Source of the DNA: Candidatus Obscuribacterales bacterium
GTDB lineage: Bacteria; Cyanobacteriota; Vampirovibrionia; Obscuribacterales; Obscuribacteraceae
Direction of reading: 5' to 3'
DNA length: 64,000 bases
NCBI GenBank assembly: GCA_019746975.1
Contig: JAIERK010000020.1
Span: 1-64,000, forward strand
The position numbers and the translations under genes were made by a program. Shown here piece after piece: positions 1 through 64,000 of this stretch. Within the stretch, counting starts at the first letter, position 1. Each line of letters starts with the position of its first letter. The notes under the pieces were generated by a model. That model searched no databases. It had not been told where the DNA came from and saw only the letters and a program-made list of their open reading frames with translations.

Positions 1-74
<74 letters not shown>

Positions 75-572
75 ATTCGTTCGTACGTTCGTTCGTGTCG
101 TCGACGATAGCGGCAGTCCGTTAGGGGGTCGCCACAGTATTCGTGGTAAATCTGAAAGCTCGCTCTAGTTAACCGATACTTTCATCCGCGCAATTGTTTA
201 ACCCTTTAGGCTTTGGAGGTGGAAGCACGACGTTAATACTTTTGTCAGCACTCGCGCGTAACTGCCGGAAATTATCGCGGATAGCGAATATCGGTAGAGG
301 CTGTTCTCACTTGAGTATTAAAGCCACGCCGAAAATATCGCTGAGCCTAGTTTCCGTTAACTCGAAAGTAATCTGCACTTGATTGCCAAAGCCCGGTTTC
401 ATTCCGTCGAAAGGTCGCCTGACCGTATTTCACAACTATGACTGCTCTTTGACAACTGCATAACTTTCTACAGATGGAAATATTTGACAGCACAACTAAA
501 AAGTCTTGGCGCCTCTCTGTTATCCTATGATACTTAACGTCTTATTAGCTCAGTAATCAAGGTAGTTCGGGT
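75..572. other. Non-coding stretch upstream of the TPR gene
   Basis: No convincing gene is visible. A 62-codon frame at 194-382 lacks a ribosome binding site and looks like chance. TATGAT at 536-541 could be a -10 element for the gene at 573, but it has no good -35 partner. Two TTGACA-like hexamers (around 449 and 484) have no good -10 at normal spacing. Confidence 0.6.
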
Positions 573-2840
573 ATGAGCACCAGATGGAGCCATCTGAAGG
601 CTGACGCAGATTATGCTCTGCAGTACGGCAATTATCAGGAAGCAGAAATGCTATGGCGGCGAGCCCTCAAGGAATGCGATGCATTTGAGAAGGGCGACAA
701 TCGCGTGCCTGTCACTCTGGAAAAACTCAGCGATGTTTTATGCCACCAAAAGAAGTATCAGGAAGCGGAACCGTTACTCGAGCAAGCAGTTGGGTTGCGT
801 GACGCGAACGCGGAACTGTCCGTCGAAGAATTAGCCAAAGTTCTGTCACGGTTGTGTCAGGTGTACCTCGAACAGGACAAGTTTGATCAAGCCGAAGCAG
901 TTGGCCGACGAGCTTTAGAGATTTACGAGAGTGGTAATGTCTATAACGAGAATGATTACGCATCTGCTTTGTTCGATATAGCGAGAATTTTGCATTTGCG
1001 GGGCGATGTTGTTGAAGCTGAGCAAGCCTATCGCAAATGTCTGGCAATGGAAGAGAGGCTCTCTGGTGAAGACAGCGTTGCTGTCAGCGATGTGCTTTTT
1101 GCGCTTGCAACGCTGCTCGATCAGGATGAACGCTGGACTGACTGCGAGCCGCTCTACGAGCGCTGTATAGTTATTCGCGAAGCGCAGCTCGGCGCTTCGC
1201 ATGCGGAAGTTGTTGCCGCGATGGGCAGCCTCGCCAATCTATACTTGAAGGAAAATAGATTGATCGACGCTAAAGGCGCGTATGAAAAACTGTGGTTCTT
1301 GATGGATAAAATCCCTGAGTCGAGGCAACCACATTTGATACCGTACATGGAAGGCATGTCCGAGATGTACGAGATGCAAGGGCACTTTGCTGAGGCTGAA
1401 CAGCTCCTCAACAGAGTTCTGCGTTTGCAACGAACGGCGTTAAACTTCGATGATCTCGAACTCTTGCCTACTTACGATAGACTAGCTCATGTGGCGATGC
1501 TGCAGGAGCGCTATCACGAGGCTGAAGATCTTTACGGTCGCTGTCTCGAGATCCGTGAGAACGCTCTCGGAAGCGATCACCCGGATGTGGCGGACACGCT
1601 CGATCGTTTAGCGGCACTGTATTTTGAAACAGAACGTCACGAAGAGGCTGAGCTAATCTGCGTCAGAGCGACCGAGATTTTCGAGAAAGACGATCAGAGC
1701 ACTCACGAAGACGTAATCAATAGTTTGAAGCATCTCGATGCGATCTACAGAACGCAGGAGAAGTATGACGAGGCCGAGAGCGTCTTGATTCGGCTTTTCA
1801 TTCTGCAGAAAAAACTGTTCGGCACGACGAATCCGGAAACTGCGGATAGTCTCGCAAATCTCGCGCTTGTGTATCAGAAGCAGCAACGTCTGGATAAAGC
1901 TGATCTGTTCATGCAAAAGGCACTCGACATAAAGACTGATTCTCTGGGTGAAGATTCGGCGGAGCTTCAATCATTGATTTCGAATGTCGCTGAGCTAAAG
2001 GAGCAAGTCGGTGATTACGAAAGCGCACTGAAGCTCTGGAGAAGACTGGAGAACCTCTACAAAACCTCGTTCGGCGAGCATCATCCAAACGTAGCAGATG
2101 TCCTGGATCATACGTCTCGATGTCTGCAGGCGGCAGGCAAGTTCTCGGAGTCGGAGGAAGCCGCAATCAATTCTCTTGCATTGAGAGAACAGGCTTTTGG
2201 AGATGATCATCCCAAGGTAGCGAACAGTCTGGGCGAGCTTGGGCAACTGTTTTTCGAGCAGGGCAAACTAGAGGAAGCCGAACGTAACTTCAAACGTGCA
2301 CTAAAAATGCAACTCGACATCCTTGGTGACGATCACGAGCAGGTGGCGGCTACATACAGTCGGCTCGGTGCCGTGGCTTATCAGCAGGACAATTTCGAGG
2401 ATGCTCGCGAGTACTTCGAAAAAGCATATGAAACTCGAAATGAGCGCTTTCCGCCTGATCATCCAGATGTGTGTTTGTCGTTCGAGACACTCGTCGGAGT
2501 GATGGAGACGCAGAAGGACTATGCGGATGCCGAGGCTCTCTGCAAGAGAGTCATTGCGCTGAGAAGCAAAAAGCTCGGTTCGCGACACGTCGAAGTAGCT
2601 TACGCACTTTCACATTTAGCAAATGTCTACCAGGCTCAAGGCAAGCTCGAAAAAGCCGAAAGCATGTACAAGCAAGCTATCGATGTTTACACGCTCGCCA
2701 GAGGGCGAGAAGGTATGCAATTGGTCGGAATGTTGGAGCGTTATGCCAAGACGCTCCGCGACCTCGGTAACAAAGTGAAAGCGGCGAAGATGGAAACCAG
2801 AGCGAAGGCGATTCGCGACAGTTACACCGCGCGAGTTTAA
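573..2840 (+). CDS. Large kinesin-light-chain-type TPR protein
   Basis: This is a 755-residue protein built almost entirely of tetratricopeptide units with a period of about 42 residues, roughly 16-17 in a row. The units carry the kinesin-light-chain/TPR_12 signature: ALxxxEExxGxxHPxVAxxLxxLAxLYxxQxxYxEAExLYxRAL. There is no signal peptide, membrane segment or catalytic domain, so it is probably a cytoplasmic scaffold for protein-protein contacts. The ATG at 573 follows a weak AAGG about ten bases upstream. The nearest gene is a convergent Ser/Thr kinase. Several secreted TPR proteins and kinase-TPR proteins occur in the same window, so a role in the same signalling network is possible but not shown. 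The partner is unknown. Confidence 0.93.
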   Translation: MSTRWSHLKADADYALQYGNYQEAEMLWRRALKECDAFEKGDNRVPVTLEKLSDVLCHQKKYQEAEPLLEQAVGLRDANAELSVEELAKVLSRLCQVYLEQDKFDQAEAVGRRALEIYESGNVYNENDYASALFDIARILHLRGDVVEAEQAYRKCLAMEERLSGEDSVAVSDVLFALATLLDQDERWTDCEPLYERCIVIREAQLGASHAEVVAAMGSLANLYLKENRLIDAKGAYEKLWFLMDKIPESRQPHLIPYMEGMSEMYEMQGHFAEAEQLLNRVLRLQRTALNFDDLELLPTYDRLAHVAMLQERYHEAEDLYGRCLEIRENALGSDHPDVADTLDRLAALYFETERHEEAELICVRATEIFEKDDQSTHEDVINSLKHLDAIYRTQEKYDEAESVLIRLFILQKKLFGTTNPETADSLANLALVYQKQQRLDKADLFMQKALDIKTDSLGEDSAELQSLISNVAELKEQVGDYESALKLWRRLENLYKTSFGEHHPNVADVLDHTSRCLQAAGKFSESEEAAINSLALREQAFGDDHPKVANSLGELGQLFFEQGKLEEAERNFKRALKMQLDILGDDHEQVAATYSRLGAVAYQQDNFEDAREYFEKAYETRNERFPPDHPDVCLSFETLVGVMETQKDYADAEALCKRVIALRSKKLGSRHVEVAYALSHLANVYQAQGKLEKAESMYKQAIDVYTLARGREGMQLVGMLERYAKTLRDLGNKVKAAKMETRAKAIRDSYTARV

Positions 2841-3007
2841 GTTTCGAGGCGCTCTTGGCGCGGCATTTTCCGTTTATTGCTCAAGAGGAAAAACTCCTTA
2901 AACGAAAGAGTTTGAGCGTTGCGAGTAAACCGATACGGCAAATGGAGAAGGGCAAGGCAAGGCGATAGTCAAAACGCAGTGACTGACAAATATTAGGCAT
3001 TCGAGAT

Positions 3008-3113
3008 ATTTTCCGGGAGCATTTTATATGCAACTGCTAATGACCCCGACCAATATTAGTGATCCCAGATAATTTCCATCGGTCTTTTATACGCAACTGC
3101 TAATAACAGGGAC
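3008..3113. repeat. Imperfect direct repeat, 63-bp offset
   Basis: Two related 43-base copies (3008-3050 and 3071-3113) lie in the 319-base gap between convergent genes. They share GCAACTGCTAAT and a TTTTATA block, with about ten mismatches. The rest of the gap (2841-3159) contains only a weak GCTCAA/TTGAGC inverted pair at 2879-2917. The function is unknown. Confidence 0.7.
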
Positions 3114-3159
3114 ACGCAGAGGGCATTAGACCGAATTCTCCTATAGCCATCAAGGCTCA

Positions 3160-4731
3160 CTAATTCATCATCTTTTTGAGCTCGTTCCAATGTTTGTCTC
3201 TCTCTAGAGAGGAAGTGGGCGCGCTTTTACCTTTGCTTGTCGAAGGCCTACTGGAGTAACTCTTTGGAGTCGTTGTTGCGTGTTTTCGAGTTTTCTGCTT
3301 TCCCTTTTCTCGAGCTCTGGAATTTCCGTTTTCCAGCTTTGCTGGTTCCTTCACGCCGGAAAGCACCGATTTCTCACTGGTATCACTCACAGACGTCACG
3401 CTTGAACCGGCTCTGTCTCTCGCTCCAAAAGCTGTAGCGGAAGCAGAAGCTGCGTTGTTCTGAACGGAACGTTTAACTCCTGCAGTGGCAGTAGCCGGTG
3501 CTGATACTACAGGCGGTGCAACGGCTGGATCGGGAATTTTATTCGCTTCTAAATACAACAACCGGAATAAGGCAAAAGCAAGCGATACGGCAATCACAAA
3601 AGAAAGCCCAGCAATTGTCCAGGGCATCCACTTCAGCCGGCCGCCGCTGCTCACGAATTTCCCCTTGACTCTTTCCGTGGAGGCCCGTGCTGCACTACCT
3701 ATGGTGTCTACCATTTCCCGTGACAGGGACTTGCGCCCTGCCAAACTCTGGTCTTTGCTTATTGATCGGGCTCCGTATCGAAGCAGGTACTCTTGCTGGT
3801 CTGCGTCCATTTGACCAGACAGCGCCTCAACCAGCGCATTTTGGAACTCAGTGATCGATTGGTAGCGCCAGAGAGGAGGCTTTTGAAGCGCTTTTCGAAT
3901 CACCGCCTCTACAGCGGCTGGAACCTTTATGTCTGGATTCATCGATTCAAAAGACGGTGGCGGACGAAGCACATGTGCCTGGATCAGCTCGTATACTGTA
4001 GGAACATCAAAGAATGGATCTTTGCCAGTCAGCATCTCATACATAACAGCACCGAGAGAATAAATGTCGGAGCGGTGGTCCGACGGCTCTCCTTGCGCTT
4101 GTTCTGGACTCATATAAGGTGGGCTGCCCCAGAGCTCTCCCGACTTCGTCAGTCGACGATTCTCTTGACCAAGTTTGGCCAAGCCGAAGTCGACTACTTT
4201 GACTATATCGGTTTCGTCATCTAGCAAGACAATGTTGCCGGGTTTCAGATCGCGGTGGATGATACCCTTTTTGTGGGCGTGCTCCAGCGCGCTCAATACT
4301 TGGAGCGATATGCCTGCGAACTTGTCGAGATCGAGCGGTCCCTGTTTTTTGATGAGCTCTTCCAGACTCAGCCCTTTGAGATAGTCCATCACGATGTACG
4401 GTTGATCGTCCCACCCGAAGATACAGTCGTAAACAGTAACGATGTTCGGGTGGCTCAAAGCGCATAGGCTATTGATCTCGCGTTGAAACCGCTCACGAAT
4501 GGAAGACTTGGTATCAACCTCGATTCGAATTGTCTTGATTGCGACATAGCGATTTACTCGCAGTTGCTTGGCTTTATAAACCACGCTCATGCCACCAGTG
4601 CCAAGCACACGCTCGATGTAAAAGCGGTTGTCTAGCGTGGTACCGACCAGAGGATCCCGTGTTTTAATGGGGTCCGCTTTGTTCAACGAACCGGACTCAG
4701 GATCGAGCTTTTGGTCTAAATCAGTCACCAC
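3160..4731 (-). CDS. Transmembrane Ser/Thr protein kinase
   Basis: This is a 523-residue Hanks-type kinase with all core elements. They are a glycine loop GTGGMSVVY near 44-52, catalytic Lys66 in VAIK, HRDLKPGN at 159-166, DFG at 181-183 and SPPYMSPEQ near 203-211. A single hydrophobic segment at about 369-393 anchors it in the membrane. The remaining 125 residues are rich in Ala, Ser, Thr and Lys with no recognisable sensor fold, unlike the TPR or LRR tails of its paralogues. The predicted start is GTG at 4731 with no obvious Shine-Dalgarno, so the exact N terminus is uncertain. It is likely to phosphorylate cytoplasmic targets in response to envelope signals; substrates are unknown. Confidence 0.95.
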   Translation of the reverse strand: MVTDLDQKLDPESGSLNKADPIKTRDPLVGTTLDNRFYIERVLGTGGMSVVYKAKQLRVNRYVAIKTIRIEVDTKSSIRERFQREINSLCALSHPNIVTVYDCIFGWDDQPYIVMDYLKGLSLEELIKKQGPLDLDKFAGISLQVLSALEHAHKKGIIHRDLKPGNIVLLDDETDIVKVVDFGLAKLGQENRRLTKSGELWGSPPYMSPEQAQGEPSDHRSDIYSLGAVMYEMLTGKDPFFDVPTVYELIQAHVLRPPPSFESMNPDIKVPAAVEAVIRKALQKPPLWRYQSITEFQNALVEALSGQMDADQQEYLLRYGARSISKDQSLAGRKSLSREMVDTIGSAARASTERVKGKFVSSGGRLKWMPWTIAGLSFVIAVSLAFALFRLLYLEANKIPDPAVAPPVVSAPATATAGVKRSVQNNAASASATAFGARDRAGSSVTSVSDTSEKSVLSGVKEPAKLENGNSRAREKGKQKTRKHATTTPKSYSSRPSTSKGKSAPTSSLERDKHWNELKKMMN

Positions 4732-4854
4732 TAGTGAAGTCTTGGAATTCCGTCAATAAAGTGAAGTGAATGCAGCTTCCTTTATTATTCCTCCGAATCG
4801 ACGGGAGTAAGCATCGGGGGTTTCGAGGAAAAACATCAGCAGAGGTTCGACGAG

Positions 4855-6021
4855 TTAGTAGCCCATTCGCTTTTTATCGAGAGCGTTCCATACCGGACCC
4901 TGCTGATTCCATGGTCTGTTATGGATTTTGATGAACTGACCGTTATTCATACTGTTAAACTGCTCTTTGTTTACGGCTTTGCCGCTAAAGGCAATTTGTT
5001 TAAACTGCTCAATCAGTGCAACTGCCTCGCTGCCTCGATTCGCTGCAAGCTTTTCATCAATCTGGCGCTTCAACTCTCGCAGTCTATTGGCGTCCGAAGG
5101 ATTGTGCTCAGACATTTTGCTTATCTCCTGCGTGGCGTGTGCGACGAACTCGCCTCCTAGTCCCTTGAAGTTGCCGCCATTACCGTTAGCCGTGCGCAGT
5201 CCCAGACCCTGGTTGCCTTGTAGAGAGTTGGCCGATGAACTCCACGATTTGTTCTTCACTATGGTCAAACCCTGCCCTCTGGCGGCCTTCTTTGCTAGAG
5301 CCATCTGCTCTTCCTGCTGACCGAGGCGGAACTCGAGATCGTCTAGTCGTTTGGCCAGATCTGAAGACTCTCCGGACTTGACGCTGGTTTCTATGCCCTG
5401 AAAGATTTTTTCGAACGGTTTGACACCAGTACCTGCCTTGCGAAGCTTTTCAATCCTTTCCAAAATCAGCAATCGCCTTTCCTTGAGCGGTCCGTCCTCA
5501 ATCTGAGGCAGGTCGTCCGGCTCGACATATGCAAAGTGCATAGAGCCGAGGAACGCCTCCGCAGTGATCTTGCCCTGCCCATACTCCTGTATTTCTTTGC
5601 TCGTGATCGAGATGAATCGACCCTCTTCACCCTTGTTCGAGAAGATCACTTGCACCTTATCTATCTGGCCGGCAGCGCCCTCGATAAGTGTCTTCGCGAG
5701 AAAAATAGCCTCGATTTTTAGATTGCGATCAGAAGGTTTTGCGGGCTCATCAGCAAGAACAGTGACACTAGGACCTGTTCCGACCACACGTGGGTTACTT
5801 ACGGATACGCCTGATTCTTTCAGCAGCACGGTGAGCTGGGCCTGAGAGAGCGCGGTTGGGGCTTCAGCTGTCGGAGCTGCCGGCGTTTGACCGTGTGCAG
5901 ATAAGTTAGTGGATAGTAAAGTAGGACAAAGGGCAAGAACGGTCGCCAGGTAAAGGGACGACCAGCTCCTCTTCCTCTGCCTGCCCATCCTGTGACGATT
6001 CCAACTTGAAGGTAATGGCAT
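4855..6021 (-). CDS. Secreted protein of unknown function
   Basis: A protein of about 388 residues with a clear export signal: basic RHRMGRQRKR, a hydrophobic stretch SLYLATVLALCPTLL and a probable cleavage after SAHG. I chose the ATG at 6021 because GGAG lies eight bases upstream; a GTG three codons earlier would overlap that site. The mature part begins with an Ala/Pro-rich linker. It continues as a mixed alpha/beta region (VQVIFSNKG, FISITSKEI) and ends with a helical charged region around 200-350. I recognise no domain. It lies 123 bases upstream of the STPK gene on the same strand and may share its transcript. The role is unknown. Confidence 0.85.
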   Translation of the reverse strand: MPLPSSWNRHRMGRQRKRSWSSLYLATVLALCPTLLSTNLSAHGQTPAAPTAEAPTALSQAQLTVLLKESGVSVSNPRVVGTGPSVTVLADEPAKPSDRNLKIEAIFLAKTLIEGAAGQIDKVQVIFSNKGEEGRFISITSKEIQEYGQGKITAEAFLGSMHFAYVEPDDLPQIEDGPLKERRLLILERIEKLRKAGTGVKPFEKIFQGIETSVKSGESSDLAKRLDDLEFRLGQQEEQMALAKKAARGQGLTIVKNKSWSSSANSLQGNQGLGLRTANGNGGNFKGLGGEFVAHATQEISKMSEHNPSDANRLRELKRQIDEKLAANRGSEAVALIEQFKQIAFSGKAVNKEQFNSMNNGQFIKIHNRPWNQQGPVWNALDKKRMGY

Positions 6022-6137
6022 GATAAACACTCCGGCTAAAGCTAAAAACGGATCCGCTCTCTCAAGTCATACCCACAGGAAGCAAGTCCCTGCCGCTTAT
6101 GGAGGGTTGTAAACCAACTGTTGTGTCTTTACTACGG

Positions 6138-6167
6138 AAAAGGCTCTGAACACAGTCAGAGCCTTTT
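6138..6167 (-). terminator. Rho-independent terminator of the Spy-like gene
   Basis: A perfect 12-base stem AAAAGGCTCTGA/TCAGAGCCTTTT with a six-base loop lies ten bases beyond the stop of the minus-strand gene ending at 6178. Both arms carry an A/T tract, so it could work in either direction. Confidence 0.85.
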
Positions 6168-6177
6168 CGTCGAGAGA

Positions 6178-6861
6178 CTAGTGTTCGCCTTTTCCGAAGC
6201 GCTTCATCATCATGCCTCGTGGTCCACCGCCGCAGGAGCCTCGACCGCCTGGACCCTTGATCATCGCTTTTCGCAGCTCTTTCCGCTGTGCTCCGGTGAG
6301 CACCTGCATCATCTCCATTTTGCTGTTGAGCTTGATGCCTTCTAAATCTGCTTTGAGTGCGGTGATCTGACCTTGCAATTTTTTCGCACTCTTTTCGTCG
6401 ATAGTCTCTTGCGTGAGCACATCTTTCAGGTGGCGGCTGGCCGTGCAAAGCTCGAGCATCTTTGGACCTACTTGGTCCATGGTCCGATTTTTCAAGTCAT
6501 ACAATTTTTCGTATTGATCATCAGTGACCGCATTCTCGCCATCAAGCATCGATAGCGGGCAGCCACTTCCACCACCAGGACCGCCATGCCCGGGTCCTCC
6601 AGGGGGACCTCCTCTGCGCATTGCGAAAGCATCAGGCGGGGGAAATGGCATCGAGAAGGCCATCTCCGGACCGTCCATCCCTGGAGGGGGCGGTGGCATG
6701 TCTCCTCCGGGCGGCCCCATGTCAGGTAGATTGATGACGACATCGACATCTTCCATACCCGGACCATCGGGCTCCATCTGCGCAATGGCTGGAGTGGCGG
6801 CAAGTGCAATTGCGGAAACGATTGCAAAGCTGGACAAGAAGGACTTTGTTGACTTCAACAT
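6178..6861 (-). CDS. Spy/CpxP-like periplasmic protein
   Basis: About 227 residues. The start is ATG at 6861, preceded by GAGGT at good spacing; a TTG six codons earlier overlaps that site and is less likely. The N terminus is a typical signal peptide ending ATPAIAQ. It is followed by about 75 residues rich in Pro, Gly and Met, then a helical domain of about 100 residues with the family's LTxxQ-type motif (LTGAQRKELR). Family members such as Spy are ATP-independent periplasmic chaperones or metal/stress sensors. The Pro/Gly/Met linker and the glycine-rich tail ending KRFGKGEH are unusual and might bind metal, but that is only an inference. A strong terminator follows the gene. Confidence 0.8.
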   Translation of the reverse strand: MLKSTKSFLSSFAIVSAIALAATPAIAQMEPDGPGMEDVDVVINLPDMGPPGGDMPPPPPGMDGPEMAFSMPFPPPDAFAMRRGGPPGGPGHGGPGGGSGCPLSMLDGENAVTDDQYEKLYDLKNRTMDQVGPKMLELCTASRHLKDVLTQETIDEKSAKKLQGQITALKADLEGIKLNSKMEMMQVLTGAQRKELRKAMIKGPGGRGSCGGGPRGMMMKRFGKGEH

Positions 6862-7064
6862 TAGAATGACCTCAACCAATAATTTCGTGCGCTGACAATG
6901 TTTAAGACGAACCTGTCGATCAAAAAGTTCAATCCTTAACCAAAATTCTTCAATTTATTTTTCTCAGGCTGTAACGTGAGGCATATCGGGGTTGCATAAT
7001 CTAGTACCGTCCGCACATATTGGTCGTGGTCCAGATTGTCGCAATGACCCGGAAGCCGCATCGA

Positions 7065-8417
7065 ATGAACATTACCCCAGAACAAGTTCCCGTAAACCAA
7101 CAGATCGCTAGAGCAGCAACACCTGTTACATCGAGCAGCAACTTTCGCTGGGTGATAATCTCGCTCGGTTTCTTGATAACCCTAATTAACTATCTTGACC
7201 GATCTGCTCTGTCTTATGCTCATAGCGCTCTCAAAACGGAATTCGGGTTTACGAATTCAGATTTCGGACTTGTTGCCGGTGCCTTCGGCATTGGCTACAT
7301 GATAATGACAACAGGCGGCGGCATACTGGTTGATCGTTACGGTGCTCACAAAGTCTGGGCAGGTGCTGCGCTGCTTTGGTCGTTTTGCACGGCGATTATG
7401 GGTTTAGCGATAAACATGCCGATTTTGTTCGCGTTTCGAACAATGCTTGGATTGGCAGAAGGTCCTCATTTCCCGTCTTTGACGAGGGTAGTAGCTGACT
7501 GGTTGCCTACTAACGAGCGGGCCAGGGCCACAGCCATAGGGCTTGCTGCCGTTCCTCTCGCCAATGTCATTGGCGCTCCCTTGATAATCCAGCTCATTAG
7601 TAGCTTTGGATGGAAGGTGATGTTCGCCATTCTTGGCACGATGGGTATTGCCTGGGCATTTATATGGTTTTTCATCTATCGTGACTATCCAGAGAATTCG
7701 GAACATGTTTCTGATAGCGAACTCCAGCTGATTAGAGATGGTGCGCCGGTCGATCGAAGCCGCTCCAGTCAGGAGATTCGCTCGCACGAATTGCATTCGG
7801 GCACCACCACCTGGCGATTTATGCTTCTTAACCCGTCGTTGATGTCCAATAATTTCGCTTTCTTCGCCTTCGGATATACATTGTTCTTTGCCTTGACCTG
7901 GCTGCCAGCCTATTTTGAGAAGCAGTTCCATTTACAATTGAAGGAACTTCAAGTCTTTCTTATAGCGCCTTGGCTGACAGCCGCAATCCTACTGGCTCTG
8001 GCAGGGTATCTTTCGGATTGGCTCTGGCAAAAGACGGGCAGCATGCGGATCGCTCGTTCCCACATGATCTGGACCTGTCAGCTCATATCTGGTCTTTGCT
8101 TCATTCCCGTGCTATTCGCCGGTGACAACCTTGCGCTCGCTCTGACTATGATTTCGCTTGGAATCGGCTTCGGATTGATGCCGAACGCCTGTTTCTACGC
8201 GCTAAATTGTGATCTCGCCAAAGATAGAGCTGCCACAAGTCTTGGTCTCATGGACAGTTTCTTCGCGCTTGCCGGAATTCTCGCCCCCATGCTCACGGGC
8301 TGGCTAGCTGACCGCACGGGCGGCTTCAATGCCGCATTCTCCTTGCTCATCTTCTTCACGCTGTCGTCTGTTATTGCTGTTCTTGTCTTCCAAAAGCCAG
8401 ATCGGGTAGAAAACTAA
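7065..8417 (+). CDS. MFS transporter, anion:cation symporter type
   Basis: A protein of about 450 residues with twelve hydrophobic segments and the major facilitator loop motif between TM2 and TM3 (GGILVDRYGAHKVW). The start of TM1 (NYLDRSALSYA) and the LAEGPHFPSLTRVVADWLP segment are characteristic of the ACS family, which carries hexuronates, glucarate, phthalate or related organic anions. The substrate cannot be read from sequence. I prefer the ATG at 7065, with GGAAG nine bases upstream; ATG 7044 and TTG 7020 are alternatives. It is transcribed divergently from the Spy-like gene and converges on the small membrane protein, whose stop is only 12 bases away. Confidence 0.92.
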   Translation: MNITPEQVPVNQQIARAATPVTSSSNFRWVIISLGFLITLINYLDRSALSYAHSALKTEFGFTNSDFGLVAGAFGIGYMIMTTGGGILVDRYGAHKVWAGAALLWSFCTAIMGLAINMPILFAFRTMLGLAEGPHFPSLTRVVADWLPTNERARATAIGLAAVPLANVIGAPLIIQLISSFGWKVMFAILGTMGIAWAFIWFFIYRDYPENSEHVSDSELQLIRDGAPVDRSRSSQEIRSHELHSGTTTWRFMLLNPSLMSNNFAFFAFGYTLFFALTWLPAYFEKQFHLQLKELQVFLIAPWLTAAILLALAGYLSDWLWQKTGSMRIARSHMIWTCQLISGLCFIPVLFAGDNLALALTMISLGIGFGLMPNACFYALNCDLAKDRAATSLGLMDSFFALAGILAPMLTGWLADRTGGFNAAFSLLIFFTLSSVIAVLVFQKPDRVEN

Positions 8418-8429
8418 TCGTACGGCTCC

Positions 8430-8717
8430 TCAGTCCGGTTTCGACTCTATAGAACGTTTTTCAATGTCCTTTAGCAGGCGCTGGGAAAACTCATATTCGT
8501 CTTCCAGTACGAGCATCTTGCCTCTGAGGTCGGCGACTTCATCTTGCAGCAGATAGAGCTTCTGCTTGATCTCTTTGATTTCGTTGTTGGCAACCTTGCG
8601 CCCGGCAATCCGATCGGCAATCGAGATGACAAGTGGGCGGAACATCAGTATAGCCAACACGAAAGGCAAAACAATCAGCCCCGCTACACCAAGTATTACC
8701 AGGATTGATGTTTCCAT
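8430..8717 (-). CDS. Small membrane-anchored coiled-coil protein
   Basis: About 95 residues. One N-terminal membrane segment (residues 4-27, ILVILGVAGLIVLPFVLAIL) is followed by about 60 residues of predicted coiled coil (EIKQKLYLLQDEVADLRGKM). The ATG at 8717 is preferred: the extra eleven codons upstream are arginine-rich, and a GGAG lies 13 bases before this ATG. The layout resembles PspB-like proteins, but the similarity is architectural only. It sits tail to tail with the MFS gene. The function is unknown. Confidence 0.72.
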   Translation of the reverse strand: METSILVILGVAGLIVLPFVLAILMFRPLVISIADRIAGRKVANNEIKEIKQKLYLLQDEVADLRGKMLVLEDEYEFSQRLLKDIEKRSIESKPD

Positions 8718-8917
8718 TGTCTGCCGTCGTCTCCGTTGGAAGCAGCCCACAGGGGCCCTACTTCAAATGTACATCATCTAATCATTGTGGATCGCAAACG
8801 GTAAATGTTGGCTAATTTCTAATGCAAAATTCGCTTCCAAGCGCTACAAAGAGACGCTATATATCCATTCGAATCTCTTCTTGAGAAGACTCCGATCTAC
8901 GCCTCCAGAGGCCTTAT

Positions 8918-9811
8918 ATGCAACTGCGCTTATTAGTATCGTATATGGTGTCGGTCTCCGCGATCTCCGGATCCCTATTGGGGCATGGCACCGTCTGTAG
9001 TGCCGACGCTCGCACGGCGGTCAAGCCTGGGCATTCATTCACCGGCTACTCGCACCACTACGGCGACCATTTGCACGGTCGGAAGACCGCCTCCGGACAG
9101 AGGCACGATAAGTTTAAAATGACGGCGGCCCACCGGTCTCTACCGTTCGGCACTCACCTCAAGGTCACTAACACTCGTAACGGTAAGTCGTGCGTAGTGG
9201 TTGTCAACGACCGAGGACCCTTCGGCTCGGAAAGTTTGGTACTCGATGTTTCCAAGGCTGCGGCTCACAAATTGGGATTTCCCGGTGGAGGTAAAATTCC
9301 GATCGAATGTTGCGTGATCGATCCGAAAGAAGGAGCAAAGGCACTCGCTGAAATCGACGAGTCCAGTGCTCCCCTCTGTGAGGAGAAGTTGGAGTCCAAA
9401 GCCGTTGCTGTAAAACCTAAAGCAGATTCTCTCGATAGCAAACGCGCTGAAAAGCCTGTGGTCGCCACTGCTCCACTCCCCACACCGGCTGCCTTGAAGC
9501 CGAAAGTCTCAGAACCGTCGAAAATTATCGCCTCTCAAACTGCAAAAATTACACCTGTCGTTCAACCCAAAGAGGCAGATGCAACCACCTTCCTGCTTGT
9601 AATCAACGAAGCTATCGAGGTCGATCCGGCAGAGTTGACGGCGAATGCCGCGATGAGCTCCGCGCAGAAGACGCCATCGGCAGGAGTGCCGAAGCCGGAA
9701 CAGTCGCCGACTGTCTTTGTTAAGGTAGATGATCGCCAGGCCGGCAAAGCACAGCAAAAAACAGGGGCGATAAGGAGTATCGCTGACCGATCTGAGAATC
9801 CTCTGCTGTAA
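8918..9811 (+). CDS. rlpA: RlpA-like double-psi beta-barrel protein
   Basis: A 297-residue exported protein. A short signal peptide is followed by a double-psi beta-barrel domain at about 40-130. It has the family hallmarks GRKTASGQ, MTAAHRSLPFGT, VTNTRNGKS and VNDRGPF, with the catalytic-type Asp of NDRGPF retained. RlpA proteins cleave denuded glycan strands of peptidoglycan or bind them at the septum. The C-terminal 165 residues are an Ala/Pro/Lys-rich low-complexity tail without a SPOR domain, which differs from the enterobacterial protein. The start at 8918 has AGAGG six bases upstream. The next gene, 184 bases on, is a class A penicillin-binding protein, which supports a role in cell-wall synthesis. 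Confidence 0.88.
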   Translation: MQLRLLVSYMVSVSAISGSLLGHGTVCSADARTAVKPGHSFTGYSHHYGDHLHGRKTASGQRHDKFKMTAAHRSLPFGTHLKVTNTRNGKSCVVVVNDRGPFGSESLVLDVSKAAAHKLGFPGGGKIPIECCVIDPKEGAKALAEIDESSAPLCEEKLESKAVAVKPKADSLDSKRAEKPVVATAPLPTPAALKPKVSEPSKIIASQTAKITPVVQPKEADATTFLLVINEAIEVDPAELTANAAMSSAQKTPSAGVPKPEQSPTVFVKVDDRQAGKAQQKTGAIRSIADRSENPLL

Positions 9812-9995
9812 AACGCAAAAAATGGCCACTCGATGGCTACGTTTACGTCGAAGTTTCGAGACCAGCTCGTAGGAGCGCAAGCTACCCGCTATTCCAGAGC
9901 ACGCCGAACACGTTTCCGGCTAATCCTTTACTTCGAGGCGGGCGCTGATACAATCAAATATACCTATTTGATCGCGCCGTTTTGGAGCATTACTA

Positions 9996-12083
9996 TTGCA
10001 GGAGCCCGATCGCTACCAGAGGCTCAAGAGCTTTAATGACGTCAAACCTGTTTTTGACAGTGTTTGGATGTTCATTCGTGTAACCATGTCCAGCATCACT
10101 CTTGTGATGTGTCTGGCTGTTTGCGTTCTCACAATGCTGGTTTGTATCCATCTGGCCAGGGTGCCTAACATTTCGCTACTGGAAAATTACCACCCGGGAG
10201 CGACGATATCGATCTATGACATCAACGACAAGCTTATTTGCGTTTTCCCAGAGAGAGAAAAACGTGAACTCGTATCTCTCAAGAATATTTCGAATAATCT
10301 TGTTCTTTCTGTCCTCGCCCAGGAAGACCATTATTTCTACGAGCACCACGGTGTCAGTGCAGAAGGGGTATTGCGCGCGGCATTAGCCAACATTACTGCG
10401 CGAAAGCAAGTGCAGGGCGGCTCGACACTTACTCAGCAGCTCGTGAAGAACGTATTTTTTCCCGACGAAGACAGAACTATTCCTCTGAAGCTGGCAGAGG
10501 GTCTTGTTGCATCACAGATTGAAAATCGGTATTCGAAAGAGAAAATTTTAGAGCTTTATCTCAACCAGATTTACTTCGGTCAGGGAGCCTACGGCGCGGA
10601 GCAAGCAGCAAAGACATATTTTGCTAAATCCGCCAAACAGTTGACCATAGCTGAATCAGCATTCCTCGCTGGTTTGATTAAATCTCCGTCTGTGTTGGGA
10701 GAGCCGTCGCATCGAATTCAAGCTCTCAAACAACAGAAATCTGTGGTGCGAAAGCTAGTCGACTATGGTTTCATTACACAACGCGATGCCTGGGATGCGA
10801 CGCATGAGAAGATGATTTTCAAGAAGGCTGCACCGGTTCAAGAGGTAAAAACCTTTGTTCCTAAGTATCCGTATTACTCGAGTTATGTGGCGCAAATGGT
10901 GACCGATTCAATTCAGACCGGCAGACATGCCGGTCTCAGGGTTTACACTTATCTGGATCAATCGGCTCAGAGAGTGGCGGAAAAATCCCTTAACGACTAT
11001 CAGCATCGCCTCCCTCTTGGACTAGATCAATCCGCGCTTGTTTCGATGCGATTGAAAGACGGAGCAGTCTTGGCGATGGTTGGTGGAATCGGTCCCTATC
11101 TGGACAATCAATGGAATTCCGCAGTTCATCCGCACACTATGGGTTCGGCCTTCAAGCCGTTTGTATACTTGACGGCATTCGAACAACACATACTCACACC
11201 ATCAAGCTCGATTTCCGACTCACCGCTGATGGTGCTCGACGTCGGCGATACAATCTGGGAGCCAAGCAATTTTGACAAGAAGTTCATGGGCATGATTTCA
11301 GTGGAACAGGCTCTCGCCTTTTCACGAAACGTTTGCAGCGTACGTGTTGCACAACAGACCGGCATCCCTCTGATCATCGACACCGCCAGGCGAGCCGGGA
11401 TAACGGAGCCTTTGGCACCGACTCTGGCGCTGTCGCTCGGCAGCTCTGCCGCATCTCCGTTGTCCATGGCTTGCGCCTATGGAACACTTGCTCGCGGCGG
11501 TTTGTTCGTCCCTCCCCAATTTATCAGGAGAATTGACGACGAGCATGGCAAAGCCATTGTGAGCTTCGATTCGCCGAATCCCGTTCGGGTACTGGACAAA
11601 GATGCAACGGTTCAGATCGTCGAGATTTTGAAAAAGGTGGTTTACGGCGGTACCGGCACGCAGGCACGGTTATCGGGCATCCCCTGTGCAGGTAAAACAG
11701 GCACCGCCAATGATGCTAAAGATCTCTGGTTCGTCGGATTCACGCCGGACCTTGTCACCGCCGTCTGGACTGGTAACTCGCAGCACAAATCTGTTGCTGG
11801 AGGGCGTAAAGTCACTGGCGGCACCATCTCAGCGGTCATGTGGCGAAAGTATAATCAAGCTTTTTACTCGACTCATTCTCGACCCGCGTACTCTTTAGTT
11901 GGGGGGGACGATAAGTCGCTTACTCCACTGAGCGCTGGTAAATCTGTCCAACCGATTATCGCTTCTCCGGATATGCAGGCGGTACGACCAAGGCGAGGAC
12001 GCTATCGTGCACCGCCAGCGGTGGCACCATCCGCGAAATCACAACATGGAACCGGGATAACAGAGTATCAATGGGATAACTGA
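9996..12083 (+). CDS. Class A penicillin-binding protein (PBP1A-like)
   Basis: A 695-residue bifunctional murein synthase. After an N-terminal anchor (about 27-52) comes a GT51 glycosyltransferase domain with the catalytic EDHYFYEHHG near 108-118, GGSTLTQQLVKN near 142 and ILELYLNQIYFGQGAYG near 185-200. The transpeptidase domain follows with the active-site SAFK (about 384), SRN (about 442) and KTGTAND (about 566). The start is TTG at 9996 with GGAG exactly eight bases upstream. The C-terminal 60 residues are a basic, Pro/Ala-rich tail. It polymerises lipid II and cross-links peptides on the outer face of the cytoplasmic membrane, probably with the RlpA-like protein encoded just upstream. 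Confidence 0.96.
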   Translation: MQEPDRYQRLKSFNDVKPVFDSVWMFIRVTMSSITLVMCLAVCVLTMLVCIHLARVPNISLLENYHPGATISIYDINDKLICVFPEREKRELVSLKNISNNLVLSVLAQEDHYFYEHHGVSAEGVLRAALANITARKQVQGGSTLTQQLVKNVFFPDEDRTIPLKLAEGLVASQIENRYSKEKILELYLNQIYFGQGAYGAEQAAKTYFAKSAKQLTIAESAFLAGLIKSPSVLGEPSHRIQALKQQKSVVRKLVDYGFITQRDAWDATHEKMIFKKAAPVQEVKTFVPKYPYYSSYVAQMVTDSIQTGRHAGLRVYTYLDQSAQRVAEKSLNDYQHRLPLGLDQSALVSMRLKDGAVLAMVGGIGPYLDNQWNSAVHPHTMGSAFKPFVYLTAFEQHILTPSSSISDSPLMVLDVGDTIWEPSNFDKKFMGMISVEQALAFSRNVCSVRVAQQTGIPLIIDTARRAGITEPLAPTLALSLGSSAASPLSMACAYGTLARGGLFVPPQFIRRIDDEHGKAIVSFDSPNPVRVLDKDATVQIVEILKKVVYGGTGTQARLSGIPCAGKTGTANDAKDLWFVGFTPDLVTAVWTGNSQHKSVAGGRKVTGGTISAVMWRKYNQAFYSTHSRPAYSLVGGDDKSLTPLSAGKSVQPIIASPDMQAVRPRRGRYRAPPAVAPSAKSQHGTGITEYQWDN

Positions 12084-12230
12084 GTTCGAGCACTGTTCTA
12101 TATTGATAGATCTCCGCAATATCAAAAGCCCATTGTCTGAAATATATCGGTCCGCGTCCCGAAACCCAATAGCCACGATCGCTGCATTGATGGCACGTTA
12201 AATGCCGTACGTGGTAATACGCAAGTTCTC

Positions 12231-12258
12231 TTGACTACCTGCTGTCGCAGAGTAAGAT
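12231..12258 (+). promoter_or_regulatory. Candidate sigma-70-type promoter
   Basis: TTGACT at 12231 and TAAGAT at 12253 are separated by 16 bases and lie about 40 bases before the small membrane-protein gene at 12300. The -10 matches consensus in four of six positions. Confidence 0.45.
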
Positions 12259-12299
12259 CACAAACAGGAAACCCGTGGTCGGTTCACGAGCAGGGATAA

Positions 12300-12746
12300 A
12301 TGTTATACCATCATCCACCATCTGAAGAACTCAGGCAGACGTTTCAAGACCTGAATGTCAGGTCGACAGCTTCGGCAAAAGCAATTCACCAACAGAAGTG
12401 TGCTTGTTGCCATACGAAAGCACCGGATCGCAACCATCGTGAGTTGAAGTTTTTGGCGATTGTAGTATTTGCAATTACGCTGATGCTAGTCGCGTTGAAT
12501 GCGTATCAAAGAGATATTCGAGCACAAAACGATCTTTCTCTTGATTCAGATCTTGGTCCCGGTGCAACCAAGGCCGCGGAGTCATCATTTCCACAGAAGA
12601 CACCCACGCTCAACGGACCGATTGTTTATGTTCCGGTCGCAACCGCCTCTCCGGCAGTGGTTCGTCCCAGTGAACCAGCGCTACAATATATCGCTGTGCC
12701 ATTTGAAACATCCAGAGTACGGTTGAAGCATGTAGTTGGTCGTTAG
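12300..12746 (+). CDS. Single-pass membrane protein of unknown function
   Basis: 148 residues. A hydrophilic N terminus with a cysteine cluster (KCACCHTK near 33-40) precedes one membrane helix at about 50-69. An extracytoplasmic Pro/Ala/Val-rich tail follows. CACCH formally fits the haem c motif CxxCH but lies on the probable cytoplasmic side, so I do not read it as a cytochrome. The ATG at 12300 has AGGG just upstream, and a promoter-like pair lies before it. No domain is recognised. Confidence 0.6.
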   Translation: MLYHHPPSEELRQTFQDLNVRSTASAKAIHQQKCACCHTKAPDRNHRELKFLAIVVFAITLMLVALNAYQRDIRAQNDLSLDSDLGPGATKAAESSFPQKTPTLNGPIVYVPVATASPAVVRPSEPALQYIAVPFETSRVRLKHVVGR

Positions 12747-12914
12747 ACCTTCGAAAAATGTTTCGTCGAAACAGAATAAACGATTTGAAAGTGCGGCTTT
12801 GTCTCCACCGGCCGAGGCAAATACTTTGCTCTCGCTCACGGACACGAAGTCGATGAGGTAATTATGCAATTGACTGCGATCGACGGACGTCCTCTGTGAG
12901 ATCGATCAATTGCG

Positions 12915-13517
12915 CTACTTCGGTAGCTTGTCGACGGTCACACCGAACTCGCCTATCACTGTTCCGGACTTATCTTTCATTTGGACCCAACGGATGTATT
13001 CGGGAACAGGTAATTTTGCTTTTTCGTAGACATCTTTGACCTTCTTCTCGAAGTCCGCACTCTTCGCCGATTCCAGTTTGATACCATTAGGCAAACCTGT
13101 CGATATGTCATCGCACATGCTGTCCGCCGCCTTCACGCCGCCGGCTTTCAGCTGATGTTCTATTGCCGCTGCAACCAACGCCTTCCCGTCCTCATCGAGA
13201 TTGACTTTGTTACCTTGCGACAGAAACTTAGCGGTGGCTTCTGCTACCTTAAGACGTGCCTTTGCCTTTTGTTCTGGAGTTTGGGTCTTGAAGTCTTCCT
13301 CTTTTGGCGCATCTTTCGGCGGATCCATGCCACAGAAGAGTTCCAAGTTGTTGCCACCAGTTGCATTGGAATTTTTTGAAGCGGATTTGTGCATGGCGTT
13401 GAATTCCGGATCGGCCATATTCGGCCTGATTGCATCGGATGCGGTGCCGCTGCTTTTGTCAGCACCATCATTGGCATCATAAGGTTTATTGAATTCGAAT
13501 TGTTGTTGAGCTTGCAT
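12915..13517 (-). CDS. Hypothetical soluble protein
   Basis: 200 residues, hydrophilic, with no signal peptide or membrane segment. The first 75 residues look disordered (Asn, Asp, Ser, Lys). A helical middle (TPEQKAKARLKVAEATAKF) and a C-terminal part with beta-strand character (YIRWVQMKDKSG, VIGEFGVTV) follow. The ATG at 13517 has GGAAG seven bases upstream. It sits 89 bases beyond the stop-distal start of the methyltransferase gene's neighbour region and converges with the gene ending at 12746. I recognise no family; it could be lineage-specific. Confidence 0.7.
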   Translation of the reverse strand: MQAQQQFEFNKPYDANDGADKSSGTASDAIRPNMADPEFNAMHKSASKNSNATGGNNLELFCGMDPPKDAPKEEDFKTQTPEQKAKARLKVAEATAKFLSQGNKVNLDEDGKALVAAAIEHQLKAGGVKAADSMCDDISTGLPNGIKLESAKSADFEKKVKDVYEKAKLPVPEYIRWVQMKDKSGTVIGEFGVTVDKLPK

Positions 13518-13606
13518 CGTTGTTCTTCCATGTTAACCATGAAAAGTTCTATACGAGACAAATTGCATTCCGACACTAGTTGTTTAGATATTGGCAAATT
13601 ATTTTT

Positions 13607-15091
13607 CTAGCCGGGCTCACTGCTACCCATCGGATGGTAGTACGCAAACGCGCCACCGCCGCGCCAGCCAGAGAGCTTGGACACACCGGTAGGATCACCG
13701 CCGACGACGTTTTTCAGTCTGGACACGGGGCAATCAAGAAAGTAATCACCGCGTTCTACGGCAAGCCATCGTCTCGACATTTTGTGTGCCACCGCCGCTG
13801 TGGTGCCGCTGCCTGCGAAGAGATCTATTACAAGATCTCCCGATTCAGTAGTGAGGGCGAGTAGTCTGTATAAAAGATGCTCGGGCTTTTTGCTACGAGA
13901 GAACAGCACTCCGCCTTCGTTTGCAAGATCTGCTTTTGGTATTTCTGCATGAGACCAGAAATCCGTGAGCTTATTCCGTTTTATTATGGTGCCGTCTCGC
14001 ACCGAGCTTGAGTCCTTTAGCCAGGCGCACAGCTCCCGGTTGAAGTAGTACAGAGTCTTTTGGCTATCCTTGTACTTTCCTCGTTGGGGAACATATTCAA
14101 GACTATAAAGTGTCTCCTTTGATAAACCCGCAATGATACTACTTTGAAAAGAACTTTCCTTCTGGACGTTCTGGGTTCGGAAGATTTTATCGAAACTATC
14201 TATATATTGAGAATCGATTTCCGATCTTCGTTGTTCGAAATCCTTCAGTGAGATGCTTCGTATTTGAAATCCATCGTGTTCGAAAAGACGTGCAGGAAAA
14301 TCCGTCTGTGTCTCAATCTCTTTGATTAACCGACGTTGTCCCTCATCAACCAGAACTTTGCGATATCGCTTCATCACTTCTCGGTTGATTGGGCGTTCAT
14401 ATCCGACATCGTTTAGCTTTCGTTTGTCAAGGCTGTAGATGAGGATATACTCCTTCGTGTTGAGTATTACAGAACCCTGACCTAAACCAGCGCTTCCTGA
14501 TCGCTCATAGGCGACGCACGCGACAAAATACTTCTCGCCCACTATCCTGTCCAGCAGCATTCGCAAATATGGCATTTCAGAATCATCAATGCTAAGGCAA
14601 ATGGAACCATCTGTGGTGAGTAGCGGCACCACTCTCGAAACTACGTTTTCCATCATCGAAAGCCATTCTGATCTCTCGAAATTATCTTTGTAAGAGTAGT
14701 GGGTGTTGCCTGTATTGTATGGCGGATCTATGTAGAACAAGCGAACCTTGCCCTTCAGGCTGTTCTGAATGGTGTCCAAAAAGGTGATGTTATCGCAGTT
14801 GTATAGTGCCCCGTCGATCCTCAAATCTGACTGCAGCTCATTCAGCAAGCGTGCCTTTAGTTGCGCACCGAGATGTCTAGAATCAACAGGGCAATCGCTG
14901 TTACGGTGACTGGATCGACTCGACCACTCGCTGACCATGGCGGGGACGGCTGCGACCAGATGCGCCAGCTGTTGTGGTACTGCATCCAGTGTTATGCAAA
15001 ATTCGAGATACAACTTCTGATCGGTGAGATCAGGCGGCCAACTTTGCAGTTCGGCTGCTATGCTGTTTCTCTCTGGTTCTGTCCGACCCAT
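13607..15091 (-). CDS. Orphan beta-class DNA (adenine-N6) methyltransferase
   Basis: 494 residues. Motif IV (DPPYNTG, about 122-128) precedes motif I (FAGSGTT, about 422-428), the order that defines beta-class enzymes such as the Mod subunits of type III systems. A long central region of about 250 residues between them should contain the target-recognition domain. It transfers a methyl group from S-adenosylmethionine, most likely to adenine N6 given DPPY. No Res or other nuclease gene is adjacent, so it appears solitary. The start at 15091 has GGAG five bases upstream, and the gene begins 21 bases after asnS, suggesting co-transcription. The target-recognition region reads as more A/T-rich than its neighbours, hinting at acquisition by transfer. 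Confidence 0.9.
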   Translation of the reverse strand: MGRTEPERNSIAAELQSWPPDLTDQKLYLEFCITLDAVPQQLAHLVAAVPAMVSEWSSRSSHRNSDCPVDSRHLGAQLKARLLNELQSDLRIDGALYNCDNITFLDTIQNSLKGKVRLFYIDPPYNTGNTHYSYKDNFERSEWLSMMENVVSRVVPLLTTDGSICLSIDDSEMPYLRMLLDRIVGEKYFVACVAYERSGSAGLGQGSVILNTKEYILIYSLDKRKLNDVGYERPINREVMKRYRKVLVDEGQRRLIKEIETQTDFPARLFEHDGFQIRSISLKDFEQRRSEIDSQYIDSFDKIFRTQNVQKESSFQSSIIAGLSKETLYSLEYVPQRGKYKDSQKTLYYFNRELCAWLKDSSSVRDGTIIKRNKLTDFWSHAEIPKADLANEGGVLFSRSKKPEHLLYRLLALTTESGDLVIDLFAGSGTTAAVAHKMSRRWLAVERGDYFLDCPVSRLKNVVGGDPTGVSKLSGWRGGGAFAYYHPMGSSEPG

Positions 15092-15112
15092 CGACTCTCC
15101 ACCGGTCGCGCT

Positions 15113-16543
15113 CTAAAAGTCGGCCGATTTTGGTGCACGTGGGAAGGGAATGACGTCGCGAATATTGCCCATACCAGTCACGAATTGTACAGTCCGCTCT
15201 AGACCTAGACCGAAGCCTGCGTGAGGTACCGTACCGAATCGACGGAGGTCGAGATACCACCAGTACTCCTCGGGATCGAGATCGCAAGCTTTCATCCGCT
15301 CGATCAGAACGTCCAGTCGCTCCTCTCTCTGACTACCGCCAATGATCTCACCCACTTTCGGGACTAGCACGTCCATAGCTCGTACAGTTTTTCCGTCATC
15401 ATTGAGCCGCATGTAAAAGGCTTTGATGTCTTTTGGATAGTCGTAGACGATGACCGGCTTTTTGAACTTTGTTTCGGTCAGATAGCGTTCGTGTTCAGAC
15501 TGCAAATCGATGCCCCAGCTGACGGGGAATTCAAAATTTTGACCGGACTTCAACAAAATGTCGACTGCCTCAGTGTAGGAAATGCGGACGAAATCACTGT
15601 CCACTATATGCTTGAGAGTCTCGAGCACGGTCTTGTCGATCCACTGATTAAAGAAGTCCATGTCCTGACCACAGTTAGTCATGACGTCCGTGAAAATCGT
15701 CTTCAGAAAGCTCTCAGCGCACTCCATGTCGCCTTCCAGATCGCAGAAGGCCATCTCCGGTTCAATCATCCAGAATTCAGCCAGATGTCGCGAAGTATTG
15801 GAGTTCTCCGCGCGGAATGTTGGACCGAATGTGTAAACGTTGCTCAACGCAGTGGCGTAAATCTCGGCTTCGAGCTGTCCGCTGACGGTCAGATGGGTGG
15901 CTCGTCCGAAGAAATCTTGCTCAAAGTCGATATCACCTTTGGTGCCATTTTCGCCTTCTTTTCGGGGCGGATTCTTCAGATCAAGGCAGGTCACATTGAA
16001 CATTTGACCTGCGCCTTCGCAGTCCGACGCTGTAATGATTGGAGTGTGCACATAAAGGAAGCCACGCGATTGGAAAAAATTGTGAATGGAACGAGACACC
16101 TCATTCCGCACTCTCGCGATTGCCCCGAACGTATTGGTCCTCGGCCTGAGGTGCGCTATAGAACGCAAGAATTCCATTGAAGTTGCCTTCTTCTGCAATG
16201 GATAGGTCGCTGAATCGGAATAGCCCACAACCACTACAGATTCGGCTTTGACTTCGGTCGTTTGTCCTTTGCCTGGTGACTCGATCACTTCACCTACAAC
16301 TTCGATGCTGCTTCCGATGCCGGTCTTCAGTATTTCGCTCTCGTAGTTGGGCAGGGCCGCTTCAGCCAGGACCTGCACACTCTTCATGCATGAGCCATCA
16401 TTCAATTCGATAAAGGAGAAACCTCCTTTCGAGTCGCGTCGAGTGCGAACCCAACCACAAAGTTTGATCTTCTTACCGATGCTGTCTTTATCCAGCGCTT
16501 CTTTCACTCGAATTTTTTTCAGTTCTTCCACTTTTGTGGTCAT
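15113..16543 (-). CDS. asnS: Asparagine-tRNA ligase
   Basis: A 476-residue class IIb aminoacyl-tRNA synthetase that charges tRNA-Asn with asparagine using ATP. The N-terminal OB-fold anticodon-binding domain ([20 protein letters not shown]) is followed by the catalytic core. That core carries class II motif 2 ([20 protein letters not shown]) and motif 3 ([15 protein letters not shown]). An asparagine-specific insertion region after [11 protein letters not shown] fits AsnRS rather than AspRS. The ATG at 16543 has AGGAG seven bases upstream. It lies 51 bases after the O-methyltransferase gene and 21 before the DNA methyltransferase gene, all on the minus strand, so the three probably form one operon. 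Confidence 0.97.
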
Positions 16544-16594
16544 ATTGCGGCTCCTATTAGCTCCTTCAAGGATTTGCTACTATCTGAAATTCAT

Positions 16595-17230
16595 CTATCG
16601 TTTTCTGATGAAAAATAATCCGTCGCGCACCGTCAGCAATACCTTATCTACTCGACTATCGTTGGCAATGTGATCGTTGAAATCGCAGATTGCCTTTGCA
16701 TCGTCAGTCTTTGGATCAAGGACCCCACCGCTCCACAAAACGTTGTCCACGAGGATAACGCCGCCGGAATTCATTTTTGCAAGAATAGCTTCGTAGTAGT
16801 TTTTGTAATTGGTTTTGTCGGCGTCGATAAATGCCATGTCGATTGGTCCGTCAATCTTTTCGATGGACTTCAGCGCGGGACCTTCCATGACCTCGATTTT
16901 CTTTCCGTGCTCGCTCTTGGCAAAATACTTTCTCGCTACTGCGAGACATACCGGGTCCAGATCTAGTGTTATGAGTCGACCAGCTTCCGGCAGCCCTTCT
17001 GCCATTGAAAGGCTGGCGTAACCGGTGAACGTGCCGACTTCAACGACGGTTTTTGCTCCTGTGACCTTGACCATCATTTTGAGAATCTGCCCTTCAATCG
17101 GTCCCGTAAGCATCTGAGGCATGTCCATCTGCTCATAGGTTTCTCTTTGCAGCTGCTCCAGGACGTCGGCGTGTTTTTCCGTCTTTGACTGGGCATACTC
17201 TTCGATGCCCGGCTTCATTACCGTCAACAT
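16595..17230 (-). CDS. SAM-dependent O-methyltransferase (CCoAOMT type)
   Basis: 211 residues, the usual length for the caffeoyl-CoA O-methyltransferase-like family. SAM-binding motif I is VVEVGTFTGYASL. An acidic LDLDP that binds the ribose, the metal-binding AFIDADKTNYKNYYE and GGVILVDNVLWSG follow in the expected order. In bacteria such enzymes methylate catechol-like hydroxyls of small molecules; the substrate here is unknown. The ATG at 17230 has GGAGG seven bases upstream, making it the likely first gene of the operon with asnS. Confidence 0.93.
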   Translation of the reverse strand: MLTVMKPGIEEYAQSKTEKHADVLEQLQRETYEQMDMPQMLTGPIEGQILKMMVKVTGAKTVVEVGTFTGYASLSMAEGLPEAGRLITLDLDPVCLAVARKYFAKSEHGKKIEVMEGPALKSIEKIDGPIDMAFIDADKTNYKNYYEAILAKMNSGGVILVDNVLWSGGVLDPKTDDAKAICDFNDHIANDSRVDKVLLTVRDGLFFIRKR

Positions 17231-17405
17231 GGCTTATCCTCCATTGAATCAGTGATTTATATCAGATCAGCCTGAAAAAGGGAGCCAAACTCCGGATTTT
17301 ATTAACGCTTGCACATAGCTTTGAGTGTGACAGGTTGCAGTCTTGAACTTGCCGCAGCAAACTGTGGCAAAATTCATAGTGTGCGTTTAGGAGCACAAAT
17401 CACCT

Positions 17406-18305
17406 ATGTCGACATCAAAGTCTTCGCGCCGCTCTTTTATTAAAACACTGCTGTCTTCCGTGGGCGCCCTGGGCTCATTTGAATTGGGCGCGTTTGGTCA
17501 AGCAAAGCAAGCGGAAGTCTTCAAGGGAAAATCCGTATTCAATCGGATCTTGTCGAAGTCGAGTCACTGGCGCACATTGCCGATCGGCGTGTTGATGGGC
17601 AAAATTGCAAGAGAGCTCGAGGGGACTCCCTATCAATCGCACACACTAGAGCTAGCAGTTGATCGTGAGATCTGCTCAGTCAATTTAGAAGGTCTGGATT
17701 GCGTGACGTTCTTTGAGACTACGCTAGGTTTCGCTCGCATGTTAAAGAAAGGGGGCAGCACGCCAGAAGCGCTTCTGAATGAAGTGGCCTTCACCCGATA
17801 TCGAGGCGGCGTTGCCGGCGATTTCAGCTCTCGCCTCCATTACACAAGTGATTGGCTGTTCGACAACCAAGTTAAGCATTCGATTCAACTGCTTGCCGAT
17901 TTACCTGGAAGCGAGTTGTTTCGACCGCAGGTTGGCTTCATGTCCACTCATTCCGGCAGTTACCCTCAATTGGTGGCTCATCCGGAAATGATCGAGAAAA
18001 TTCGGAACCAGGAAGAGAAAATCAACAGCCGCTCGTTCGAGTTCATCCCTCTCAACAAACTCTCAGAAGCAGAGCCGATGTTGAGAACAGGGGATATAGT
18101 CGGACTCTGTACAAACCAGCCTGGTCTCGATATATCGCATACCGGCCTGGTCTATTGCGGTGATGATGGAATTCCGCATTTTATGCACGCTTCATCGCTA
18201 AAGGGCAATTATAAGGTGACGCTACAGGCGGTGCCAATCAGCAAAACCTGGGTGTCGTCCAAGACTATCACAGGTGCAATCTTTGCAAGACCGCTTGAGC
18301 CCTAG
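17406..18305 (+). CDS. Tat-exported DUF1460 peptidoglycan hydrolase-like protein
   Basis: 299 residues. The N terminus SSRRSFIKTLLSS is a good twin-arginine export signal. The body matches the DUF1460 family, a NlpC/P60-related fold found in N-acetylmuramoyl-alanine amidase-like enzymes. It has a nucleophile-type Cys in LDCVTFFE near residue 98 and a His in ISHTGLVY near 245, with the GDIVG loop before it. It is therefore probably a cell-wall peptide hydrolase acting in the periplasm, folded before export. It is transcribed divergently from the O-methyltransferase operon. The PBP and RlpA genes lie 5-9 kb away. Confidence 0.85.
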   Translation: MSTSKSSRRSFIKTLLSSVGALGSFELGAFGQAKQAEVFKGKSVFNRILSKSSHWRTLPIGVLMGKIARELEGTPYQSHTLELAVDREICSVNLEGLDCVTFFETTLGFARMLKKGGSTPEALLNEVAFTRYRGGVAGDFSSRLHYTSDWLFDNQVKHSIQLLADLPGSELFRPQVGFMSTHSGSYPQLVAHPEMIEKIRNQEEKINSRSFEFIPLNKLSEAEPMLRTGDIVGLCTNQPGLDISHTGLVYCGDDGIPHFMHASSLKGNYKVTLQAVPISKTWVSSKTITGAIFARPLEP

Positions 18306-18619
18306 GTTCACCTGCAGAGAATAAATTCGATTTCAGGCAGAGGCTCGAACTGTCAGTAAGTTAAATCATCCCGGCATAGCCCGGGTATTCGACTTTGGTC
18401 TTGTTGGATCAGTTCCGTATCGCAATTAGTCGCGGGGGGCCCGGCAGCAACGCAGGCTAAGCGTCGTAACGTTTCTGTAACATGTTTTGTGTAATTATGT
18501 AGTCCTGGTTGTTTGTCGCAATACCCATATGTCTAGACTCCTGCAGGGCGCTGGCGGTCGTGATTTCTTGATCTATTGGTTTTGCGCAGTTTCTACTTTA
18601 CGAATCGGGTATACATACA
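18306..18619. other. Intergenic region upstream of the giant-protein locus
   Basis: 314 bases with no convincing gene. A G/C-rich patch around 18434-18450 and several short A/T stretches are present, but no well-spaced -35/-10 pair or strong hairpin could be identified. It must hold the promoter for the giant gene unless that lies inside the preceding small frame. Confidence 0.5.
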
Positions 18620-18907
18620 ATGATTGGCGGTTCACCTCAGTGTCGAAATTTTCTTCCCGAGATTACTATCGAAGTTGCTGGCGCGGCCGGTAGTGTCAAG
18701 CCCTCAATTACTGGCTGTGAGCGCGATTGGATTCGCAAGATAGAAGAGAGCTTTAACGACAGACGGAGAAGCGTGGAGTCTATTTCCCAGATTTGTGGTC
18801 AAGTTGATACCAACCTTTCGTCTGAAGCTGTCGAAGTCGATTTGGTTTCACGCTTTCTTTCGCAATCCCCCATGTCGCCCCTGGTGGAATTGTTCAATTA
18901 TTGCTGA
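18620..18907 (+). CDS. Possible small protein preceding the giant gene
   Basis: 95 codons ending 18 bases before the giant gene's ATG, on the same strand. The composition is ordinary for a soluble protein (WIRKIEESFNDRRRSVESI, VDLVSRFLSQSPMSPLVELF), with no signal peptide or known domain. There is no clear ribosome binding site before its ATG. It may be a real leader protein co-transcribed with the giant gene, or a chance frame. Confidence 0.4.
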   Translation: MIGGSPQCRNFLPEITIEVAGAAGSVKPSITGCERDWIRKIEESFNDRRRSVESISQICGQVDTNLSSEAVEVDLVSRFLSQSPMSPLVELFNYC

Positions 18908-18925
18908 CGCTGACCGAGGGGGGAC

Positions 18926-21900
18926 ATGATCGAGGATTTTGCCGACATCCTTCCTTCCAAGGATTTAGTCAGGTCCAATCGGGATGATGTTACGCGGCTC
19001 TGCTTAACAGATCTTGTCAGTTTTACTGATCGTTTGCAAAAACAGATCGAGCCCGATTCAGGCACTGCACTACCATCTGAAATTGGCAGTGATGCGGGGA
19101 TGTTGGTTGAATCATCCGATATGCGCTTGAGAGTCGAGTCTCTCGACGGAAAGCTCATGTTTTTGATTTATCCAAGCGAAGAGGCTGCACTCGCACGAAA
19201 AGAGATTGCCAGTATCGGATATACATACAAGTCGAATGGTTCCGTGATTTCAGAGACCAGAGTATTGTCCGGCGGCAACGGCACCACTCCGAAGTTTACG
19301 ACCGAGACAACGATCGACAAAAGTAAGAACACCTTGACCGTCACAAGCGAGTTTAACGGCAAGACGAGTATCGCAACATTCGCCGACAATGGGCTTCCTA
19401 CTGGACTGGTTTTACTCAGTGCCGCTTCAGGGGCGAAACTGCAATTTATCTTTGAGAATGGCAAAATCAAAAAGGTTCTGCACAGCAATGACAAAGATGG
19501 CAGCGTTGAAGAATTAAAGGGCGAGAAGTTCGACAATGCAGTCAATAAGTGCCTCGAGGCTATGCAAATTATTGCTCGGGACAATGGCTTCAATTTGCGA
19601 GTGGGCACCGTCACTGATACCGGGAGCCTCGACTCTTCTAACTTCGGCGATGGCAACTCAGGACCTGAATCGTACTTTGTAAGCTTCGATGACCCGTATC
19701 TGGGCGGTGAGCCTGAAAAGAAGCCGACCGACACACCCGAAAAGCCCGTCGCTGAGAAAACTCCCGAGACTACTGCCGATAAATTGCGAGTCGCTACCGA
19801 GAAGCTGGCCGCGGCTGAGAAATCCGGAGATGCCATCGCTCGGCAGGACGCGCTGGTAGCAATCGCGAAGCTCGAATCAACAAGCCCCGAAGCCCGCAAA
19901 TTACTTTTGGATTACCAGGGTCAACCTCGTGATGTGACTAAAGCCGGGCGTGTCGAATATGCTCGTTTGCTTGCCAATGAAGAGGGCTACAAGCTGTTCT
20001 GGGAATCGGAAGAATACCCGTTTCGCAAAGAGATGTTCATGGCTGCCCTGGACGTAGTTAACGCTAACCGGACTAAGGATGGACTCAACGCTCAGGATGC
20101 CGGCTTTTGCGTCAAGAGTGCACGTTTCGCCTCCATCCATGCCAAGGACGATCCGAATTTTGCCAGCATGTTCGTCGATGTGCTCAGCAAAGAGATGGAC
20201 GGCAAAGGTCGCACCGCGGTAATGACCGGGATATTCAATAACGCCAACGCCTTGACCATCAATGCGGTGCGAGAAATTTATTTGAGAGGAGTCGACGAGC
20301 CACTGTTTGCCGAACAGTTGGAACGCGTAGAAGAGCGCTTGAGGGGCGCGGATTATCGGGATGCTGCTCATCAGCTCCTTATTGATCTTACAACCGGAGT
20401 TGGCGACGCAAAGGTAATCCCGGGCAAGCCATCGCGTGCGGAGAAGGCGGCGAGCTTGCTGAATTCCGAGGCGGAGTTCTTTATCTTTAGTAGCACTCCT
20501 GAGCGAGTCAAGGCGATGGTGGACGATTTATATAAGCTCTACAAGCTCAGGAATAAACCGGGGGATAAGAATGGCGAGCATGACAAGACTCTTGTTACTT
20601 TGGCAAGGGTTGCAGCTAACTTGCCTGCAGCCGATATAAAGCCTGAGATTTTTCAGGCGATTGCGCAGGGCTATAAAGACGCATCGGGCGATCGAAACAG
20701 TCCGGCTTTCAAAGATGCTCGTGCAGCGATGCTGGCTGTTGCTAAGTACTGGACTCGCGACGATGCTCTGACTTACTTAAAGGATTTGACCCCCGACACA
20801 ATTCATGATCTAAAGTCGGTCATCGACGTAATACCACCGGCGGTGAAGCGTCATCTTGCTACGGCTCTGTCAGAAAGATACGAAAAAGCTCTCGGAAAGT
20901 CCGGGGATACAGCCGAGCTGAAGCTGATCGGCGACGCTATGCGTGTGCTCAAAGACTCGGCGACGCCGATGCAACTGGTCAAGGTTTTTGGTAAAGACTC
21001 GGTTGAAATAAAAGATTCAACCAGGGTGAAAAACCCGTTTCCGGACATCAACACCTTCAAGACGCTCTGGGAGAAAAACATACCTGATTGGGGATTTCCC
21101 GAAGATATGAAGGACTCTGATGAAGCCGTCAAGAAGGGGGAAGTCTCTGAGCATGAGCTTGGCAGTGCGTTAGCGTTTCGTTTTCTCTCTGGTAAGGACC
21201 CAGATGGGCTTCGCAAGCTGCGAGACATCGTATTTGATAATTCCTCTCCAACCACGGCCGACATATGGTGTAGAACCGAATTTGTTGTTGCGATTGCGAA
21301 AATCGAGTCTGGGCACCAGAGCGGCGACAAAGAGATTAAGATGAGTGGTCTCGTCGACTTGATGGCGCTTCGCAGAAGCAATGCTTGTATCACTGGTGTC
21401 AAACCGCTAATCGATCGATACATCAAGGGTGAGCAGGAAAAAGGGCGCATTACGGAGCAGCAAGTCGTTCAGTCTGTTCAACTTGGGCAGCTAAGGTTCA
21501 TGGCTGGTTTCAACGATGCGACTTCGGCTGTTGTCGATATTGTCAATCCGAATAGCAATGCCGAAGAGATCAAGCGTGCACTCGACCGTTTTTTGTCAGC
21601 CTCGCGGGATGCTGATTTACCGATTGTAACTGCATCTCATCTTCACGACATTGCTGTGGCTCGTTATTTCGATCGCGCCGTTGCCGCGCTGGATTCGCCT
21701 GAAGGTTTGAAAAATCCGAAGCAGATTCAGGTATTGCGAGATGCGCTTGAGAGTATCAAAAAAGGTGAGTTTTCAATTGAACGGACCTTACACGAGGCGT
21801 TTGGTGGTCGAGATAAGCTGCAGCAGTTAATCGACAGGCTTGATCCTGCAAAACCGGATGATGCAGCAGCAGTTCGCGACATTGTTATACAGACGCTGAA

Positions 21901-24900
21901 GCGAAATGGGACAATTCGGGCGTTGCTGACCGATGCCGATTCGCTGCGCCGACTGCCGTTAACACCTCAGGACTTGATGCGAGCTGACGTATTTTGCAAC
22001 CCCGAGACCGCCGACTATATTCGCGATTTCGGTTCCGTGAAGCGCATGCAAGAGACGCTGGAGCGGCTGAGCGTGCCTGCCAAAGCGAATACCGACTACG
22101 GTGATTTGAAGCGAGTTTTAACCGAGTTTAGAGACAAACTAGGCGGTCCCGGGACGTCGCAATTTGTCAACCTTTTTGGTGGCAGAGACAAGATTCGACG
22201 GTATCTTGTAGAACTCAATGATCCGCAGAAAGCAGATGCTGTTGTTGCTAGTCTAAAAGCGTCAGTCGGGTCGAAACCAATTACGGACATGTTGGCCCAT
22301 TTCGATCGCCTTCGCGATAACCCCGGTCTCCTCACTGATGCGAGCGTACATGCAACTATAGCTAAACAAGTATGGACTTCGTGTGCTGATTCGCTTGAAT
22401 CGATCGTTCGTCCTGTTGACACGAGCCAACCGCTGACTGAGCAAGTTGTCCAACTGCGCAGCGCTGCCGACAAATTTTTCCTGACCGCCACTACTAGTGG
22501 TGATCCGCAGCTTAAAGGCGCAGCAGCCTGGGTGAGTGCATTCAGCGGTCTAACACAGCTCAGTATGACCAATCTCGGTTTTGTCAGTGCAAGCGATCGT
22601 ATCGACTTTGCCAAGTCCGGACTGACAGAGCTATTGCGAACTGCGAATTATCCGGAAAACAAAGCGCTCATAGAGGCTCTCGGAGGCAAGGAAGCGCTCG
22701 AGCAGTTGATCAAAGATGTAGACAAATTAGGCTGGGGCACTGTCCAGCCTCGACTCAAGAGGATTCTGGATCTTCCTTTGGTCAGCGAGCGGTTGAGTGA
22801 GGGAGCATCCATACGTCAACTCCTGTTTCCAGGCAAGGCGTTTCGAGAACTTAAATTCACTAGGGAAGAACTGTTACGTTCGTCAATTCTTACTAATCCG
22901 GAGTCGATGAGCCGAGTTCGCGAGGCTTTGACTGTCGCTCGTTTTCTGAATGCACTCGAGGAAGGCGTCGATACAGCGGCGAGATGCCGTGAGCTGAGTA
23001 AATTGACGGACGAAGTTAGTCTGCTGCAGTACAGCCAGACCGGTGGCAAACAGCTGTTGCTCGCTTTAGGTGGCGCCAAGAAAATCGAAGCCCTCAAGGA
23101 GCAGCTTAAAGGCCTCGAGCAATGCAGAGAGTATCAAAACGACCCCAAGAACCGCGATCTTTACGAAAAACAAGCAATCCGGACCGACAAAGTCATCAAA
23201 GATTTGAAGACCTCTGCTACCAGAGATGAATTTAAAAATGCGTTTGCCAACCAAGTAAGCGGCATTCGTCCTTCGGAGGTCATAGAGTCTCCTTTTCAGA
23301 TACTCAGACCTTCACTCTCACCTGAAGACTTGGCTCGCGCTGTCGATCTTGTTAACACTAGACGCGCGGTTATTAATGGTGAGTTCAGTAAGCTCGAAGA
23401 GGTTTTTCTGATTCGTGGTACTACAGCCGATGCCCGAGAAGAATCGTTAAAGAAACTCGAGCAGATGGCGATTACTAAATTCGCAAAAGGCGGAGATGAC
23501 TTGCGTCTGCTCGGTGTTCCTGATCTACGAGCGGTACATCAACTGCTCAAGATTCAAGAAGCAAAAACTCCCGAGGGCAAGGCCAAGGCGATAGAAGACT
23601 TGATTGCGTTGGTCAGTCCAGCTAACCCGCTGGCTCAGAGATTCGTCTCTCAACTGGAGACTAAAAAATCAGCCGGCGAACCGGATTTGCTCAGTCTGAT
23701 GCGAATGCTCGAGCGCGGCTCAGCGGAAGAAAGGATTGCCGCACTCGAAATTTTGCGCCTCAGGATGCCATCCGCTGAGACCGAGAGCGATGTCTTGAGA
23801 ACACAGGCTGTCATGCGCGATCTTCTGCAGACTGAGAAGCCGACGGTTGAACAGCTCGACAAGGTCCGGAAGCGACTCGAAGATGAAGTGAGTGCCCGCA
23901 ACGTCAGCGCAGTCGAGTGGTTGGAGTGGGCTGATGCCAATAGGCACGTCCTGCGACTGTCCGCTAACGGGGGTGGTCCATCCACACAAGCTGATCGTGT
24001 CGATGCTGTAAAAGCTCTTAGTGCGTTAGCGAAAGAGGGCAACCCTCATGCACAACAAGCTCTATATGTGGTTCTAGCGAGCACTACTGATGGTGGCAAG
24101 CCGGCCGTTCAAACAGATGATGGATTCGCGCACAACCATCCGCTAGCTTTCAATTTCAAGCGACCACTATTCCCAGACATGAGCCATCTCAAGGGCGGAT
24201 TGGACGAACGCCTCGATCTGGCAAGACTAGCGCTGGACGGTATCGAGGTCGGACGGCGATTGCGCCATGAAATGACGTCGGAGCAGGCGCGTGTTCTGGC
24301 TCTTGCACTAGGTAGTTTCGGTGCGATGAACAACAGGGACCTGGCGCAGCGTGCCGGCGAAATCTTGGATTTAGCCTGGCGTAATTCTGATAATGCTCCT
24401 CGTGTGATGGATGGAGTGTTGCGAGCATTCATGGACAAGAGACCTGGTGCCTTCGATCGCCGAACTATCGCGGATTTCTTGATCAAGCAAGCCGATCAAG
24501 CAGCCTTCGCCGCGCGATTCGGTACCATCATTCAGGATGCCGGTCTTGGCGACAAAGATTCGCTCTATGTTCTAACCGGAGTGCTGGCGAGGAGCCGAAG
24601 CTGTCACCCAGATGTCCTGGCACTGGCCACTAAGGCTGCCACTAGATTTGGTGACAGAGCGGAGCTGCGCCAGGATTTCTTGAAAATTATGCTCGAGTAC
24701 AGCAGAAACAATACCGATTTCGGAATTTTGCTTCCTACGATGGGCGAGGTTGCTGCGAAGGAGGCTGGTACGCGCACTCTGGAGAGTAATCTGTCGCCCC
24801 TGGTCAAAGATGTTCGTACTGAGATTGCTCGGCAGCTCAAGCAAACGTTCGATTACGCACACAAGGAAGGACCGGTCCCTCGTCAAGTCTATCAGAGCGC

Positions 24901-27900
24901 GCTGAAAGGCCTGCTCAACATGTGCAATCACCTCCGACCGCAGGATGTAGATCTGCTCACTCGGGAGATTACTCCTGAGCTTGCCGAGGCCTTGAAGTCG
25001 ATTAGGTCTCCTAAGGGAATGGCGGAAATCGCCGATCTCTTCGTACAAAAAATGTTCGCCGTGCTCAATGATCCCGCAAGACAAAAGGAATGGATTTCCG
25101 CACTCGAGTCTCTAGGTCACCTGGGTCCGTGTTTGCAAGTCAACGAGAATGCGAATCACGTTCGAGACATCGTTCGGTTCATGAATATTAGAGGCGCCGG
25201 CAGTCGTGATGCCCAGTTGGCCGCCGGCAGAACTCTGTTATTGATCACCGCCAATGGTGCTACTCCGCAAGTCAGGGAGGAGGCGGCCAAAGTATTTGCT
25301 GAATGCGGTTGGGCCAAGGAGCTCGGGGCTGACGTATCGAAGGCATTGGTCGAATACGCACAGGGCAAAGATGTCTCCAAAGAAATGGTCGGCAAGATTT
25401 CAGAGCTCGTGTATGGCTTGAATATCAAGCCTCCAATTGCACATCTGTTGCGCATGTTGCAAGTAACCGATGTGCCGCAATCTCAGATCGATAAGGCAAT
25501 CGAGAAGTTGGGCAAAGGCGATCGAGCTCTTGGTGACGATCGATTCCGGCAGCTGCTTGCGCAAGTCCAATCCTACAACAGTCTTCCTAAAGCTCTTCAA
25601 TATTTGATTAAGTCCGGTGGCACCGATGTCTCCACGATAACAGCTTCCGATCTGATGACTGGCACGATGAATAAGCCGGAGGAGATAACGTCGACCAAGA
25701 TCAAGGAGATGTTGGGTCAGCTTGAGAAGGATGGCTCGTTGACAGGGAACTATGATCTTTTTAACGAGCAGACAGTCAATCAACGATTGAAAGCCCTTAC
25801 CGACTCCATGCTGAAGACGGTGGGAGATCGAACCGGACTGTCTCCCGACGAGGCGCATCGCCGGTTGATTGCGTTACGCACGAGCGCCGCTGTACGGGCT
25901 AGCGCTGGACTGGATGATCTCGCGGTTCAAAACGTAAGTGCTAATCGTAAAGCGACGATGGACGACCTGTGCGCGACAACCAAGAAAGGGCACGATACAT
26001 CGTATTGGTGGTATGCGGCTGCCGTTGTTGGCTATCCGATCGCCAGACAGATAAATCAGGGCAAAGTCAAAGAAAAGCAAGATGGTCTTATTACTGAACT
26101 TCGCAATCTCGACGCAGAGACGTCCGCCTTGGTAGGCGACATGCGTCGACTGAATGCGTTGGTGCAATCGGTAGACCTTGCTCGCGGCGTTGGTACTCAC
26201 TTCATGTTGACCGCCAACGCTGATCGAGCTGCGGCCGATGTTTTGATTCTCGACATGGCGACGGAACACAATCCGTCTACTCTTGCGGCGTTCGCGCCGC
26301 TAACATATAACGCACTGGTAGGCACCGGCACTCAAGCTTGGGAGCGCGGAGCGTGGGGGCGCCTGTACAATAACGGATTGACCTCGAGCCCTGTTTTTCC
26401 TACATATTCATACGGAATGCCCCAGGTCCTTGGCGAAGTGAAGCGCACTTTTGGCTTGCCCCTGTGGACAGATAGATCTTATATCGGCACTAATTATGAC
26501 TTCAATTCACTAAGAGCCGGGCAGCAAAGGCTAGTCATTAATGATGCTCTTCGCGCGATTAACACCCATCCCTCCATAGCTCGAAGCACGTTTGCGGCAT
26601 CAGAGATAAGTAAATATTGGGGCGAAGTTCAGGTTTTAGCTCAGGTCGGTATCGCGGGTGATACTAGAAGTGAGAAGATGGTCGACCATGTTCGCGGATT
26701 GATTAGTCGTGAGATGCAAGGTCCGGCGCGCGATTTGGCTATGGAAATCATACGTGAGCCAGATTTTGACAAGCTTGGTCCGCTCGTGGATCGTTTGAAA
26801 CAAATGAATCAAGATGGCGATCCTGTTGCGCGCTTTTTTATGGAGCGCCTGCAGAACCAGAACTTTTTCGCGATCTGGGAAAAGGCAAAGTTGACAGGAG
26901 ATGCCGCGGACAGAGAAAAGGCAATCAAAGAATTGCGCATTGGTGTTGGCATCATTCCAATGGAGGGATTGCAACCCGCGATTGAGAAAATCCAGTTGGA
27001 GTTGCCGAAACTGAAGGAGACATGCGAAGAGCTAAAGCAGGTAAGGGATGCCTGCCAGGATTCCACTGCCAGAGCGATTCTGGACGACAAGGTCAAGCAA
27101 CTCGAAAAGATCATTCAGACGTTCGACCCCCAGGGTGAACCTATGAAGCAGTTCAGAGAAATGATTCGTCTCCTCAATACGGATAGCTTTGGTGAAACAG
27201 ACTTTGGGACGTGGCTTCGTGATAAGGTCATACCTACGCTGGCAGTAATTGGCTATGCTGCATTTGTCGCTGTCTCGACATTCGGAGCTGGCACACCACT
27301 GGCGATTGCGGGCATGGTTATGATTGCTGGGGGTGGCATTCTAATCAGAGAAGGATACGCTGAACTCTCGTATCAACTAGATTGGAATGGCACCGGAGGC
27401 TCTCAAGCTGGCGATGCCTATAGGCGATATCAGAATGAAAAGGGACTACGTGAGTCGGGCTACATGGTCTACAACGCCAGGACGGGTCAGCTCGTCCCTG
27501 GACCGACTTGGGATAAGGTAGTTGAAACCTACGGCAAACAGTTCGCTACCGATATGGTACTCCAGTTGGTGCTACTCGGATACGGACATGTTCTGGGCAA
27601 AGGTCTTTCGTGGATTACCGGTGCAACCAATGCGGCCGAGCAGCAGGCCGCTAAGGCCGGCATGGTCCACATCCTCAAGCAATGTGAAACCTCGAGCAAA
27701 GGATTGCATGCTGCCATGACCGGACTTCCCAAAGCCGAATGGCCACTGGTATATCGCTGGCTCACCGAATGCGGTCATCAAGGCGGATTTGGTATCGGAT
27801 CACATGCCACACAAGATGCGATTCAGAAGGATGCTGATAAGCATAACTTTTATTCTGAGCTCACCGCTGCAGTCCTTGTTCTTACAGTATTCACCGCAGG

Positions 27901-30900
27901 AAGATCAGGATATAGAAACATAAAAGACTTCGGCAGCATTATGCCGCGTTTTAGCGGTCGAGACAACCTCGAGATACCTGTCGACAAAGTTGCGTTCATG
28001 AAAGAGTTCGCTGGCCGAATCGAAAAAAGTAACCTGAAAGATGTCGTGAAATTTGAAGAGTTGCCTAACGGAAATGTGCGGGCAACTCTTCACGGCAAGT
28101 CGATCACACTCAATTTTGTTTCTCCGGATGCCGCCGTCAGTGGTGCCACAAGACCAACATTCGAAGGTGCAACTGGCAGGCCCGCAGGAGACGGTAGCAA
28201 GTTGCCGCGGGATTTAGTTGAAGGAAAGTTGATTGAAGTAGACGGTGTGTGTCGCAAGCAGGTAGAAGACGCTCGCGTCGAAATAGAGCAGTCTATAGGC
28301 AAGGCGAATTTACCTGATGCGGTCGCAGGCAAACTTCGAGAGCTTGTCGGAGAGCGTCCACGTTCTGATGCTAATCCTCAGATAATGACGGAGTACGCGC
28401 GGAGATTGGCGCTGGTCCATGATATCGTCAATATGACCCCAGAGCTTCGTCAGCACTTTGTCGATCCAGCGTTGAAGAAGGACGCCTCTCCTAGCGAGCT
28501 CAGAAGACTCGCTGATACGGCACGACTTACCTCTGATCTGATCGCGAGCGGTGTTCCATGGGAGGTCGTCAACAAGTATCTGCCGGAACTCTTAGCCGAG
28601 GTTCAGCCGTTCATCGATATGTTGCCGCCTGCTATCAGGAAAGCATTCATAGACCCTGTCATAATGCGTGGTTTGAATCCAAAAGAATTCCATGCTGCTT
28701 TTGCTGAAGCTGTCGAACTGGCGCGACTTTCTCGACCGGATCAGATTCGTGATATAGCTATCAAATTAGAAACAGCGACAGGCGATCGAGCTCAGCAGTT
28801 GACGCAACTACTGATGGAAACAGCGCGTCAGATAGGTACGTCACCTGCCTATGTGGAGGCCATAAAGCTTGCTCATGAAAAACGCACCGCGGATCAGAAC
28901 ACCATGGTGGAAGCGGTCGAGCGAGTCAAGTCTGCTCTCAAAATTCCAGAGGAAGTATGGAACACTCAAGTAAAACCAGCTCTCACGAAGCCGGACATTT
29001 CGATTGAGACTTTCAACAAGGTTGTGGGCGGCCTGCGAAAACCAGTTGTAGAAGAGGTGGTAAAGGCTCCGGAAATATTTGATCCGCCCAGACCGGAAAA
29101 TTTCGGTGATCTGAAACCATTCAAGGTCAAGACGGACGTGCTGTCGGACAAGGTGGCTTCTGTCAAAAAAGTTCAGGAAGCGGCCGAGCAAGCTGAGGCG
29201 GCTGCAGGGGAAATGGCCCTTCGGGAAGGTGAATTCAATCTCCTGCTCCAGCCTGAGATTCAACGATTACAATTCGAGTTTCCGGATCTCATTTTCGGCG
29301 ATTGCCACACGATTGCCATGGCACGACTGGCTGTCGGTAGTTCTGAGGCAAGGCTTCAGAAAGCACACGATCAGCTACTGCAGGCCAAGGCTCGGGTGCA
29401 AGGGGCAGATGCTCAGCTCTCAGCGGAGTTGACCCGCTTCACAGAGAGCTTGGCCGGCACGATGAATGACTTCAACACTGCGCAGAAAGGACAGACCGTT
29501 CGGCTTGCGGTGAAGTACAGCGCTGATCCCCAGGCCGTTGCCGGGTATCACTCCAAAACTGGCGAGCTGATCTTGACACCAGATATTCTTAAACTTCCTC
29601 CTGAGCAATTCGGTGCATTCATGGCTCGGGAGATGAGCGCAGCCAGGACTGACTTCGAGCTTGCCTTTCAGCTCGCCTTTAGTCACCTACCGCCTGCAAC
29701 GCAGAAAGATCTGCAGAAGATTGACACTGACAAACTGCAAGCTGACTTTAAAGCACGGACCGGCAGAGAGTTGAACAACCGCACGCTTAGTGATGCCATT
29801 AATGCGGCCCGGAGCGGGAAAATAAAGCCTGACGGTGCGCTCGTGCCTCAGTTGGAAGCATCGGCGAAATCGACGAAGGTTGCTGACTACGCCAAACATG
29901 ACCTCCTGGCGAACAGGGTCTCTGCCGCCCACCTCGAGGTTCAACAAGGCAAGGTCAACCAGATTCTTGATCGGCTCTCAAGAGACGCGGCATATGCGCG
30001 CGATGTCTTCGGCGAGCCGCTGCCCACTGAGGTGCGTGCACTGGTCGAACAGCTGGGCCGTAGTGAATCAGTGGATGTTGTAACCGCCAAGAAGGTGTTA
30101 ACCGAAGCGCTCAATGCGAACCTGGCCAAGATCAATGCACGTATGAAGTCGCTGTTTGAAGGGATGACGTCTCGTGAAAAGCTAGCGATTGCTGAAGGAC
30201 AGGCGGGCGGCAACAATGTAAAAGTGGCCACTGATTCGCGAGCCAAACTCCAGAAGGAGTTGAGAGAAGAGTTCGCCGGCAACGAACCCTGGAAGGTGCG
30301 CGCCCGCGAATTGTTAGAAGCGACAAGAAATATGAGCGAGCGCGAGGCCGATTTCGTCCTCAACTTGCTTCGGTTACGTGCTTTGAAGGAATCCAAGAAC
30401 GATCAGTACAAGAAGGAGACGACTCCTGATCTGGATCGCTATCTCGAGACTCTGGACCTCATACTCGCAGGCGGACTCACGATGCCTACGATCGCAGCGG
30501 TCGCGGTGCCAGGCAAGACGCGCCAGAATATGGAACTCGTTCGCGATTTGACGGCGCTGCTCAAGACGGTTGGACGAGACTCTAACAAAGCCCAGAAGGA
30601 AGCGATTCTCGGGCAATGCATCAAGGATTTGATTCCAATTCAGCCTGTAATAGTGATGAATAAACCCGAGCTTGCTGAGAGAGCGCTGCAAGTTCGTTAT
30701 CAGTTGAATGCTACATTGAACGGGCGCGGCATTGAATTCAAGGGACTAACTAAAGAGCAGCTATCGAAAATGAGAAACGGGTTGGACGAAACCCTGAGCT
30801 ACAATCTTGGAAAGAATGGTAAGGGCGCTGAACAGGCTACAAGTTCTTTGACTAAGTTCATGGATCGCGTCAACGAATCGATCCAAGCTATCGAGGCGGT

Positions 30901-32497
30901 CAGACAGCTCGCCGCAGAAGGTAAGGTTGATCGAGCCAATGCTCTGGCGGAAGCTTATGCTTGTGCCGAACTGTTTCCAAACGCGGCTTTCCCTTTTAAA
31001 ACTTTGACACAAGCTGCTCTGAATCCGGATGTGCCGCTCAACGTACTTCGGTTCGTCTCCGCACAGTATAAAGCGGCCACCGAAGGCTTCGAAGGGCTTT
31101 ACAAGCAACATAACCTTGGCGGAGATTCAAACAATAGTCTATCGGTTTTGTATGCCATGGCCCGTTGCTTACCCGGCTATGAGACGTGGATCTACATACC
31201 GACAGGAAAGCAATCGACTGCCGATCACGGAAACATTGATGGTATCTTCCTCGATACCATGACAGGTCAAGTCAGGCCGATCGACTTTTTTGCTCTTCAA
31301 AAGGAAAACAAGAAAGAACTGCAAGGCAAGGATTTCTGGGCGAAGGACGACAAGAACATTGGCGATGGTCCTGCAATAGTCACGAGCACGGATTGCATGG
31401 TGGCAGCTCAGAAGTACATTATCGACTTTATGAAATCAACTGAGGCGATGGCAACAGCAATGGGCCCCAAGCTGGAGCCAGGTGCGACTTGGAGAGGGCG
31501 GGATCATCTTGGACAACCGTTTGAGCGCTCTAACGATAAGACATTCCCAGTGGCAGGCTCCACTGGTTTTACTCCTGAATTCGTTAGGAAAGTTGGCTTC
31601 CTTCCTTTCAAGCCTGGCAGAAACCCTGATGTTTGTGAAGTCACTCCAAAGGATGTGGCAGCAGAGCTCAAGGTCTGTCAGGACTACTACAAGAAGCTGT
31701 GTGACTATATGTTGGACGTTCATGCCCGCGATGGTGCCGTACCAGCACATGTCGTTAATCTTGCTATGGGCGTTCAGAACCTGATGAGCATGCTCAAAAT
31801 GGCAGACATCGCATATGGTGCCTTGACACTGCGGCTGATCGATCCCGTGTCTCCTACAGCGCCTAAGGCGCAAGCGAATCCGGATGGCAGTGCGACCGTT
31901 GTGTTCAATTCGGTTTTGAATACTTCGTCTAGAATCAAAGACTTTCAGGGCAACATTCTCGTTGACCAGGGACAAGGGTTCATTCCTGCTTTGAAGTTGT
32001 ACCCGGACGGTCGTATTACTGCGGTTGCAGTAGCTAAGGACAGTGGCACACTTCTAGATGCCATAAGAATGAAATTGGATCACTTCTCAACCGCTTGTCT
32101 CGAATCGCCCACTCGTGCTAACGGTGAAGCACTGGCGAGAATTAGGAACGACCTCCTGCTCGTACAGAGGGAAATTCAGAGCGGGAAAGCGGACTTTACA
32201 AAACCTCCGCTCGATAAATATGTGCCTGCTGGATTCGAAGTGCGGCCGGACGGTAAGATGATGACCAAGGCAAGCAAAAAAGAAAACCCCATGGGAACTC
32301 TTCCAGAGTTATTAGAAGTATCTATCGATCGACTGAATGCTAGCTGCGTCCAGAGTCCTACCGCTGCAAATCTCGAGGCTCTCGCTCGTCTTAAATCGGA
32401 ACTCGCCTTCATCAAAGGCGAATTGGCAGCCAACCGCAAACTCGATTATTCCAAGCCTCCGCTGGCTGATCTTGTGAAACGATTGGGCGGAAAATAG
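18926..32497 (+). CDS. Giant 4,523-residue helical-repeat protein, unknown function
   Basis: The ATG is well supported by GAGGGGGG just upstream. Residues 1-240 form a beta-rich N-terminal domain. A Pro/Glu/Thr linker (about 260-285) leads into more than 2,000 residues of HEAT/ARM-like helical repeats. Within these, a module of about 60-90 residues recurs: GG(R/K)(D/E)xL near 957, 1083, 1251 and 1380, with a downstream DLxRxxxxxNPE block near 1017 and 1314 and a diverged copy near 1468. A hydrophobic patch at about 2770-2815 could be two membrane helices or a buried core; weaker patches lie near 2355 and 2980. Coiled coil occurs around 3420-3500. The C terminus carries two tandem copies of an 83-residue unit. 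There is no signal peptide, and no adenylation, ketosynthase or protease signature. The role is unknown; a scaffold or surface/contact function is only a guess. Confidence 0.9.
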   Translation: MIEDFADILPSKDLVRSNRDDVTRLCLTDLVSFTDRLQKQIEPDSGTALPSEIGSDAGMLVESSDMRLRVESLDGKLMFLIYPSEEAALARKEIASIGYTYKSNGSVISETRVLSGGNGTTPKFTTETTIDKSKNTLTVTSEFNGKTSIATFADNGLPTGLVLLSAASGAKLQFIFENGKIKKVLHSNDKDGSVEELKGEKFDNAVNKCLEAMQIIARDNGFNLRVGTVTDTGSLDSSNFGDGNSGPESYFVSFDDPYLGGEPEKKPTDTPEKPVAEKTPETTADKLRVATEKLAAAEKSGDAIARQDALVAIAKLESTSPEARKLLLDYQGQPRDVTKAGRVEYARLLANEEGYKLFWESEEYPFRKEMFMAALDVVNANRTKDGLNAQDAGFCVKSARFASIHAKDDPNFASMFVDVLSKEMDGKGRTAVMTGIFNNANALTINAVREIYLRGVDEPLFAEQLERVEERLRGADYRDAAHQLLIDLTTGVGDAKVIPGKPSRAEKAASLLNSEAEFFIFSSTPERVKAMVDDLYKLYKLRNKPGDKNGEHDKTLVTLARVAANLPAADIKPEIFQAIAQGYKDASGDRNSPAFKDARAAMLAVAKYWTRDDALTYLKDLTPDTIHDLKSVIDVIPPAVKRHLATALSERYEKALGKSGDTAELKLIGDAMRVLKDSATPMQLVKVFGKDSVEIKDSTRVKNPFPDINTFKTLWEKNIPDWGFPEDMKDSDEAVKKGEVSEHELGSALAFRFLSGKDPDGLRKLRDIVFDNSSPTTADIWCRTEFVVAIAKIESGHQSGDKEIKMSGLVDLMALRRSNACITGVKPLIDRYIKGEQEKGRITEQQVVQSVQLGQLRFMAGFNDATSAVVDIVNPNSNAEEIKRALDRFLSASRDADLPIVTASHLHDIAVARYFDRAVAALDSPEGLKNPKQIQVLRDALESIKKGEFSIERTLHEAFGGRDKLQQLIDRLDPAKPDDAAAVRDIVIQTLKRNGTIRALLTDADSLRRLPLTPQDLMRADVFCNPETADYIRDFGSVKRMQETLERLSVPAKANTDYGDLKRVLTEFRDKLGGPGTSQFVNLFGGRDKIRRYLVELNDPQKADAVVASLKASVGSKPITDMLAHFDRLRDNPGLLTDASVHATIAKQVWTSCADSLESIVRPVDTSQPLTEQVVQLRSAADKFFLTATTSGDPQLKGAAAWVSAFSGLTQLSMTNLGFVSASDRIDFAKSGLTELLRTANYPENKALIEALGGKEALEQLIKDVDKLGWGTVQPRLKRILDLPLVSERLSEGASIRQLLFPGKAFRELKFTREELLRSSILTNPESMSRVREALTVARFLNALEEGVDTAARCRELSKLTDEVSLLQYSQTGGKQLLLALGGAKKIEALKEQLKGLEQCREYQNDPKNRDLYEKQAIRTDKVIKDLKTSATRDEFKNAFANQVSGIRPSEVIESPFQILRPSLSPEDLARAVDLVNTRRAVINGEFSKLEEVFLIRGTTADAREESLKKLEQMAITKFAKGGDDLRLLGVPDLRAVHQLLKIQEAKTPEGKAKAIEDLIALVSPANPLAQRFVSQLETKKSAGEPDLLSLMRMLERGSAEERIAALEILRLRMPSAETESDVLRTQAVMRDLLQTEKPTVEQLDKVRKRLEDEVSARNVSAVEWLEWADANRHVLRLSANGGGPSTQADRVDAVKALSALAKEGNPHAQQALYVVLASTTDGGKPAVQTDDGFAHNHPLAFNFKRPLFPDMSHLKGGLDERLDLARLALDGIEVGRRLRHEMTSEQARVLALALGSFGAMNNRDLAQRAGEILDLAWRNSDNAPRVMDGVLRAFMDKRPGAFDRRTIADFLIKQADQAAFAARFGTIIQDAGLGDKDSLYVLTGVLARSRSCHPDVLALATKAATRFGDRAELRQDFLKIMLEYSRNNTDFGILLPTMGEVAAKEAGTRTLESNLSPLVKDVRTEIARQLKQTFDYAHKEGPVPRQVYQSALKGLLNMCNHLRPQDVDLLTREITPELAEALKSIRSPKGMAEIADLFVQKMFAVLNDPARQKEWISALESLGHLGPCLQVNENANHVRDIVRFMNIRGAGSRDAQLAAGRTLLLITANGATPQVREEAAKVFAECGWAKELGADVSKALVEYAQGKDVSKEMVGKISELVYGLNIKPPIAHLLRMLQVTDVPQSQIDKAIEKLGKGDRALGDDRFRQLLAQVQSYNSLPKALQYLIKSGGTDVSTITASDLMTGTMNKPEEITSTKIKEMLGQLEKDGSLTGNYDLFNEQTVNQRLKALTDSMLKTVGDRTGLSPDEAHRRLIALRTSAAVRASAGLDDLAVQNVSANRKATMDDLCATTKKGHDTSYWWYAAAVVGYPIARQINQGKVKEKQDGLITELRNLDAETSALVGDMRRLNALVQSVDLARGVGTHFMLTANADRAAADVLILDMATEHNPSTLAAFAPLTYNALVGTGTQAWERGAWGRLYNNGLTSSPVFPTYSYGMPQVLGEVKRTFGLPLWTDRSYIGTNYDFNSLRAGQQRLVINDALRAINTHPSIARSTFAASEISKYWGEVQVLAQVGIAGDTRSEKMVDHVRGLISREMQGPARDLAMEIIREPDFDKLGPLVDRLKQMNQDGDPVARFFMERLQNQNFFAIWEKAKLTGDAADREKAIKELRIGVGIIPMEGLQPAIEKIQLELPKLKETCEELKQVRDACQDSTARAILDDKVKQLEKIIQTFDPQGEPMKQFREMIRLLNTDSFGETDFGTWLRDKVIPTLAVIGYAAFVAVSTFGAGTPLAIAGMVMIAGGGILIREGYAELSYQLDWNGTGGSQAGDAYRRYQNEKGLRESGYMVYNARTGQLVPGPTWDKVVETYGKQFATDMVLQLVLLGYGHVLGKGLSWITGATNAAEQQAAKAGMVHILKQCETSSKGLHAAMTGLPKAEWPLVYRWLTECGHQGGFGIGSHATQDAIQKDADKHNFYSELTAAVLVLTVFTAGRSGYRNIKDFGSIMPRFSGRDNLEIPVDKVAFMKEFAGRIEKSNLKDVVKFEELPNGNVRATLHGKSITLNFVSPDAAVSGATRPTFEGATGRPAGDGSKLPRDLVEGKLIEVDGVCRKQVEDARVEIEQSIGKANLPDAVAGKLRELVGERPRSDANPQIMTEYARRLALVHDIVNMTPELRQHFVDPALKKDASPSELRRLADTARLTSDLIASGVPWEVVNKYLPELLAEVQPFIDMLPPAIRKAFIDPVIMRGLNPKEFHAAFAEAVELARLSRPDQIRDIAIKLETATGDRAQQLTQLLMETARQIGTSPAYVEAIKLAHEKRTADQNTMVEAVERVKSALKIPEEVWNTQVKPALTKPDISIETFNKVVGGLRKPVVEEVVKAPEIFDPPRPENFGDLKPFKVKTDVLSDKVASVKKVQEAAEQAEAAAGEMALREGEFNLLLQPEIQRLQFEFPDLIFGDCHTIAMARLAVGSSEARLQKAHDQLLQAKARVQGADAQLSAELTRFTESLAGTMNDFNTAQKGQTVRLAVKYSADPQAVAGYHSKTGELILTPDILKLPPEQFGAFMAREMSAARTDFELAFQLAFSHLPPATQKDLQKIDTDKLQADFKARTGRELNNRTLSDAINAARSGKIKPDGALVPQLEASAKSTKVADYAKHDLLANRVSAAHLEVQQGKVNQILDRLSRDAAYARDVFGEPLPTEVRALVEQLGRSESVDVVTAKKVLTEALNANLAKINARMKSLFEGMTSREKLAIAEGQAGGNNVKVATDSRAKLQKELREEFAGNEPWKVRARELLEATRNMSEREADFVLNLLRLRALKESKNDQYKKETTPDLDRYLETLDLILAGGLTMPTIAAVAVPGKTRQNMELVRDLTALLKTVGRDSNKAQKEAILGQCIKDLIPIQPVIVMNKPELAERALQVRYQLNATLNGRGIEFKGLTKEQLSKMRNGLDETLSYNLGKNGKGAEQATSSLTKFMDRVNESIQAIEAVRQLAAEGKVDRANALAEAYACAELFPNAAFPFKTLTQAALNPDVPLNVLRFVSAQYKAATEGFEGLYKQHNLGGDSNNSLSVLYAMARCLPGYETWIYIPTGKQSTADHGNIDGIFLDTMTGQVRPIDFFALQKENKKELQGKDFWAKDDKNIGDGPAIVTSTDCMVAAQKYIIDFMKSTEAMATAMGPKLEPGATWRGRDHLGQPFERSNDKTFPVAGSTGFTPEFVRKVGFLPFKPGRNPDVCEVTPKDVAAELKVCQDYYKKLCDYMLDVHARDGAVPAHVVNLAMGVQNLMSMLKMADIAYGALTLRLIDPVSPTAPKAQANPDGSATVVFNSVLNTSSRIKDFQGNILVDQGQGFIPALKLYPDGRITAVAVAKDSGTLLDAIRMKLDHFSTACLESPTRANGEALARIRNDLLLVQREIQSGKADFTKPPLDKYVPAGFEVRPDGKMMTKASKKENPMGTLPELLEVSIDRLNASCVQSPTAANLEALARLKSELAFIKGELAANRKLDYSKPPLADLVKRLGGK
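32057..32491 (+). repeat. Coding tandem repeat at the C terminus of the giant protein
   Basis: Two units about 249 bases apart encode closely similar segments: SPTRANGEALARIRNDLLLV then FTKPPLDKYV, and SPTAANLEALARLKSELAFI then YSKPPLADLV. The cysteine, the SPT, the ANxEALAR block and the KPPL motif are kept in both, pointing to duplication of an 83-residue end domain. Confidence 0.85.
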
Positions 32498-32723
32498 CAT
32501 GTAACCTAACTAGGCTTTGCGAGGGAGAGTAGAACGATTCGATCTATTTGTTTTCGAGTCAGACTTGTTCTGAGGACTTAGACCAAATTCGGTCTAAGTT
32601 TACTTGCAGAATTAGTCTTTTCTTTTCAACGGATCGAAGTCAAATTCAATCGAAGTTTTTGTAGCGACTTGCGGAACGAGCCCGTTATTCTGCAGAGGCT
32701 CAAAACCGAATTCAGCCTAAATT

Positions 32724-33931
32724 ATGGCACAATACAGATATTCATACTCGTTATCGGCTCGGCGCTGTGGTTCTGCCTAGATCCGACTAAGTAAGCTGTG
32801 CAAAAAGGAACTTCAACGAAATCCATACGATCAAGAGATTAGTAACTACCTGAAGTCGAGTCAAGCAAAGGGGATCAATTTCGCTGCGCTTGAACAATGC
32901 ATCGAAGGAGCGAAATACAAATCGATCGGTCTTTTTCCTGACTTTGGATCCGGCGACCAAGGACTCAAGCAGTCCGTTGCAGAATTCGATCGAGTGCTGA
33001 AAGCATTTCCTTGGTGTACCGAAGCTCATCTTGCTAAAGCGTGGTGCTTCTCCTCTCTTGAGTTTCCAAACAAGAATGCAGCGGAGACGAGCTTGAAAGA
33101 AGCTATTGCTACTGACGATTCAAGTTGCGAAGCAAAGATAAAGTATGCCGAATTTCTGAATGGCGAACATCGATATAAAGAGGCTGAACATCAGCTAGCT
33201 CTTGCACAAAAGCTTAAGGATAGCTGCGAGATACATGTAGTCAGATCTGAGATCTTCAAATCAGAGAACAAATACGATCTGTCCGTCGCTGAGATATCGA
33301 AAGCGATCTCAATGAGACCGAACGATGCAAATCTATTCGAGAAAAGATCTGATTTATTTGCGAGTCAAAGTAAGTACAAAGAGTCCATGCGTGATCTGGA
33401 TGTTGCGATTCAAATGAGTGAAGGATACACAAATAAAATCGTGGATCTAACTAGTTCGTACTGAAAATTGAACGGTAATTGCGTGGATCCACTCCTTTGG
33501 CAATTATTCGTCAAGAGCGGAAGCCTACCTGATCAAGCTCTCAAAGATATCAATAAGGCTCTCTTATTAGAAAATAACTATAGTGATTATGATGTGAAGT
33601 CCAGAATTCTAATTGTAAAACGTAGTTATAGAGCTGCTTTAGCAGAGTTGGATAGATCCTGGAGTGCCTATACGAAAGAGTTTGATGATCCAGGAGATCG
33701 AGATGAATTCGATGGTTATGAGCGCGCCGCAGCTCTGTTTGCGCTTGAGCAGGATGTTGCAGCTAACTCTCTTTAAGCAAAGCTCACAAAAAAACTATCT
33801 CCGAGCGTGCGCTTTCTGATCAGGGGTTCCGTGCTGGCCGACGCTGGACGCCGAGAAGACTCTCTCCTCGCATTTCACAAGCCAAAAAATTGGGTGAGTT
33901 TGAAAATCCACTCGAGTCATTGCATTTCTAG
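32724..33931 (+). pseudogene. Decayed TPR protein gene
   Basis: One reading frame carries continuous TPR-like sequence but is broken several times. An ATG at 32724 meets TAG at 32778. The frame then stays open without any ATG, GTG or TTG until 32994. TGA at 33462 and TAA at 33774 interrupt clear TPR sequence (ALKDINKALLLEN after the first stop; RGSVLADAGRREDSLLAF after the second). A one-base slip at about 33881 is needed to continue into AKKLGEFENPLESLHF and a TAG at 33929. Upstream, a signal-anchor-like TIQIFILVIGSALWF is legible in another frame, ending near 32784. The intact ancestor was probably an exported or membrane-anchored TPR protein of about 400 residues. Confidence 0.85.
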
Positions 33932-34421
33932 TGTGATAACTATTGGAGAAACTGGATTTGACTGCGCTATCTTGAAGGCTGTCTATGAGCTGGTTCTGCT
34001 CGATCTGGTGCTGCTCGATCTGGTTGCTACTGTCTGACTTCGAAAATGAGATTCTTGTGAACTTTTCCGAATGATAGTCGAAATTGCAAATTTCTGTTGA
34101 CTTCCGGCGAAGGCGATCATAGAATGCCACCATATCGAAACATTTTTGCCGTTCCTGTGTCGTGCTTCTCCCGCTCAATGCAGAAGATGCACTTCGTCTT
34201 TGAATCGATTACTAGCAGATCGCAAGAAAATCCTATGCTTGACCGCTTCCGCTTTGACGGAAGTATGTTTCTTTGCAAGAGGAGGTTTTGAATAGCAAAT
34301 TTTGGTCAAGCCTTAGCCGTTTTGTCACTTTAGACACCATGTTGAACTTTGTTTCAACAAACAAGATCGCATTTTACTAAACATAAGTGTGTGGGCAATC
34401 CCCGGTCATTTTGACTCGCGG
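33932..34421. other. Gene-free stretch before the heptad-protein leader
   Basis: There is no gene that I can support; short frames here lack ribosome binding sites. It contains two tandem copies of a 15-base unit (CTGCTCGATCTGGTG, 33996-34025) and a small hairpin, GTTGAA/TTCAAC with a six-base loop, at 34341-34358. Confidence 0.55.
33996..34025. repeat. 15-bp tandem duplication
   Basis: CTGCTCGATCTGGTG is followed immediately by CTGCTCGATCTGGTT, one mismatch in fifteen. It lies in non-coding DNA just past the decayed TPR gene and is consistent with ongoing slippage or relaxed constraint. Confidence 0.8.
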
Positions 34422-34600
34422 GACGTACGTCGCCAATCGAGGAAGAGAGACCTGTAAAGGTTTTGCTTCGGGAAGTTGTGCGTGGTCTCACTGCGTAAGC
34501 AGCGAGCGTAGGTTCGCGATGTTCAGATACGTTGGTTGAGAACTAACTCGGGGTGTCTCGCTGCACACCTGACCGGGCGTCTACGCCTAGGAGGTACGTC
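34422..34600 (+). promoter_or_regulatory. Structured leader of the glycine-heptad gene
   Basis: Three inverted repeats precede the start codon. They are a 10-base palindrome GACGTACGTC (34422-34431), a hairpin with a GNRA-type GTAA loop (34487-34506, CTGC/GCAG plus CTC/GAG around an A-C mismatch), and GGCG-TCTA-CGCC (34576-34587) ending just before the AGGAGG at 34589-34594. The last hairpin could control access of ribosomes. I cannot match this to a known riboswitch. Confidence 0.45.
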
Positions 34601-37600
34601 ATGACCGTGCAAAATTTTGAACAAGGTAATTCTTCTCAAGACAACAATCAAATTCAGAGACTGGACTTCAACAGTTCTGACAAGAGTTTCAACAATGAGT
34701 TTCATGCAATGAAACAGAGGAGCGATGACAAAGACTCGTCTCTAAAAGACTTTGGTCCTCAGATCCAGCTGTTCGATAACATAACTAATTTACCAACGGA
34801 TAAAACGACGAGCTCTGAGCGCAATCCGGAAAGTGCGATGCATCGTCAGCTCGAACCATGGCGACTCGACGATCGCTTTGGTGCTCGGCTGGAGCGTCTC
34901 GGCCATCACAACATCAAACAGGGCGATCGAAAAATCAAACTGGGCAATCTGAAAAATGCGGAAGGTGACGCCATAGTAATGGACAGCAATGAAAAATTGA
35001 AAACCGCAGACGGCAAAGTAGACTCTGCTGTCAAGAAAATTCAGCAAGGTAATGAGGTGGTGCGAACGTCTGTAAATGGCATTCAAGAAGGACAGAAAAA
35101 GATTACTGATGCGGACGCGAAAATCGCAAGCGGTCAACACAAAGTCACCACAGGCGATGCGAAGATTATTGGTGGACAGACCAAAGTCGTTCAAGGTGAC
35201 GGCAAAATAGAAAGCGGTGGGAAGAAAGTGCAACAAGGCGACGCTAAAGTTGCTGGCGGCGAAGAGAAGGTGGCGGCTGCTTCCAAGCTGATTGCCCAGG
35301 GCGAGGTGAAAGTTGCTCGTGGTGATAAGAAAATAGAAAGTGGCAACGAGAAAGTAAAGGCCGGAGACACGAAAATTGCTAGCGGCGAAGATAAGGTCAA
35401 ACGCGGCGACTCAAAAATTACTATTGGCAATGAAAACATCAAGCGTGGCGAAGCCAAGATTAAAGGCGGTCGAGATAAGTTAGCCAGTGGCGATCAGCAC
35501 GTCAAAAACGGTACTGATAAAGTCGAGCGTGGTGATAAAAAAGTCGCAAGTGGCCAGGCCAAGGTCAAGCAAGGCGATACCATGATTGCCGGTGGTGAAC
35601 AAAAGGCTGCTCGCGGCGACGCGATTATCAAAAGCGGCGATGATAAAATAAATCGTGGCGACAAGATGATAAAGAGCGGCGAAGACAAAGTCACTCGCGG
35701 CGATCAGAAGATCGCCTCCGGCAAAGACAAAGAGCTGCGCGGTAACGAGAAAGTAAAGAGTGGTGAGGCGAAAATTGCTACCGGCGAGCAGAGAGTGAAG
35801 AGCGGTGAAACCAAGATTGTAAAAGGAGATGAGAAGATCCACTCTGGACAGAACAAAGTCCAACTGGGCGATGACAAAATCGCAAGCGGTGATCGCAAAG
35901 TGGCGCTGGGCGATTCGAAGATTGCCTCGGGAGACAGCAAGATCGCTCGAGGAAATCAGAAAATCGTATCTGGTCATGACAAGATTAACCGTGGCGATCA
36001 GAAGATTGCATCTGGCGAAGCCAAGATCAAACAAGGCGATCAAAGAATCGCTGCCGGCGCCGACAAGAACAAACGTGGCGATGAAAAAATTGCCAGCGGA
36101 AACGACAAGATAGCCCGTGGTGATACCAAAATTGCTGCCGGCGAACAAAAGGTCCGAGCCGGTGATCTGAAGGTTGCCGCCGGAACAGAAAAAATTAAGC
36201 AAGGTGATCTCCGCATCAAATCTGGAGAAGGGAAAGTTGCTTCCGGCGATAAGAAGATTGCCGACGGGACGGCCATCGAGCAGACCGGATTGAACAACTT
36301 GAAAGAGGCTCAAGAGAAAAACAAAAAAGCTGACGGCCTGGAACTAGATTCCAAACGCAATACGACCGAAGGTCAGGGAAAGATCGCTCAGGGTGAAAGC
36401 AATATCAAGAGCGGCGCAGAGAAGGTCAAGAATGGTAATGAGCAGCTCGAAGCCGGCGAGAAAAAAGAGAAGGACGCCGAGCAGAAGAGAAAACAAGCCG
36501 AGAAGCTCAAGGAGCAGGCCAAGCTCGAAGGCGCTGGTGGCGATGAGCTTATCAAGAACGGTGAGCGCCTCAAGGAATTGGCCGGGTGCAATGAGGAGCT
36601 GCAAAAACAGGCCGAAAAGGAGATCAAGCTCGGTCAAGAGAAAAAGCAGCTGGAGCAAGAATTGAAGCAAAAAGCTGAGGAAAGATCTAAAGCCGCCGAT
36701 GTAGATGCTAAAAAAGCGCTTGAGCTTAAACAAGCAGGTACCAAGACGATCGCTGAAGGTAAGAGTCAGACTGCTCTAGGGCAGAAGCAAGTAACGGATG
36801 GGAAAGCTCAAGTAAATCTGGGTACCCAACAGCTGGCCGATTCGCGCAACCTACGCCAGGAAGCTACCAAACAAGCGACTCTTGGCGAATGTCAGCTCAC
36901 GGAAGGTCGGGCACTCAAGCAGGCTGGATCCATCGAAAAGGCTAAAGGGCAGACCGAAGTCGCCGATGGACAAAAGGTTAAGACGGATGGACAAAAAGAG
37001 GTCGCTGATGGAACCCGTGTCCGTACCGAGGGCAACCAAGAAATCGCCTCGGGGCGTGCTCTCAAAGCCGAAGGACAAAAGGAGGTCAGGGACGGGCGCA
37101 ACCTGAAGGAGGAGGCGAAATGCGATACAGCCGAAGGACAGAAGCTGAAAGAACAAGGTAAGCAGGAGGTCCTCGATGGCAAGAAGCTGAAACAAGTGGG
37201 CACATGTGAAGTGGCTGACGGTGAGCAGCTCAAGAAGGATGGTGAAGAAGAGAAAAAACAAGGTACGCAGCTAAAAAACGAGGGCGTCAATGAAGCTAAA
37301 GAAGGGCGTACTTTGAAAGAGAGCGGACGCAAGGAGATTGCCGACGGAGATGCGCTAAAACAACAAGGTCGTCAGGAACTCGTCGAAGGGGAGAACTTGA
37401 AGACGCAAGGAAAGTGCGAGATTGATGAAGGGCAGACCTTGAAGAAGCAGGGAAAACAAGACGGTATCGAAGGCGAACAGCTGAAGAAGGACGGTTTTGC
37501 CGAAATTGCAGATGGAAAAGCTCTTAAGAAAACCGGTCAGGCAGAGGTTGCCAGCGGTACTCCTATCAAAAAGGAAGGCCTTGCCGAGGTCGCTAGAGGG

Positions 37601-38413
37601 AAGGCTCAGAAAGCCGATGGACTCGCCGAGATAAAGCAGGGTGAAGACTTGCGGAAGCAGGGTAAGGACGAAATTGCCCTCGGTAAAAAACAGAAGGAAG
37701 AAGGAGGGCGCGATATTGCAGACGGTGGCAAGCTCAAGAAAACCGGACAGCAAGAAGTTGCTGACGGGACCAACCTGAAAAAGGATGGTCGTGCAGAGAT
37801 TGCCGATGGACAGTCGGTCAAGAAGTGTGGTCTTGAGGAGATCAAAGAAGGCAACACCCTCAAGAAGGATGGTCAAGCCGAAGTCACCAGAGGCGATGCG
37901 CTGAAGCTTCAGGGTAAAGATGAGATAGCGCAGGGAAAGGTGCTTCGGCAGGACGGGCAGAAGGAGAGCGCCGATGGTCAGAGCCTTAAAAAAGAAGGTG
38001 CAACGGAGATCGCGGATGGCGGTGCTCTGAAGCAAGAGGGGCTGAGTGAAATCGCCGGTGGTACCAATCTCAAAGCCGAGGGCGAGAAGCAGATAGGTGA
38101 GAACATGATCTCCAAAGTCGCAGGTGAGCACCTGGTTACGGAAGGGCAAGCCGAGCTAACCTCAGCCGAAAAAGAGCGCAACGATGCCCTGGCCAGACGG
38201 AAAGAAGGTGAAGACCTGAAGCAACTCGGGAAAGAATTGGTCGATACAGGTACTGCGCAGAAAGCGCTCGGAACGCTGCAAGTACGTCTTGGACGACAAC
38301 TCCAACGAGGATATTGTCACTTGCCTCCACCTTCCAGATGTTTTGAACCAGGGAAGCAAGGTCGTTACATGCCGGCCAATCCTCATCCTCTCCTGATTCG
38401 TCAGGCTGCATAA
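34601..38413 (+). CDS. Giant xxx(I/V/L)xxG glycine-heptad protein
   Basis: 1,270 residues from ATG 34601, which has a perfect AGGAGG seven bases upstream; an in-frame ATG at 34553 has none. Residues about 103-560 are some 65 consecutive heptads of the form K(I/V)xxG(D/E/N)x, for example KIASGED-KVKRGDS. Residues 560-710 are a charged Lys/Glu coiled-coil-like stretch. Residues 710-1180 are about 33 units of 14 residues, each two heptads, such as LKKDGxAEIADGxx. This matches the xxxLxxG heptad pattern seen in YhgE/Pip-type and other repeat proteins, but here it fills nearly the whole chain, with no signal peptide or membrane helix. A long fibrous or filament-forming rod is the likeliest structure; the function is unknown. 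The last 45 residues leave the heptad pattern. Confidence 0.88.
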   Translation: MTVQNFEQGNSSQDNNQIQRLDFNSSDKSFNNEFHAMKQRSDDKDSSLKDFGPQIQLFDNITNLPTDKTTSSERNPESAMHRQLEPWRLDDRFGARLERLGHHNIKQGDRKIKLGNLKNAEGDAIVMDSNEKLKTADGKVDSAVKKIQQGNEVVRTSVNGIQEGQKKITDADAKIASGQHKVTTGDAKIIGGQTKVVQGDGKIESGGKKVQQGDAKVAGGEEKVAAASKLIAQGEVKVARGDKKIESGNEKVKAGDTKIASGEDKVKRGDSKITIGNENIKRGEAKIKGGRDKLASGDQHVKNGTDKVERGDKKVASGQAKVKQGDTMIAGGEQKAARGDAIIKSGDDKINRGDKMIKSGEDKVTRGDQKIASGKDKELRGNEKVKSGEAKIATGEQRVKSGETKIVKGDEKIHSGQNKVQLGDDKIASGDRKVALGDSKIASGDSKIARGNQKIVSGHDKINRGDQKIASGEAKIKQGDQRIAAGADKNKRGDEKIASGNDKIARGDTKIAAGEQKVRAGDLKVAAGTEKIKQGDLRIKSGEGKVASGDKKIADGTAIEQTGLNNLKEAQEKNKKADGLELDSKRNTTEGQGKIAQGESNIKSGAEKVKNGNEQLEAGEKKEKDAEQKRKQAEKLKEQAKLEGAGGDELIKNGERLKELAGCNEELQKQAEKEIKLGQEKKQLEQELKQKAEERSKAADVDAKKALELKQAGTKTIAEGKSQTALGQKQVTDGKAQVNLGTQQLADSRNLRQEATKQATLGECQLTEGRALKQAGSIEKAKGQTEVADGQKVKTDGQKEVADGTRVRTEGNQEIASGRALKAEGQKEVRDGRNLKEEAKCDTAEGQKLKEQGKQEVLDGKKLKQVGTCEVADGEQLKKDGEEEKKQGTQLKNEGVNEAKEGRTLKESGRKEIADGDALKQQGRQELVEGENLKTQGKCEIDEGQTLKKQGKQDGIEGEQLKKDGFAEIADGKALKKTGQAEVASGTPIKKEGLAEVARGKAQKADGLAEIKQGEDLRKQGKDEIALGKKQKEEGGRDIADGGKLKKTGQQEVADGTNLKKDGRAEIADGQSVKKCGLEEIKEGNTLKKDGQAEVTRGDALKLQGKDEIAQGKVLRQDGQKESADGQSLKKEGATEIADGGALKQEGLSEIAGGTNLKAEGEKQIGENMISKVAGEHLVTEGQAELTSAEKERNDALARRKEGEDLKQLGKELVDTGTAQKALGTLQVRLGRQLQRGYCHLPPPSRCFEPGKQGRYMPANPHPLLIRQAA

Positions 38414-38531
38414 CGTGCACCGAGAATGCGGCGAGCTTTAAATTAGCCGCCGCACGCTCGGTTGATACGATAGGACGCGGTCGAATGGAAGCCTGTTGCA
38501 CGAAAGATCAAAGAGTCAGAAGGGTAGAGTT

Positions 38532-39572
38532 ATGAATCAAAATTTAACGCACGCTAAAAGCGTTTGCCAGTTGTTCGATCTGGTGGTTGCCACCGTTTCT
38601 GGTCCTATGAATCAACGCTTGTCGGAGACCGGTCAAACTTCCGGAAGTCAGTTCATCGCTGTCGACCAGTTCGCGAGCGATATCTTACACATTGCCACGG
38701 CCGTCTACGCTACTGGTGGCATGACGTCGAGTCAATGTGCTTTTTTCTCCGAGTTATACGACCACGCCGCGCGAAGAGATGTTGCTACAAGGGTGGATGA
38801 GTTTCAATCCTGGTGCGCCGGTTTGGCAAACTCCAATCAGCTATATTGCGAGCCGCCGACAGCATCGCTCAATCTCCTCCGCGGATACGATGCTGTCAAT
38901 CGAACCATGATCGCCAGGATGTACAAAGAGCTCGTCATGAAAATTGTGACTGTTGTTTTAACCCAGGTAACCGCCCCTTGTTCCCGAGAAATAGCGCTCG
39001 TCCAGGATTTCGATAACTTTTGGACAGAGGTTGTGATGGCAACCAGGTCTCCGCAAAGATGCCTTCAGCCTGCGAGCATTGTGCTGATTTCAGAATTAAA
39101 CAAAGCTGTCGCTGAATTCGTGATTCCTGCGCGCGAAGTGATAAATTCTGTGGCTCAGCTATCACAGATAGAAGGATTAGGCGATACGGAAGGCTTTATC
39201 AGGAAGACGTTTACGAATTACTGTGCCCAAGCAGTGCTAGTTGATTCTGTAGTTGATGAGAGAGAGCTTGAGCTTTTTCACGATCTGGCTCCAACGCTAA
39301 TGTATTTCGGTTCGAACGGAAGTCTGGAAAGTCTCAGACAGATGTTTCAAGGGGCCTCGAAAAACATTATGCCGAATGAGGTTCCTCTACTGGTAAGTAT
39401 TCTCGATATCTTCGATAGCTCGATGAACACCAATTATGGTGGCAGTGCCAGATCCCTTTACGTGAAGCTGGCGAAGACTGCGTTTAGCGCCGATATGAAT
39501 GTGTGTCGGGAAGAGACACAATGGTTGGGCCAATTCCAGCAGACGCTATATCCGTTAGCGTCTGCTTGCTAA
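38532..39572 (+). CDS. Helical protein with TerB-like repeats
   Basis: About 346 residues, soluble and mostly helical. The ATG at 38532 is preferred for its AAGGG about eight bases upstream; a start at 38496 lacks one. Three segments resemble the TerB/DjlA helix-acidic-loop-helix pattern: AVYATGGMTSSQCAFFSEL (about 60), VLVDSVVDERELELFHDL (about 235) and AFSADMNVCREETQWLGQF (about 320). TerB-like domains are found in stress and tellurite-resistance proteins and may bind metal, but the assignment here is by eye only. It begins 118 bases after the glycine-heptad gene on the same strand and could share its transcript. Confidence 0.7.
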   Translation: MNQNLTHAKSVCQLFDLVVATVSGPMNQRLSETGQTSGSQFIAVDQFASDILHIATAVYATGGMTSSQCAFFSELYDHAARRDVATRVDEFQSWCAGLANSNQLYCEPPTASLNLLRGYDAVNRTMIARMYKELVMKIVTVVLTQVTAPCSREIALVQDFDNFWTEVVMATRSPQRCLQPASIVLISELNKAVAEFVIPAREVINSVAQLSQIEGLGDTEGFIRKTFTNYCAQAVLVDSVVDERELELFHDLAPTLMYFGSNGSLESLRQMFQGASKNIMPNEVPLLVSILDIFDSSMNTNYGGSARSLYVKLAKTAFSADMNVCREETQWLGQFQQTLYPLASAC

Positions 39573-40168
39573 AGCGTGTATAAATCTTGCCACTCTGCGG
39601 CTGACGATTTTTCAGGAGTTCGTAAGTCTTCGCGAGTTCGGAATTGACATCGTCGATCAACGGAGAATCAGGAAAGTTCTTTTTGAGAAAGCTCAAGCAT
39701 TCTTTTTTGTATTTTATAGCTGTTGTGATATCACCGTTCTGCACATATAGATTCGCCAAGCCTGCAACCACACCACGGACACGCACAACGGAACTGCCAG
39801 AGCTGCTGCAACGAAAACAACTTTGGTAAATCCGATGGCTTTGCGACTATCAGCAACAGCTGCATGCTGGATTGGTGTATCTGGTTTTGCTCGTTCCAAA
39901 CTTTGCTCGAGCGACTCTCCGTCGATGAACTCCATGCAGAGGAACGGCGATTCTTCAGTCAATCCTAAGTCATAGATTTTTGCTATGCCAGGGTGATTCA
40001 ATTTGCTCGCCAGGCGCGCTTCTTGTTGAAAGCGGATCAGGTCTCGGTCTTCTTTTGCGATCAGGAATTTCAAGGGACGGTAGTGTCCAAGTAGGAATCC
40101 TTCGCCTTGTAGACGGCACCTTTGCAGCCAGACCCCAATAGCTCGATGATTTGAAACCTATTTATCAA
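39484..40168 (-). pseudogene. Decayed Ser/Thr kinase-TPR gene
   Basis: Reading the minus strand from about 40168, the glycine loop (ELLGSGCKGAVYKAKD) is followed by a frame change near 40074. The reading then continues as LKFLIAKEDRDLIRFQQEA and MEFIDGESLEQSL. The kinase then breaks off: the HRD loop, DFG and the whole C lobe are missing. The reading jumps directly to a membrane helix (VVFVAAALAVPLCVSVVWL). A second frame change near 39780 leads into a TPR remnant (GLANLYVQNGDITTAIKYKK). Its end overlaps the 3' end of the plus-strand TerB-like gene. It cannot encode an active kinase. Confidence 0.88.
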
Positions 40169-40381
40169 TATAGAGTTCCTGGGGGCAATTTATTGCATTC
40201 GGCGAGGTCTCTTATCTCTTCGTTCATGCCTTCATTCGATACCCTGCATTCCAGCTTTATACCAACGAGACGAAAAGCCTTTCATTTTTATGATCAGCTG
40301 CCGATCTTATGATGTCAAATGCTCGCGTGCGAAAGACTGCTTTAGAGTGCCTGGCAAAGTATTGCGGAAAATGGTAGTTTG

Positions 40382-40408
40382 TTGACTGACGGGTCAGTAA
40401 ATTAATAT
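40382..40408 (+). promoter_or_regulatory. Promoter/operator of the tetR-RND operon
   Basis: ACTGAC-GG-GTCAGT at 40385-40398 is a perfect inverted repeat overlapping a TTGACT hexamer (40382) and lying just before TAATAT (40403). It is 24 bases upstream of the TetR gene. The position and symmetry fit a dimeric TetR repressor site that blocks RNA polymerase. Confidence 0.6.
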
Positions 40409-40421
40409 CAACAGAATCTAA

Positions 40422-41099
40422 GTGAGGCGGACCTTGACCAACACACTTAAGCGCGGACCGGGAAGACCTCGCAATCTTGGGCTAACGAGCCAAAGATGCG
40501 AGGAGATTCTTACCGTTGCTACCGAATCGTTCGCGAGTAAAGGCTTTGCTAGCACCGATGTACAGGAGATAGCCGATCGTCTCGGTATAGCAAAAGGTAC
40601 TGTCTACCATTATTTCCCCAGTAAAGAGCAACTCTTTTTGGCTGCAGTAGATCGCGGAATGGCAGCGTTGAGCCTAGAAATCAATGGATCGATCATTGCT
40701 GGAGAAGACCCAGTCATGCAAATCGCCAGAGCGATTCGTGCGTTTCTCAAGTTTTTCGACCAGAATCCTCAGATGATTGAGCTGATTGTGCAAGAGCGTG
40801 CCGAATTTCGGGATCGCAAAAAGCCGACTTACTTAGAACACAGGGAGCGCAACATTCGACCCTGGCATGAGCTGTTTCGGTCGCTTTCATCCAGCGGTCG
40901 ATTTCGCGAGATAAATGAGGATGAGGTAACGCAGACAATTTCCAATCTTCTGTATGGCTCGATCTTCACTACGTATTTTGCAAGGCATGGTCAGACTTTC
41001 GAGTCGCTTGCCTCGCAAGTTTTGGCTCTCGTTTTTGCGGGAATCATGAGCGATTCTGAGCGGCCGAACTTGCATCGCTATCTGGACTTTGAGGCCTGA
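40422..41099 (+). CDS. TetR/AcrR-family transcriptional repressor
   Basis: 225 residues from GTG 40422, or 221 from TTG 40434, which has GAGG upstream and is equally plausible. The N-terminal helix-turn-helix is typical (EILTVATESFASKGFASTDV, IADRLGIAKGTVYHYFPSKE). The all-helical C-terminal part is a ligand-binding and dimer domain, as in AcrR-type regulators. It heads the unit with the membrane fusion and RND genes and is preceded by a palindrome, so it probably represses its own operon until an efflux substrate binds. Confidence 0.94.
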   Translation: MRRTLTNTLKRGPGRPRNLGLTSQRCEEILTVATESFASKGFASTDVQEIADRLGIAKGTVYHYFPSKEQLFLAAVDRGMAALSLEINGSIIAGEDPVMQIARAIRAFLKFFDQNPQMIELIVQERAEFRDRKKPTYLEHRERNIRPWHELFRSLSSSGRFREINEDEVTQTISNLLYGSIFTTYFARHGQTFESLASQVLALVFAGIMSDSERPNLHRYLDFEA

Positions 41100-41148
41100 A
41101 CCAATGCTCGTTTTTGATTCAATTTGAAACCACGATTCAGAGGAAACC

Positions 41149-42576
41149 ATGCGACAGCTGACCCCCAGGAAAGATAATACAAACACATTGGACGATTCCA
41201 ACTCGGACGGTGCGAGGAGTAGAATGGTCTCGTTCGGAAAAGCGAATTGGAAGGTCTTGTTGCTTGTTACGACCATTGTTGTCGTCGTCCTTCTCGGGAT
41301 TCGCATATTTCAAAATTTTTCGAAACCGATCAAGGATGATGGCGACCAGGCCGTGCTCACCGTAGCAGTTGAGCCGATCGTGATGAAGCCTGTGCATCGG
41401 ACGTTGAAGCTCTCCGGTACCGTCTGGGCCTGGGACCCGCTCACCATAGGCGCTGAAGTCGGTGGGCTCAGAATTGAGTCGGTCACAATCGAAGAAGGCG
41501 ACAACGTCCAGAAAGGCGAAGTCCTCGCTAGACTCAACTCGTCCGTTATCAATGCGCAACTCCTCAGAGAAAAAGCGCGACTAAAGCGAGCTTTGATCAA
41601 TCTTGATAAAACCAAACAGCCCAATCGTCCGATGGATATCAACCGCATCAAAGCGATTGTGGCACAGGCATCGGCCGTGGTATCACAAGAGGAGGCCAAC
41701 GTCGTAAGAGCAAAGGCCAATCTTCGTAACGCTAGGCTCAGTACGGTTCGATATCGGGCGCTAAGGAAGGAAGGCGCTGTCTCCACTGAAGACCTTGATA
41801 ATAGGGAGACGCAAGAGGCGACGGCTGATGCCGATCATCGCAACGCTCTGGAGCGCCTGGAAGCGGCTCTGTTTGCGAAAACTCAAGCAACGGAAAACCT
41901 GAAGCTAGCACTCGAAGGTGGCATGAAGCAGGACATTGATATGGCCCATGCTGATATCGCCGAGACACAAGCGAGCGTTAAGCAACTGGAGGCGCAGCTC
42001 GCCCAAACGGTGATTCGGGCGCCGGCTAGTGGCTTGATCACGAAAAGGCTTGCGCATATTGGTGATGTCACAGCGGCCAACGAAGATCTCTTTCACATGG
42101 TGCGTGACAATCGCTTTGAAATACGGGCACAGGTGCCGGAACAAGACCTTCGCAGTCTGAGCCGTGGGCAACAGGTCAAGTTCGAGGGCGCCGGTTGCGA
42201 CAATCTCTTGGGCAAGATCCGCGAAATTAGTCCGCTTGTCGACGCGAACACCAGGCTCGCGACTGTACGGGTTGATATCATATATGATGCCAGAAGCGGT
42301 GTGAGACCAGGGATGTTTGTGAGTGGTCTCGTCGATCTCGGTGAAGTTACGGCACTTGTCGTGCCTTCAATATCGGTGATTGATAAGGACGGACGCAAGA
42401 TAGCCTATGTGCTCGATAAGGACAGAGCCTTTTCCCGAGAGTTAAAGCTAGGAGAACGAGCCGGCAACTTCATTGAAGTGACGGAAGGACTTCGACCCGG
42501 TGAGGAAGTCGTCACTACAGGCAGTGGCTTCCTGAAAGATGGCGACATTGTCCGGCTGGAGAAGAAGGGGCAATGA
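41149..42576 (+). CDS. RND efflux membrane fusion protein (HlyD/AcrA family)
   Basis: 475 residues. An N-terminal membrane anchor (about 34-52) is followed by the half-lipoyl (IEEGDNVQKGEVLARL), a long alpha-hairpin (about 140-275), the second half-lipoyl (IRAPASGLITKRLAHIGD), and beta-barrel and membrane-proximal domains. It would bridge the inner-membrane RND pump to an outer-membrane channel; no TolC-like gene is present in the window. The ATG at 41149 has GAGG upstream, and the stop overlaps the start of the pump gene by four bases (ATGA), showing translational coupling. Confidence 0.95.
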   Translation: MRQLTPRKDNTNTLDDSNSDGARSRMVSFGKANWKVLLLVTTIVVVVLLGIRIFQNFSKPIKDDGDQAVLTVAVEPIVMKPVHRTLKLSGTVWAWDPLTIGAEVGGLRIESVTIEEGDNVQKGEVLARLNSSVINAQLLREKARLKRALINLDKTKQPNRPMDINRIKAIVAQASAVVSQEEANVVRAKANLRNARLSTVRYRALRKEGAVSTEDLDNRETQEATADADHRNALERLEAALFAKTQATENLKLALEGGMKQDIDMAHADIAETQASVKQLEAQLAQTVIRAPASGLITKRLAHIGDVTAANEDLFHMVRDNRFEIRAQVPEQDLRSLSRGQQVKFEGAGCDNLLGKIREISPLVDANTRLATVRVDIIYDARSGVRPGMFVSGLVDLGEVTALVVPSISVIDKDGRKIAYVLDKDRAFSRELKLGERAGNFIEVTEGLRPGEEVVTTGSGFLKDGDIVRLEKKGQ

Positions 42577-45500
42577 ATCTAAGGTACATCTCGGCCTGGT
42601 CTATAAAAAATCCTGTTCCAGTTCTCGTCCTTTTTCTGGCGATGACTGTAGCCGGTATCGCCTGTTTTTTCCAACTCGGTATCGACGAGTCTCCAAACAT
42701 CGACATTCCAATTGTTTCAATCACCGTCAATCAGGTTGGTGCTGCACCACCGGAATTGGAATCGCAAGTGACCCGGAAAATCGAAGATGCGGTCGCTGGA
42801 ATAGGCAATGTCAAACACATTGTCTCCAAGGTCAACGAAGGCGTATCTGCGACGACAATTGAATTCGAACTGGAGACCAACGCTGACCGCGCAGTCAATG
42901 ATGTTCGAAATGAGGTCGCCAAGATCCGAACCCAACTTCCTCCCGGAATCGACGAGCCGATCGTTCAGCGGCTTGATTTCGTCGGTGGTCCGTTCGTCAC
43001 ATATTCGGTCTCGTCTGACAAGCGCACCGTGGAAGAGTTGAGCTGGATCACTGACAATGAGATCTCACGTGCTTTGCTCGGTATCAAAGGTGTGGGTCAG
43101 GTCGAGCGCGCCGGCGGAGTCGATCGCGAGATTCGCGTCAACCTCAATCCGGCACGGCTGGAGTCTCTTGGAATAACAGCCGACATGGTCAGTCTGCAGG
43201 TTCGAGGTGTCAACACCAATCTGCCTGGTGGACGAGGGGAAATAGGTTCTCAGGAAGAGTCCGTGCGAACGCTCGGTAGTGCGCCATCTGCTGAAAAGCT
43301 GGCTGCAACCAGGATTGCACTTGCAGGAGATCGCTGGGCTCGTCTCGATACCCTGGGCACCATCGAAGACGCGTCATCCGATCAGCGCCAGATGGCGATG
43401 ATCGACAATAAGCCGGTAGTCGCCTTTTCGATAGTTCGAAGCAGCGGCGCCAACATGGTCAATGTCGAGGAAGCGGTCGACAAAAAGTTGGAGTTGCTCG
43501 AAAAGACCCTTCCACCCGATCTCAAAATCAAAAAAATTAGAAGCCAGACAATCTTCGTTCACCACTCTTACCATGCCGCTCTCGATTCGCTACTCATTGG
43601 CGGTGGTCTGGCTGTGTTTGTGGTTTGGCTCTTCCTTAAGGACTGGCGTTCTGCCGTAATCTCTTCTCTAGCCATGCCGCTTTCATTGATACCGACGTTC
43701 GCCGTCATGAAGATCGCCGGCTTCACGATGAACAACATGTCTCTCCTGGGCCTGGCTCTCGTAATCGGAGTATTGGTGGACGATGCCATCGTAGAAATTG
43801 AGAACATCGTCCGACATATGAGTATGGGTAAGTCCCCGTTTCAAGCTTCTTTCGACGCGGCAGACGAGATCGGACTGGCCGTGGTCGCTACGACGATGAC
43901 TATTATCGTCGTGTTTGTCCCGGTCGCATTTATGGGAGGCATCCCGGGCAAATTCCTTTGCCAGTTTGGTTTTACAGTGGCAGCAGCGGTCTTCTTCTCT
44001 CTTGTGGTGGCGCGGATGCTGACACCGCTCATGGCCGCCTATCTACTCGTACCAATCAAAGAGTCGCATGGCAACAAGGTCATGCTCAATTTGTACGATC
44101 GACTTTTGAATTGGTCTCTAAAGAATCGATTCAAAACAGTGGCCGTCGGAACCCTATTCTTCATTGTCAGCATTGCACTGTTTCGCATGATGCCGACCTC
44201 TGTTATAGGCAATGTCGATCGTGGCGAAAGTATTATCAGCGTCGAAATGCCACCAGGAACACAACTTCCTGCAACAAGAATTGCTGTTTCTAAACTCACG
44301 GAGGTGCTGTTGAAAGACCCCGATGTTGCCTCTGTTTTTGCTCAGATTGGTGCGGGAACTGCAGCTAATCGTCGGAGCGCCGCTATTGCCGGAGAAGTGC
44401 ACAAAGGGACCATCTATGTATCACTAAAACCGCGAGACAAACGCAAAATTTCTCAGCAGGAGTTCGAGGAAACCATAAGAGCAAAGCTCAACGCGGTTGC
44501 TGGTCCCAGGCTGAGCTTCGAGGCTCGTGGCGGGATCACCGGAAAGTTGAAGCTTACCCTGGCCGGCAACGATACGCAGGCCCTGAGACGCTTTTCCGAG
44601 AAAATCTGTGATGAAATGAGGAGCATTCCAGGAATCAACGACATTGTCTCTACGGCTGCTCTGGAGCGCCCGGAGATTCAAGTCTACCCTAACTTCGAGA
44701 GAGCCGCGGAGCAAGGAATTTCTGTTGAGACTATTGCTCGCACGGCTTTGATTGCGACCCTGGGCGATATCGATCGGAATCTACCCAAGTTCAACTTGCC
44801 GGAGCGACAGATCAATATCCGAGTGCAAATCGATCCAGTTCATCGAGAGGACATTCATACTGTTAGAAATCTCAGAGTAGTCTCCAACGATGGTTCGCTC
44901 GTACCGCTCTCGACCGTCGCCGAAATTCGATTTGCATCAGGTGAGGCTCAAATCGACAGGTACGATCGTTATCGGCAAGTCACGATTGATGCCAGTCTTG
45001 CCAACGGGCTTCCTTTAGGCGAAGCCTTGAAAAAGGTGCAGAGCCTTCCTGCCTGGAAAGAGATGCCGAAAGCAGTGCGAAGCATTCCGGTCGGCGATGT
45101 CGAAATTCAGCGCGATATTTTCTCTGGGTTTGCCTGGGCTCTCACAGTCGGAGTGTTGCTGATTTACGCCGTTTTAGTGCTTCTATTCGGAAGCTTTTTG
45201 CATCCGCTGACAATCATGATGTCGCTGCCGCTGGCTCTTGGCGGAGCGCTGATCGCTCTGTGTATTACTGGTGATTCGCTCGGGTTTTATGCGCTCATCG
45301 GCATCGTCATGCTTATGGGTCTTGTCACGAAGAACGCTATTCTTCTTGTTGAATATTGTTTGATGGCGCAACACAGCGGGAAGAGTCGCTGGCACGCGAT
45401 CATGGAAGCGGGTGAAGCGAGGATGCGACCAATCCTGATGACGACAGTTGCGATGGTCGCCGGTATGCTTCCTATCGCAGTCCGGATTGGTGCGGGTTCA

Positions 45501-45743
45501 GAAGCTCGAGCGCCAATGGCGATTGCCGTGATAGGCGGACTGGTTACATCGACTTTGTTGACACTGATTGTGATACCGGTTGTATTTACTTACATTGACG
45601 ATCTGCAAGGCTTGTTACGAAAGGTATTCGTGCATCTCAACCTCAACAGCTCCGAAGGTCTGGACGAAAGCGCCATTCAGGACCGCGATGAAGCAGTGGC
45701 CAGTCGACAGGCTGACAACGTTGGTTCGTCGCTGCCGAAATGA
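42573..45743 (+). CDS. RND multidrug efflux pump (AcrB/HAE1 type)
   Basis: A 1,056-residue proton-driven inner-membrane transporter, full length for the family. It has twelve membrane segments with two large periplasmic loops. The duplicated halves each start with a conserved helix (SIKNPVPVLVLFLAMTVAGI; FSGFAWALTVGVLLIYAVL). The TM4 proton-relay motif GVLVDDAIVEIEN near residues 400-412 keeps both aspartates. Late in the chain, LMGLVTKNAILLVEY and RMRPILMTTVAMVAGMLP are standard RND segments. It acts with the fusion protein encoded just before it. The substrate is unknown. Confidence 0.96.
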   Translation: MNLRYISAWSIKNPVPVLVLFLAMTVAGIACFFQLGIDESPNIDIPIVSITVNQVGAAPPELESQVTRKIEDAVAGIGNVKHIVSKVNEGVSATTIEFELETNADRAVNDVRNEVAKIRTQLPPGIDEPIVQRLDFVGGPFVTYSVSSDKRTVEELSWITDNEISRALLGIKGVGQVERAGGVDREIRVNLNPARLESLGITADMVSLQVRGVNTNLPGGRGEIGSQEESVRTLGSAPSAEKLAATRIALAGDRWARLDTLGTIEDASSDQRQMAMIDNKPVVAFSIVRSSGANMVNVEEAVDKKLELLEKTLPPDLKIKKIRSQTIFVHHSYHAALDSLLIGGGLAVFVVWLFLKDWRSAVISSLAMPLSLIPTFAVMKIAGFTMNNMSLLGLALVIGVLVDDAIVEIENIVRHMSMGKSPFQASFDAADEIGLAVVATTMTIIVVFVPVAFMGGIPGKFLCQFGFTVAAAVFFSLVVARMLTPLMAAYLLVPIKESHGNKVMLNLYDRLLNWSLKNRFKTVAVGTLFFIVSIALFRMMPTSVIGNVDRGESIISVEMPPGTQLPATRIAVSKLTEVLLKDPDVASVFAQIGAGTAANRRSAAIAGEVHKGTIYVSLKPRDKRKISQQEFEETIRAKLNAVAGPRLSFEARGGITGKLKLTLAGNDTQALRRFSEKICDEMRSIPGINDIVSTAALERPEIQVYPNFERAAEQGISVETIARTALIATLGDIDRNLPKFNLPERQINIRVQIDPVHREDIHTVRNLRVVSNDGSLVPLSTVAEIRFASGEAQIDRYDRYRQVTIDASLANGLPLGEALKKVQSLPAWKEMPKAVRSIPVGDVEIQRDIFSGFAWALTVGVLLIYAVLVLLFGSFLHPLTIMMSLPLALGGALIALCITGDSLGFYALIGIVMLMGLVTKNAILLVEYCLMAQHSGKSRWHAIMEAGEARMRPILMTTVAMVAGMLPIAVRIGAGSEARAPMAIAVIGGLVTSTLLTLIVIPVVFTYIDDLQGLLRKVFVHLNLNSSEGLDESAIQDRDEAVASRQADNVGSSLPK

Positions 45744-45763
45744 AATAGCTTGATTGGTTTTGT

Positions 45764-46296
45764 TTAGATTCGCACGGTAACGTCAGGTCGAGCTGCTTTG
45801 AATTGTTTGATGGCATTGTTTTAGACAGAGCGGACTGTGCTTTGGTCTGAAAAGTGTACTCGCCAACTTTTCGAAGAATCTACCTCCGGCCCTCATCGAC
45901 AAGCTTTGAAGTCTGGGAAGACTGCCCTGAAATAGTCTTAAGGTCTCATCTGTCAAACCGATTACGCCATCGAGATTTAGCTCTGTTAATTGCGCAAGAG
46001 CGGAAATCTCCTTCTGTGATTGCTGGCTGAGATAGGTATTCGACACGCTCAGCGTCGCGAGCTGCTTGCAATTCTTCAGCGTCGCGAGTTTCGATCCTGA
46101 TAGGTATTTTTGATAATCAAGGCGCAGGGCTGCGAGTTTTTGCATTTTTCCGATTGCGTCAAAACCTGATTGATCGATTGTAAGAGCGTCCAGATCCAGC
46201 GACTCAATGTTGAGATTCGAAAATTCATTTATGCCTGCTCCTTTTATTTCGGTGGCTACTAGATGCACGTGGTTTATTTCTTGAAGTCGTTCAAGA
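45764..46296 (-). pseudogene. Severed LRR ectodomain of the adjacent kinase
   Basis: The reading frame LERLQEINHVHLVATEIKGAG is shifted by one base from the kinase frame, which ends in LNDFKK and a stop at 46274. It aligns by eye with the intact STPK-LRR at 52163 (ATERNINELKLQAPNLTGSG). It continues as six or so leucine-rich repeats with the xLxxLxLxxTxI pattern. Near 45825-45850 a second shift is needed to reach NAIKQFKAARPDVTVRI and the stop at 45764, which matches the end of the paralogue (CINELSKRLPGCDIVVF). A GTG-initiated frame (45783-46268) could be made separately, but without a signal peptide it would stay cytoplasmic. Confidence 0.8.
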
Positions 46297-47500
46297 AATG
46301 CAAATCCTTGTCATTGGCGGTTGGTAATGCATATGCTGTCTTGTTGGCGATGTGAAATTTATCTCGGTGCGATCGTGGCACGAGGTTGTATCCGTCCTGG
46401 TGAAATGTCGGTACGCTATTTGTTGATTGCGGTTCGCATGCGTCCAAGGCGGAGCAGATCGTTGTCGACAACAGTATGATGGTCACCAAACTCAGTATCA
46501 GTATAGTCAGGGGACGAAGCTTGGGAGATGGCGCTTTCGGCTCCGCAGCAGCCGAAGTCACCATTGTGGGGGGCTGCACGGCTGTGTACTGTTCTGTGCA
46601 TTGATCGGTGCTCTCGACACAACTGGGGAACAGACTTTCCAGCTCCTCGGCAATCGATTTTGCATTTTTGTACCGATTGCTTGGGTTTTTCTCCAGCATC
46701 TTTTTGATGATGCATTCAAGTTCGGAGTAAAGCGGGGTTGACAACGACCGAAGCGAACGTAATTTCGGTGCAGGTTCGGAGATGTGCGCATTGATAGTAC
46801 GAGTGATGGTTTCTCTCTGGAATGGAGTGAAGCCTGTCAGCATCTCGAAGAAGACGCATCCCAGCGAGTAAATGTCGCTCCTTTCGTCGGTCGTTTTTCC
46901 GCATGCCTGCTCCGGGCTCATGTATAGCGGAGTTCCAACGGCCACACCAATGGATGTGATAAAACCATAGTCTACTGTTGATTTAGCCAAACCAAAGTCG
47001 ACCAACTTGACCAGCGGTTGTTTATCTTCGGTCCAGGTGATCATAACGTTTTGGGATTTGAGATCGCGATGAACTATTCCACGCTCATGTGCATGCGTAA
47101 TAGCGGTTAGCAGCTGAAGCATGATCTCGATTGAAAGATCGACAGGTAAAGGTCCACGGTCTCTGATGATTTCTTTAAGCGATTTTCCTTCCACCAATTC
47201 CATCACCATGAATGGGCGTCCACAGTCGGTCAGACCAAAATCGAGCACCATAGGCAAATGCATGATGTTAAATGAAGACATCATTTTTGCTTCTTGCTGA
47301 AAGCGTCGGACGCTCGCGTTATCGGTGAGCTCCGACTTCATATACTTTATTGCGACGTCTTTGTCGAGAAATGAGTCGTGCGCTCTCAACACAACGCTCG
47401 TCGCGCCATGCCCGATCAGTTTCACGTTGATGTATCTGAACGGTAAGGGTACGTATTCCGTAGTCTTAGCCAAGGCAGATTTACCGCATTCTGCTTTCAT
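46274..47500 (-). CDS. Transmembrane Ser/Thr kinase truncated before its LRR region
   Basis: About 408 residues from ATG 47500, which has GGGGTG ten bases upstream. It has a complete Hanks kinase: glycine loop GHGATSVVL, Lys52 (VAIKYM), HRDLKSQN at 144-151, DFG at 168-170 and GTPLYMSPEQ near 189-198. A membrane helix lies at about 333-357. Only about 50 residues follow before a stop that results from a frameshift relative to the paralogue at 52163, so the external LRR sensor is lost. The catalytic domain is intact, so the protein may still be active but unregulated or differently regulated. Confidence 0.9.
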   Translation of the reverse strand: MKAECGKSALAKTTEYVPLPFRYINVKLIGHGATSVVLRAHDSFLDKDVAIKYMKSELTDNASVRRFQQEAKMMSSFNIMHLPMVLDFGLTDCGRPFMVMELVEGKSLKEIIRDRGPLPVDLSIEIMLQLLTAITHAHERGIVHRDLKSQNVMITWTEDKQPLVKLVDFGLAKSTVDYGFITSIGVAVGTPLYMSPEQACGKTTDERSDIYSLGCVFFEMLTGFTPFQRETITRTINAHISEPAPKLRSLRSLSTPLYSELECIIKKMLEKNPSNRYKNAKSIAEELESLFPSCVESTDQCTEQYTAVQPPTMVTSAAAEPKAPSPKLRPLTILILSLVTIILLSTTICSALDACEPQSTNSVPTFHQDGYNLVPRSHRDKFHIANKTAYALPTANDKDLHFLNDFKK

Positions 47501-47716
47501 CAATTTTGTTCACCCCAATCGCCATAGCTGTGTGTATTCGCACACCATGAAAATTGGACATGGTCCTCTAAAAATTTTGATTAATTCCATCAATATCGTG
47601 AGTGGCGCATGCTCTGATTAGGCGTTATACTCTCGACGTACCCTGCCTTTTTTCGGACGGACCCTTTCGGTGACAGTTTGCCCTAATATCACTAACTTTG
47701 CCTGTGTCGTAGCGCC

Positions 47717-49132
47717 ATGAATTTGCTCCGTGCCGATCTCATCAGCCCCCTAGATATGTTCAAGATTGGTATTGGACCGTCCAGTTCTCACACGGTCGGG
47801 CCTATGGTAGCTGCCCTCGAGTTCAGTAAAACCCTCGAAGAGTACGCACCTCTACATAACATCATAGATGCAAGTTCCGAGTGGAGAATCACGGTAGAAC
47901 TTTACGGAAGCTTGTCTGCGACTGGAAAAGGACATGCTACCGATGGTGCGATTTGTGCCGGTCTCACCGGATTGAATCCCAAGGAGGCTTATCCTGACGA
48001 AGTGTGGCGGGCAAAGCCGGACTTAGAGAAACAGCCGTTCCTCATTGTCGGTGGAAAGACGCGGGTTGCTTGCCAACCGGAAGTCGACATTCGTTTTCTC
48101 GGTTGGACCATGGATGATGCGCCTCTGCCGCATCCAAATACCATGCGATTCTTGCTTCATCAGAATGATGCGTCGATAATCCGCGATGTGTGGTTATCTG
48201 TTGGTGGTGGCTTTGTTGAACGATACGATCCTGTGCAAGGCAAGCGCATACCGTCGAGCTTCCAAGCGAAGGACGAGTGTGCGCTGCCACATCCTTACAA
48301 TACCGCGCAAGAGTATGTCGATCAGTGTTCTAAAAACAATCTCTCACCTTGGCAGGTCGTGATTGCCAATCAGGCGGCGCGAGGATTGAAAGAAAAGGAG
48401 CTGAGAAAACGCCTTGACGAGATTCTCGACACGATGGATGACTGTATCGCAAGAGGTCTGAATACCGAAGGAATTCTTCCAGGCGGACTGAATGTAAAAC
48501 GGCGGGCTAAGGCACTGTACAGCAAGCTCGAGGCCGATAGCCCTCTTGCGTGGGCACATAACGATCTTCGACCGTCGGTCTATGCCATGGCGGTTAACGA
48601 AGAGAACGCGGCCGGAGGGAAGGTCGTGACCGCTCCGACCAACGGTTCTTCTGGGCTAATTCCAGCAGTGTGGAGAACTCTCAAAGAATCACAAAACCTC
48701 TCTCGTGAAACTTTGCAAAACGGATTAATTGTCGCTTCCGTTATTGGTGCACTCGTTAAAGTCCATGCTTCGATTAGCGGCGCCGAAGTCGGCTGTCAGG
48801 GCGAAGTCGGCACATCCTGTGCTATGGCTGCAGCAGGCGCTGTGGCCATGCTGGGAGGCAGTGCTATGCAACTCGAGCAAGCTGCCGAGATAGGTATTGA
48901 GCACCACCTTGGAATGACTTGCGATCCAATAATGGGATTGGTGCAAGTACCGTGCATCGAGCGCAATGCCATGGGCGCCGTGAAGGCACTCAATGCGGCT
49001 GCACTATCGCTGGCGTCTGATGGCAACCATCTGATCAGTCTGGACAAAGCTCTATCGGTTATGAAGCAGACCGGTCTCGATATGAATGAGAAGTATAAGG
49101 AAACATCAACAGGCGGATTGGCACTGGGTTAG
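47717..49132 (+). CDS. sdaA: L-serine dehydratase, iron-sulfur type
   Basis: A 471-residue single-chain enzyme that converts L-serine to pyruvate and ammonia in the cytoplasm. The N terminus (SPLDMFKIGIGPSSSHTVGPM) and the C-terminal half with GSSGLIPAVW match bacterial SdaA. The three cysteines that hold the 4Fe-4S cluster are present, in VGTSCAMA, MTCDP and VPCIERNA. The start codon at 47717 has no clear ribosome binding site. It is divergent from the kinase gene at 46274-47500. Confidence 0.96.
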   Translation: MNLLRADLISPLDMFKIGIGPSSSHTVGPMVAALEFSKTLEEYAPLHNIIDASSEWRITVELYGSLSATGKGHATDGAICAGLTGLNPKEAYPDEVWRAKPDLEKQPFLIVGGKTRVACQPEVDIRFLGWTMDDAPLPHPNTMRFLLHQNDASIIRDVWLSVGGGFVERYDPVQGKRIPSSFQAKDECALPHPYNTAQEYVDQCSKNNLSPWQVVIANQAARGLKEKELRKRLDEILDTMDDCIARGLNTEGILPGGLNVKRRAKALYSKLEADSPLAWAHNDLRPSVYAMAVNEENAAGGKVVTAPTNGSSGLIPAVWRTLKESQNLSRETLQNGLIVASVIGALVKVHASISGAEVGCQGEVGTSCAMAAAGAVAMLGGSAMQLEQAAEIGIEHHLGMTCDPIMGLVQVPCIERNAMGAVKALNAAALSLASDGNHLISLDKALSVMKQTGLDMNEKYKETSTGGLALG

Positions 49133-49208
49133 CGCTTGAGCAGATTGTCAACGTTGTGACATCTTTGGGGTTTTCACTCGATTCGTCTAAAGTTTTGCCT
49201 ACGCGAAT

Positions 49209-50660
49209 TTAGTAACGCAGTTTTTCTTTGGCAAGAAGCTCCTTCAGCTCCTGCAATTTCGCCATCGTGCCTAGTGATTTTGTGGTCGCCTCAGTCTCGC
49301 GTATATGCCGCTCTGCATCTTTAAATTTGCCGCGGTCGATGTAGAATTCCGCCAGTTTTATATGCGTATCATCGACACGTAAAGGTGACACGGCGATAGC
49401 ATTTCGATCGATACTTGCTATCGAGTTCTCCGCTTCTGTGAAGAGACCCATTCTTCCGCAGTGCCGAGCGAGCCTGATTCTTCCCATAACATGAAAGCCC
49501 AGGTACGCCTTGAGGTTGCTGCTGTCTATCCCCTGTGCAGGCATCTCTGAATACTTTACGGATCGCCTCATTAGACTCAATGCCAGCGGACTTTTCAGAT
49601 CAACTCGTATTTCTGTCGACGAAAGCGTATTCAACTTAGCCAGCAAAACAATCCGCTCTTGACTGGACGCGTTGTTCGGAAGTAGCTCTTCGATTGCCCC
49701 GATCAAGGCATTTTTCTGCAACTCTTCCAGTTCTACTTGTCTAGTCTCCCGGTACATGTACTCGAGCGCCTCGTGGCAAATGACCTTCTGGTGCAGATTT
49801 TCGACAGTTGGATGCGCTTTGAAATATTTGACCAATGCTAAAAGGCGATCAGAAACATCATCGGTAAGCTGACCGCGTTCGTTATGAGAGCTGCAGGTAG
49901 ATATCCAATTCAGCCAACGAGCCGCGATGTCTTTTTTGTACGGCTCTATGTCTTGTAAGGTGAATAACAGTTGCTTCGCTTTGCTCAGATGTCCCTGGTT
50001 GGTCAAAAGCCAGGATTCTGCTCGGATCGCGTCGAACGATTTGATGAATCGGTCTTCGACTGTTTTTCGAAACCCACCTTCCTGCGGTATTCGATTGAGA
50101 ACATCCTTCTTGAGAAATTCAGCAAGAAGTTTGGGCTGATTGGCGAAGATGAGCTTGTTGCAAAGCTCCTCGGATACATATAGGAAATGCTCGCTGGTTG
50201 GATGGAAAAATTTCAGAATTACAATAAGCTGTTGTCTGAAGGCTTCGACGGCTTCGTTGTATTGTTTGAGACTGATCAACAAATCGGCGCGCCGACGCCA
50301 ATAGCGTGCTGCCAGTGTTGGATCTTTTGCTACTCCGGTCGGTAGTTCTCTTTTTACGTCTTCCAGTACGCCAAGGCATTCGTTGTAACGCCCCCAGAGA
50401 CGATATGCCTCGGCTTGAGAGAGCAATAGATCAAGCTTGACGTCATCGCGGTTTTCGGCAGGCGGCAAAGCAGCTATCGCTTTTTGGAATCCCTCGATTG
50501 AATCGCGGTAACGCTTCTCGAAGAGGCGAATGTTTGCTTGCTTCCCGAGTGTTCGCCAGTTGGGTTCTACACTAGCGGAGCATGGAAAAACTGATGTGAG
50601 AGAAAACAGAGCAGCGTTCACGAGGCACAACCGCTGGTTAAGCTTACTATCTATAGTCAT
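49209..50660 (-). CDS. Secreted TPR-containing protein
   Basis: 483 residues. A signal-peptide-like N terminus (LCLVNAALFSLTSVFPCSAS) is followed by scattered degenerate TPR units. They include GKQANIRLFEKRYRDSIEGF, SQAEAYRLWGRYNECLGVL and a last one near 430-460 (KLAEFYIDRGKFKDAERHI). No catalytic domain is visible. The cysteine in PCSAS could mark a lipoprotein, but the lipobox is poor. It converges with sdaA, 76 bases apart. It is likely a periplasmic interaction protein, one of several in the window. Confidence 0.85.
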   Translation of the reverse strand: MTIDSKLNQRLCLVNAALFSLTSVFPCSASVEPNWRTLGKQANIRLFEKRYRDSIEGFQKAIAALPPAENRDDVKLDLLLSQAEAYRLWGRYNECLGVLEDVKRELPTGVAKDPTLAARYWRRRADLLISLKQYNEAVEAFRQQLIVILKFFHPTSEHFLYVSEELCNKLIFANQPKLLAEFLKKDVLNRIPQEGGFRKTVEDRFIKSFDAIRAESWLLTNQGHLSKAKQLLFTLQDIEPYKKDIAARWLNWISTCSSHNERGQLTDDVSDRLLALVKYFKAHPTVENLHQKVICHEALEYMYRETRQVELEELQKNALIGAIEELLPNNASSQERIVLLAKLNTLSSTEIRVDLKSPLALSLMRRSVKYSEMPAQGIDSSNLKAYLGFHVMGRIRLARHCGRMGLFTEAENSIASIDRNAIAVSPLRVDDTHIKLAEFYIDRGKFKDAERHIRETEATTKSLGTMAKLQELKELLAKEKLRY

Positions 50661-50948
50661 CGAGTCGTTGATCGTGGCTCATCTTGCCTGTTCTGAAAAT
50701 TGTTCGGCCGGCACTGTGCAGCCCGACCTCATCCGGATTTTAGCAGAGATTATACAGACCGACAGATTCAATAAGTCAGGTTTGAAACGGTCGGTCAGGA
50801 TTTGAACCTCTATCTCGATTGAGACTCCTAACAGACGATCGATTGCCGCGAAACAAACCGCTAGTGATCCCTTGAGTGACGAGCATTTCTGCAGTTGCCA
50901 CCATGATTGAAATGCTCCAATTGGCAGAACCTGAGCGGTTAATTTTAC

Positions 50949-50978
50949 TTGACATCTATTGCTATTTGGTAATATTCT
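50949..50978 (+). promoter_or_regulatory. Candidate promoter for the gene at 51113
   Basis: A perfect -35 hexamer TTGACA (50949-50954) is followed after 18 bases by TATTCT (50973-50978); TAATAT at 15 bases is an alternative. Lying inside the longest possible frame of the downstream gene, it argues for the later start at 51113. The surrounding 50661-51112 holds no other gene that I can support. Confidence 0.5.
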
Positions 50979-51112
50979 TGGAAACGCCCCTGAGAAGTTT
51001 CAAACAACTTTCTCCTTTATTAGTAACAGAATCAACCGCTCTCGATGTGCAGACTCGTCTGTCAGCTCTTCCGTGCCTTCTTTTTCTGAAGGACGCTTCT
51101 AAGGTAGCCCGC

Positions 51113-51988
51113 ATGCAAAATACGTCCAACGACGATCGGCTTGCTGGTCTCGACCCTGAAGAATGGGACGAGATTGATGTTGGCACTCGCATTGATCTCA
51201 ATGGCAAGACCACGTATCACGTGCTGACCAGCGATCGGAAGGTCGGCTATTTTGTTGAGAAGGTCTACAACGAACAGCAGAATCTCGTTCGGATTGTGAA
51301 ACGCGGTAAGAACAGTCGGTCAGAGACCGATTTCAGTCCTGACAATGGCGATGTGGTTCGCATCTTTGAAGCGTGCACCCTTCCCGACGGCAATTCGATG
51401 ACGAAGGAGATTGTTTATTTCGAAGACCGCTCGACTGAGACTGTGATTGTCATAAGTCCTGATGGTGAGCTCATTAGAACAGTGCAGAGAGAAAGTGTTG
51501 GTATAAGGACACTTTCCCAAGGACAGACAGACTACAAGCAAAGTTGTGTTCCATCTGTGACGATCAACCACACAATGGATCCTAAAACAGGAAAGTTGGT
51601 CCAGCGTGAGCAGGTTCGGTGGTTAAAGGATGGGCAGCGTGCATTGACCGAACTCTTTTACTTTGGAAGCTCCGGCGTCGTCTACAAATATACGAAGATT
51701 CTCTACCATGCATCCGGTGGACCGTTCCTCGAAGAGACGCATAGATACGGACCAGAAAGTAATCTGCTAAGACGCGAGATCATTCAGTACAATCCAACAG
51801 GCGTACAAACGGCCGCGGATCTGACAATGTACGATGATGGTGGTGAGATCGTTCAGAGATCGACTACTTACTACGATCATCGCGGTTCTGCAGTCTCGAC
51901 TGATGCAACAGACAATTCAGCTCTCGAATCCTGGCTTGAAGACGGTGGCCGAATGCTCAAGCGCTTAGAAGAAGCCGCTGGTGAATAA
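51113..51988 (+). CDS. Hypothetical protein with repeated beta-hairpin segments
   Basis: About 291 residues from ATG 51113, which has AAGG eight bases upstream. The frame is open from 50876, but the earlier part lacks a ribosome binding site and contains a promoter-like pair. The protein is soluble, acidic at the start (DDRLAGLDPEEWDEIDVG) and then rich in short beta strands alternating with turns. These include VRIFEACTLPDGNSMTKEIV, KYTKILYHASGGPFLEETH and LTMYDDGGEIVQRSTTYYD. They loosely resemble repeat proteins with YD-like or MORN-like hairpins. I recognise no family. It converges with the STPK-LRR gene. Confidence 0.75.
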   Translation: MQNTSNDDRLAGLDPEEWDEIDVGTRIDLNGKTTYHVLTSDRKVGYFVEKVYNEQQNLVRIVKRGKNSRSETDFSPDNGDVVRIFEACTLPDGNSMTKEIVYFEDRSTETVIVISPDGELIRTVQRESVGIRTLSQGQTDYKQSCVPSVTINHTMDPKTGKLVQREQVRWLKDGQRALTELFYFGSSGVVYKYTKILYHASGGPFLEETHRYGPESNLLRREIIQYNPTGVQTAADLTMYDDGGEIVQRSTTYYDHRGSAVSTDATDNSALESWLEDGGRMLKRLEEAAGE

Positions 51989-52162
51989 CCTCCTCTTTGC
52001 TCGCTGATGAGTAGGTCGCCTATTGTTCTCCAGCCCGCTGCTGAGTACGTTTGGCAATCGTTCATCCAGCCGTCGGAACAATAACTGTTCATGAACCAGT
52101 CGATTCGGAGCCTGAGGACGACGTGCGTGTGAGCGTCAGTATACCGCGAGCAATGTATGACG

Positions 52163-54262
52163 TTAGAAAACAACGATGTCACAGCCGGGTAGGCGCTTGG
52201 ACAGTTCGTTAATACAAGCAAAGGTGACGGCATCACAGTGTTTGAGATTAACGCGCTGCAGTCTCGGCATCTTCACTACGTGAGCGAGTCCGTTGTCGGT
52301 AATGGAGCACTTGCTTAGAATTAGAGTGCTGATCTTCAATCCGGTGAGCATGGCCAGATGTTCGTCCGAGAAATCTTTGCCGTGCAACTCAAGGCATTGG
52401 AGTGATGGAAACGTCAGCAAGATTGGCATGCTTTTCGCCGGAAGGCATGAGCCTACGAAGACAATTCGATTGAGTTCCGGCAGCGCTCTCAGCAGCACGA
52501 GGTTGGTATCATCTATCGGCTTTTCTCCTGAGATGGTCAACGTTTGTAGCTTTTTGAACTGGGCCAAAGTTTCATAGCAGCCCTCTGCCATCTGCTCGGG
52601 TGAGATCGAGAAAGTGGTGAGCGCGTTGGATTCGCTCAGTCGAGCGAGAGCATCTTGAGAAATCTTTTTGTTATTCGAGAAGTCCAGAGCCGCCAAAGAG
52701 GCGATCTCGCCGATTGCCAGCAGGTCTTCGTTGGTGAGAGCACAACCCCTGACGGTTAGAGTGTTTAATCCCAGATTCGTTAGATTCTGGATGCCATCAT
52801 GCGTGATACCGGCGCAATCGACAAATTCTACAGACCGCAGGTCTTTCAGGGTGGCGATGCTCTTAAAGCAATCATCAGAAAGCTTCGCGTCCTTTATTAC
52901 CAGCCGGACCAGAGAGGCTGATGACAAAAAGCGAAAGCCGCTTCCGGTCAGATTCGGAGCTTGTAACTTCAGCTCGTTGATATTACGCTCGGTAGCAAGC
53001 TTTTTCAAGTCTTCATCGTTGATTGGATGGACTGCTTCCATCATCAATCTTCCGAAGCGATAGGACCGGATAAATGGTTTTTCTGAGTCTGCGCCGTACT
53101 CATCCAGTGTTGGCAGAGTAAGGTCGACCTTCCTCTGTGACGAATTAACCGATGCGGTTACGTTCTTCGTCGCTAAGACTCGTTCTAGCTGTATGTACAG
53201 CAGCCAACTCGCCAGAGAGAAACAGACTAGAGAGACCATTATGGCGCTCAAAATCGGATCGCGATCGTGAGACTTTCCAGTTTGTGCGTCCAGAGGCACA
53301 CCGTCGACTGTTATGGAATAGTCTCGCTCGATGATGCTGTCCAGATCCGCTTTCAGGCTCAGCATGCTGGAGTAGCGATCTTCGCGATTTTTTGCCAGAC
53401 ACTTTGCGACTATAGACTCGAGTGCGTTATTGAATGAGATGCTACCATGACGCGCCGAGAGAGAAGGAGGCGGTTCCTTCGCGTGCATGGCGATGATCTC
53501 CAACGCCGTGTCTCCTCGGAATGGAGGCTTGCCGGTCAAAAGCTCGAACATCACACATCCTAACGAGTATATCTCTGAACGCTCGTCATAGCTCATGCCG
53601 TAGCACTGATCCGGGCTCATGTATTGTGGTGTTCCTACAATAGTTCGCCCCTGGACCTTGAAGCTTTCACCTTTTGTGTGCTGTATGGCGGCAACTCCGA
53701 AATCGATCAAGCGAACGTCTGGAAGTTTGCTTCCGCTGTCTACTAGAAGAATATTGGATGTCTTGATGTCTCTGTGAAAAATTCCACGACTGTGAGCGTA
53801 AGACAACGCATCAGCTAGAGCCGCGATGATTTTTATAGCTTTGTCCTGGTCTAGCGGACCGTCTTGGTGAATCAACTTGTCCAGGGTGACGCCGTCTGCA
53901 TACTCCATTGCCATGAAGGGTACGCCACCGCTGGTGACACCAAAATCGTATACCGCGATAATATTCCTGTGATTGAGACGGCTTGTGGCACGGGCTTCCT
54001 GATTGAACGAAACCAGTTGTTCTTCGAAAACTCCTCGCAGCAGTTTTACTGCCACTTTCTTGTGAAGAAGCCTTCTGTCGAGGCAAAGATAAACAGTACC
54101 GACCGTACCTTTACCAATTATCTTTACTGGCTCATAGCGATCGAGAGGGAAGTTTTCCTCTGTAAACCCGAGGCTGGGTGGACCGCTTTCATTGGGGCTG
54201 GAAGCGTCGACTTGCTCTTGTTCTTGTTGTCCCTTATCAAGCTCCATAGGACCGTTATACAT
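52163..54262 (-). CDS. Transmembrane Ser/Thr kinase with leucine-rich-repeat ectodomain
   Basis: 699 residues. The cytoplasmic kinase has GKGTVGTVYL, Lys73 (VAVKLL), HRDIKTSN at 163-170, DFG at 187-189 and GTPQYMSPDQ. A membrane helix lies at about 333-358. The outside part, from about 420 to the end, is a set of 10-11 leucine-rich repeats of the type LxxLxxLxLxxCxxITDxGLxxL, ending in CINELSKRLPGCDIVVF. This is the intact version of the design that is broken at 45764-47500. It is presumably a receptor kinase that senses an envelope or external ligand. Two start codons (54262 and 54247) are possible; GAGGAG abuts the first. Confidence 0.94.
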   Translation of the reverse strand: MYNGPMELDKGQQEQEQVDASSPNESGPPSLGFTEENFPLDRYEPVKIIGKGTVGTVYLCLDRRLLHKKVAVKLLRGVFEEQLVSFNQEARATSRLNHRNIIAVYDFGVTSGGVPFMAMEYADGVTLDKLIHQDGPLDQDKAIKIIAALADALSYAHSRGIFHRDIKTSNILLVDSGSKLPDVRLIDFGVAAIQHTKGESFKVQGRTIVGTPQYMSPDQCYGMSYDERSEIYSLGCVMFELLTGKPPFRGDTALEIIAMHAKEPPPSLSARHGSISFNNALESIVAKCLAKNREDRYSSMLSLKADLDSIIERDYSITVDGVPLDAQTGKSHDRDPILSAIMVSLVCFSLASWLLYIQLERVLATKNVTASVNSSQRKVDLTLPTLDEYGADSEKPFIRSYRFGRLMMEAVHPINDEDLKKLATERNINELKLQAPNLTGSGFRFLSSASLVRLVIKDAKLSDDCFKSIATLKDLRSVEFVDCAGITHDGIQNLTNLGLNTLTVRGCALTNEDLLAIGEIASLAALDFSNNKKISQDALARLSESNALTTFSISPEQMAEGCYETLAQFKKLQTLTISGEKPIDDTNLVLLRALPELNRIVFVGSCLPAKSMPILLTFPSLQCLELHGKDFSDEHLAMLTGLKISTLILSKCSITDNGLAHVVKMPRLQRVNLKHCDAVTFACINELSKRLPGCDIVVF

Positions 54263-54614
54263 CTCCTCAAGACTTACGGCAATGCTGCTGATAAGGATCC
54301 TTCGGTGGTACCATTGGCGGAAGCATTGTTTTCGTTAGCGACCGATCATTTGCTTCAATTGCTTGTTAAGCTCGGGCAATAGTCCTGGAAGCTTGTACAA
54401 GCGCAGTTACGATCGCTTACGCTCGTTGACGATTGCATCTTCGATCTTGTTTTCCTTCAAATTGGACAGCGCCAAGCCGTGATAACACCCAACGAGCGCA
54501 TCTGGAGAATTAGAGGGTCTGGTCATCTCCATGAGACGAGTCGCTTTCGTAAATTCCCAATGCTCGCAGTAAACACGAATGAGGAGAGGTTCGCCTCTCC
54601 TTTTTTCTCTCGTG
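54263..54614. other. Intergenic region with possible TPR remnant
   Basis: 352 bases between two minus-strand genes. On the minus strand, roughly 54575-54407, a frame reads YCEHWEFTKATRLMEM then GCYHGLALSNLKENKIEDAI and a stop. This resembles one and a half TPR units without a start. It may be the tail of a deleted kinase-TPR or TPR gene. The rest holds the hairpin at 54583-54606 and nothing else I can name. Confidence 0.4.
54583..54606 (+). terminator. UUCG-loop hairpin with T6 tract
   Basis: A seven-base stem GGAGAGG/CCTCTCC with a TTCG tetraloop is followed by TTTTTT. It lies nine bases beyond the stop of the minus-strand TPR gene ending at 54615, yet the T tract makes it a canonical terminator only for plus-strand transcripts. 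On the minus strand the hairpin lacks a following T run. Confidence 0.75.
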
Positions 54615-55988
54615 TTACTTCCGAGTCTCGTGGGACTTCGATGCTTTTTCCAGGCGTGAATGCAGTGAAGTCTCGTCTTCCTTTTCTCTTCGATACTCGG
54701 GATGCTCTCCACCCAGTAGCGATTTAAGGATCGACATCTCGCGTTTGAGATAAAGCGAGGCGAGTTGATGGTTACCGTTCTGTTGGTGCAGGCGAGAAAT
54801 ACGCTTCAAGTTATGTGCTACTTCGATGTTTTTGTCACCGAGTGCTTTTTTGCGAATCTCGAGCGCGTTGTCTGCGTCTTCGATCGCTTTGATGAATTCA
54901 TGCTCTCGCTCATGTGCGTGAGATAGGCGATCGTATGTTTCGGCCAGCTCCAAGTTGTTGTCACCTACGGCTTCTTTGAGTAGTGTCAATTCCTTCTCGA
55001 TCAGAGGAATTGCTTCTTTCGTTTGGAAATTGTCCATGCAAACGCGGATCAGATCGTTGTGTGCTCGAGCCAGTTCTAATTTGTCATCGGAAAACATGCG
55101 CTCTTTGGTCGCCAGAATTTCTTTGTAAATCGCTTTTGCCTTTTCATACCGGTGCTCTCGCTGGTATAGGCTAGCTATTTCATCCATGTTTCTCAGCGTT
55201 TGAAGATGTTCCAAACCAAGAGCAGTTTTTCTGACTGCAAGCGCCTTCTCGTACCAACTTCTAGATTCTGCGTACAGGTGCTGATCTCTCTTAATTCTTG
55301 CGATCGCATCGTAACCGTCTGCGACCGGCAGACCTTTTGATCCGTATGCTTTCTTTCGCTTCTCTATCGCACGCTCGAGATACTCTTGCGCTTCGAGGTA
55401 CTGTTTTCGGTCGGCGCAAACTCTACCCATGAGAGAAATATAGCGCTCCACGTTTTCATAATCTTGATTGGTTTGACCCTCTCGCAGGGATATCAATCTT
55501 GTCGCAAGCGGCTTGAGCGAGTCGAGCTTACGCTCATCATAGAGCGTCCAGCAAAGGTCTTCGAGATTTCGCAACAGCGGCTCGGCATCGGGCCGTAACG
55601 ATTGCTCTCGCAGTGCCAGCGCTTTGCGAAGAAATTCTTCCGCCTCTTTGTATTTGTGCTGGCGCTTATACAACCTGGCGATGTTATGGTAGCTCTGCGC
55701 GACAAGGTCATCTTCAGCCTTGATGGCGACAGCCGAGTCAAGAGCGAAATTGAACTCCTTCATGGCTTTTTCGAGCTGCCCGGAACTTTGCAAATCATTG
55801 GCTTTGTCGGTATGTTGTCGCCACAGATTATCGTATGCGACCGCCGTGTCATTAAGCCCGAACAGCGCGACCGTGGTGGCGAGCAGCCTCATAATTGCCA
55901 ACCGCGAAGTTGCATAGGAGACCCGAAAAGCGTTGCACTTTTCGACAGTACTCGAGTCAGTCATGAGCGCGCGCGAATTCATATTCAT
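54615..55988 (-). CDS. Secreted kinesin-light-chain-type TPR protein
   Basis: About 457 residues. I chose the ATG at 55988 because AGGAG lies ten bases upstream; the frame itself opens 23 codons earlier. A hydrophobic segment MRLLATTVALFGLNDTAVA near residues 33-51 looks like an export signal preceded by a long polar leader. Eight to nine TPR_12 units follow (SYHNIARLYKRQHKYKEAEEF, ALAVRKTALGLEHLQTLRNM). No enzyme domain is present. It lies close to the STPK-LRR gene on the same strand and may be a periplasmic partner of such receptors, which is inference. Confidence 0.88.
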   Translation of the reverse strand: MNMNSRALMTDSSTVEKCNAFRVSYATSRLAIMRLLATTVALFGLNDTAVAYDNLWRQHTDKANDLQSSGQLEKAMKEFNFALDSAVAIKAEDDLVAQSYHNIARLYKRQHKYKEAEEFLRKALALREQSLRPDAEPLLRNLEDLCWTLYDERKLDSLKPLATRLISLREGQTNQDYENVERYISLMGRVCADRKQYLEAQEYLERAIEKRKKAYGSKGLPVADGYDAIARIKRDQHLYAESRSWYEKALAVRKTALGLEHLQTLRNMDEIASLYQREHRYEKAKAIYKEILATKERMFSDDKLELARAHNDLIRVCMDNFQTKEAIPLIEKELTLLKEAVGDNNLELAETYDRLSHAHEREHEFIKAIEDADNALEIRKKALGDKNIEVAHNLKRISRLHQQNGNHQLASLYLKREMSILKSLLGGEHPEYRREKEDETSLHSRLEKASKSHETRK

Positions 55989-56075
55989 AGAACTGCAACT
56001 CCTGGTACCAGGCGGAAGCTCATAGTTAACCACAAAGTCGCCCAATTGTTTATCCAAATCTATTTTGCAAATGAG

Positions 56076-57209
56076 TTAGATCAAATCGGAATAGGTGGCG
56101 TGCTTGTCTAGAAGGAGCTGCCGCGCGAAATCAATGTCGAGATGCGCAGAGCGCGCGTAGCGCTCCGCTTCGGACAACTCGCCAGAGGCGAAGAGCGCGC
56201 GGGCCCTGCTGTAATACGTATTGACCACGCCCAACCGTCTGACGACTGCGACCTCTTCATCTTCATCGCGCAAGAGCCTTTGCAATCGTGCCACCCTTCC
56301 TCTGAAGTTGTCGGTTGGCTGGTCGACTTCTTCGATTGGCTCTTCTTCCGGCTCCGCCGTGCTGGTCGGATATTTAGCGTATTCAATCAGACGTCTTGCC
56401 ATGCGAAGCTCCATCATTCCTGCTTTGGCAAGCTGACTCAAAGCATCGCTTTCATTGTCTAGATAAGCACTAATGCAGCGGTCAACGGTCCGCCGTGCCG
56501 CGTCGAGATAGAGTTTGATCCGCCCATGAGATTCGACTGAAGCTTCCTGAAGCGTGCTGTTGGTGTCGCTGAGCTCATCAATCAAGGAGACGATGCGACT
56601 GATTGCTGAGCCGTGGCAGCGCTCCAAAGCCTCGGCATCGACTGCATTGCTCTGCAGCTTCTCTTCCGACTCTTTGCTCAGCAGGTAAACATAGAGGAGT
56701 CCGCCATGAGCACATCGCTTCGCTTCGTTGTCGTCCTCACGCTCGACGAAGGAGACTGCCAGGAAGAATAGTCTCACCGATTCCTTCAGCCTTTCCTTCA
56801 TCTCCACGGTCACTTCGCAGTTGGTGTACTCCACACTCGTCTTGAAGGCTGCGATTGCCTTGGACAGATCGATGATGCTCTCGTCGGCGCCTCCCTGCTC
56901 AATGGCGAAGGTCGTGGCATTGCCATTGAGATCGCTTAGATGCAGCATTGCCATACTGATGTATTTCAGTCCCTGTTTGCAGTGCTGAAAACAAAGTTTC
57001 GGCTCTCCATCCTTGAGCTGGTAGATAGCTTCCTGATAAGCATCTTCAGCCCTGTCTATGCATTTTCGAGCCAGCGATTTGAACGGACTGTCACTGGCAC
57101 GGACCTTCTGGCGCGCTTCCGTCATCGCTTCGACGACGGTCGACATCAGCTTGTTAGACCGTTGTCCCGAGAGCCACTTCGACAAAAGTTTGGCGACGTC
57201 GTCTATCAC
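56076..57209 (-). CDS. Helical-hairpin repeat protein of unknown function
   Basis: 377 residues, soluble, nearly all helical. A unit of about 40 residues, with the pattern (A/V)xxxxxxAxxxYxxxxxxxAxxxxxxGLxxLxxAxxLL, can be seen four times. It appears around 45-90 (CIDRAEDAYQEAIYQLKDG), 145-180, 235-275 (YLDAARRTVDRCISAYLDN) and 325-365 (YYSRARALFASGELSEAERY). A Glu/Pro-rich linker (EPEEEPIEEVDQP) separates the last. It resembles TPR or SEL1-like folds but fits neither closely. It starts at a GTG that overlaps the stop of the upstream gene as GTGA, so the two are translationally coupled. Confidence 0.85.
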   Translation of the reverse strand: MIDDVAKLLSKWLSGQRSNKLMSTVVEAMTEARQKVRASDSPFKSLARKCIDRAEDAYQEAIYQLKDGEPKLCFQHCKQGLKYISMAMLHLSDLNGNATTFAIEQGGADESIIDLSKAIAAFKTSVEYTNCEVTVEMKERLKESVRLFFLAVSFVEREDDNEAKRCAHGGLLYVYLLSKESEEKLQSNAVDAEALERCHGSAISRIVSLIDELSDTNSTLQEASVESHGRIKLYLDAARRTVDRCISAYLDNESDALSQLAKAGMMELRMARRLIEYAKYPTSTAEPEEEPIEEVDQPTDNFRGRVARLQRLLRDEDEEVAVVRRLGVVNTYYSRARALFASGELSEAERYARSAHLDIDFARQLLLDKHATYSDLI

Positions 57210-57673
57210 TTCTTTCCTCGTTTGGCGCTTCGATCTTTGATCTGTTTTCTCAAATTAACTATCTCTTCCTGCAACTCAGCAAGCTCTTCCGACGCGAAAG
57301 TGCGCCAATCGGTCGTGCCTCCGTCATCCAGCTCTAGAAAAACTCCCTCGCCGAGGAAGTGCTCCGTCATCTCCGCATCGAATATGGCGCGGGCGAAGTG
57401 CGCTCGAATCCAGGCCACACGGCAGATTCGATCGGCATCTTCGTAGCTTTCCTCCGCCAGCAATTCGACGGCGTTGGACACTAAATTCAAACCGTCCGCG
57501 ATACCATCATTGACGAGGCGATTGCGACGAAATCCGGCCGCTTCGAAGTCGACTTTTAGCTTAGCCAAGAATTGCTCGACCAGCGCCAGTCTTTCCATGA
57601 CTTTCAGCTCAGTCGGCAACTTGCCCTTAAGGCTCGGCTTGTTAGTCGGCATGGGTAATTTGGAAGATAACAC
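57206..57673 (-). CDS. Small protein sharing the helical-hairpin repeat
   Basis: About 155 residues from GTG 57673, or 148 from ATG 57652; neither has a strong ribosome binding site. A basic N terminus leads to one copy of the same helical unit found in the downstream protein (GLNLVSNAVELLAEESYEDADRI, then RAHFARAIFDAE). A C-terminal coiled coil (SEELAELQEEIVNLRKQIKD) ends in a basic tail. The GTGA overlap with the next gene suggests that the two proteins act together, perhaps as a complex. No known function. Confidence 0.82.
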   Translation of the reverse strand: MLSSKLPMPTNKPSLKGKLPTELKVMERLALVEQFLAKLKVDFEAAGFRRNRLVNDGIADGLNLVSNAVELLAEESYEDADRICRVAWIRAHFARAIFDAEMTEHFLGEGVFLELDDGGTTDWRTFASEELAELQEEIVNLRKQIKDRSAKRGKK

Positions 57674-57763
57674 TCAGTTTTTTCATATCTACTCTATTTG
57701 AAAAACTGATGGATAGCATCAACAATTTAGACGATAGCTCGAATATCATAATGACCCGGATGC

Positions 57764-57777
57764 TTGACAAGTGTCAA
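57764..57777. promoter_or_regulatory. Palindromic candidate operator upstream of the Lrp/AsnC gene
   Basis: TTGACA-AG-TGTCAA is a perfect inverted repeat in the 270-base gap between the divergent helical-repeat and Lrp/AsnC genes, 167 bases before the latter. The left half is also a perfect -35 hexamer. It could be a regulator site, possibly for autoregulation. It does not match the A/T-rich Lrp consensus, so the bound protein is uncertain. Confidence 0.45.
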
Positions 57778-57943
57778 CTTTAACTGTTTCTTTATGACTG
57801 GTCCAAAGGTGAAACGCTGTTACACCAGGGCATAATCATGGCTCTATGGAGAAATTTCGCGCTGCCAACTGAAAAACGCTGCACCCCTGAGGGTAAAGCG
57901 CCAAAAAAACCGCCTTTTCCGTTGTGCTAAACTGCTTCTCTAT

Positions 57944-58438
57944 ATGAACACCGAGAAATCGCGCGAGATACTTCAAATTCTGCAGCACGACTCACGCACT
58001 ACAGCAGAGTCGATTGCTTCGATGATCGGAGAATCGGTCCAGGATGTCAAAGCAGGGATTGAGCGCCTCGAAAACGACGGCATAATCAAACATTATTCCA
58101 CAACGGTGGATTGGGAGAAAGCCGGCGTCGACAAGATAGTCGCTTTTGTGGATATCACCGTAGTGCCGGCGCGCGAGGTCGGCTTCGACGCCATTGCGAT
58201 GCGCATCGCGCGGCATCCCGAAGTCAGGAGCGCCTGGCTGGTGTCCGGTGGATGCGACCTGAGCATCATGGTTGAAGCGGCGACGTTGAAAGATCTGGCC
58301 AATTTCGTGGCAGAGAAAATTGCGACTATAGATGGTGTCTCCGGCACGAATACTCAGTTTCTCTTGAGAAAGTACAAAGAGGATAATGTGCTGTTTCATG
58401 AGCTGGAGCCGGATAATCGTCTGGTTGTTTCACCCTGA
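57944..58438 (+). CDS. Lrp/AsnC-family transcriptional regulator
   Basis: 164 residues. An N-terminal winged helix-turn-helix (REILQILQHDSRTTAESIAS then VKAGIERLENDGIIKHY) is joined to a C-terminal RAM domain. That domain is the beta-alpha fold that binds amino acids and forms octamers (IVAFVDITVVPAREVGFDAI, VSGGCDLSIMVEA). The stop codon overlaps the next start as TGATG, so the regulator and the aminotransferase are translated together. It probably controls this pair in response to an amino acid. Confidence 0.94.
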   Translation: MNTEKSREILQILQHDSRTTAESIASMIGESVQDVKAGIERLENDGIIKHYSTTVDWEKAGVDKIVAFVDITVVPAREVGFDAIAMRIARHPEVRSAWLVSGGCDLSIMVEAATLKDLANFVAEKIATIDGVSGTNTQFLLRKYKEDNVLFHELEPDNRLVVSP

Positions 58439-59664
58439 TGAGTGTTGCCGACAACGCCAAAGACCCGGATTTGAAGGGCTTATCGAAGACAGCCGCACAG
58501 CTGCCGCAGTCTGGCATTCGTAAATTTTTCGAGATTGCCTCTCAGATGCAGAATGTCATTTCCCTCGGCGTTGGTGAGCCTGACTTCGCCACACCGTGGA
58601 CAGCGCGAGAGGCGGCAATCTACTCGATAGAGAAGGGTCAGACAACTTATACATCCAATCTCGGTTTGATCGAATTGCGGCGTGAGTTGGCAAAGCTGAT
58701 ACGTAGGCGCTATGCGGTTGAATACAATCCGGACGGCGAAATCCTTATCACTACTGGAGTGGCACAGGGACTTGATCTTGCCGCAAGAGCGTTGCTCGAT
58801 ATCGGCGATGAGGTGCTGATTCCCGAACCCTGTTTTGTTTCCTACAAGCCGTGCGTGTCCCTGGCTGGCGGTGTACCGGTGGCAGTAGAGACGAATTCTT
58901 CCAGTAACTTTCAGGTGGCGACCCGCGCCCTCGATGACCTGGTAACGCCGCGTACCAAGGCGATCTTGATAGGGCACCCCTCGAATCCTACGGGGGCTGT
59001 ATTCGAAAAAGAGACGCTCATGAAAATCGTCGATTTTGCATGCCGCCATGGTCTCTATATAATCAGCGATGAGATTTACGATCGGCTCACCTACGATGGG
59101 ACGCACACGATGGTTGCCGCGCTGCCTCGTGCTTTTGAGCGGACAATTACCCTTAACGGTTTTTCCAAGACTTATGCTATGACCGGTTGGCGAATCGGGT
59201 ACGCCTGTGCTCCTCCGGAAATTCTCAACACCATGATGAAGATTCACTCTTACACCATGTTGTCGGCCCCGACGCCAGGTCAGAAAGCCGCTCTGGATGC
59301 GGTCAGACGAGCCGAGAAGGACGCTCTTGCGATGGCCCAGGAATACAGGCGACGGCGCAATATTATCGTCAATGGTTGTAATTCGATCGGGCTGGATTGC
59401 GCGCTGCCGGGTGGTTCGTTTTACGCCTTCCCCTCGATTCGTTCTTCTGGACTGAGTTCCGAACAGTTTGCCGAACGACTCTTGTATGAAGAGCAAGTCG
59501 CTGTCGTACCTGGTGGCGTGTTCGGTCTGGGCGGCGAAGGTCACGTACGCATGAGCTACGCGACTGATGGCGAACTGATTAAGAAGGCACTCGAACGTAT
59601 GAAACGATTTGTGGACAACCTCTCGTCTAGCGATGTCGGCATGACAGCGAAAGCAGCTCGCTAA
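58438..59664 (+). CDS. Class I/II PLP aminotransferase (PatA-like)
   Basis: 408 residues, fold type I. It shows the substrate/PLP signature GVGEPDFATPW at the start, YTSNLGLIELRRELA, the Asn of HPSNPTGAVF, DEIYDRLTYDG, and the Schiff-base lysine in GFSKTYAMTGWRIGY at about residue 243. The arginine that grips the substrate carboxylate is in HVRMSYATD. Close relatives such as PatA transfer amino groups between amino acids and 2-oxo acids. The exact substrate is not evident, but coupling to an Lrp/AsnC gene is common for this subfamily. Confidence 0.94.
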   Translation: MSVADNAKDPDLKGLSKTAAQLPQSGIRKFFEIASQMQNVISLGVGEPDFATPWTAREAAIYSIEKGQTTYTSNLGLIELRRELAKLIRRRYAVEYNPDGEILITTGVAQGLDLAARALLDIGDEVLIPEPCFVSYKPCVSLAGGVPVAVETNSSSNFQVATRALDDLVTPRTKAILIGHPSNPTGAVFEKETLMKIVDFACRHGLYIISDEIYDRLTYDGTHTMVAALPRAFERTITLNGFSKTYAMTGWRIGYACAPPEILNTMMKIHSYTMLSAPTPGQKAALDAVRRAEKDALAMAQEYRRRRNIIVNGCNSIGLDCALPGGSFYAFPSIRSSGLSSEQFAERLLYEEQVAVVPGGVFGLGGEGHVRMSYATDGELIKKALERMKRFVDNLSSSDVGMTAKAAR

Positions 59665-59800
59665 CGGCAGTCAGTTATCCTTTTGGCGGTTTAATCAGGG
59701 CCCATACAGGGTATGTCAAAACGGCGGCTTGTTGAAGCCTACCGCCTTAAAGAGAAGCTTGAATGAGCGATCCGGTATTCTCTGAATCCAGAGGTAGCCG

Positions 59801-61690
59801 ATGATTCAAGAGACCCAATTCCCAGAATCGTTGTCGACGCGTTATGAGAACGCTCGACTAATAGGGAGTGGAGCTACGAGCCGTGTTTTTGCTGCTTTCG
59901 ATAAGCATCTCCTCAAAGACGTTGCGATTAAAATTTTGAGTCCACAGGCGAGCAGCCAGACCGTTTTGCGTTTTCAACAAGAAGCGAAGGTAATAAGCAG
60001 GCTCAAACATCCCAACATCGTCGGTGCGCTCGATTTCGCTCTGAATGATGAAGTTCAACCGTATATGGTGATGGAGCTTCTCGGCGATGAAACATTGTCG
60101 ACACTGATTAGACGAAACCGCAAAATCGGTTTGAGAAATCTCCTAGGAATTTTCATTCAGGTGTGTTCTGCTATGAGTTACGCGCATAGCCAGGGGGTGC
60201 TACATCGAGATCTGAAGCCTGGCAATGTGTTAATCGAATATGTTGATGGGAGCGTACTGAAGGCCAAGGTTGCGGACTTTGGTGTCGCGAAGATAACCGG
60301 CACGCCTTTTCTCGCCACCACCGGCAATATCATAATCGGTACACCGGCTTACATGAGCCCGGAGCAGTTTCTCCACCGGCAGGTGGATGTGCGCTCCGAC
60401 ATCTACTCTTTCGGTTGCGTGATGTTCGAGGCTTTAGAGGGTCGATTACCATATCTTGCTGAAAATTTATCGGAGCTCGCGCTCTGTCATGCCAACGATC
60501 CCATACCGGTATTGCAAGGCTCTGGTGCGGCTCCCATACCTGCTTCGCTCAAGGAGCTTGTTTACCGATGTCTGGCTAAGCAACCGGAAGACAGGTTCGA
60601 ATCCTTCTCTCAAGTCGAGGAGGTTCTGAAGGAGATTCGAGGCCCTGAGGTTGATGTTGCGCCGGTGCAAGCGAAGCATTCAGCAAGGAATGAGAGCGAG
60701 GCTGTCTCGCAGAACTTCGTTAAGCTTCATATGCAGGCCAGCACTAAGATCAAAGTCTTTATTGCGGTGACCGCTGCACTCATCCTCTTTGTCGGAATAA
60801 GAATCGGGCTTAATCTGTTAACTACTCTGGAGCCGAGATCCAGTGCGGAGCCAGTCGAATTTATCATTTCAGAACCGACCTCTCTACCAAGAGCAGGTTT
60901 GGGAGTGAGGCTGCCATCCGGGGGCGGTGAGCGCAGATTTTTGTTGCCGGAGTCTTCGCGAAGAGGCACTGATGCTGAGCTTCTTGCCAAGGCTCAATCG
61001 GACTATGACAAAGGGCAATTCTTGAGAGCCGAGGAATATCTGAAAACAATTCTGGATAGGAGTCCTGAAGATTTCAACGCACTGGTGCTTCGCAGTGCTA
61101 CCAGAAGCGAGTTAGGCATTTGGAGCGGCGCGCTAGTGGACATCATTAGTGCCATCAAGCTCCGACCCTCTCAAACACAACTGCTCTACAAGAGCGCCGA
61201 GCTGAGAAGAGCTACTGGAGACTTCAACGGTGCGCTGGATGACATGAGTGAGCTTGTTCAAAAGTATCCGAACGATCCTAAAGCCGTGCTTGGTAGGGCA
61301 CAATTGTATGAACTTACGAAGATCTTCGAAGAGGCCCTGCAAGACTATACACGAGCTTGCCAACTTAACAGTGGCGACCAGGCGGCCTGGATTGGAAAGG
61401 GACGAATATTTCGTGAGATGGCTGAATATGACAAGGCTATCGAGGCGCTGACCAAAGCAATTTCCATCGGCGGAAATTGCGCCGAAGCCTTCTATCTTAG
61501 AGGCAATTCATACAGCGCCATCGGCAATTATCAGGAGGCTATCGAAGATTTCAACACGGCAATCGAGCTGAACGGCGAAGACTCGAGCTACTACAGAGGT
61601 CGAGCTGACGCGTTGCGTAAAAACGGACAAGAACCGCTGGCGAGACTCGATGAATTGAGAGCTAAAAGCAAAGGCAACGTGATCAAGTAG
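59801..61690 (+). CDS. Transmembrane Ser/Thr kinase with TPR ectodomain
   Basis: 629 residues. The start has GAGG six bases upstream. The kinase has GSGATSRVFAA, Lys44 (VAIKIL), HRDLKPGN at 135-142, DFG at 159-161 and GTPAYMSPEQ. A membrane helix lies at about 316-337. The external half from about 390 holds six TPRs (AQSDYDKGQFLRAEEYLKTI, AFYLRGNSYSAIGNYQEAIE). It is probably a receptor-type kinase whose TPR domain binds envelope proteins. A broken paralogue follows immediately on the same strand. Confidence 0.94.
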   Translation: MIQETQFPESLSTRYENARLIGSGATSRVFAAFDKHLLKDVAIKILSPQASSQTVLRFQQEAKVISRLKHPNIVGALDFALNDEVQPYMVMELLGDETLSTLIRRNRKIGLRNLLGIFIQVCSAMSYAHSQGVLHRDLKPGNVLIEYVDGSVLKAKVADFGVAKITGTPFLATTGNIIIGTPAYMSPEQFLHRQVDVRSDIYSFGCVMFEALEGRLPYLAENLSELALCHANDPIPVLQGSGAAPIPASLKELVYRCLAKQPEDRFESFSQVEEVLKEIRGPEVDVAPVQAKHSARNESEAVSQNFVKLHMQASTKIKVFIAVTAALILFVGIRIGLNLLTTLEPRSSAEPVEFIISEPTSLPRAGLGVRLPSGGGERRFLLPESSRRGTDAELLAKAQSDYDKGQFLRAEEYLKTILDRSPEDFNALVLRSATRSELGIWSGALVDIISAIKLRPSQTQLLYKSAELRRATGDFNGALDDMSELVQKYPNDPKAVLGRAQLYELTKIFEEALQDYTRACQLNSGDQAAWIGKGRIFREMAEYDKAIEALTKAISIGGNCAEAFYLRGNSYSAIGNYQEAIEDFNTAIELNGEDSSYYRGRADALRKNGQEPLARLDELRAKSKGNVIK

Positions 61691-61737
61691 CACCGTCTGC
61701 ATGGGTATATCGATGACAGTAAGAGTACTCGGACCGG

Positions 61738-63380
61738 ATGGACACAGATAATCAGTCACTAAATTCGGAATCCGGCTGGGAGCTTCAGCCGGGGCAGGTT
61801 GTCTTCGGCAAATTCAGAATCAAACGCTTCCTTGGCTCTGGCGCGGTAGGTTGCGTATAAGAAGCCGAGAACATCGACTTACAAAAGGACGTCGCCTTGA
61901 AGGTTTTGAATGCGAACCATTCCGCTTTGCGATTTCAGCAGGAGACGCGCACTGCAGGCTCTCTCAAACACGAGAACATAGCTTCGATTTTCGACCTCGG
62001 TAGCTCGAAAAACAATCAACTCTACATGTCTCTCGAACTCGTGGACGGCATCACGCTGGAGCAACTTTTGAAGGAGGAGCGACGGATCTCGGTCGAGGAG
62101 ATCATCGAAATCATGATTCAGCTACTCAGCGCTCTGGAGTACGCTCATCGAGCCAACGTCGTTCATCGAGACATCAAACCTGGCAACATCATGGTGATTC
62201 GCTCGGAACAAGACGTGAGAGTGAAAGTTCTCGACTTCGGAATTGCTAAGCGTCTCGGTGAGGGCGACGTGAATTTGACATTGACGAAACAAGGAGTGAT
62301 CGTCGGAAGTCCGCTCTACATGAGCCCTGAGCAAAGCCGAGAGGAGCGTATCACTGACAAGTCAGACATGTACTCGGTAGGATGTGTTCTATACGAGTGT
62401 TTGACGGGGCGTCCGCCGTTTGTAGCGGAAACGGCATTGACTACTATGCTTCTTCACCAGTCGGAGCCTGTGCCGCGAATTGGTGAGGAGCTGAGAGAGC
62501 GCGGTGAAACTTTAGAGCAATTGGTGACATTGCTCATGGCGAAGAATCCGGCACGGCGGCCAACCGCTGGTGAGGCTAAAGAGAGGCTGGCGTCGCTCCA
62601 GGAGAGCAATCTTATAAAGCCACCACAGGCAATACCAGAGAGTGCAGACGGATCATCCACCAATGTGTCAAAAATAGTGATTGTGGCTGTGTCCTCCGCC
62701 CTTGGACTGTTCCTCCTTGGCGTCTTCCTGTTTATTCATAGAGCGCCGACTGAAAATATAAGGGTCAATGGTCGATCATTAGAGTTGATGGTAACGCCTC
62801 GCCGAGACCTGAAGATATATGTAGACGGACTTCTCGAGGGCGAAGGAACTAAATGCGACCTGGCGTTAACTGTACCTCGATTAGTAGACGATGATCTAGC
62901 AGAACTATCCAGGCTAGAGGGAGTAAAGGCACTTGTCCTTAAGTTACCACCAAGAATCACTGACGATGGACTTCTTCAATTGACAAATACCATCGGTGCC
63001 TGCATGATTACAAGGCTGCGATGGCACACTATAAGACTTGTCTGGCACTTCGAGAAGAGCACTCCGGACCGAAGGCACTAACTACGGTGCGAGTGCGCCT
63101 GGGAGTGGCTCAGTGTGAGCTTGACCTTGGCTACCTGGAGGCAATAAGAGATGTTCTCGAGCGCTGTAAAAAGGATTTTGATGCCACCAATAGTGATGGT
63201 AAGAAAATTGCGGCTACAATTTGGTTATATCAGAGTCTGCTTGCACAGCGGCAAAACAACCAACAAAAGGCACTTTCATCCATTAACCGGGCTCTTGAGT
63301 TATGCCAGGAAGGTTGGGAGATGAAACCGAATTTGCTTGAAGTGAGAAAAACGATTTTAGCTCAGAAGAAGCGCGGATGA
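61738..63380 (+). pseudogene. Ser/Thr kinase gene broken in its glycine loop
   Basis: From ATG 61738 the frame reads to the glycine loop (RFLGSGAVGCV) and hits TAA at 61858-61860, exactly where kinases have the conserved VY. The same frame then continues with a normal kinase: VALKVL, VVHRDIKPGN, LDFGIAKRLGEG, GSPLYMSPEQ. It goes on through a membrane helix (IVIVAVSSALGLFLLGVF) and one LRR-like segment (RITDDGLLQL). Near 62985-63010 a frameshift separates this from a C-terminal TPR part (MAHYKTCLALREE to ILAQKKRG, stop at 63378). With two lesions it is probably inactive. A shortened product from an internal start would lack the glycine loop. Confidence 0.88.
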
Positions 63381-63401
63381 CGGCTTGTCAAGCCGGATTA
63401 A

Positions 63402-63602
63402 ATGAAGGAGAGATCAAGTGTTCTTCGTGCAATTCTGGTAAAGTTTCCTTCGGTTAAGCCGCTGGCGAATGCCTGTTCGCCCCATCCGGAGCCAGACCGG
63501 ATCGGCGGCGCAGCAAATGGTCGGCGCTTGTGTTTGGTGAAGAAGCCTCTGGGCAAGGTCCAGGACGAGTTCTGGCAACGTGTATTGGAGATCATGAAAT
63601 GA
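63402..63602 (+). CDS. Possible small protein before the aminotransferase
   Basis: 66 codons whose stop overlaps the next ATG as ATGA, typical of coupled genes. The end (LGKVQDEFWQRVLEIMK) looks coding, but the middle is poor and there is no ribosome binding site before its ATG. A competing frame from ATG 63377 encodes 26 residues with CSSC. The reading frame in this stretch is uncertain, and decay or a frameshift is possible. Confidence 0.35.
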   Translation: MKERSSVLRAILVKFPSVKPLANACSPHPEPDRIGGAANGRRLCLVKKPLGKVQDEFWQRVLEIMK

Positions 63603-64000
63603 CAAAGTTTTCAACCGACATCGCGGAGAACAAATCGGATACATCCACATTTACTAACCCGTTCACGAATACGGTCTACCATCGCGGTAAGTTGCAGGTC
63701 AACGTCGATCAGGACGAAGTCTTGGGTGCGGAAGCTCAGGCGATAATGGATCGTCAGGTGAAGTATATTCCCGCCACGACACATCCGGATTTCCCGGCAA
63801 TTATTGACGTTACACACGTTGCCATTGGTCCATTCGTAAGTAGTCTTAAAGACAATCTCTTTTTCGATGCCGTGCTCAACGTTGGGACCAGTGCGGTGTT
63901 CGGATATAACCATCCGAAAATCTTTCCCCGGTTGCAGCGTCTGGGAAGTGCGCTTGCTGGATTCGTCGGCGCCGGTACAGACTTTTTCTTTACCTCCAGA
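63599..64000 (+). CDS. Probable class III aminotransferase, N-terminal part
   Basis: 134 codons from ATG 63599 run off the window without a stop. The segment DNLFFDAVLNVGTSAVFGYNHPKIFPRLQ resembles the N-terminal signature of fold-type-I class III aminotransferases, in which a (Y/F)xD-x-Gxxx-GxNHP loop precedes the PLP domain. The lysine and the rest of the fold lie outside, so the family call is tentative. The ATG overlaps the preceding small frame by four bases. Confidence 0.6.
   Translation, partial: MTKFSTDIAENKSDTSTFTNPFTNTVYHRGKLQVNVDQDEVLGAEAQAIMDRQVKYIPATTHPDFPAIIDVTHVAIGPFVSSLKDNLFFDAVLNVGTSAVFGYNHPKIFPRLQRLGSALAGFVGAGTDFFFTSR

Follow-up and report, generated by a model that had tools for sequence, protein, structure and literature searches.

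The open reading frame at positions 34601-38413 (+) of the window, by which we mean the whole 64,000-nucleotide stretch of DNA that was analysed, encodes a 1,270-amino-acid protein dominated by glycines spaced seven residues apart. This protein is probably a long alpha-helical rod, soluble and only weakly hydrophobic, which is specific to its lineage and serves as spacer, strut or fibre subunit. The first-pass annotation placed the gene correctly, as the frame opens with ATG 34601, runs without an internal stop to 38413 and is preceded at 34590-34595 by GGAGGT, a strong ribosome-binding site (Table 1). The leader 5′ of the gene is unique in the genome, and an Rfam search of the window found no structured RNA in this long 5′ region. 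The protein is markedly hydrophilic (GRAVY -1.09), consists of 12.9% glycine and contains eight cysteines. It had been described as having neither anchor nor export signal, and we likewise saw neither a signal peptide nor a membrane span or anchor; the highest 19-residue Kyte-Doolittle mean is 0.29. No convincing relative of the N-terminal tail (residues 1-93) was found, and PADLOC did not match the gene to any defence system.

Table 1. Positions of the features discussed (window coordinates, except where a locus is named)
Feature	Position	Strand	Basis
Protein of glycine heptads, 1,270 aa (P0001 without the first residue)	34601..38413	+	Open frame and translation
Shine-Dalgarno sequence GGAGGT, 5 nt 5′ of ATG 34601	34590..34595	+	Read directly in the sequence
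N-terminal tail, residues 1-93: hydrophilic, non-repetitive, signal peptide absent	34601..34879	+	
Array A (residues 94-590), units of 14 residues, DxKIASG xDKIxRG; Gly register unbroken at 234-563	34880..36370	+	Repeat analysis; helical in AlphaFold2 model
Middle helix (residues 591-705), with 46% of residues charged	36371..36715	+	AlphaFold2 model and composition
Array B (residues 706-1225), units of 14 residues, xxEIADG xxLKKxG; Gly register unbroken at 846-1161	36716..38275	+	Repeat analysis; helical in AlphaFold2 model
C-terminal tail, residues 1226-1270: contains Pro/Cys/Tyr, non-repetitive	38276..38410	+	
358-aa gene downstream of the rod gene: stand-alone N-terminal domain of AAA+ ATPases, lacking the AAA part	38496..39572	+	
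Species-variable segment, ~23.1 kb, containing the rod gene	17271..40370		Flanks directly adjacent in both congeners
P0005, open frame of 620 aa in another genome of the class	G072:C13, L056 5480-7327		

The periodicity is nearly exact. Among the 164 glycines of the protein, 113 gaps are of exactly seven residues, and glycine recurs at every seventh position without a break for 48 copies (residues 234-563) and again for 46 copies (residues 846-1161); in 2,000 shuffles of the same composition the longest such run was 6. We counted 62 glycines in register in array A and 70, or about 35 units of 14 residues, in array B, close to the earlier counts of about 65 heptads and about 33 units. The 14-residue unit, formerly assigned to the second array only, holds there and extends to the first. 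Identity is higher at lag 14 than at lag 7 both in array A (0.42 versus 0.30) and in array B (0.37 versus 0.23), so that a single 14-residue unit, with the consensus DxK(I)xSG xDK(I/V)xRG in array A and xxE(I/V)ADG xx(L)KKxG in array B, is the true repeat throughout. The hydrophobic register also needs correcting: it is constant in array A, where the residue falls at Gly+4 throughout and is Ile or Val in 87% of heptads, but in array B it alternates between Gly+3 (Leu) and Gly+4 (Ile/Val). Similarity between units does not decay with distance out to lag 98, and the arrays are therefore not a recent expansion.

If the repeats are maintained, is it the protein or the DNA that is kept? Comparing unit with unit inside each array by Nei-Gojobori pN/pS, a repeat-against-repeat measure rather than one between species, we found a ratio of 0 at all four glycine columns, with zero amino-acid change between copies, although the third base of the glycine codons is highly variable (1.4-2.0 bits of a possible 2). 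Frozen glycines together with such variable silent sites indicate that the protein is kept, not a DNA repeat, as the first-pass annotation had argued. Ratios were 0.06-0.34 at the fixed Lys, Glu, Asp and Leu columns and at the first Ile column of array A, and mostly 0.7-1.0 at the free columns. The annotation had also proposed dN/dS at glycine versus other positions; between repeats, the selection that it inferred is borne out, with a ratio of about 0.6 at the other two Ile/Val columns. Judged from these comparisons, the protein is under purifying selection on its glycine and its hydrophobic/charged register.

The best evidence on the fold comes from charge. Once column composition had been removed, opposite charges showed covariation at a spacing of 3 (pooled z -3.6) and of 4 (pooled z -3.9), with a sum of z -5.2 (p about 2e-4). 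Each array taken singly is significant (A, p 0.006; B, p 2e-4), and spacings 2, 5-6 and 14 gave no such signal. The outcome was unchanged with stricter 28-residue columns. Confined as it is to i+3 and i+4, the signal is what salt bridges along an alpha-helix would give, and a stacked beta coil would not. Structure prediction, which had been suggested as a check, was carried out on each half with AlphaFold2 and gave long helices only, with no strands. These models have low confidence (mean pLDDT 60 and 62; pTM 0.19 and 0.21), were built from the single sequence with no alignment and come from a method that tends towards helix for charged low-complexity sequence. The helix conclusion thus rests mainly on the covariation, and the two together favor the rod proposed at the outset, as an alpha-helical, rod-like architecture. 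One hydrophobic residue per heptad plus glycine is poor content for a classical coiled coil, and a charge-hydropathy rule classes the whole chain as disordered.

A quite different fold is suggested by Pfam, in which PF21300 (LbR_Ice_bind, the grass antifreeze beta-roll) matches the protein at 98.5 bits. As this is far above the gathering cut-off of 30, automatic annotation would use the antifreeze name. An ice-binding or adhesive beta-roll would also be compatible with the 14-residue periodicity, a 14-residue coil being what such a fold would use, and a sequence search of the PDB weakly matches 3ult, a protein of rye-grass; the grass protein shares with ours the glycine heptads and the 14-residue unit. 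The defining ice-binding motif is NxVxG/NxVxxG (PMC5744647). In the 1,270 amino acids of our protein, however, NxVxG is absent and NxVxxG appears a single time; the charges co-vary as in a helix, and not at spacing 2 or 14, and the models, weak as their confidence is, lack strands. PF21300 also scores the glycine heptads of P0005 (36.9 bits), a protein of another genome of the class, and those of YhgE (22 bits), and so answers to glycine heptads in general. We therefore rejected the antifreeze beta-roll identity, which we consider extremely improbable. Because glycine heptads in general reach scores close to or beyond the cut-off of this model, it will mislabel such proteins as antifreeze beta-rolls.

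What, then, are the relatives of the protein? No full-length relative was found among 40 related genomes, including two congeners. Profiles of the arrays found none among 289 genomes of the class, in two of which heptad arrays occur in other proteins, and, apart from those two, the array A profile found none among 386 genomes of the phylum. Phage, plasmid, viral and genome collections yielded repeat look-alikes only, or nothing, and a fixed-peptide lookup in genome and viral collections found no relatives. The repeat style has precedents. TIGR03057 (NCBIfam X-X-X-Leu-X-X-Gly), found in YhgE/Pip proteins such as WP_013623065.1 of Deinococcus proteolyticus, describes glycine heptads in similarly long arrays, with a hydrophobic residue four after (three before) each glycine. 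This Gly+4 residue is Leu in 63% of YhgE heptads versus Ile/Val in 87% of those of array A, and array B has a hydrophobic residue there in alternate heptads only. The rod protein also differs from YhgE in its Lys and Asp at fixed positions and in its 14-residue alternation, which is clear here and absent in YhgE. The TIGR03057 model has no match in the rod protein at E <= 1, whereas the same library gives 28 stretches in the YhgE protein P0003; TIGR03061 and TIGR03062, the YhgE/Pip N- and C-terminal membrane domains, are present in P0003 and absent in the rod protein. To judge from these comparisons, the earlier description of the rod as undescribed is right for the whole protein, which has no full-length relative in the collections searched, and wrong for the style of its repeat, which TIGR03057 and YhgE/Pip anticipate.

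The most similar soluble protein is P0005, which shares K(I/V)xxG(N/D)x heptads, helical charge covariation and the lack of a visible signal; it differs in being half the size, in its weaker 14-residue alternation and in an extra C-terminal domain. The rod repeats match P0005 (E 4e-26) and YhgE (E 4e-28) in blastp, values that in such repeats cannot separate homology from convergence. The C-terminal domain of P0005 is common to its two downstream neighbors, so that three consecutive proteins at L056 4103-9990 (G072:C13), one of them with glycine heptads, share this domain (NGYLQAAKALLKQI...). Elsewhere in the class, giant proteins (L057 3880-9621 and L019) carry AGTAQVTAG-type uncharged glycine heptads near hydrophobic stretches.

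Several other matches were considered and set aside. The YadA/Hep_Hag head repeats of trimeric autotransporters, which occur in the same family (G023, G013), resemble the rod protein in their 14-residue units and glycine heptads but, unlike it, are Ala/Ser/Asn-rich, uncharged and without a dominant Ile/Val at Gly+4. The tblastn matches in G023, G013 and G019 are Hep_Hag repeats of this kind in a different register, and the rod protein itself has no Pfam YadA match, signal or membrane span. A match in phage PhiR12_3 is a tandem 'ATSDQRP' DNA repeat, one in Borrelia anserina falls in a lipoprotein-like protein, on a short array of near-identical SEKVDAG units, and NCBIfam matches to SMC and PspA lie far below cut-off and are generic coiled-coil noise.

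The host very probably belongs to Candidatus Obscuribacterales, as the nearest named relative of a conserved gene of the window, at 80% identity, is in a genome of that order. The rod gene lies in a segment that varies between species. Window 17271-40370 is present here and absent at the same locus in both congeners examined, in which only ~100-130 bp, counted from one aligned end to the other, separate the TetR-HlyD-RND genes (window 40422 onward) from those up to 17270. Besides the rod gene, the segment contains an amidase, a 4,523-amino-acid protein and a 358-amino-acid protein, and no integrase or mobility genes were recognised among the genes scanned in it. The 358-amino-acid protein has a full-length paralog with the AAA domain at G000:C186 and relatives in G001 and G002. 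The 4,523-amino-acid open frame (window 18926-32497, +) has no Pfam match above cut-off and at most a weak partial match in the two congeners. Its C-terminal part has an 84% identical paralog in the same genome (G000:C137), and no second rod gene follows that paralog within 2.5 kb. At window 32994-33776, a TPR-like frame is interrupted by a stop near 33464 and seems to resume beyond it; this gene is likely decaying. The 18.5 perfect TAGT copies at window 1-74, where the contig starts (C241:1), are possibly an assembly-end artefact.

How might such a protein work? Each 14-residue unit would form about four helical turns, held by the i to i+3 and i+4 salt bridges to which the covariation points, with a stripe of Ile/Val/Leu and Gly running along one face of the helix. 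A glycine at every seventh position may let helices pack closely, on each other or on a partner. Two such rods, A and B, joined by the charged helix, would suit a structural role, as spacer, strut or fibre subunit, and not an enzymatic one. The cytosol is the most likely site, as signal, membrane span and anchor are absent, although export by an unrecognised route is conceivable.

Export is central to one rival account, in which the protein forms a stalk, exported or on the cell surface, in the manner of the YhgE/Pip/EsaA rods or those of the large cell-envelope proteins of Vampirovibrionia, and leaves the cell by an unrecognised secretion signal. YhgE/Pip ectodomains use the same heptad register, EsaA-type ectodomains are elongated and able to span the cell wall (PMC9600267), and the proteins of the related class that carry such heptads are multidomain. 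We think this unlikely, given that the rod protein has no signal peptide or membrane span, does not match the YhgE N- and C-terminal models and contains eight cysteines. We hold it equally unlikely that the protein is a stress protectant resembling hydrophilins or LEA proteins, disordered in water, partly helical when dried and shielding proteins in desiccation or osmotic stress. Hydrophilins are defined by a hydrophilicity index >1.0 and Gly >6% (PMC7448490), thresholds that the rod protein passes on both counts, and the charge-hydropathy rule does predict disorder. However, glycine at exactly every seventh position for 48 and 46 copies, with a fixed Ile/Val position, is unexpected of a disordered protectant, 1,270 amino acids is unusually large for one, and no LEA family matches in Pfam. 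It could also be argued that an orphan gene, inside a variable segment that also contains a decayed-looking TPR gene, is a selfish or neutral repeat expansion, open by chance and not a working protein. This is very improbable in light of the glycines that never change while their third bases do, the flat similarity of units to lag 98, which speaks against recent origin, and the strong ribosome-binding site.

It is possible, if doubtful, that the protein represents a type of cytosolic filament or strut, hitherto undescribed, of these non-photosynthetic relatives of cyanobacteria. Its helices would zip together along a seam of Ile and Gly with more than 90 repeats, and, with P0005 as a second example, it would be present in two orders of the class or more. 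The rod protein is in any case a clean natural test of strict glycine heptads without surrounding membrane domains. Apart from glycine, its repeats are held at one hydrophobic position and at one or two charged ones and evolve almost freely elsewhere, so that a small synthetic segment should suffice to learn if heptads of this type make helices, pairs or fibres.
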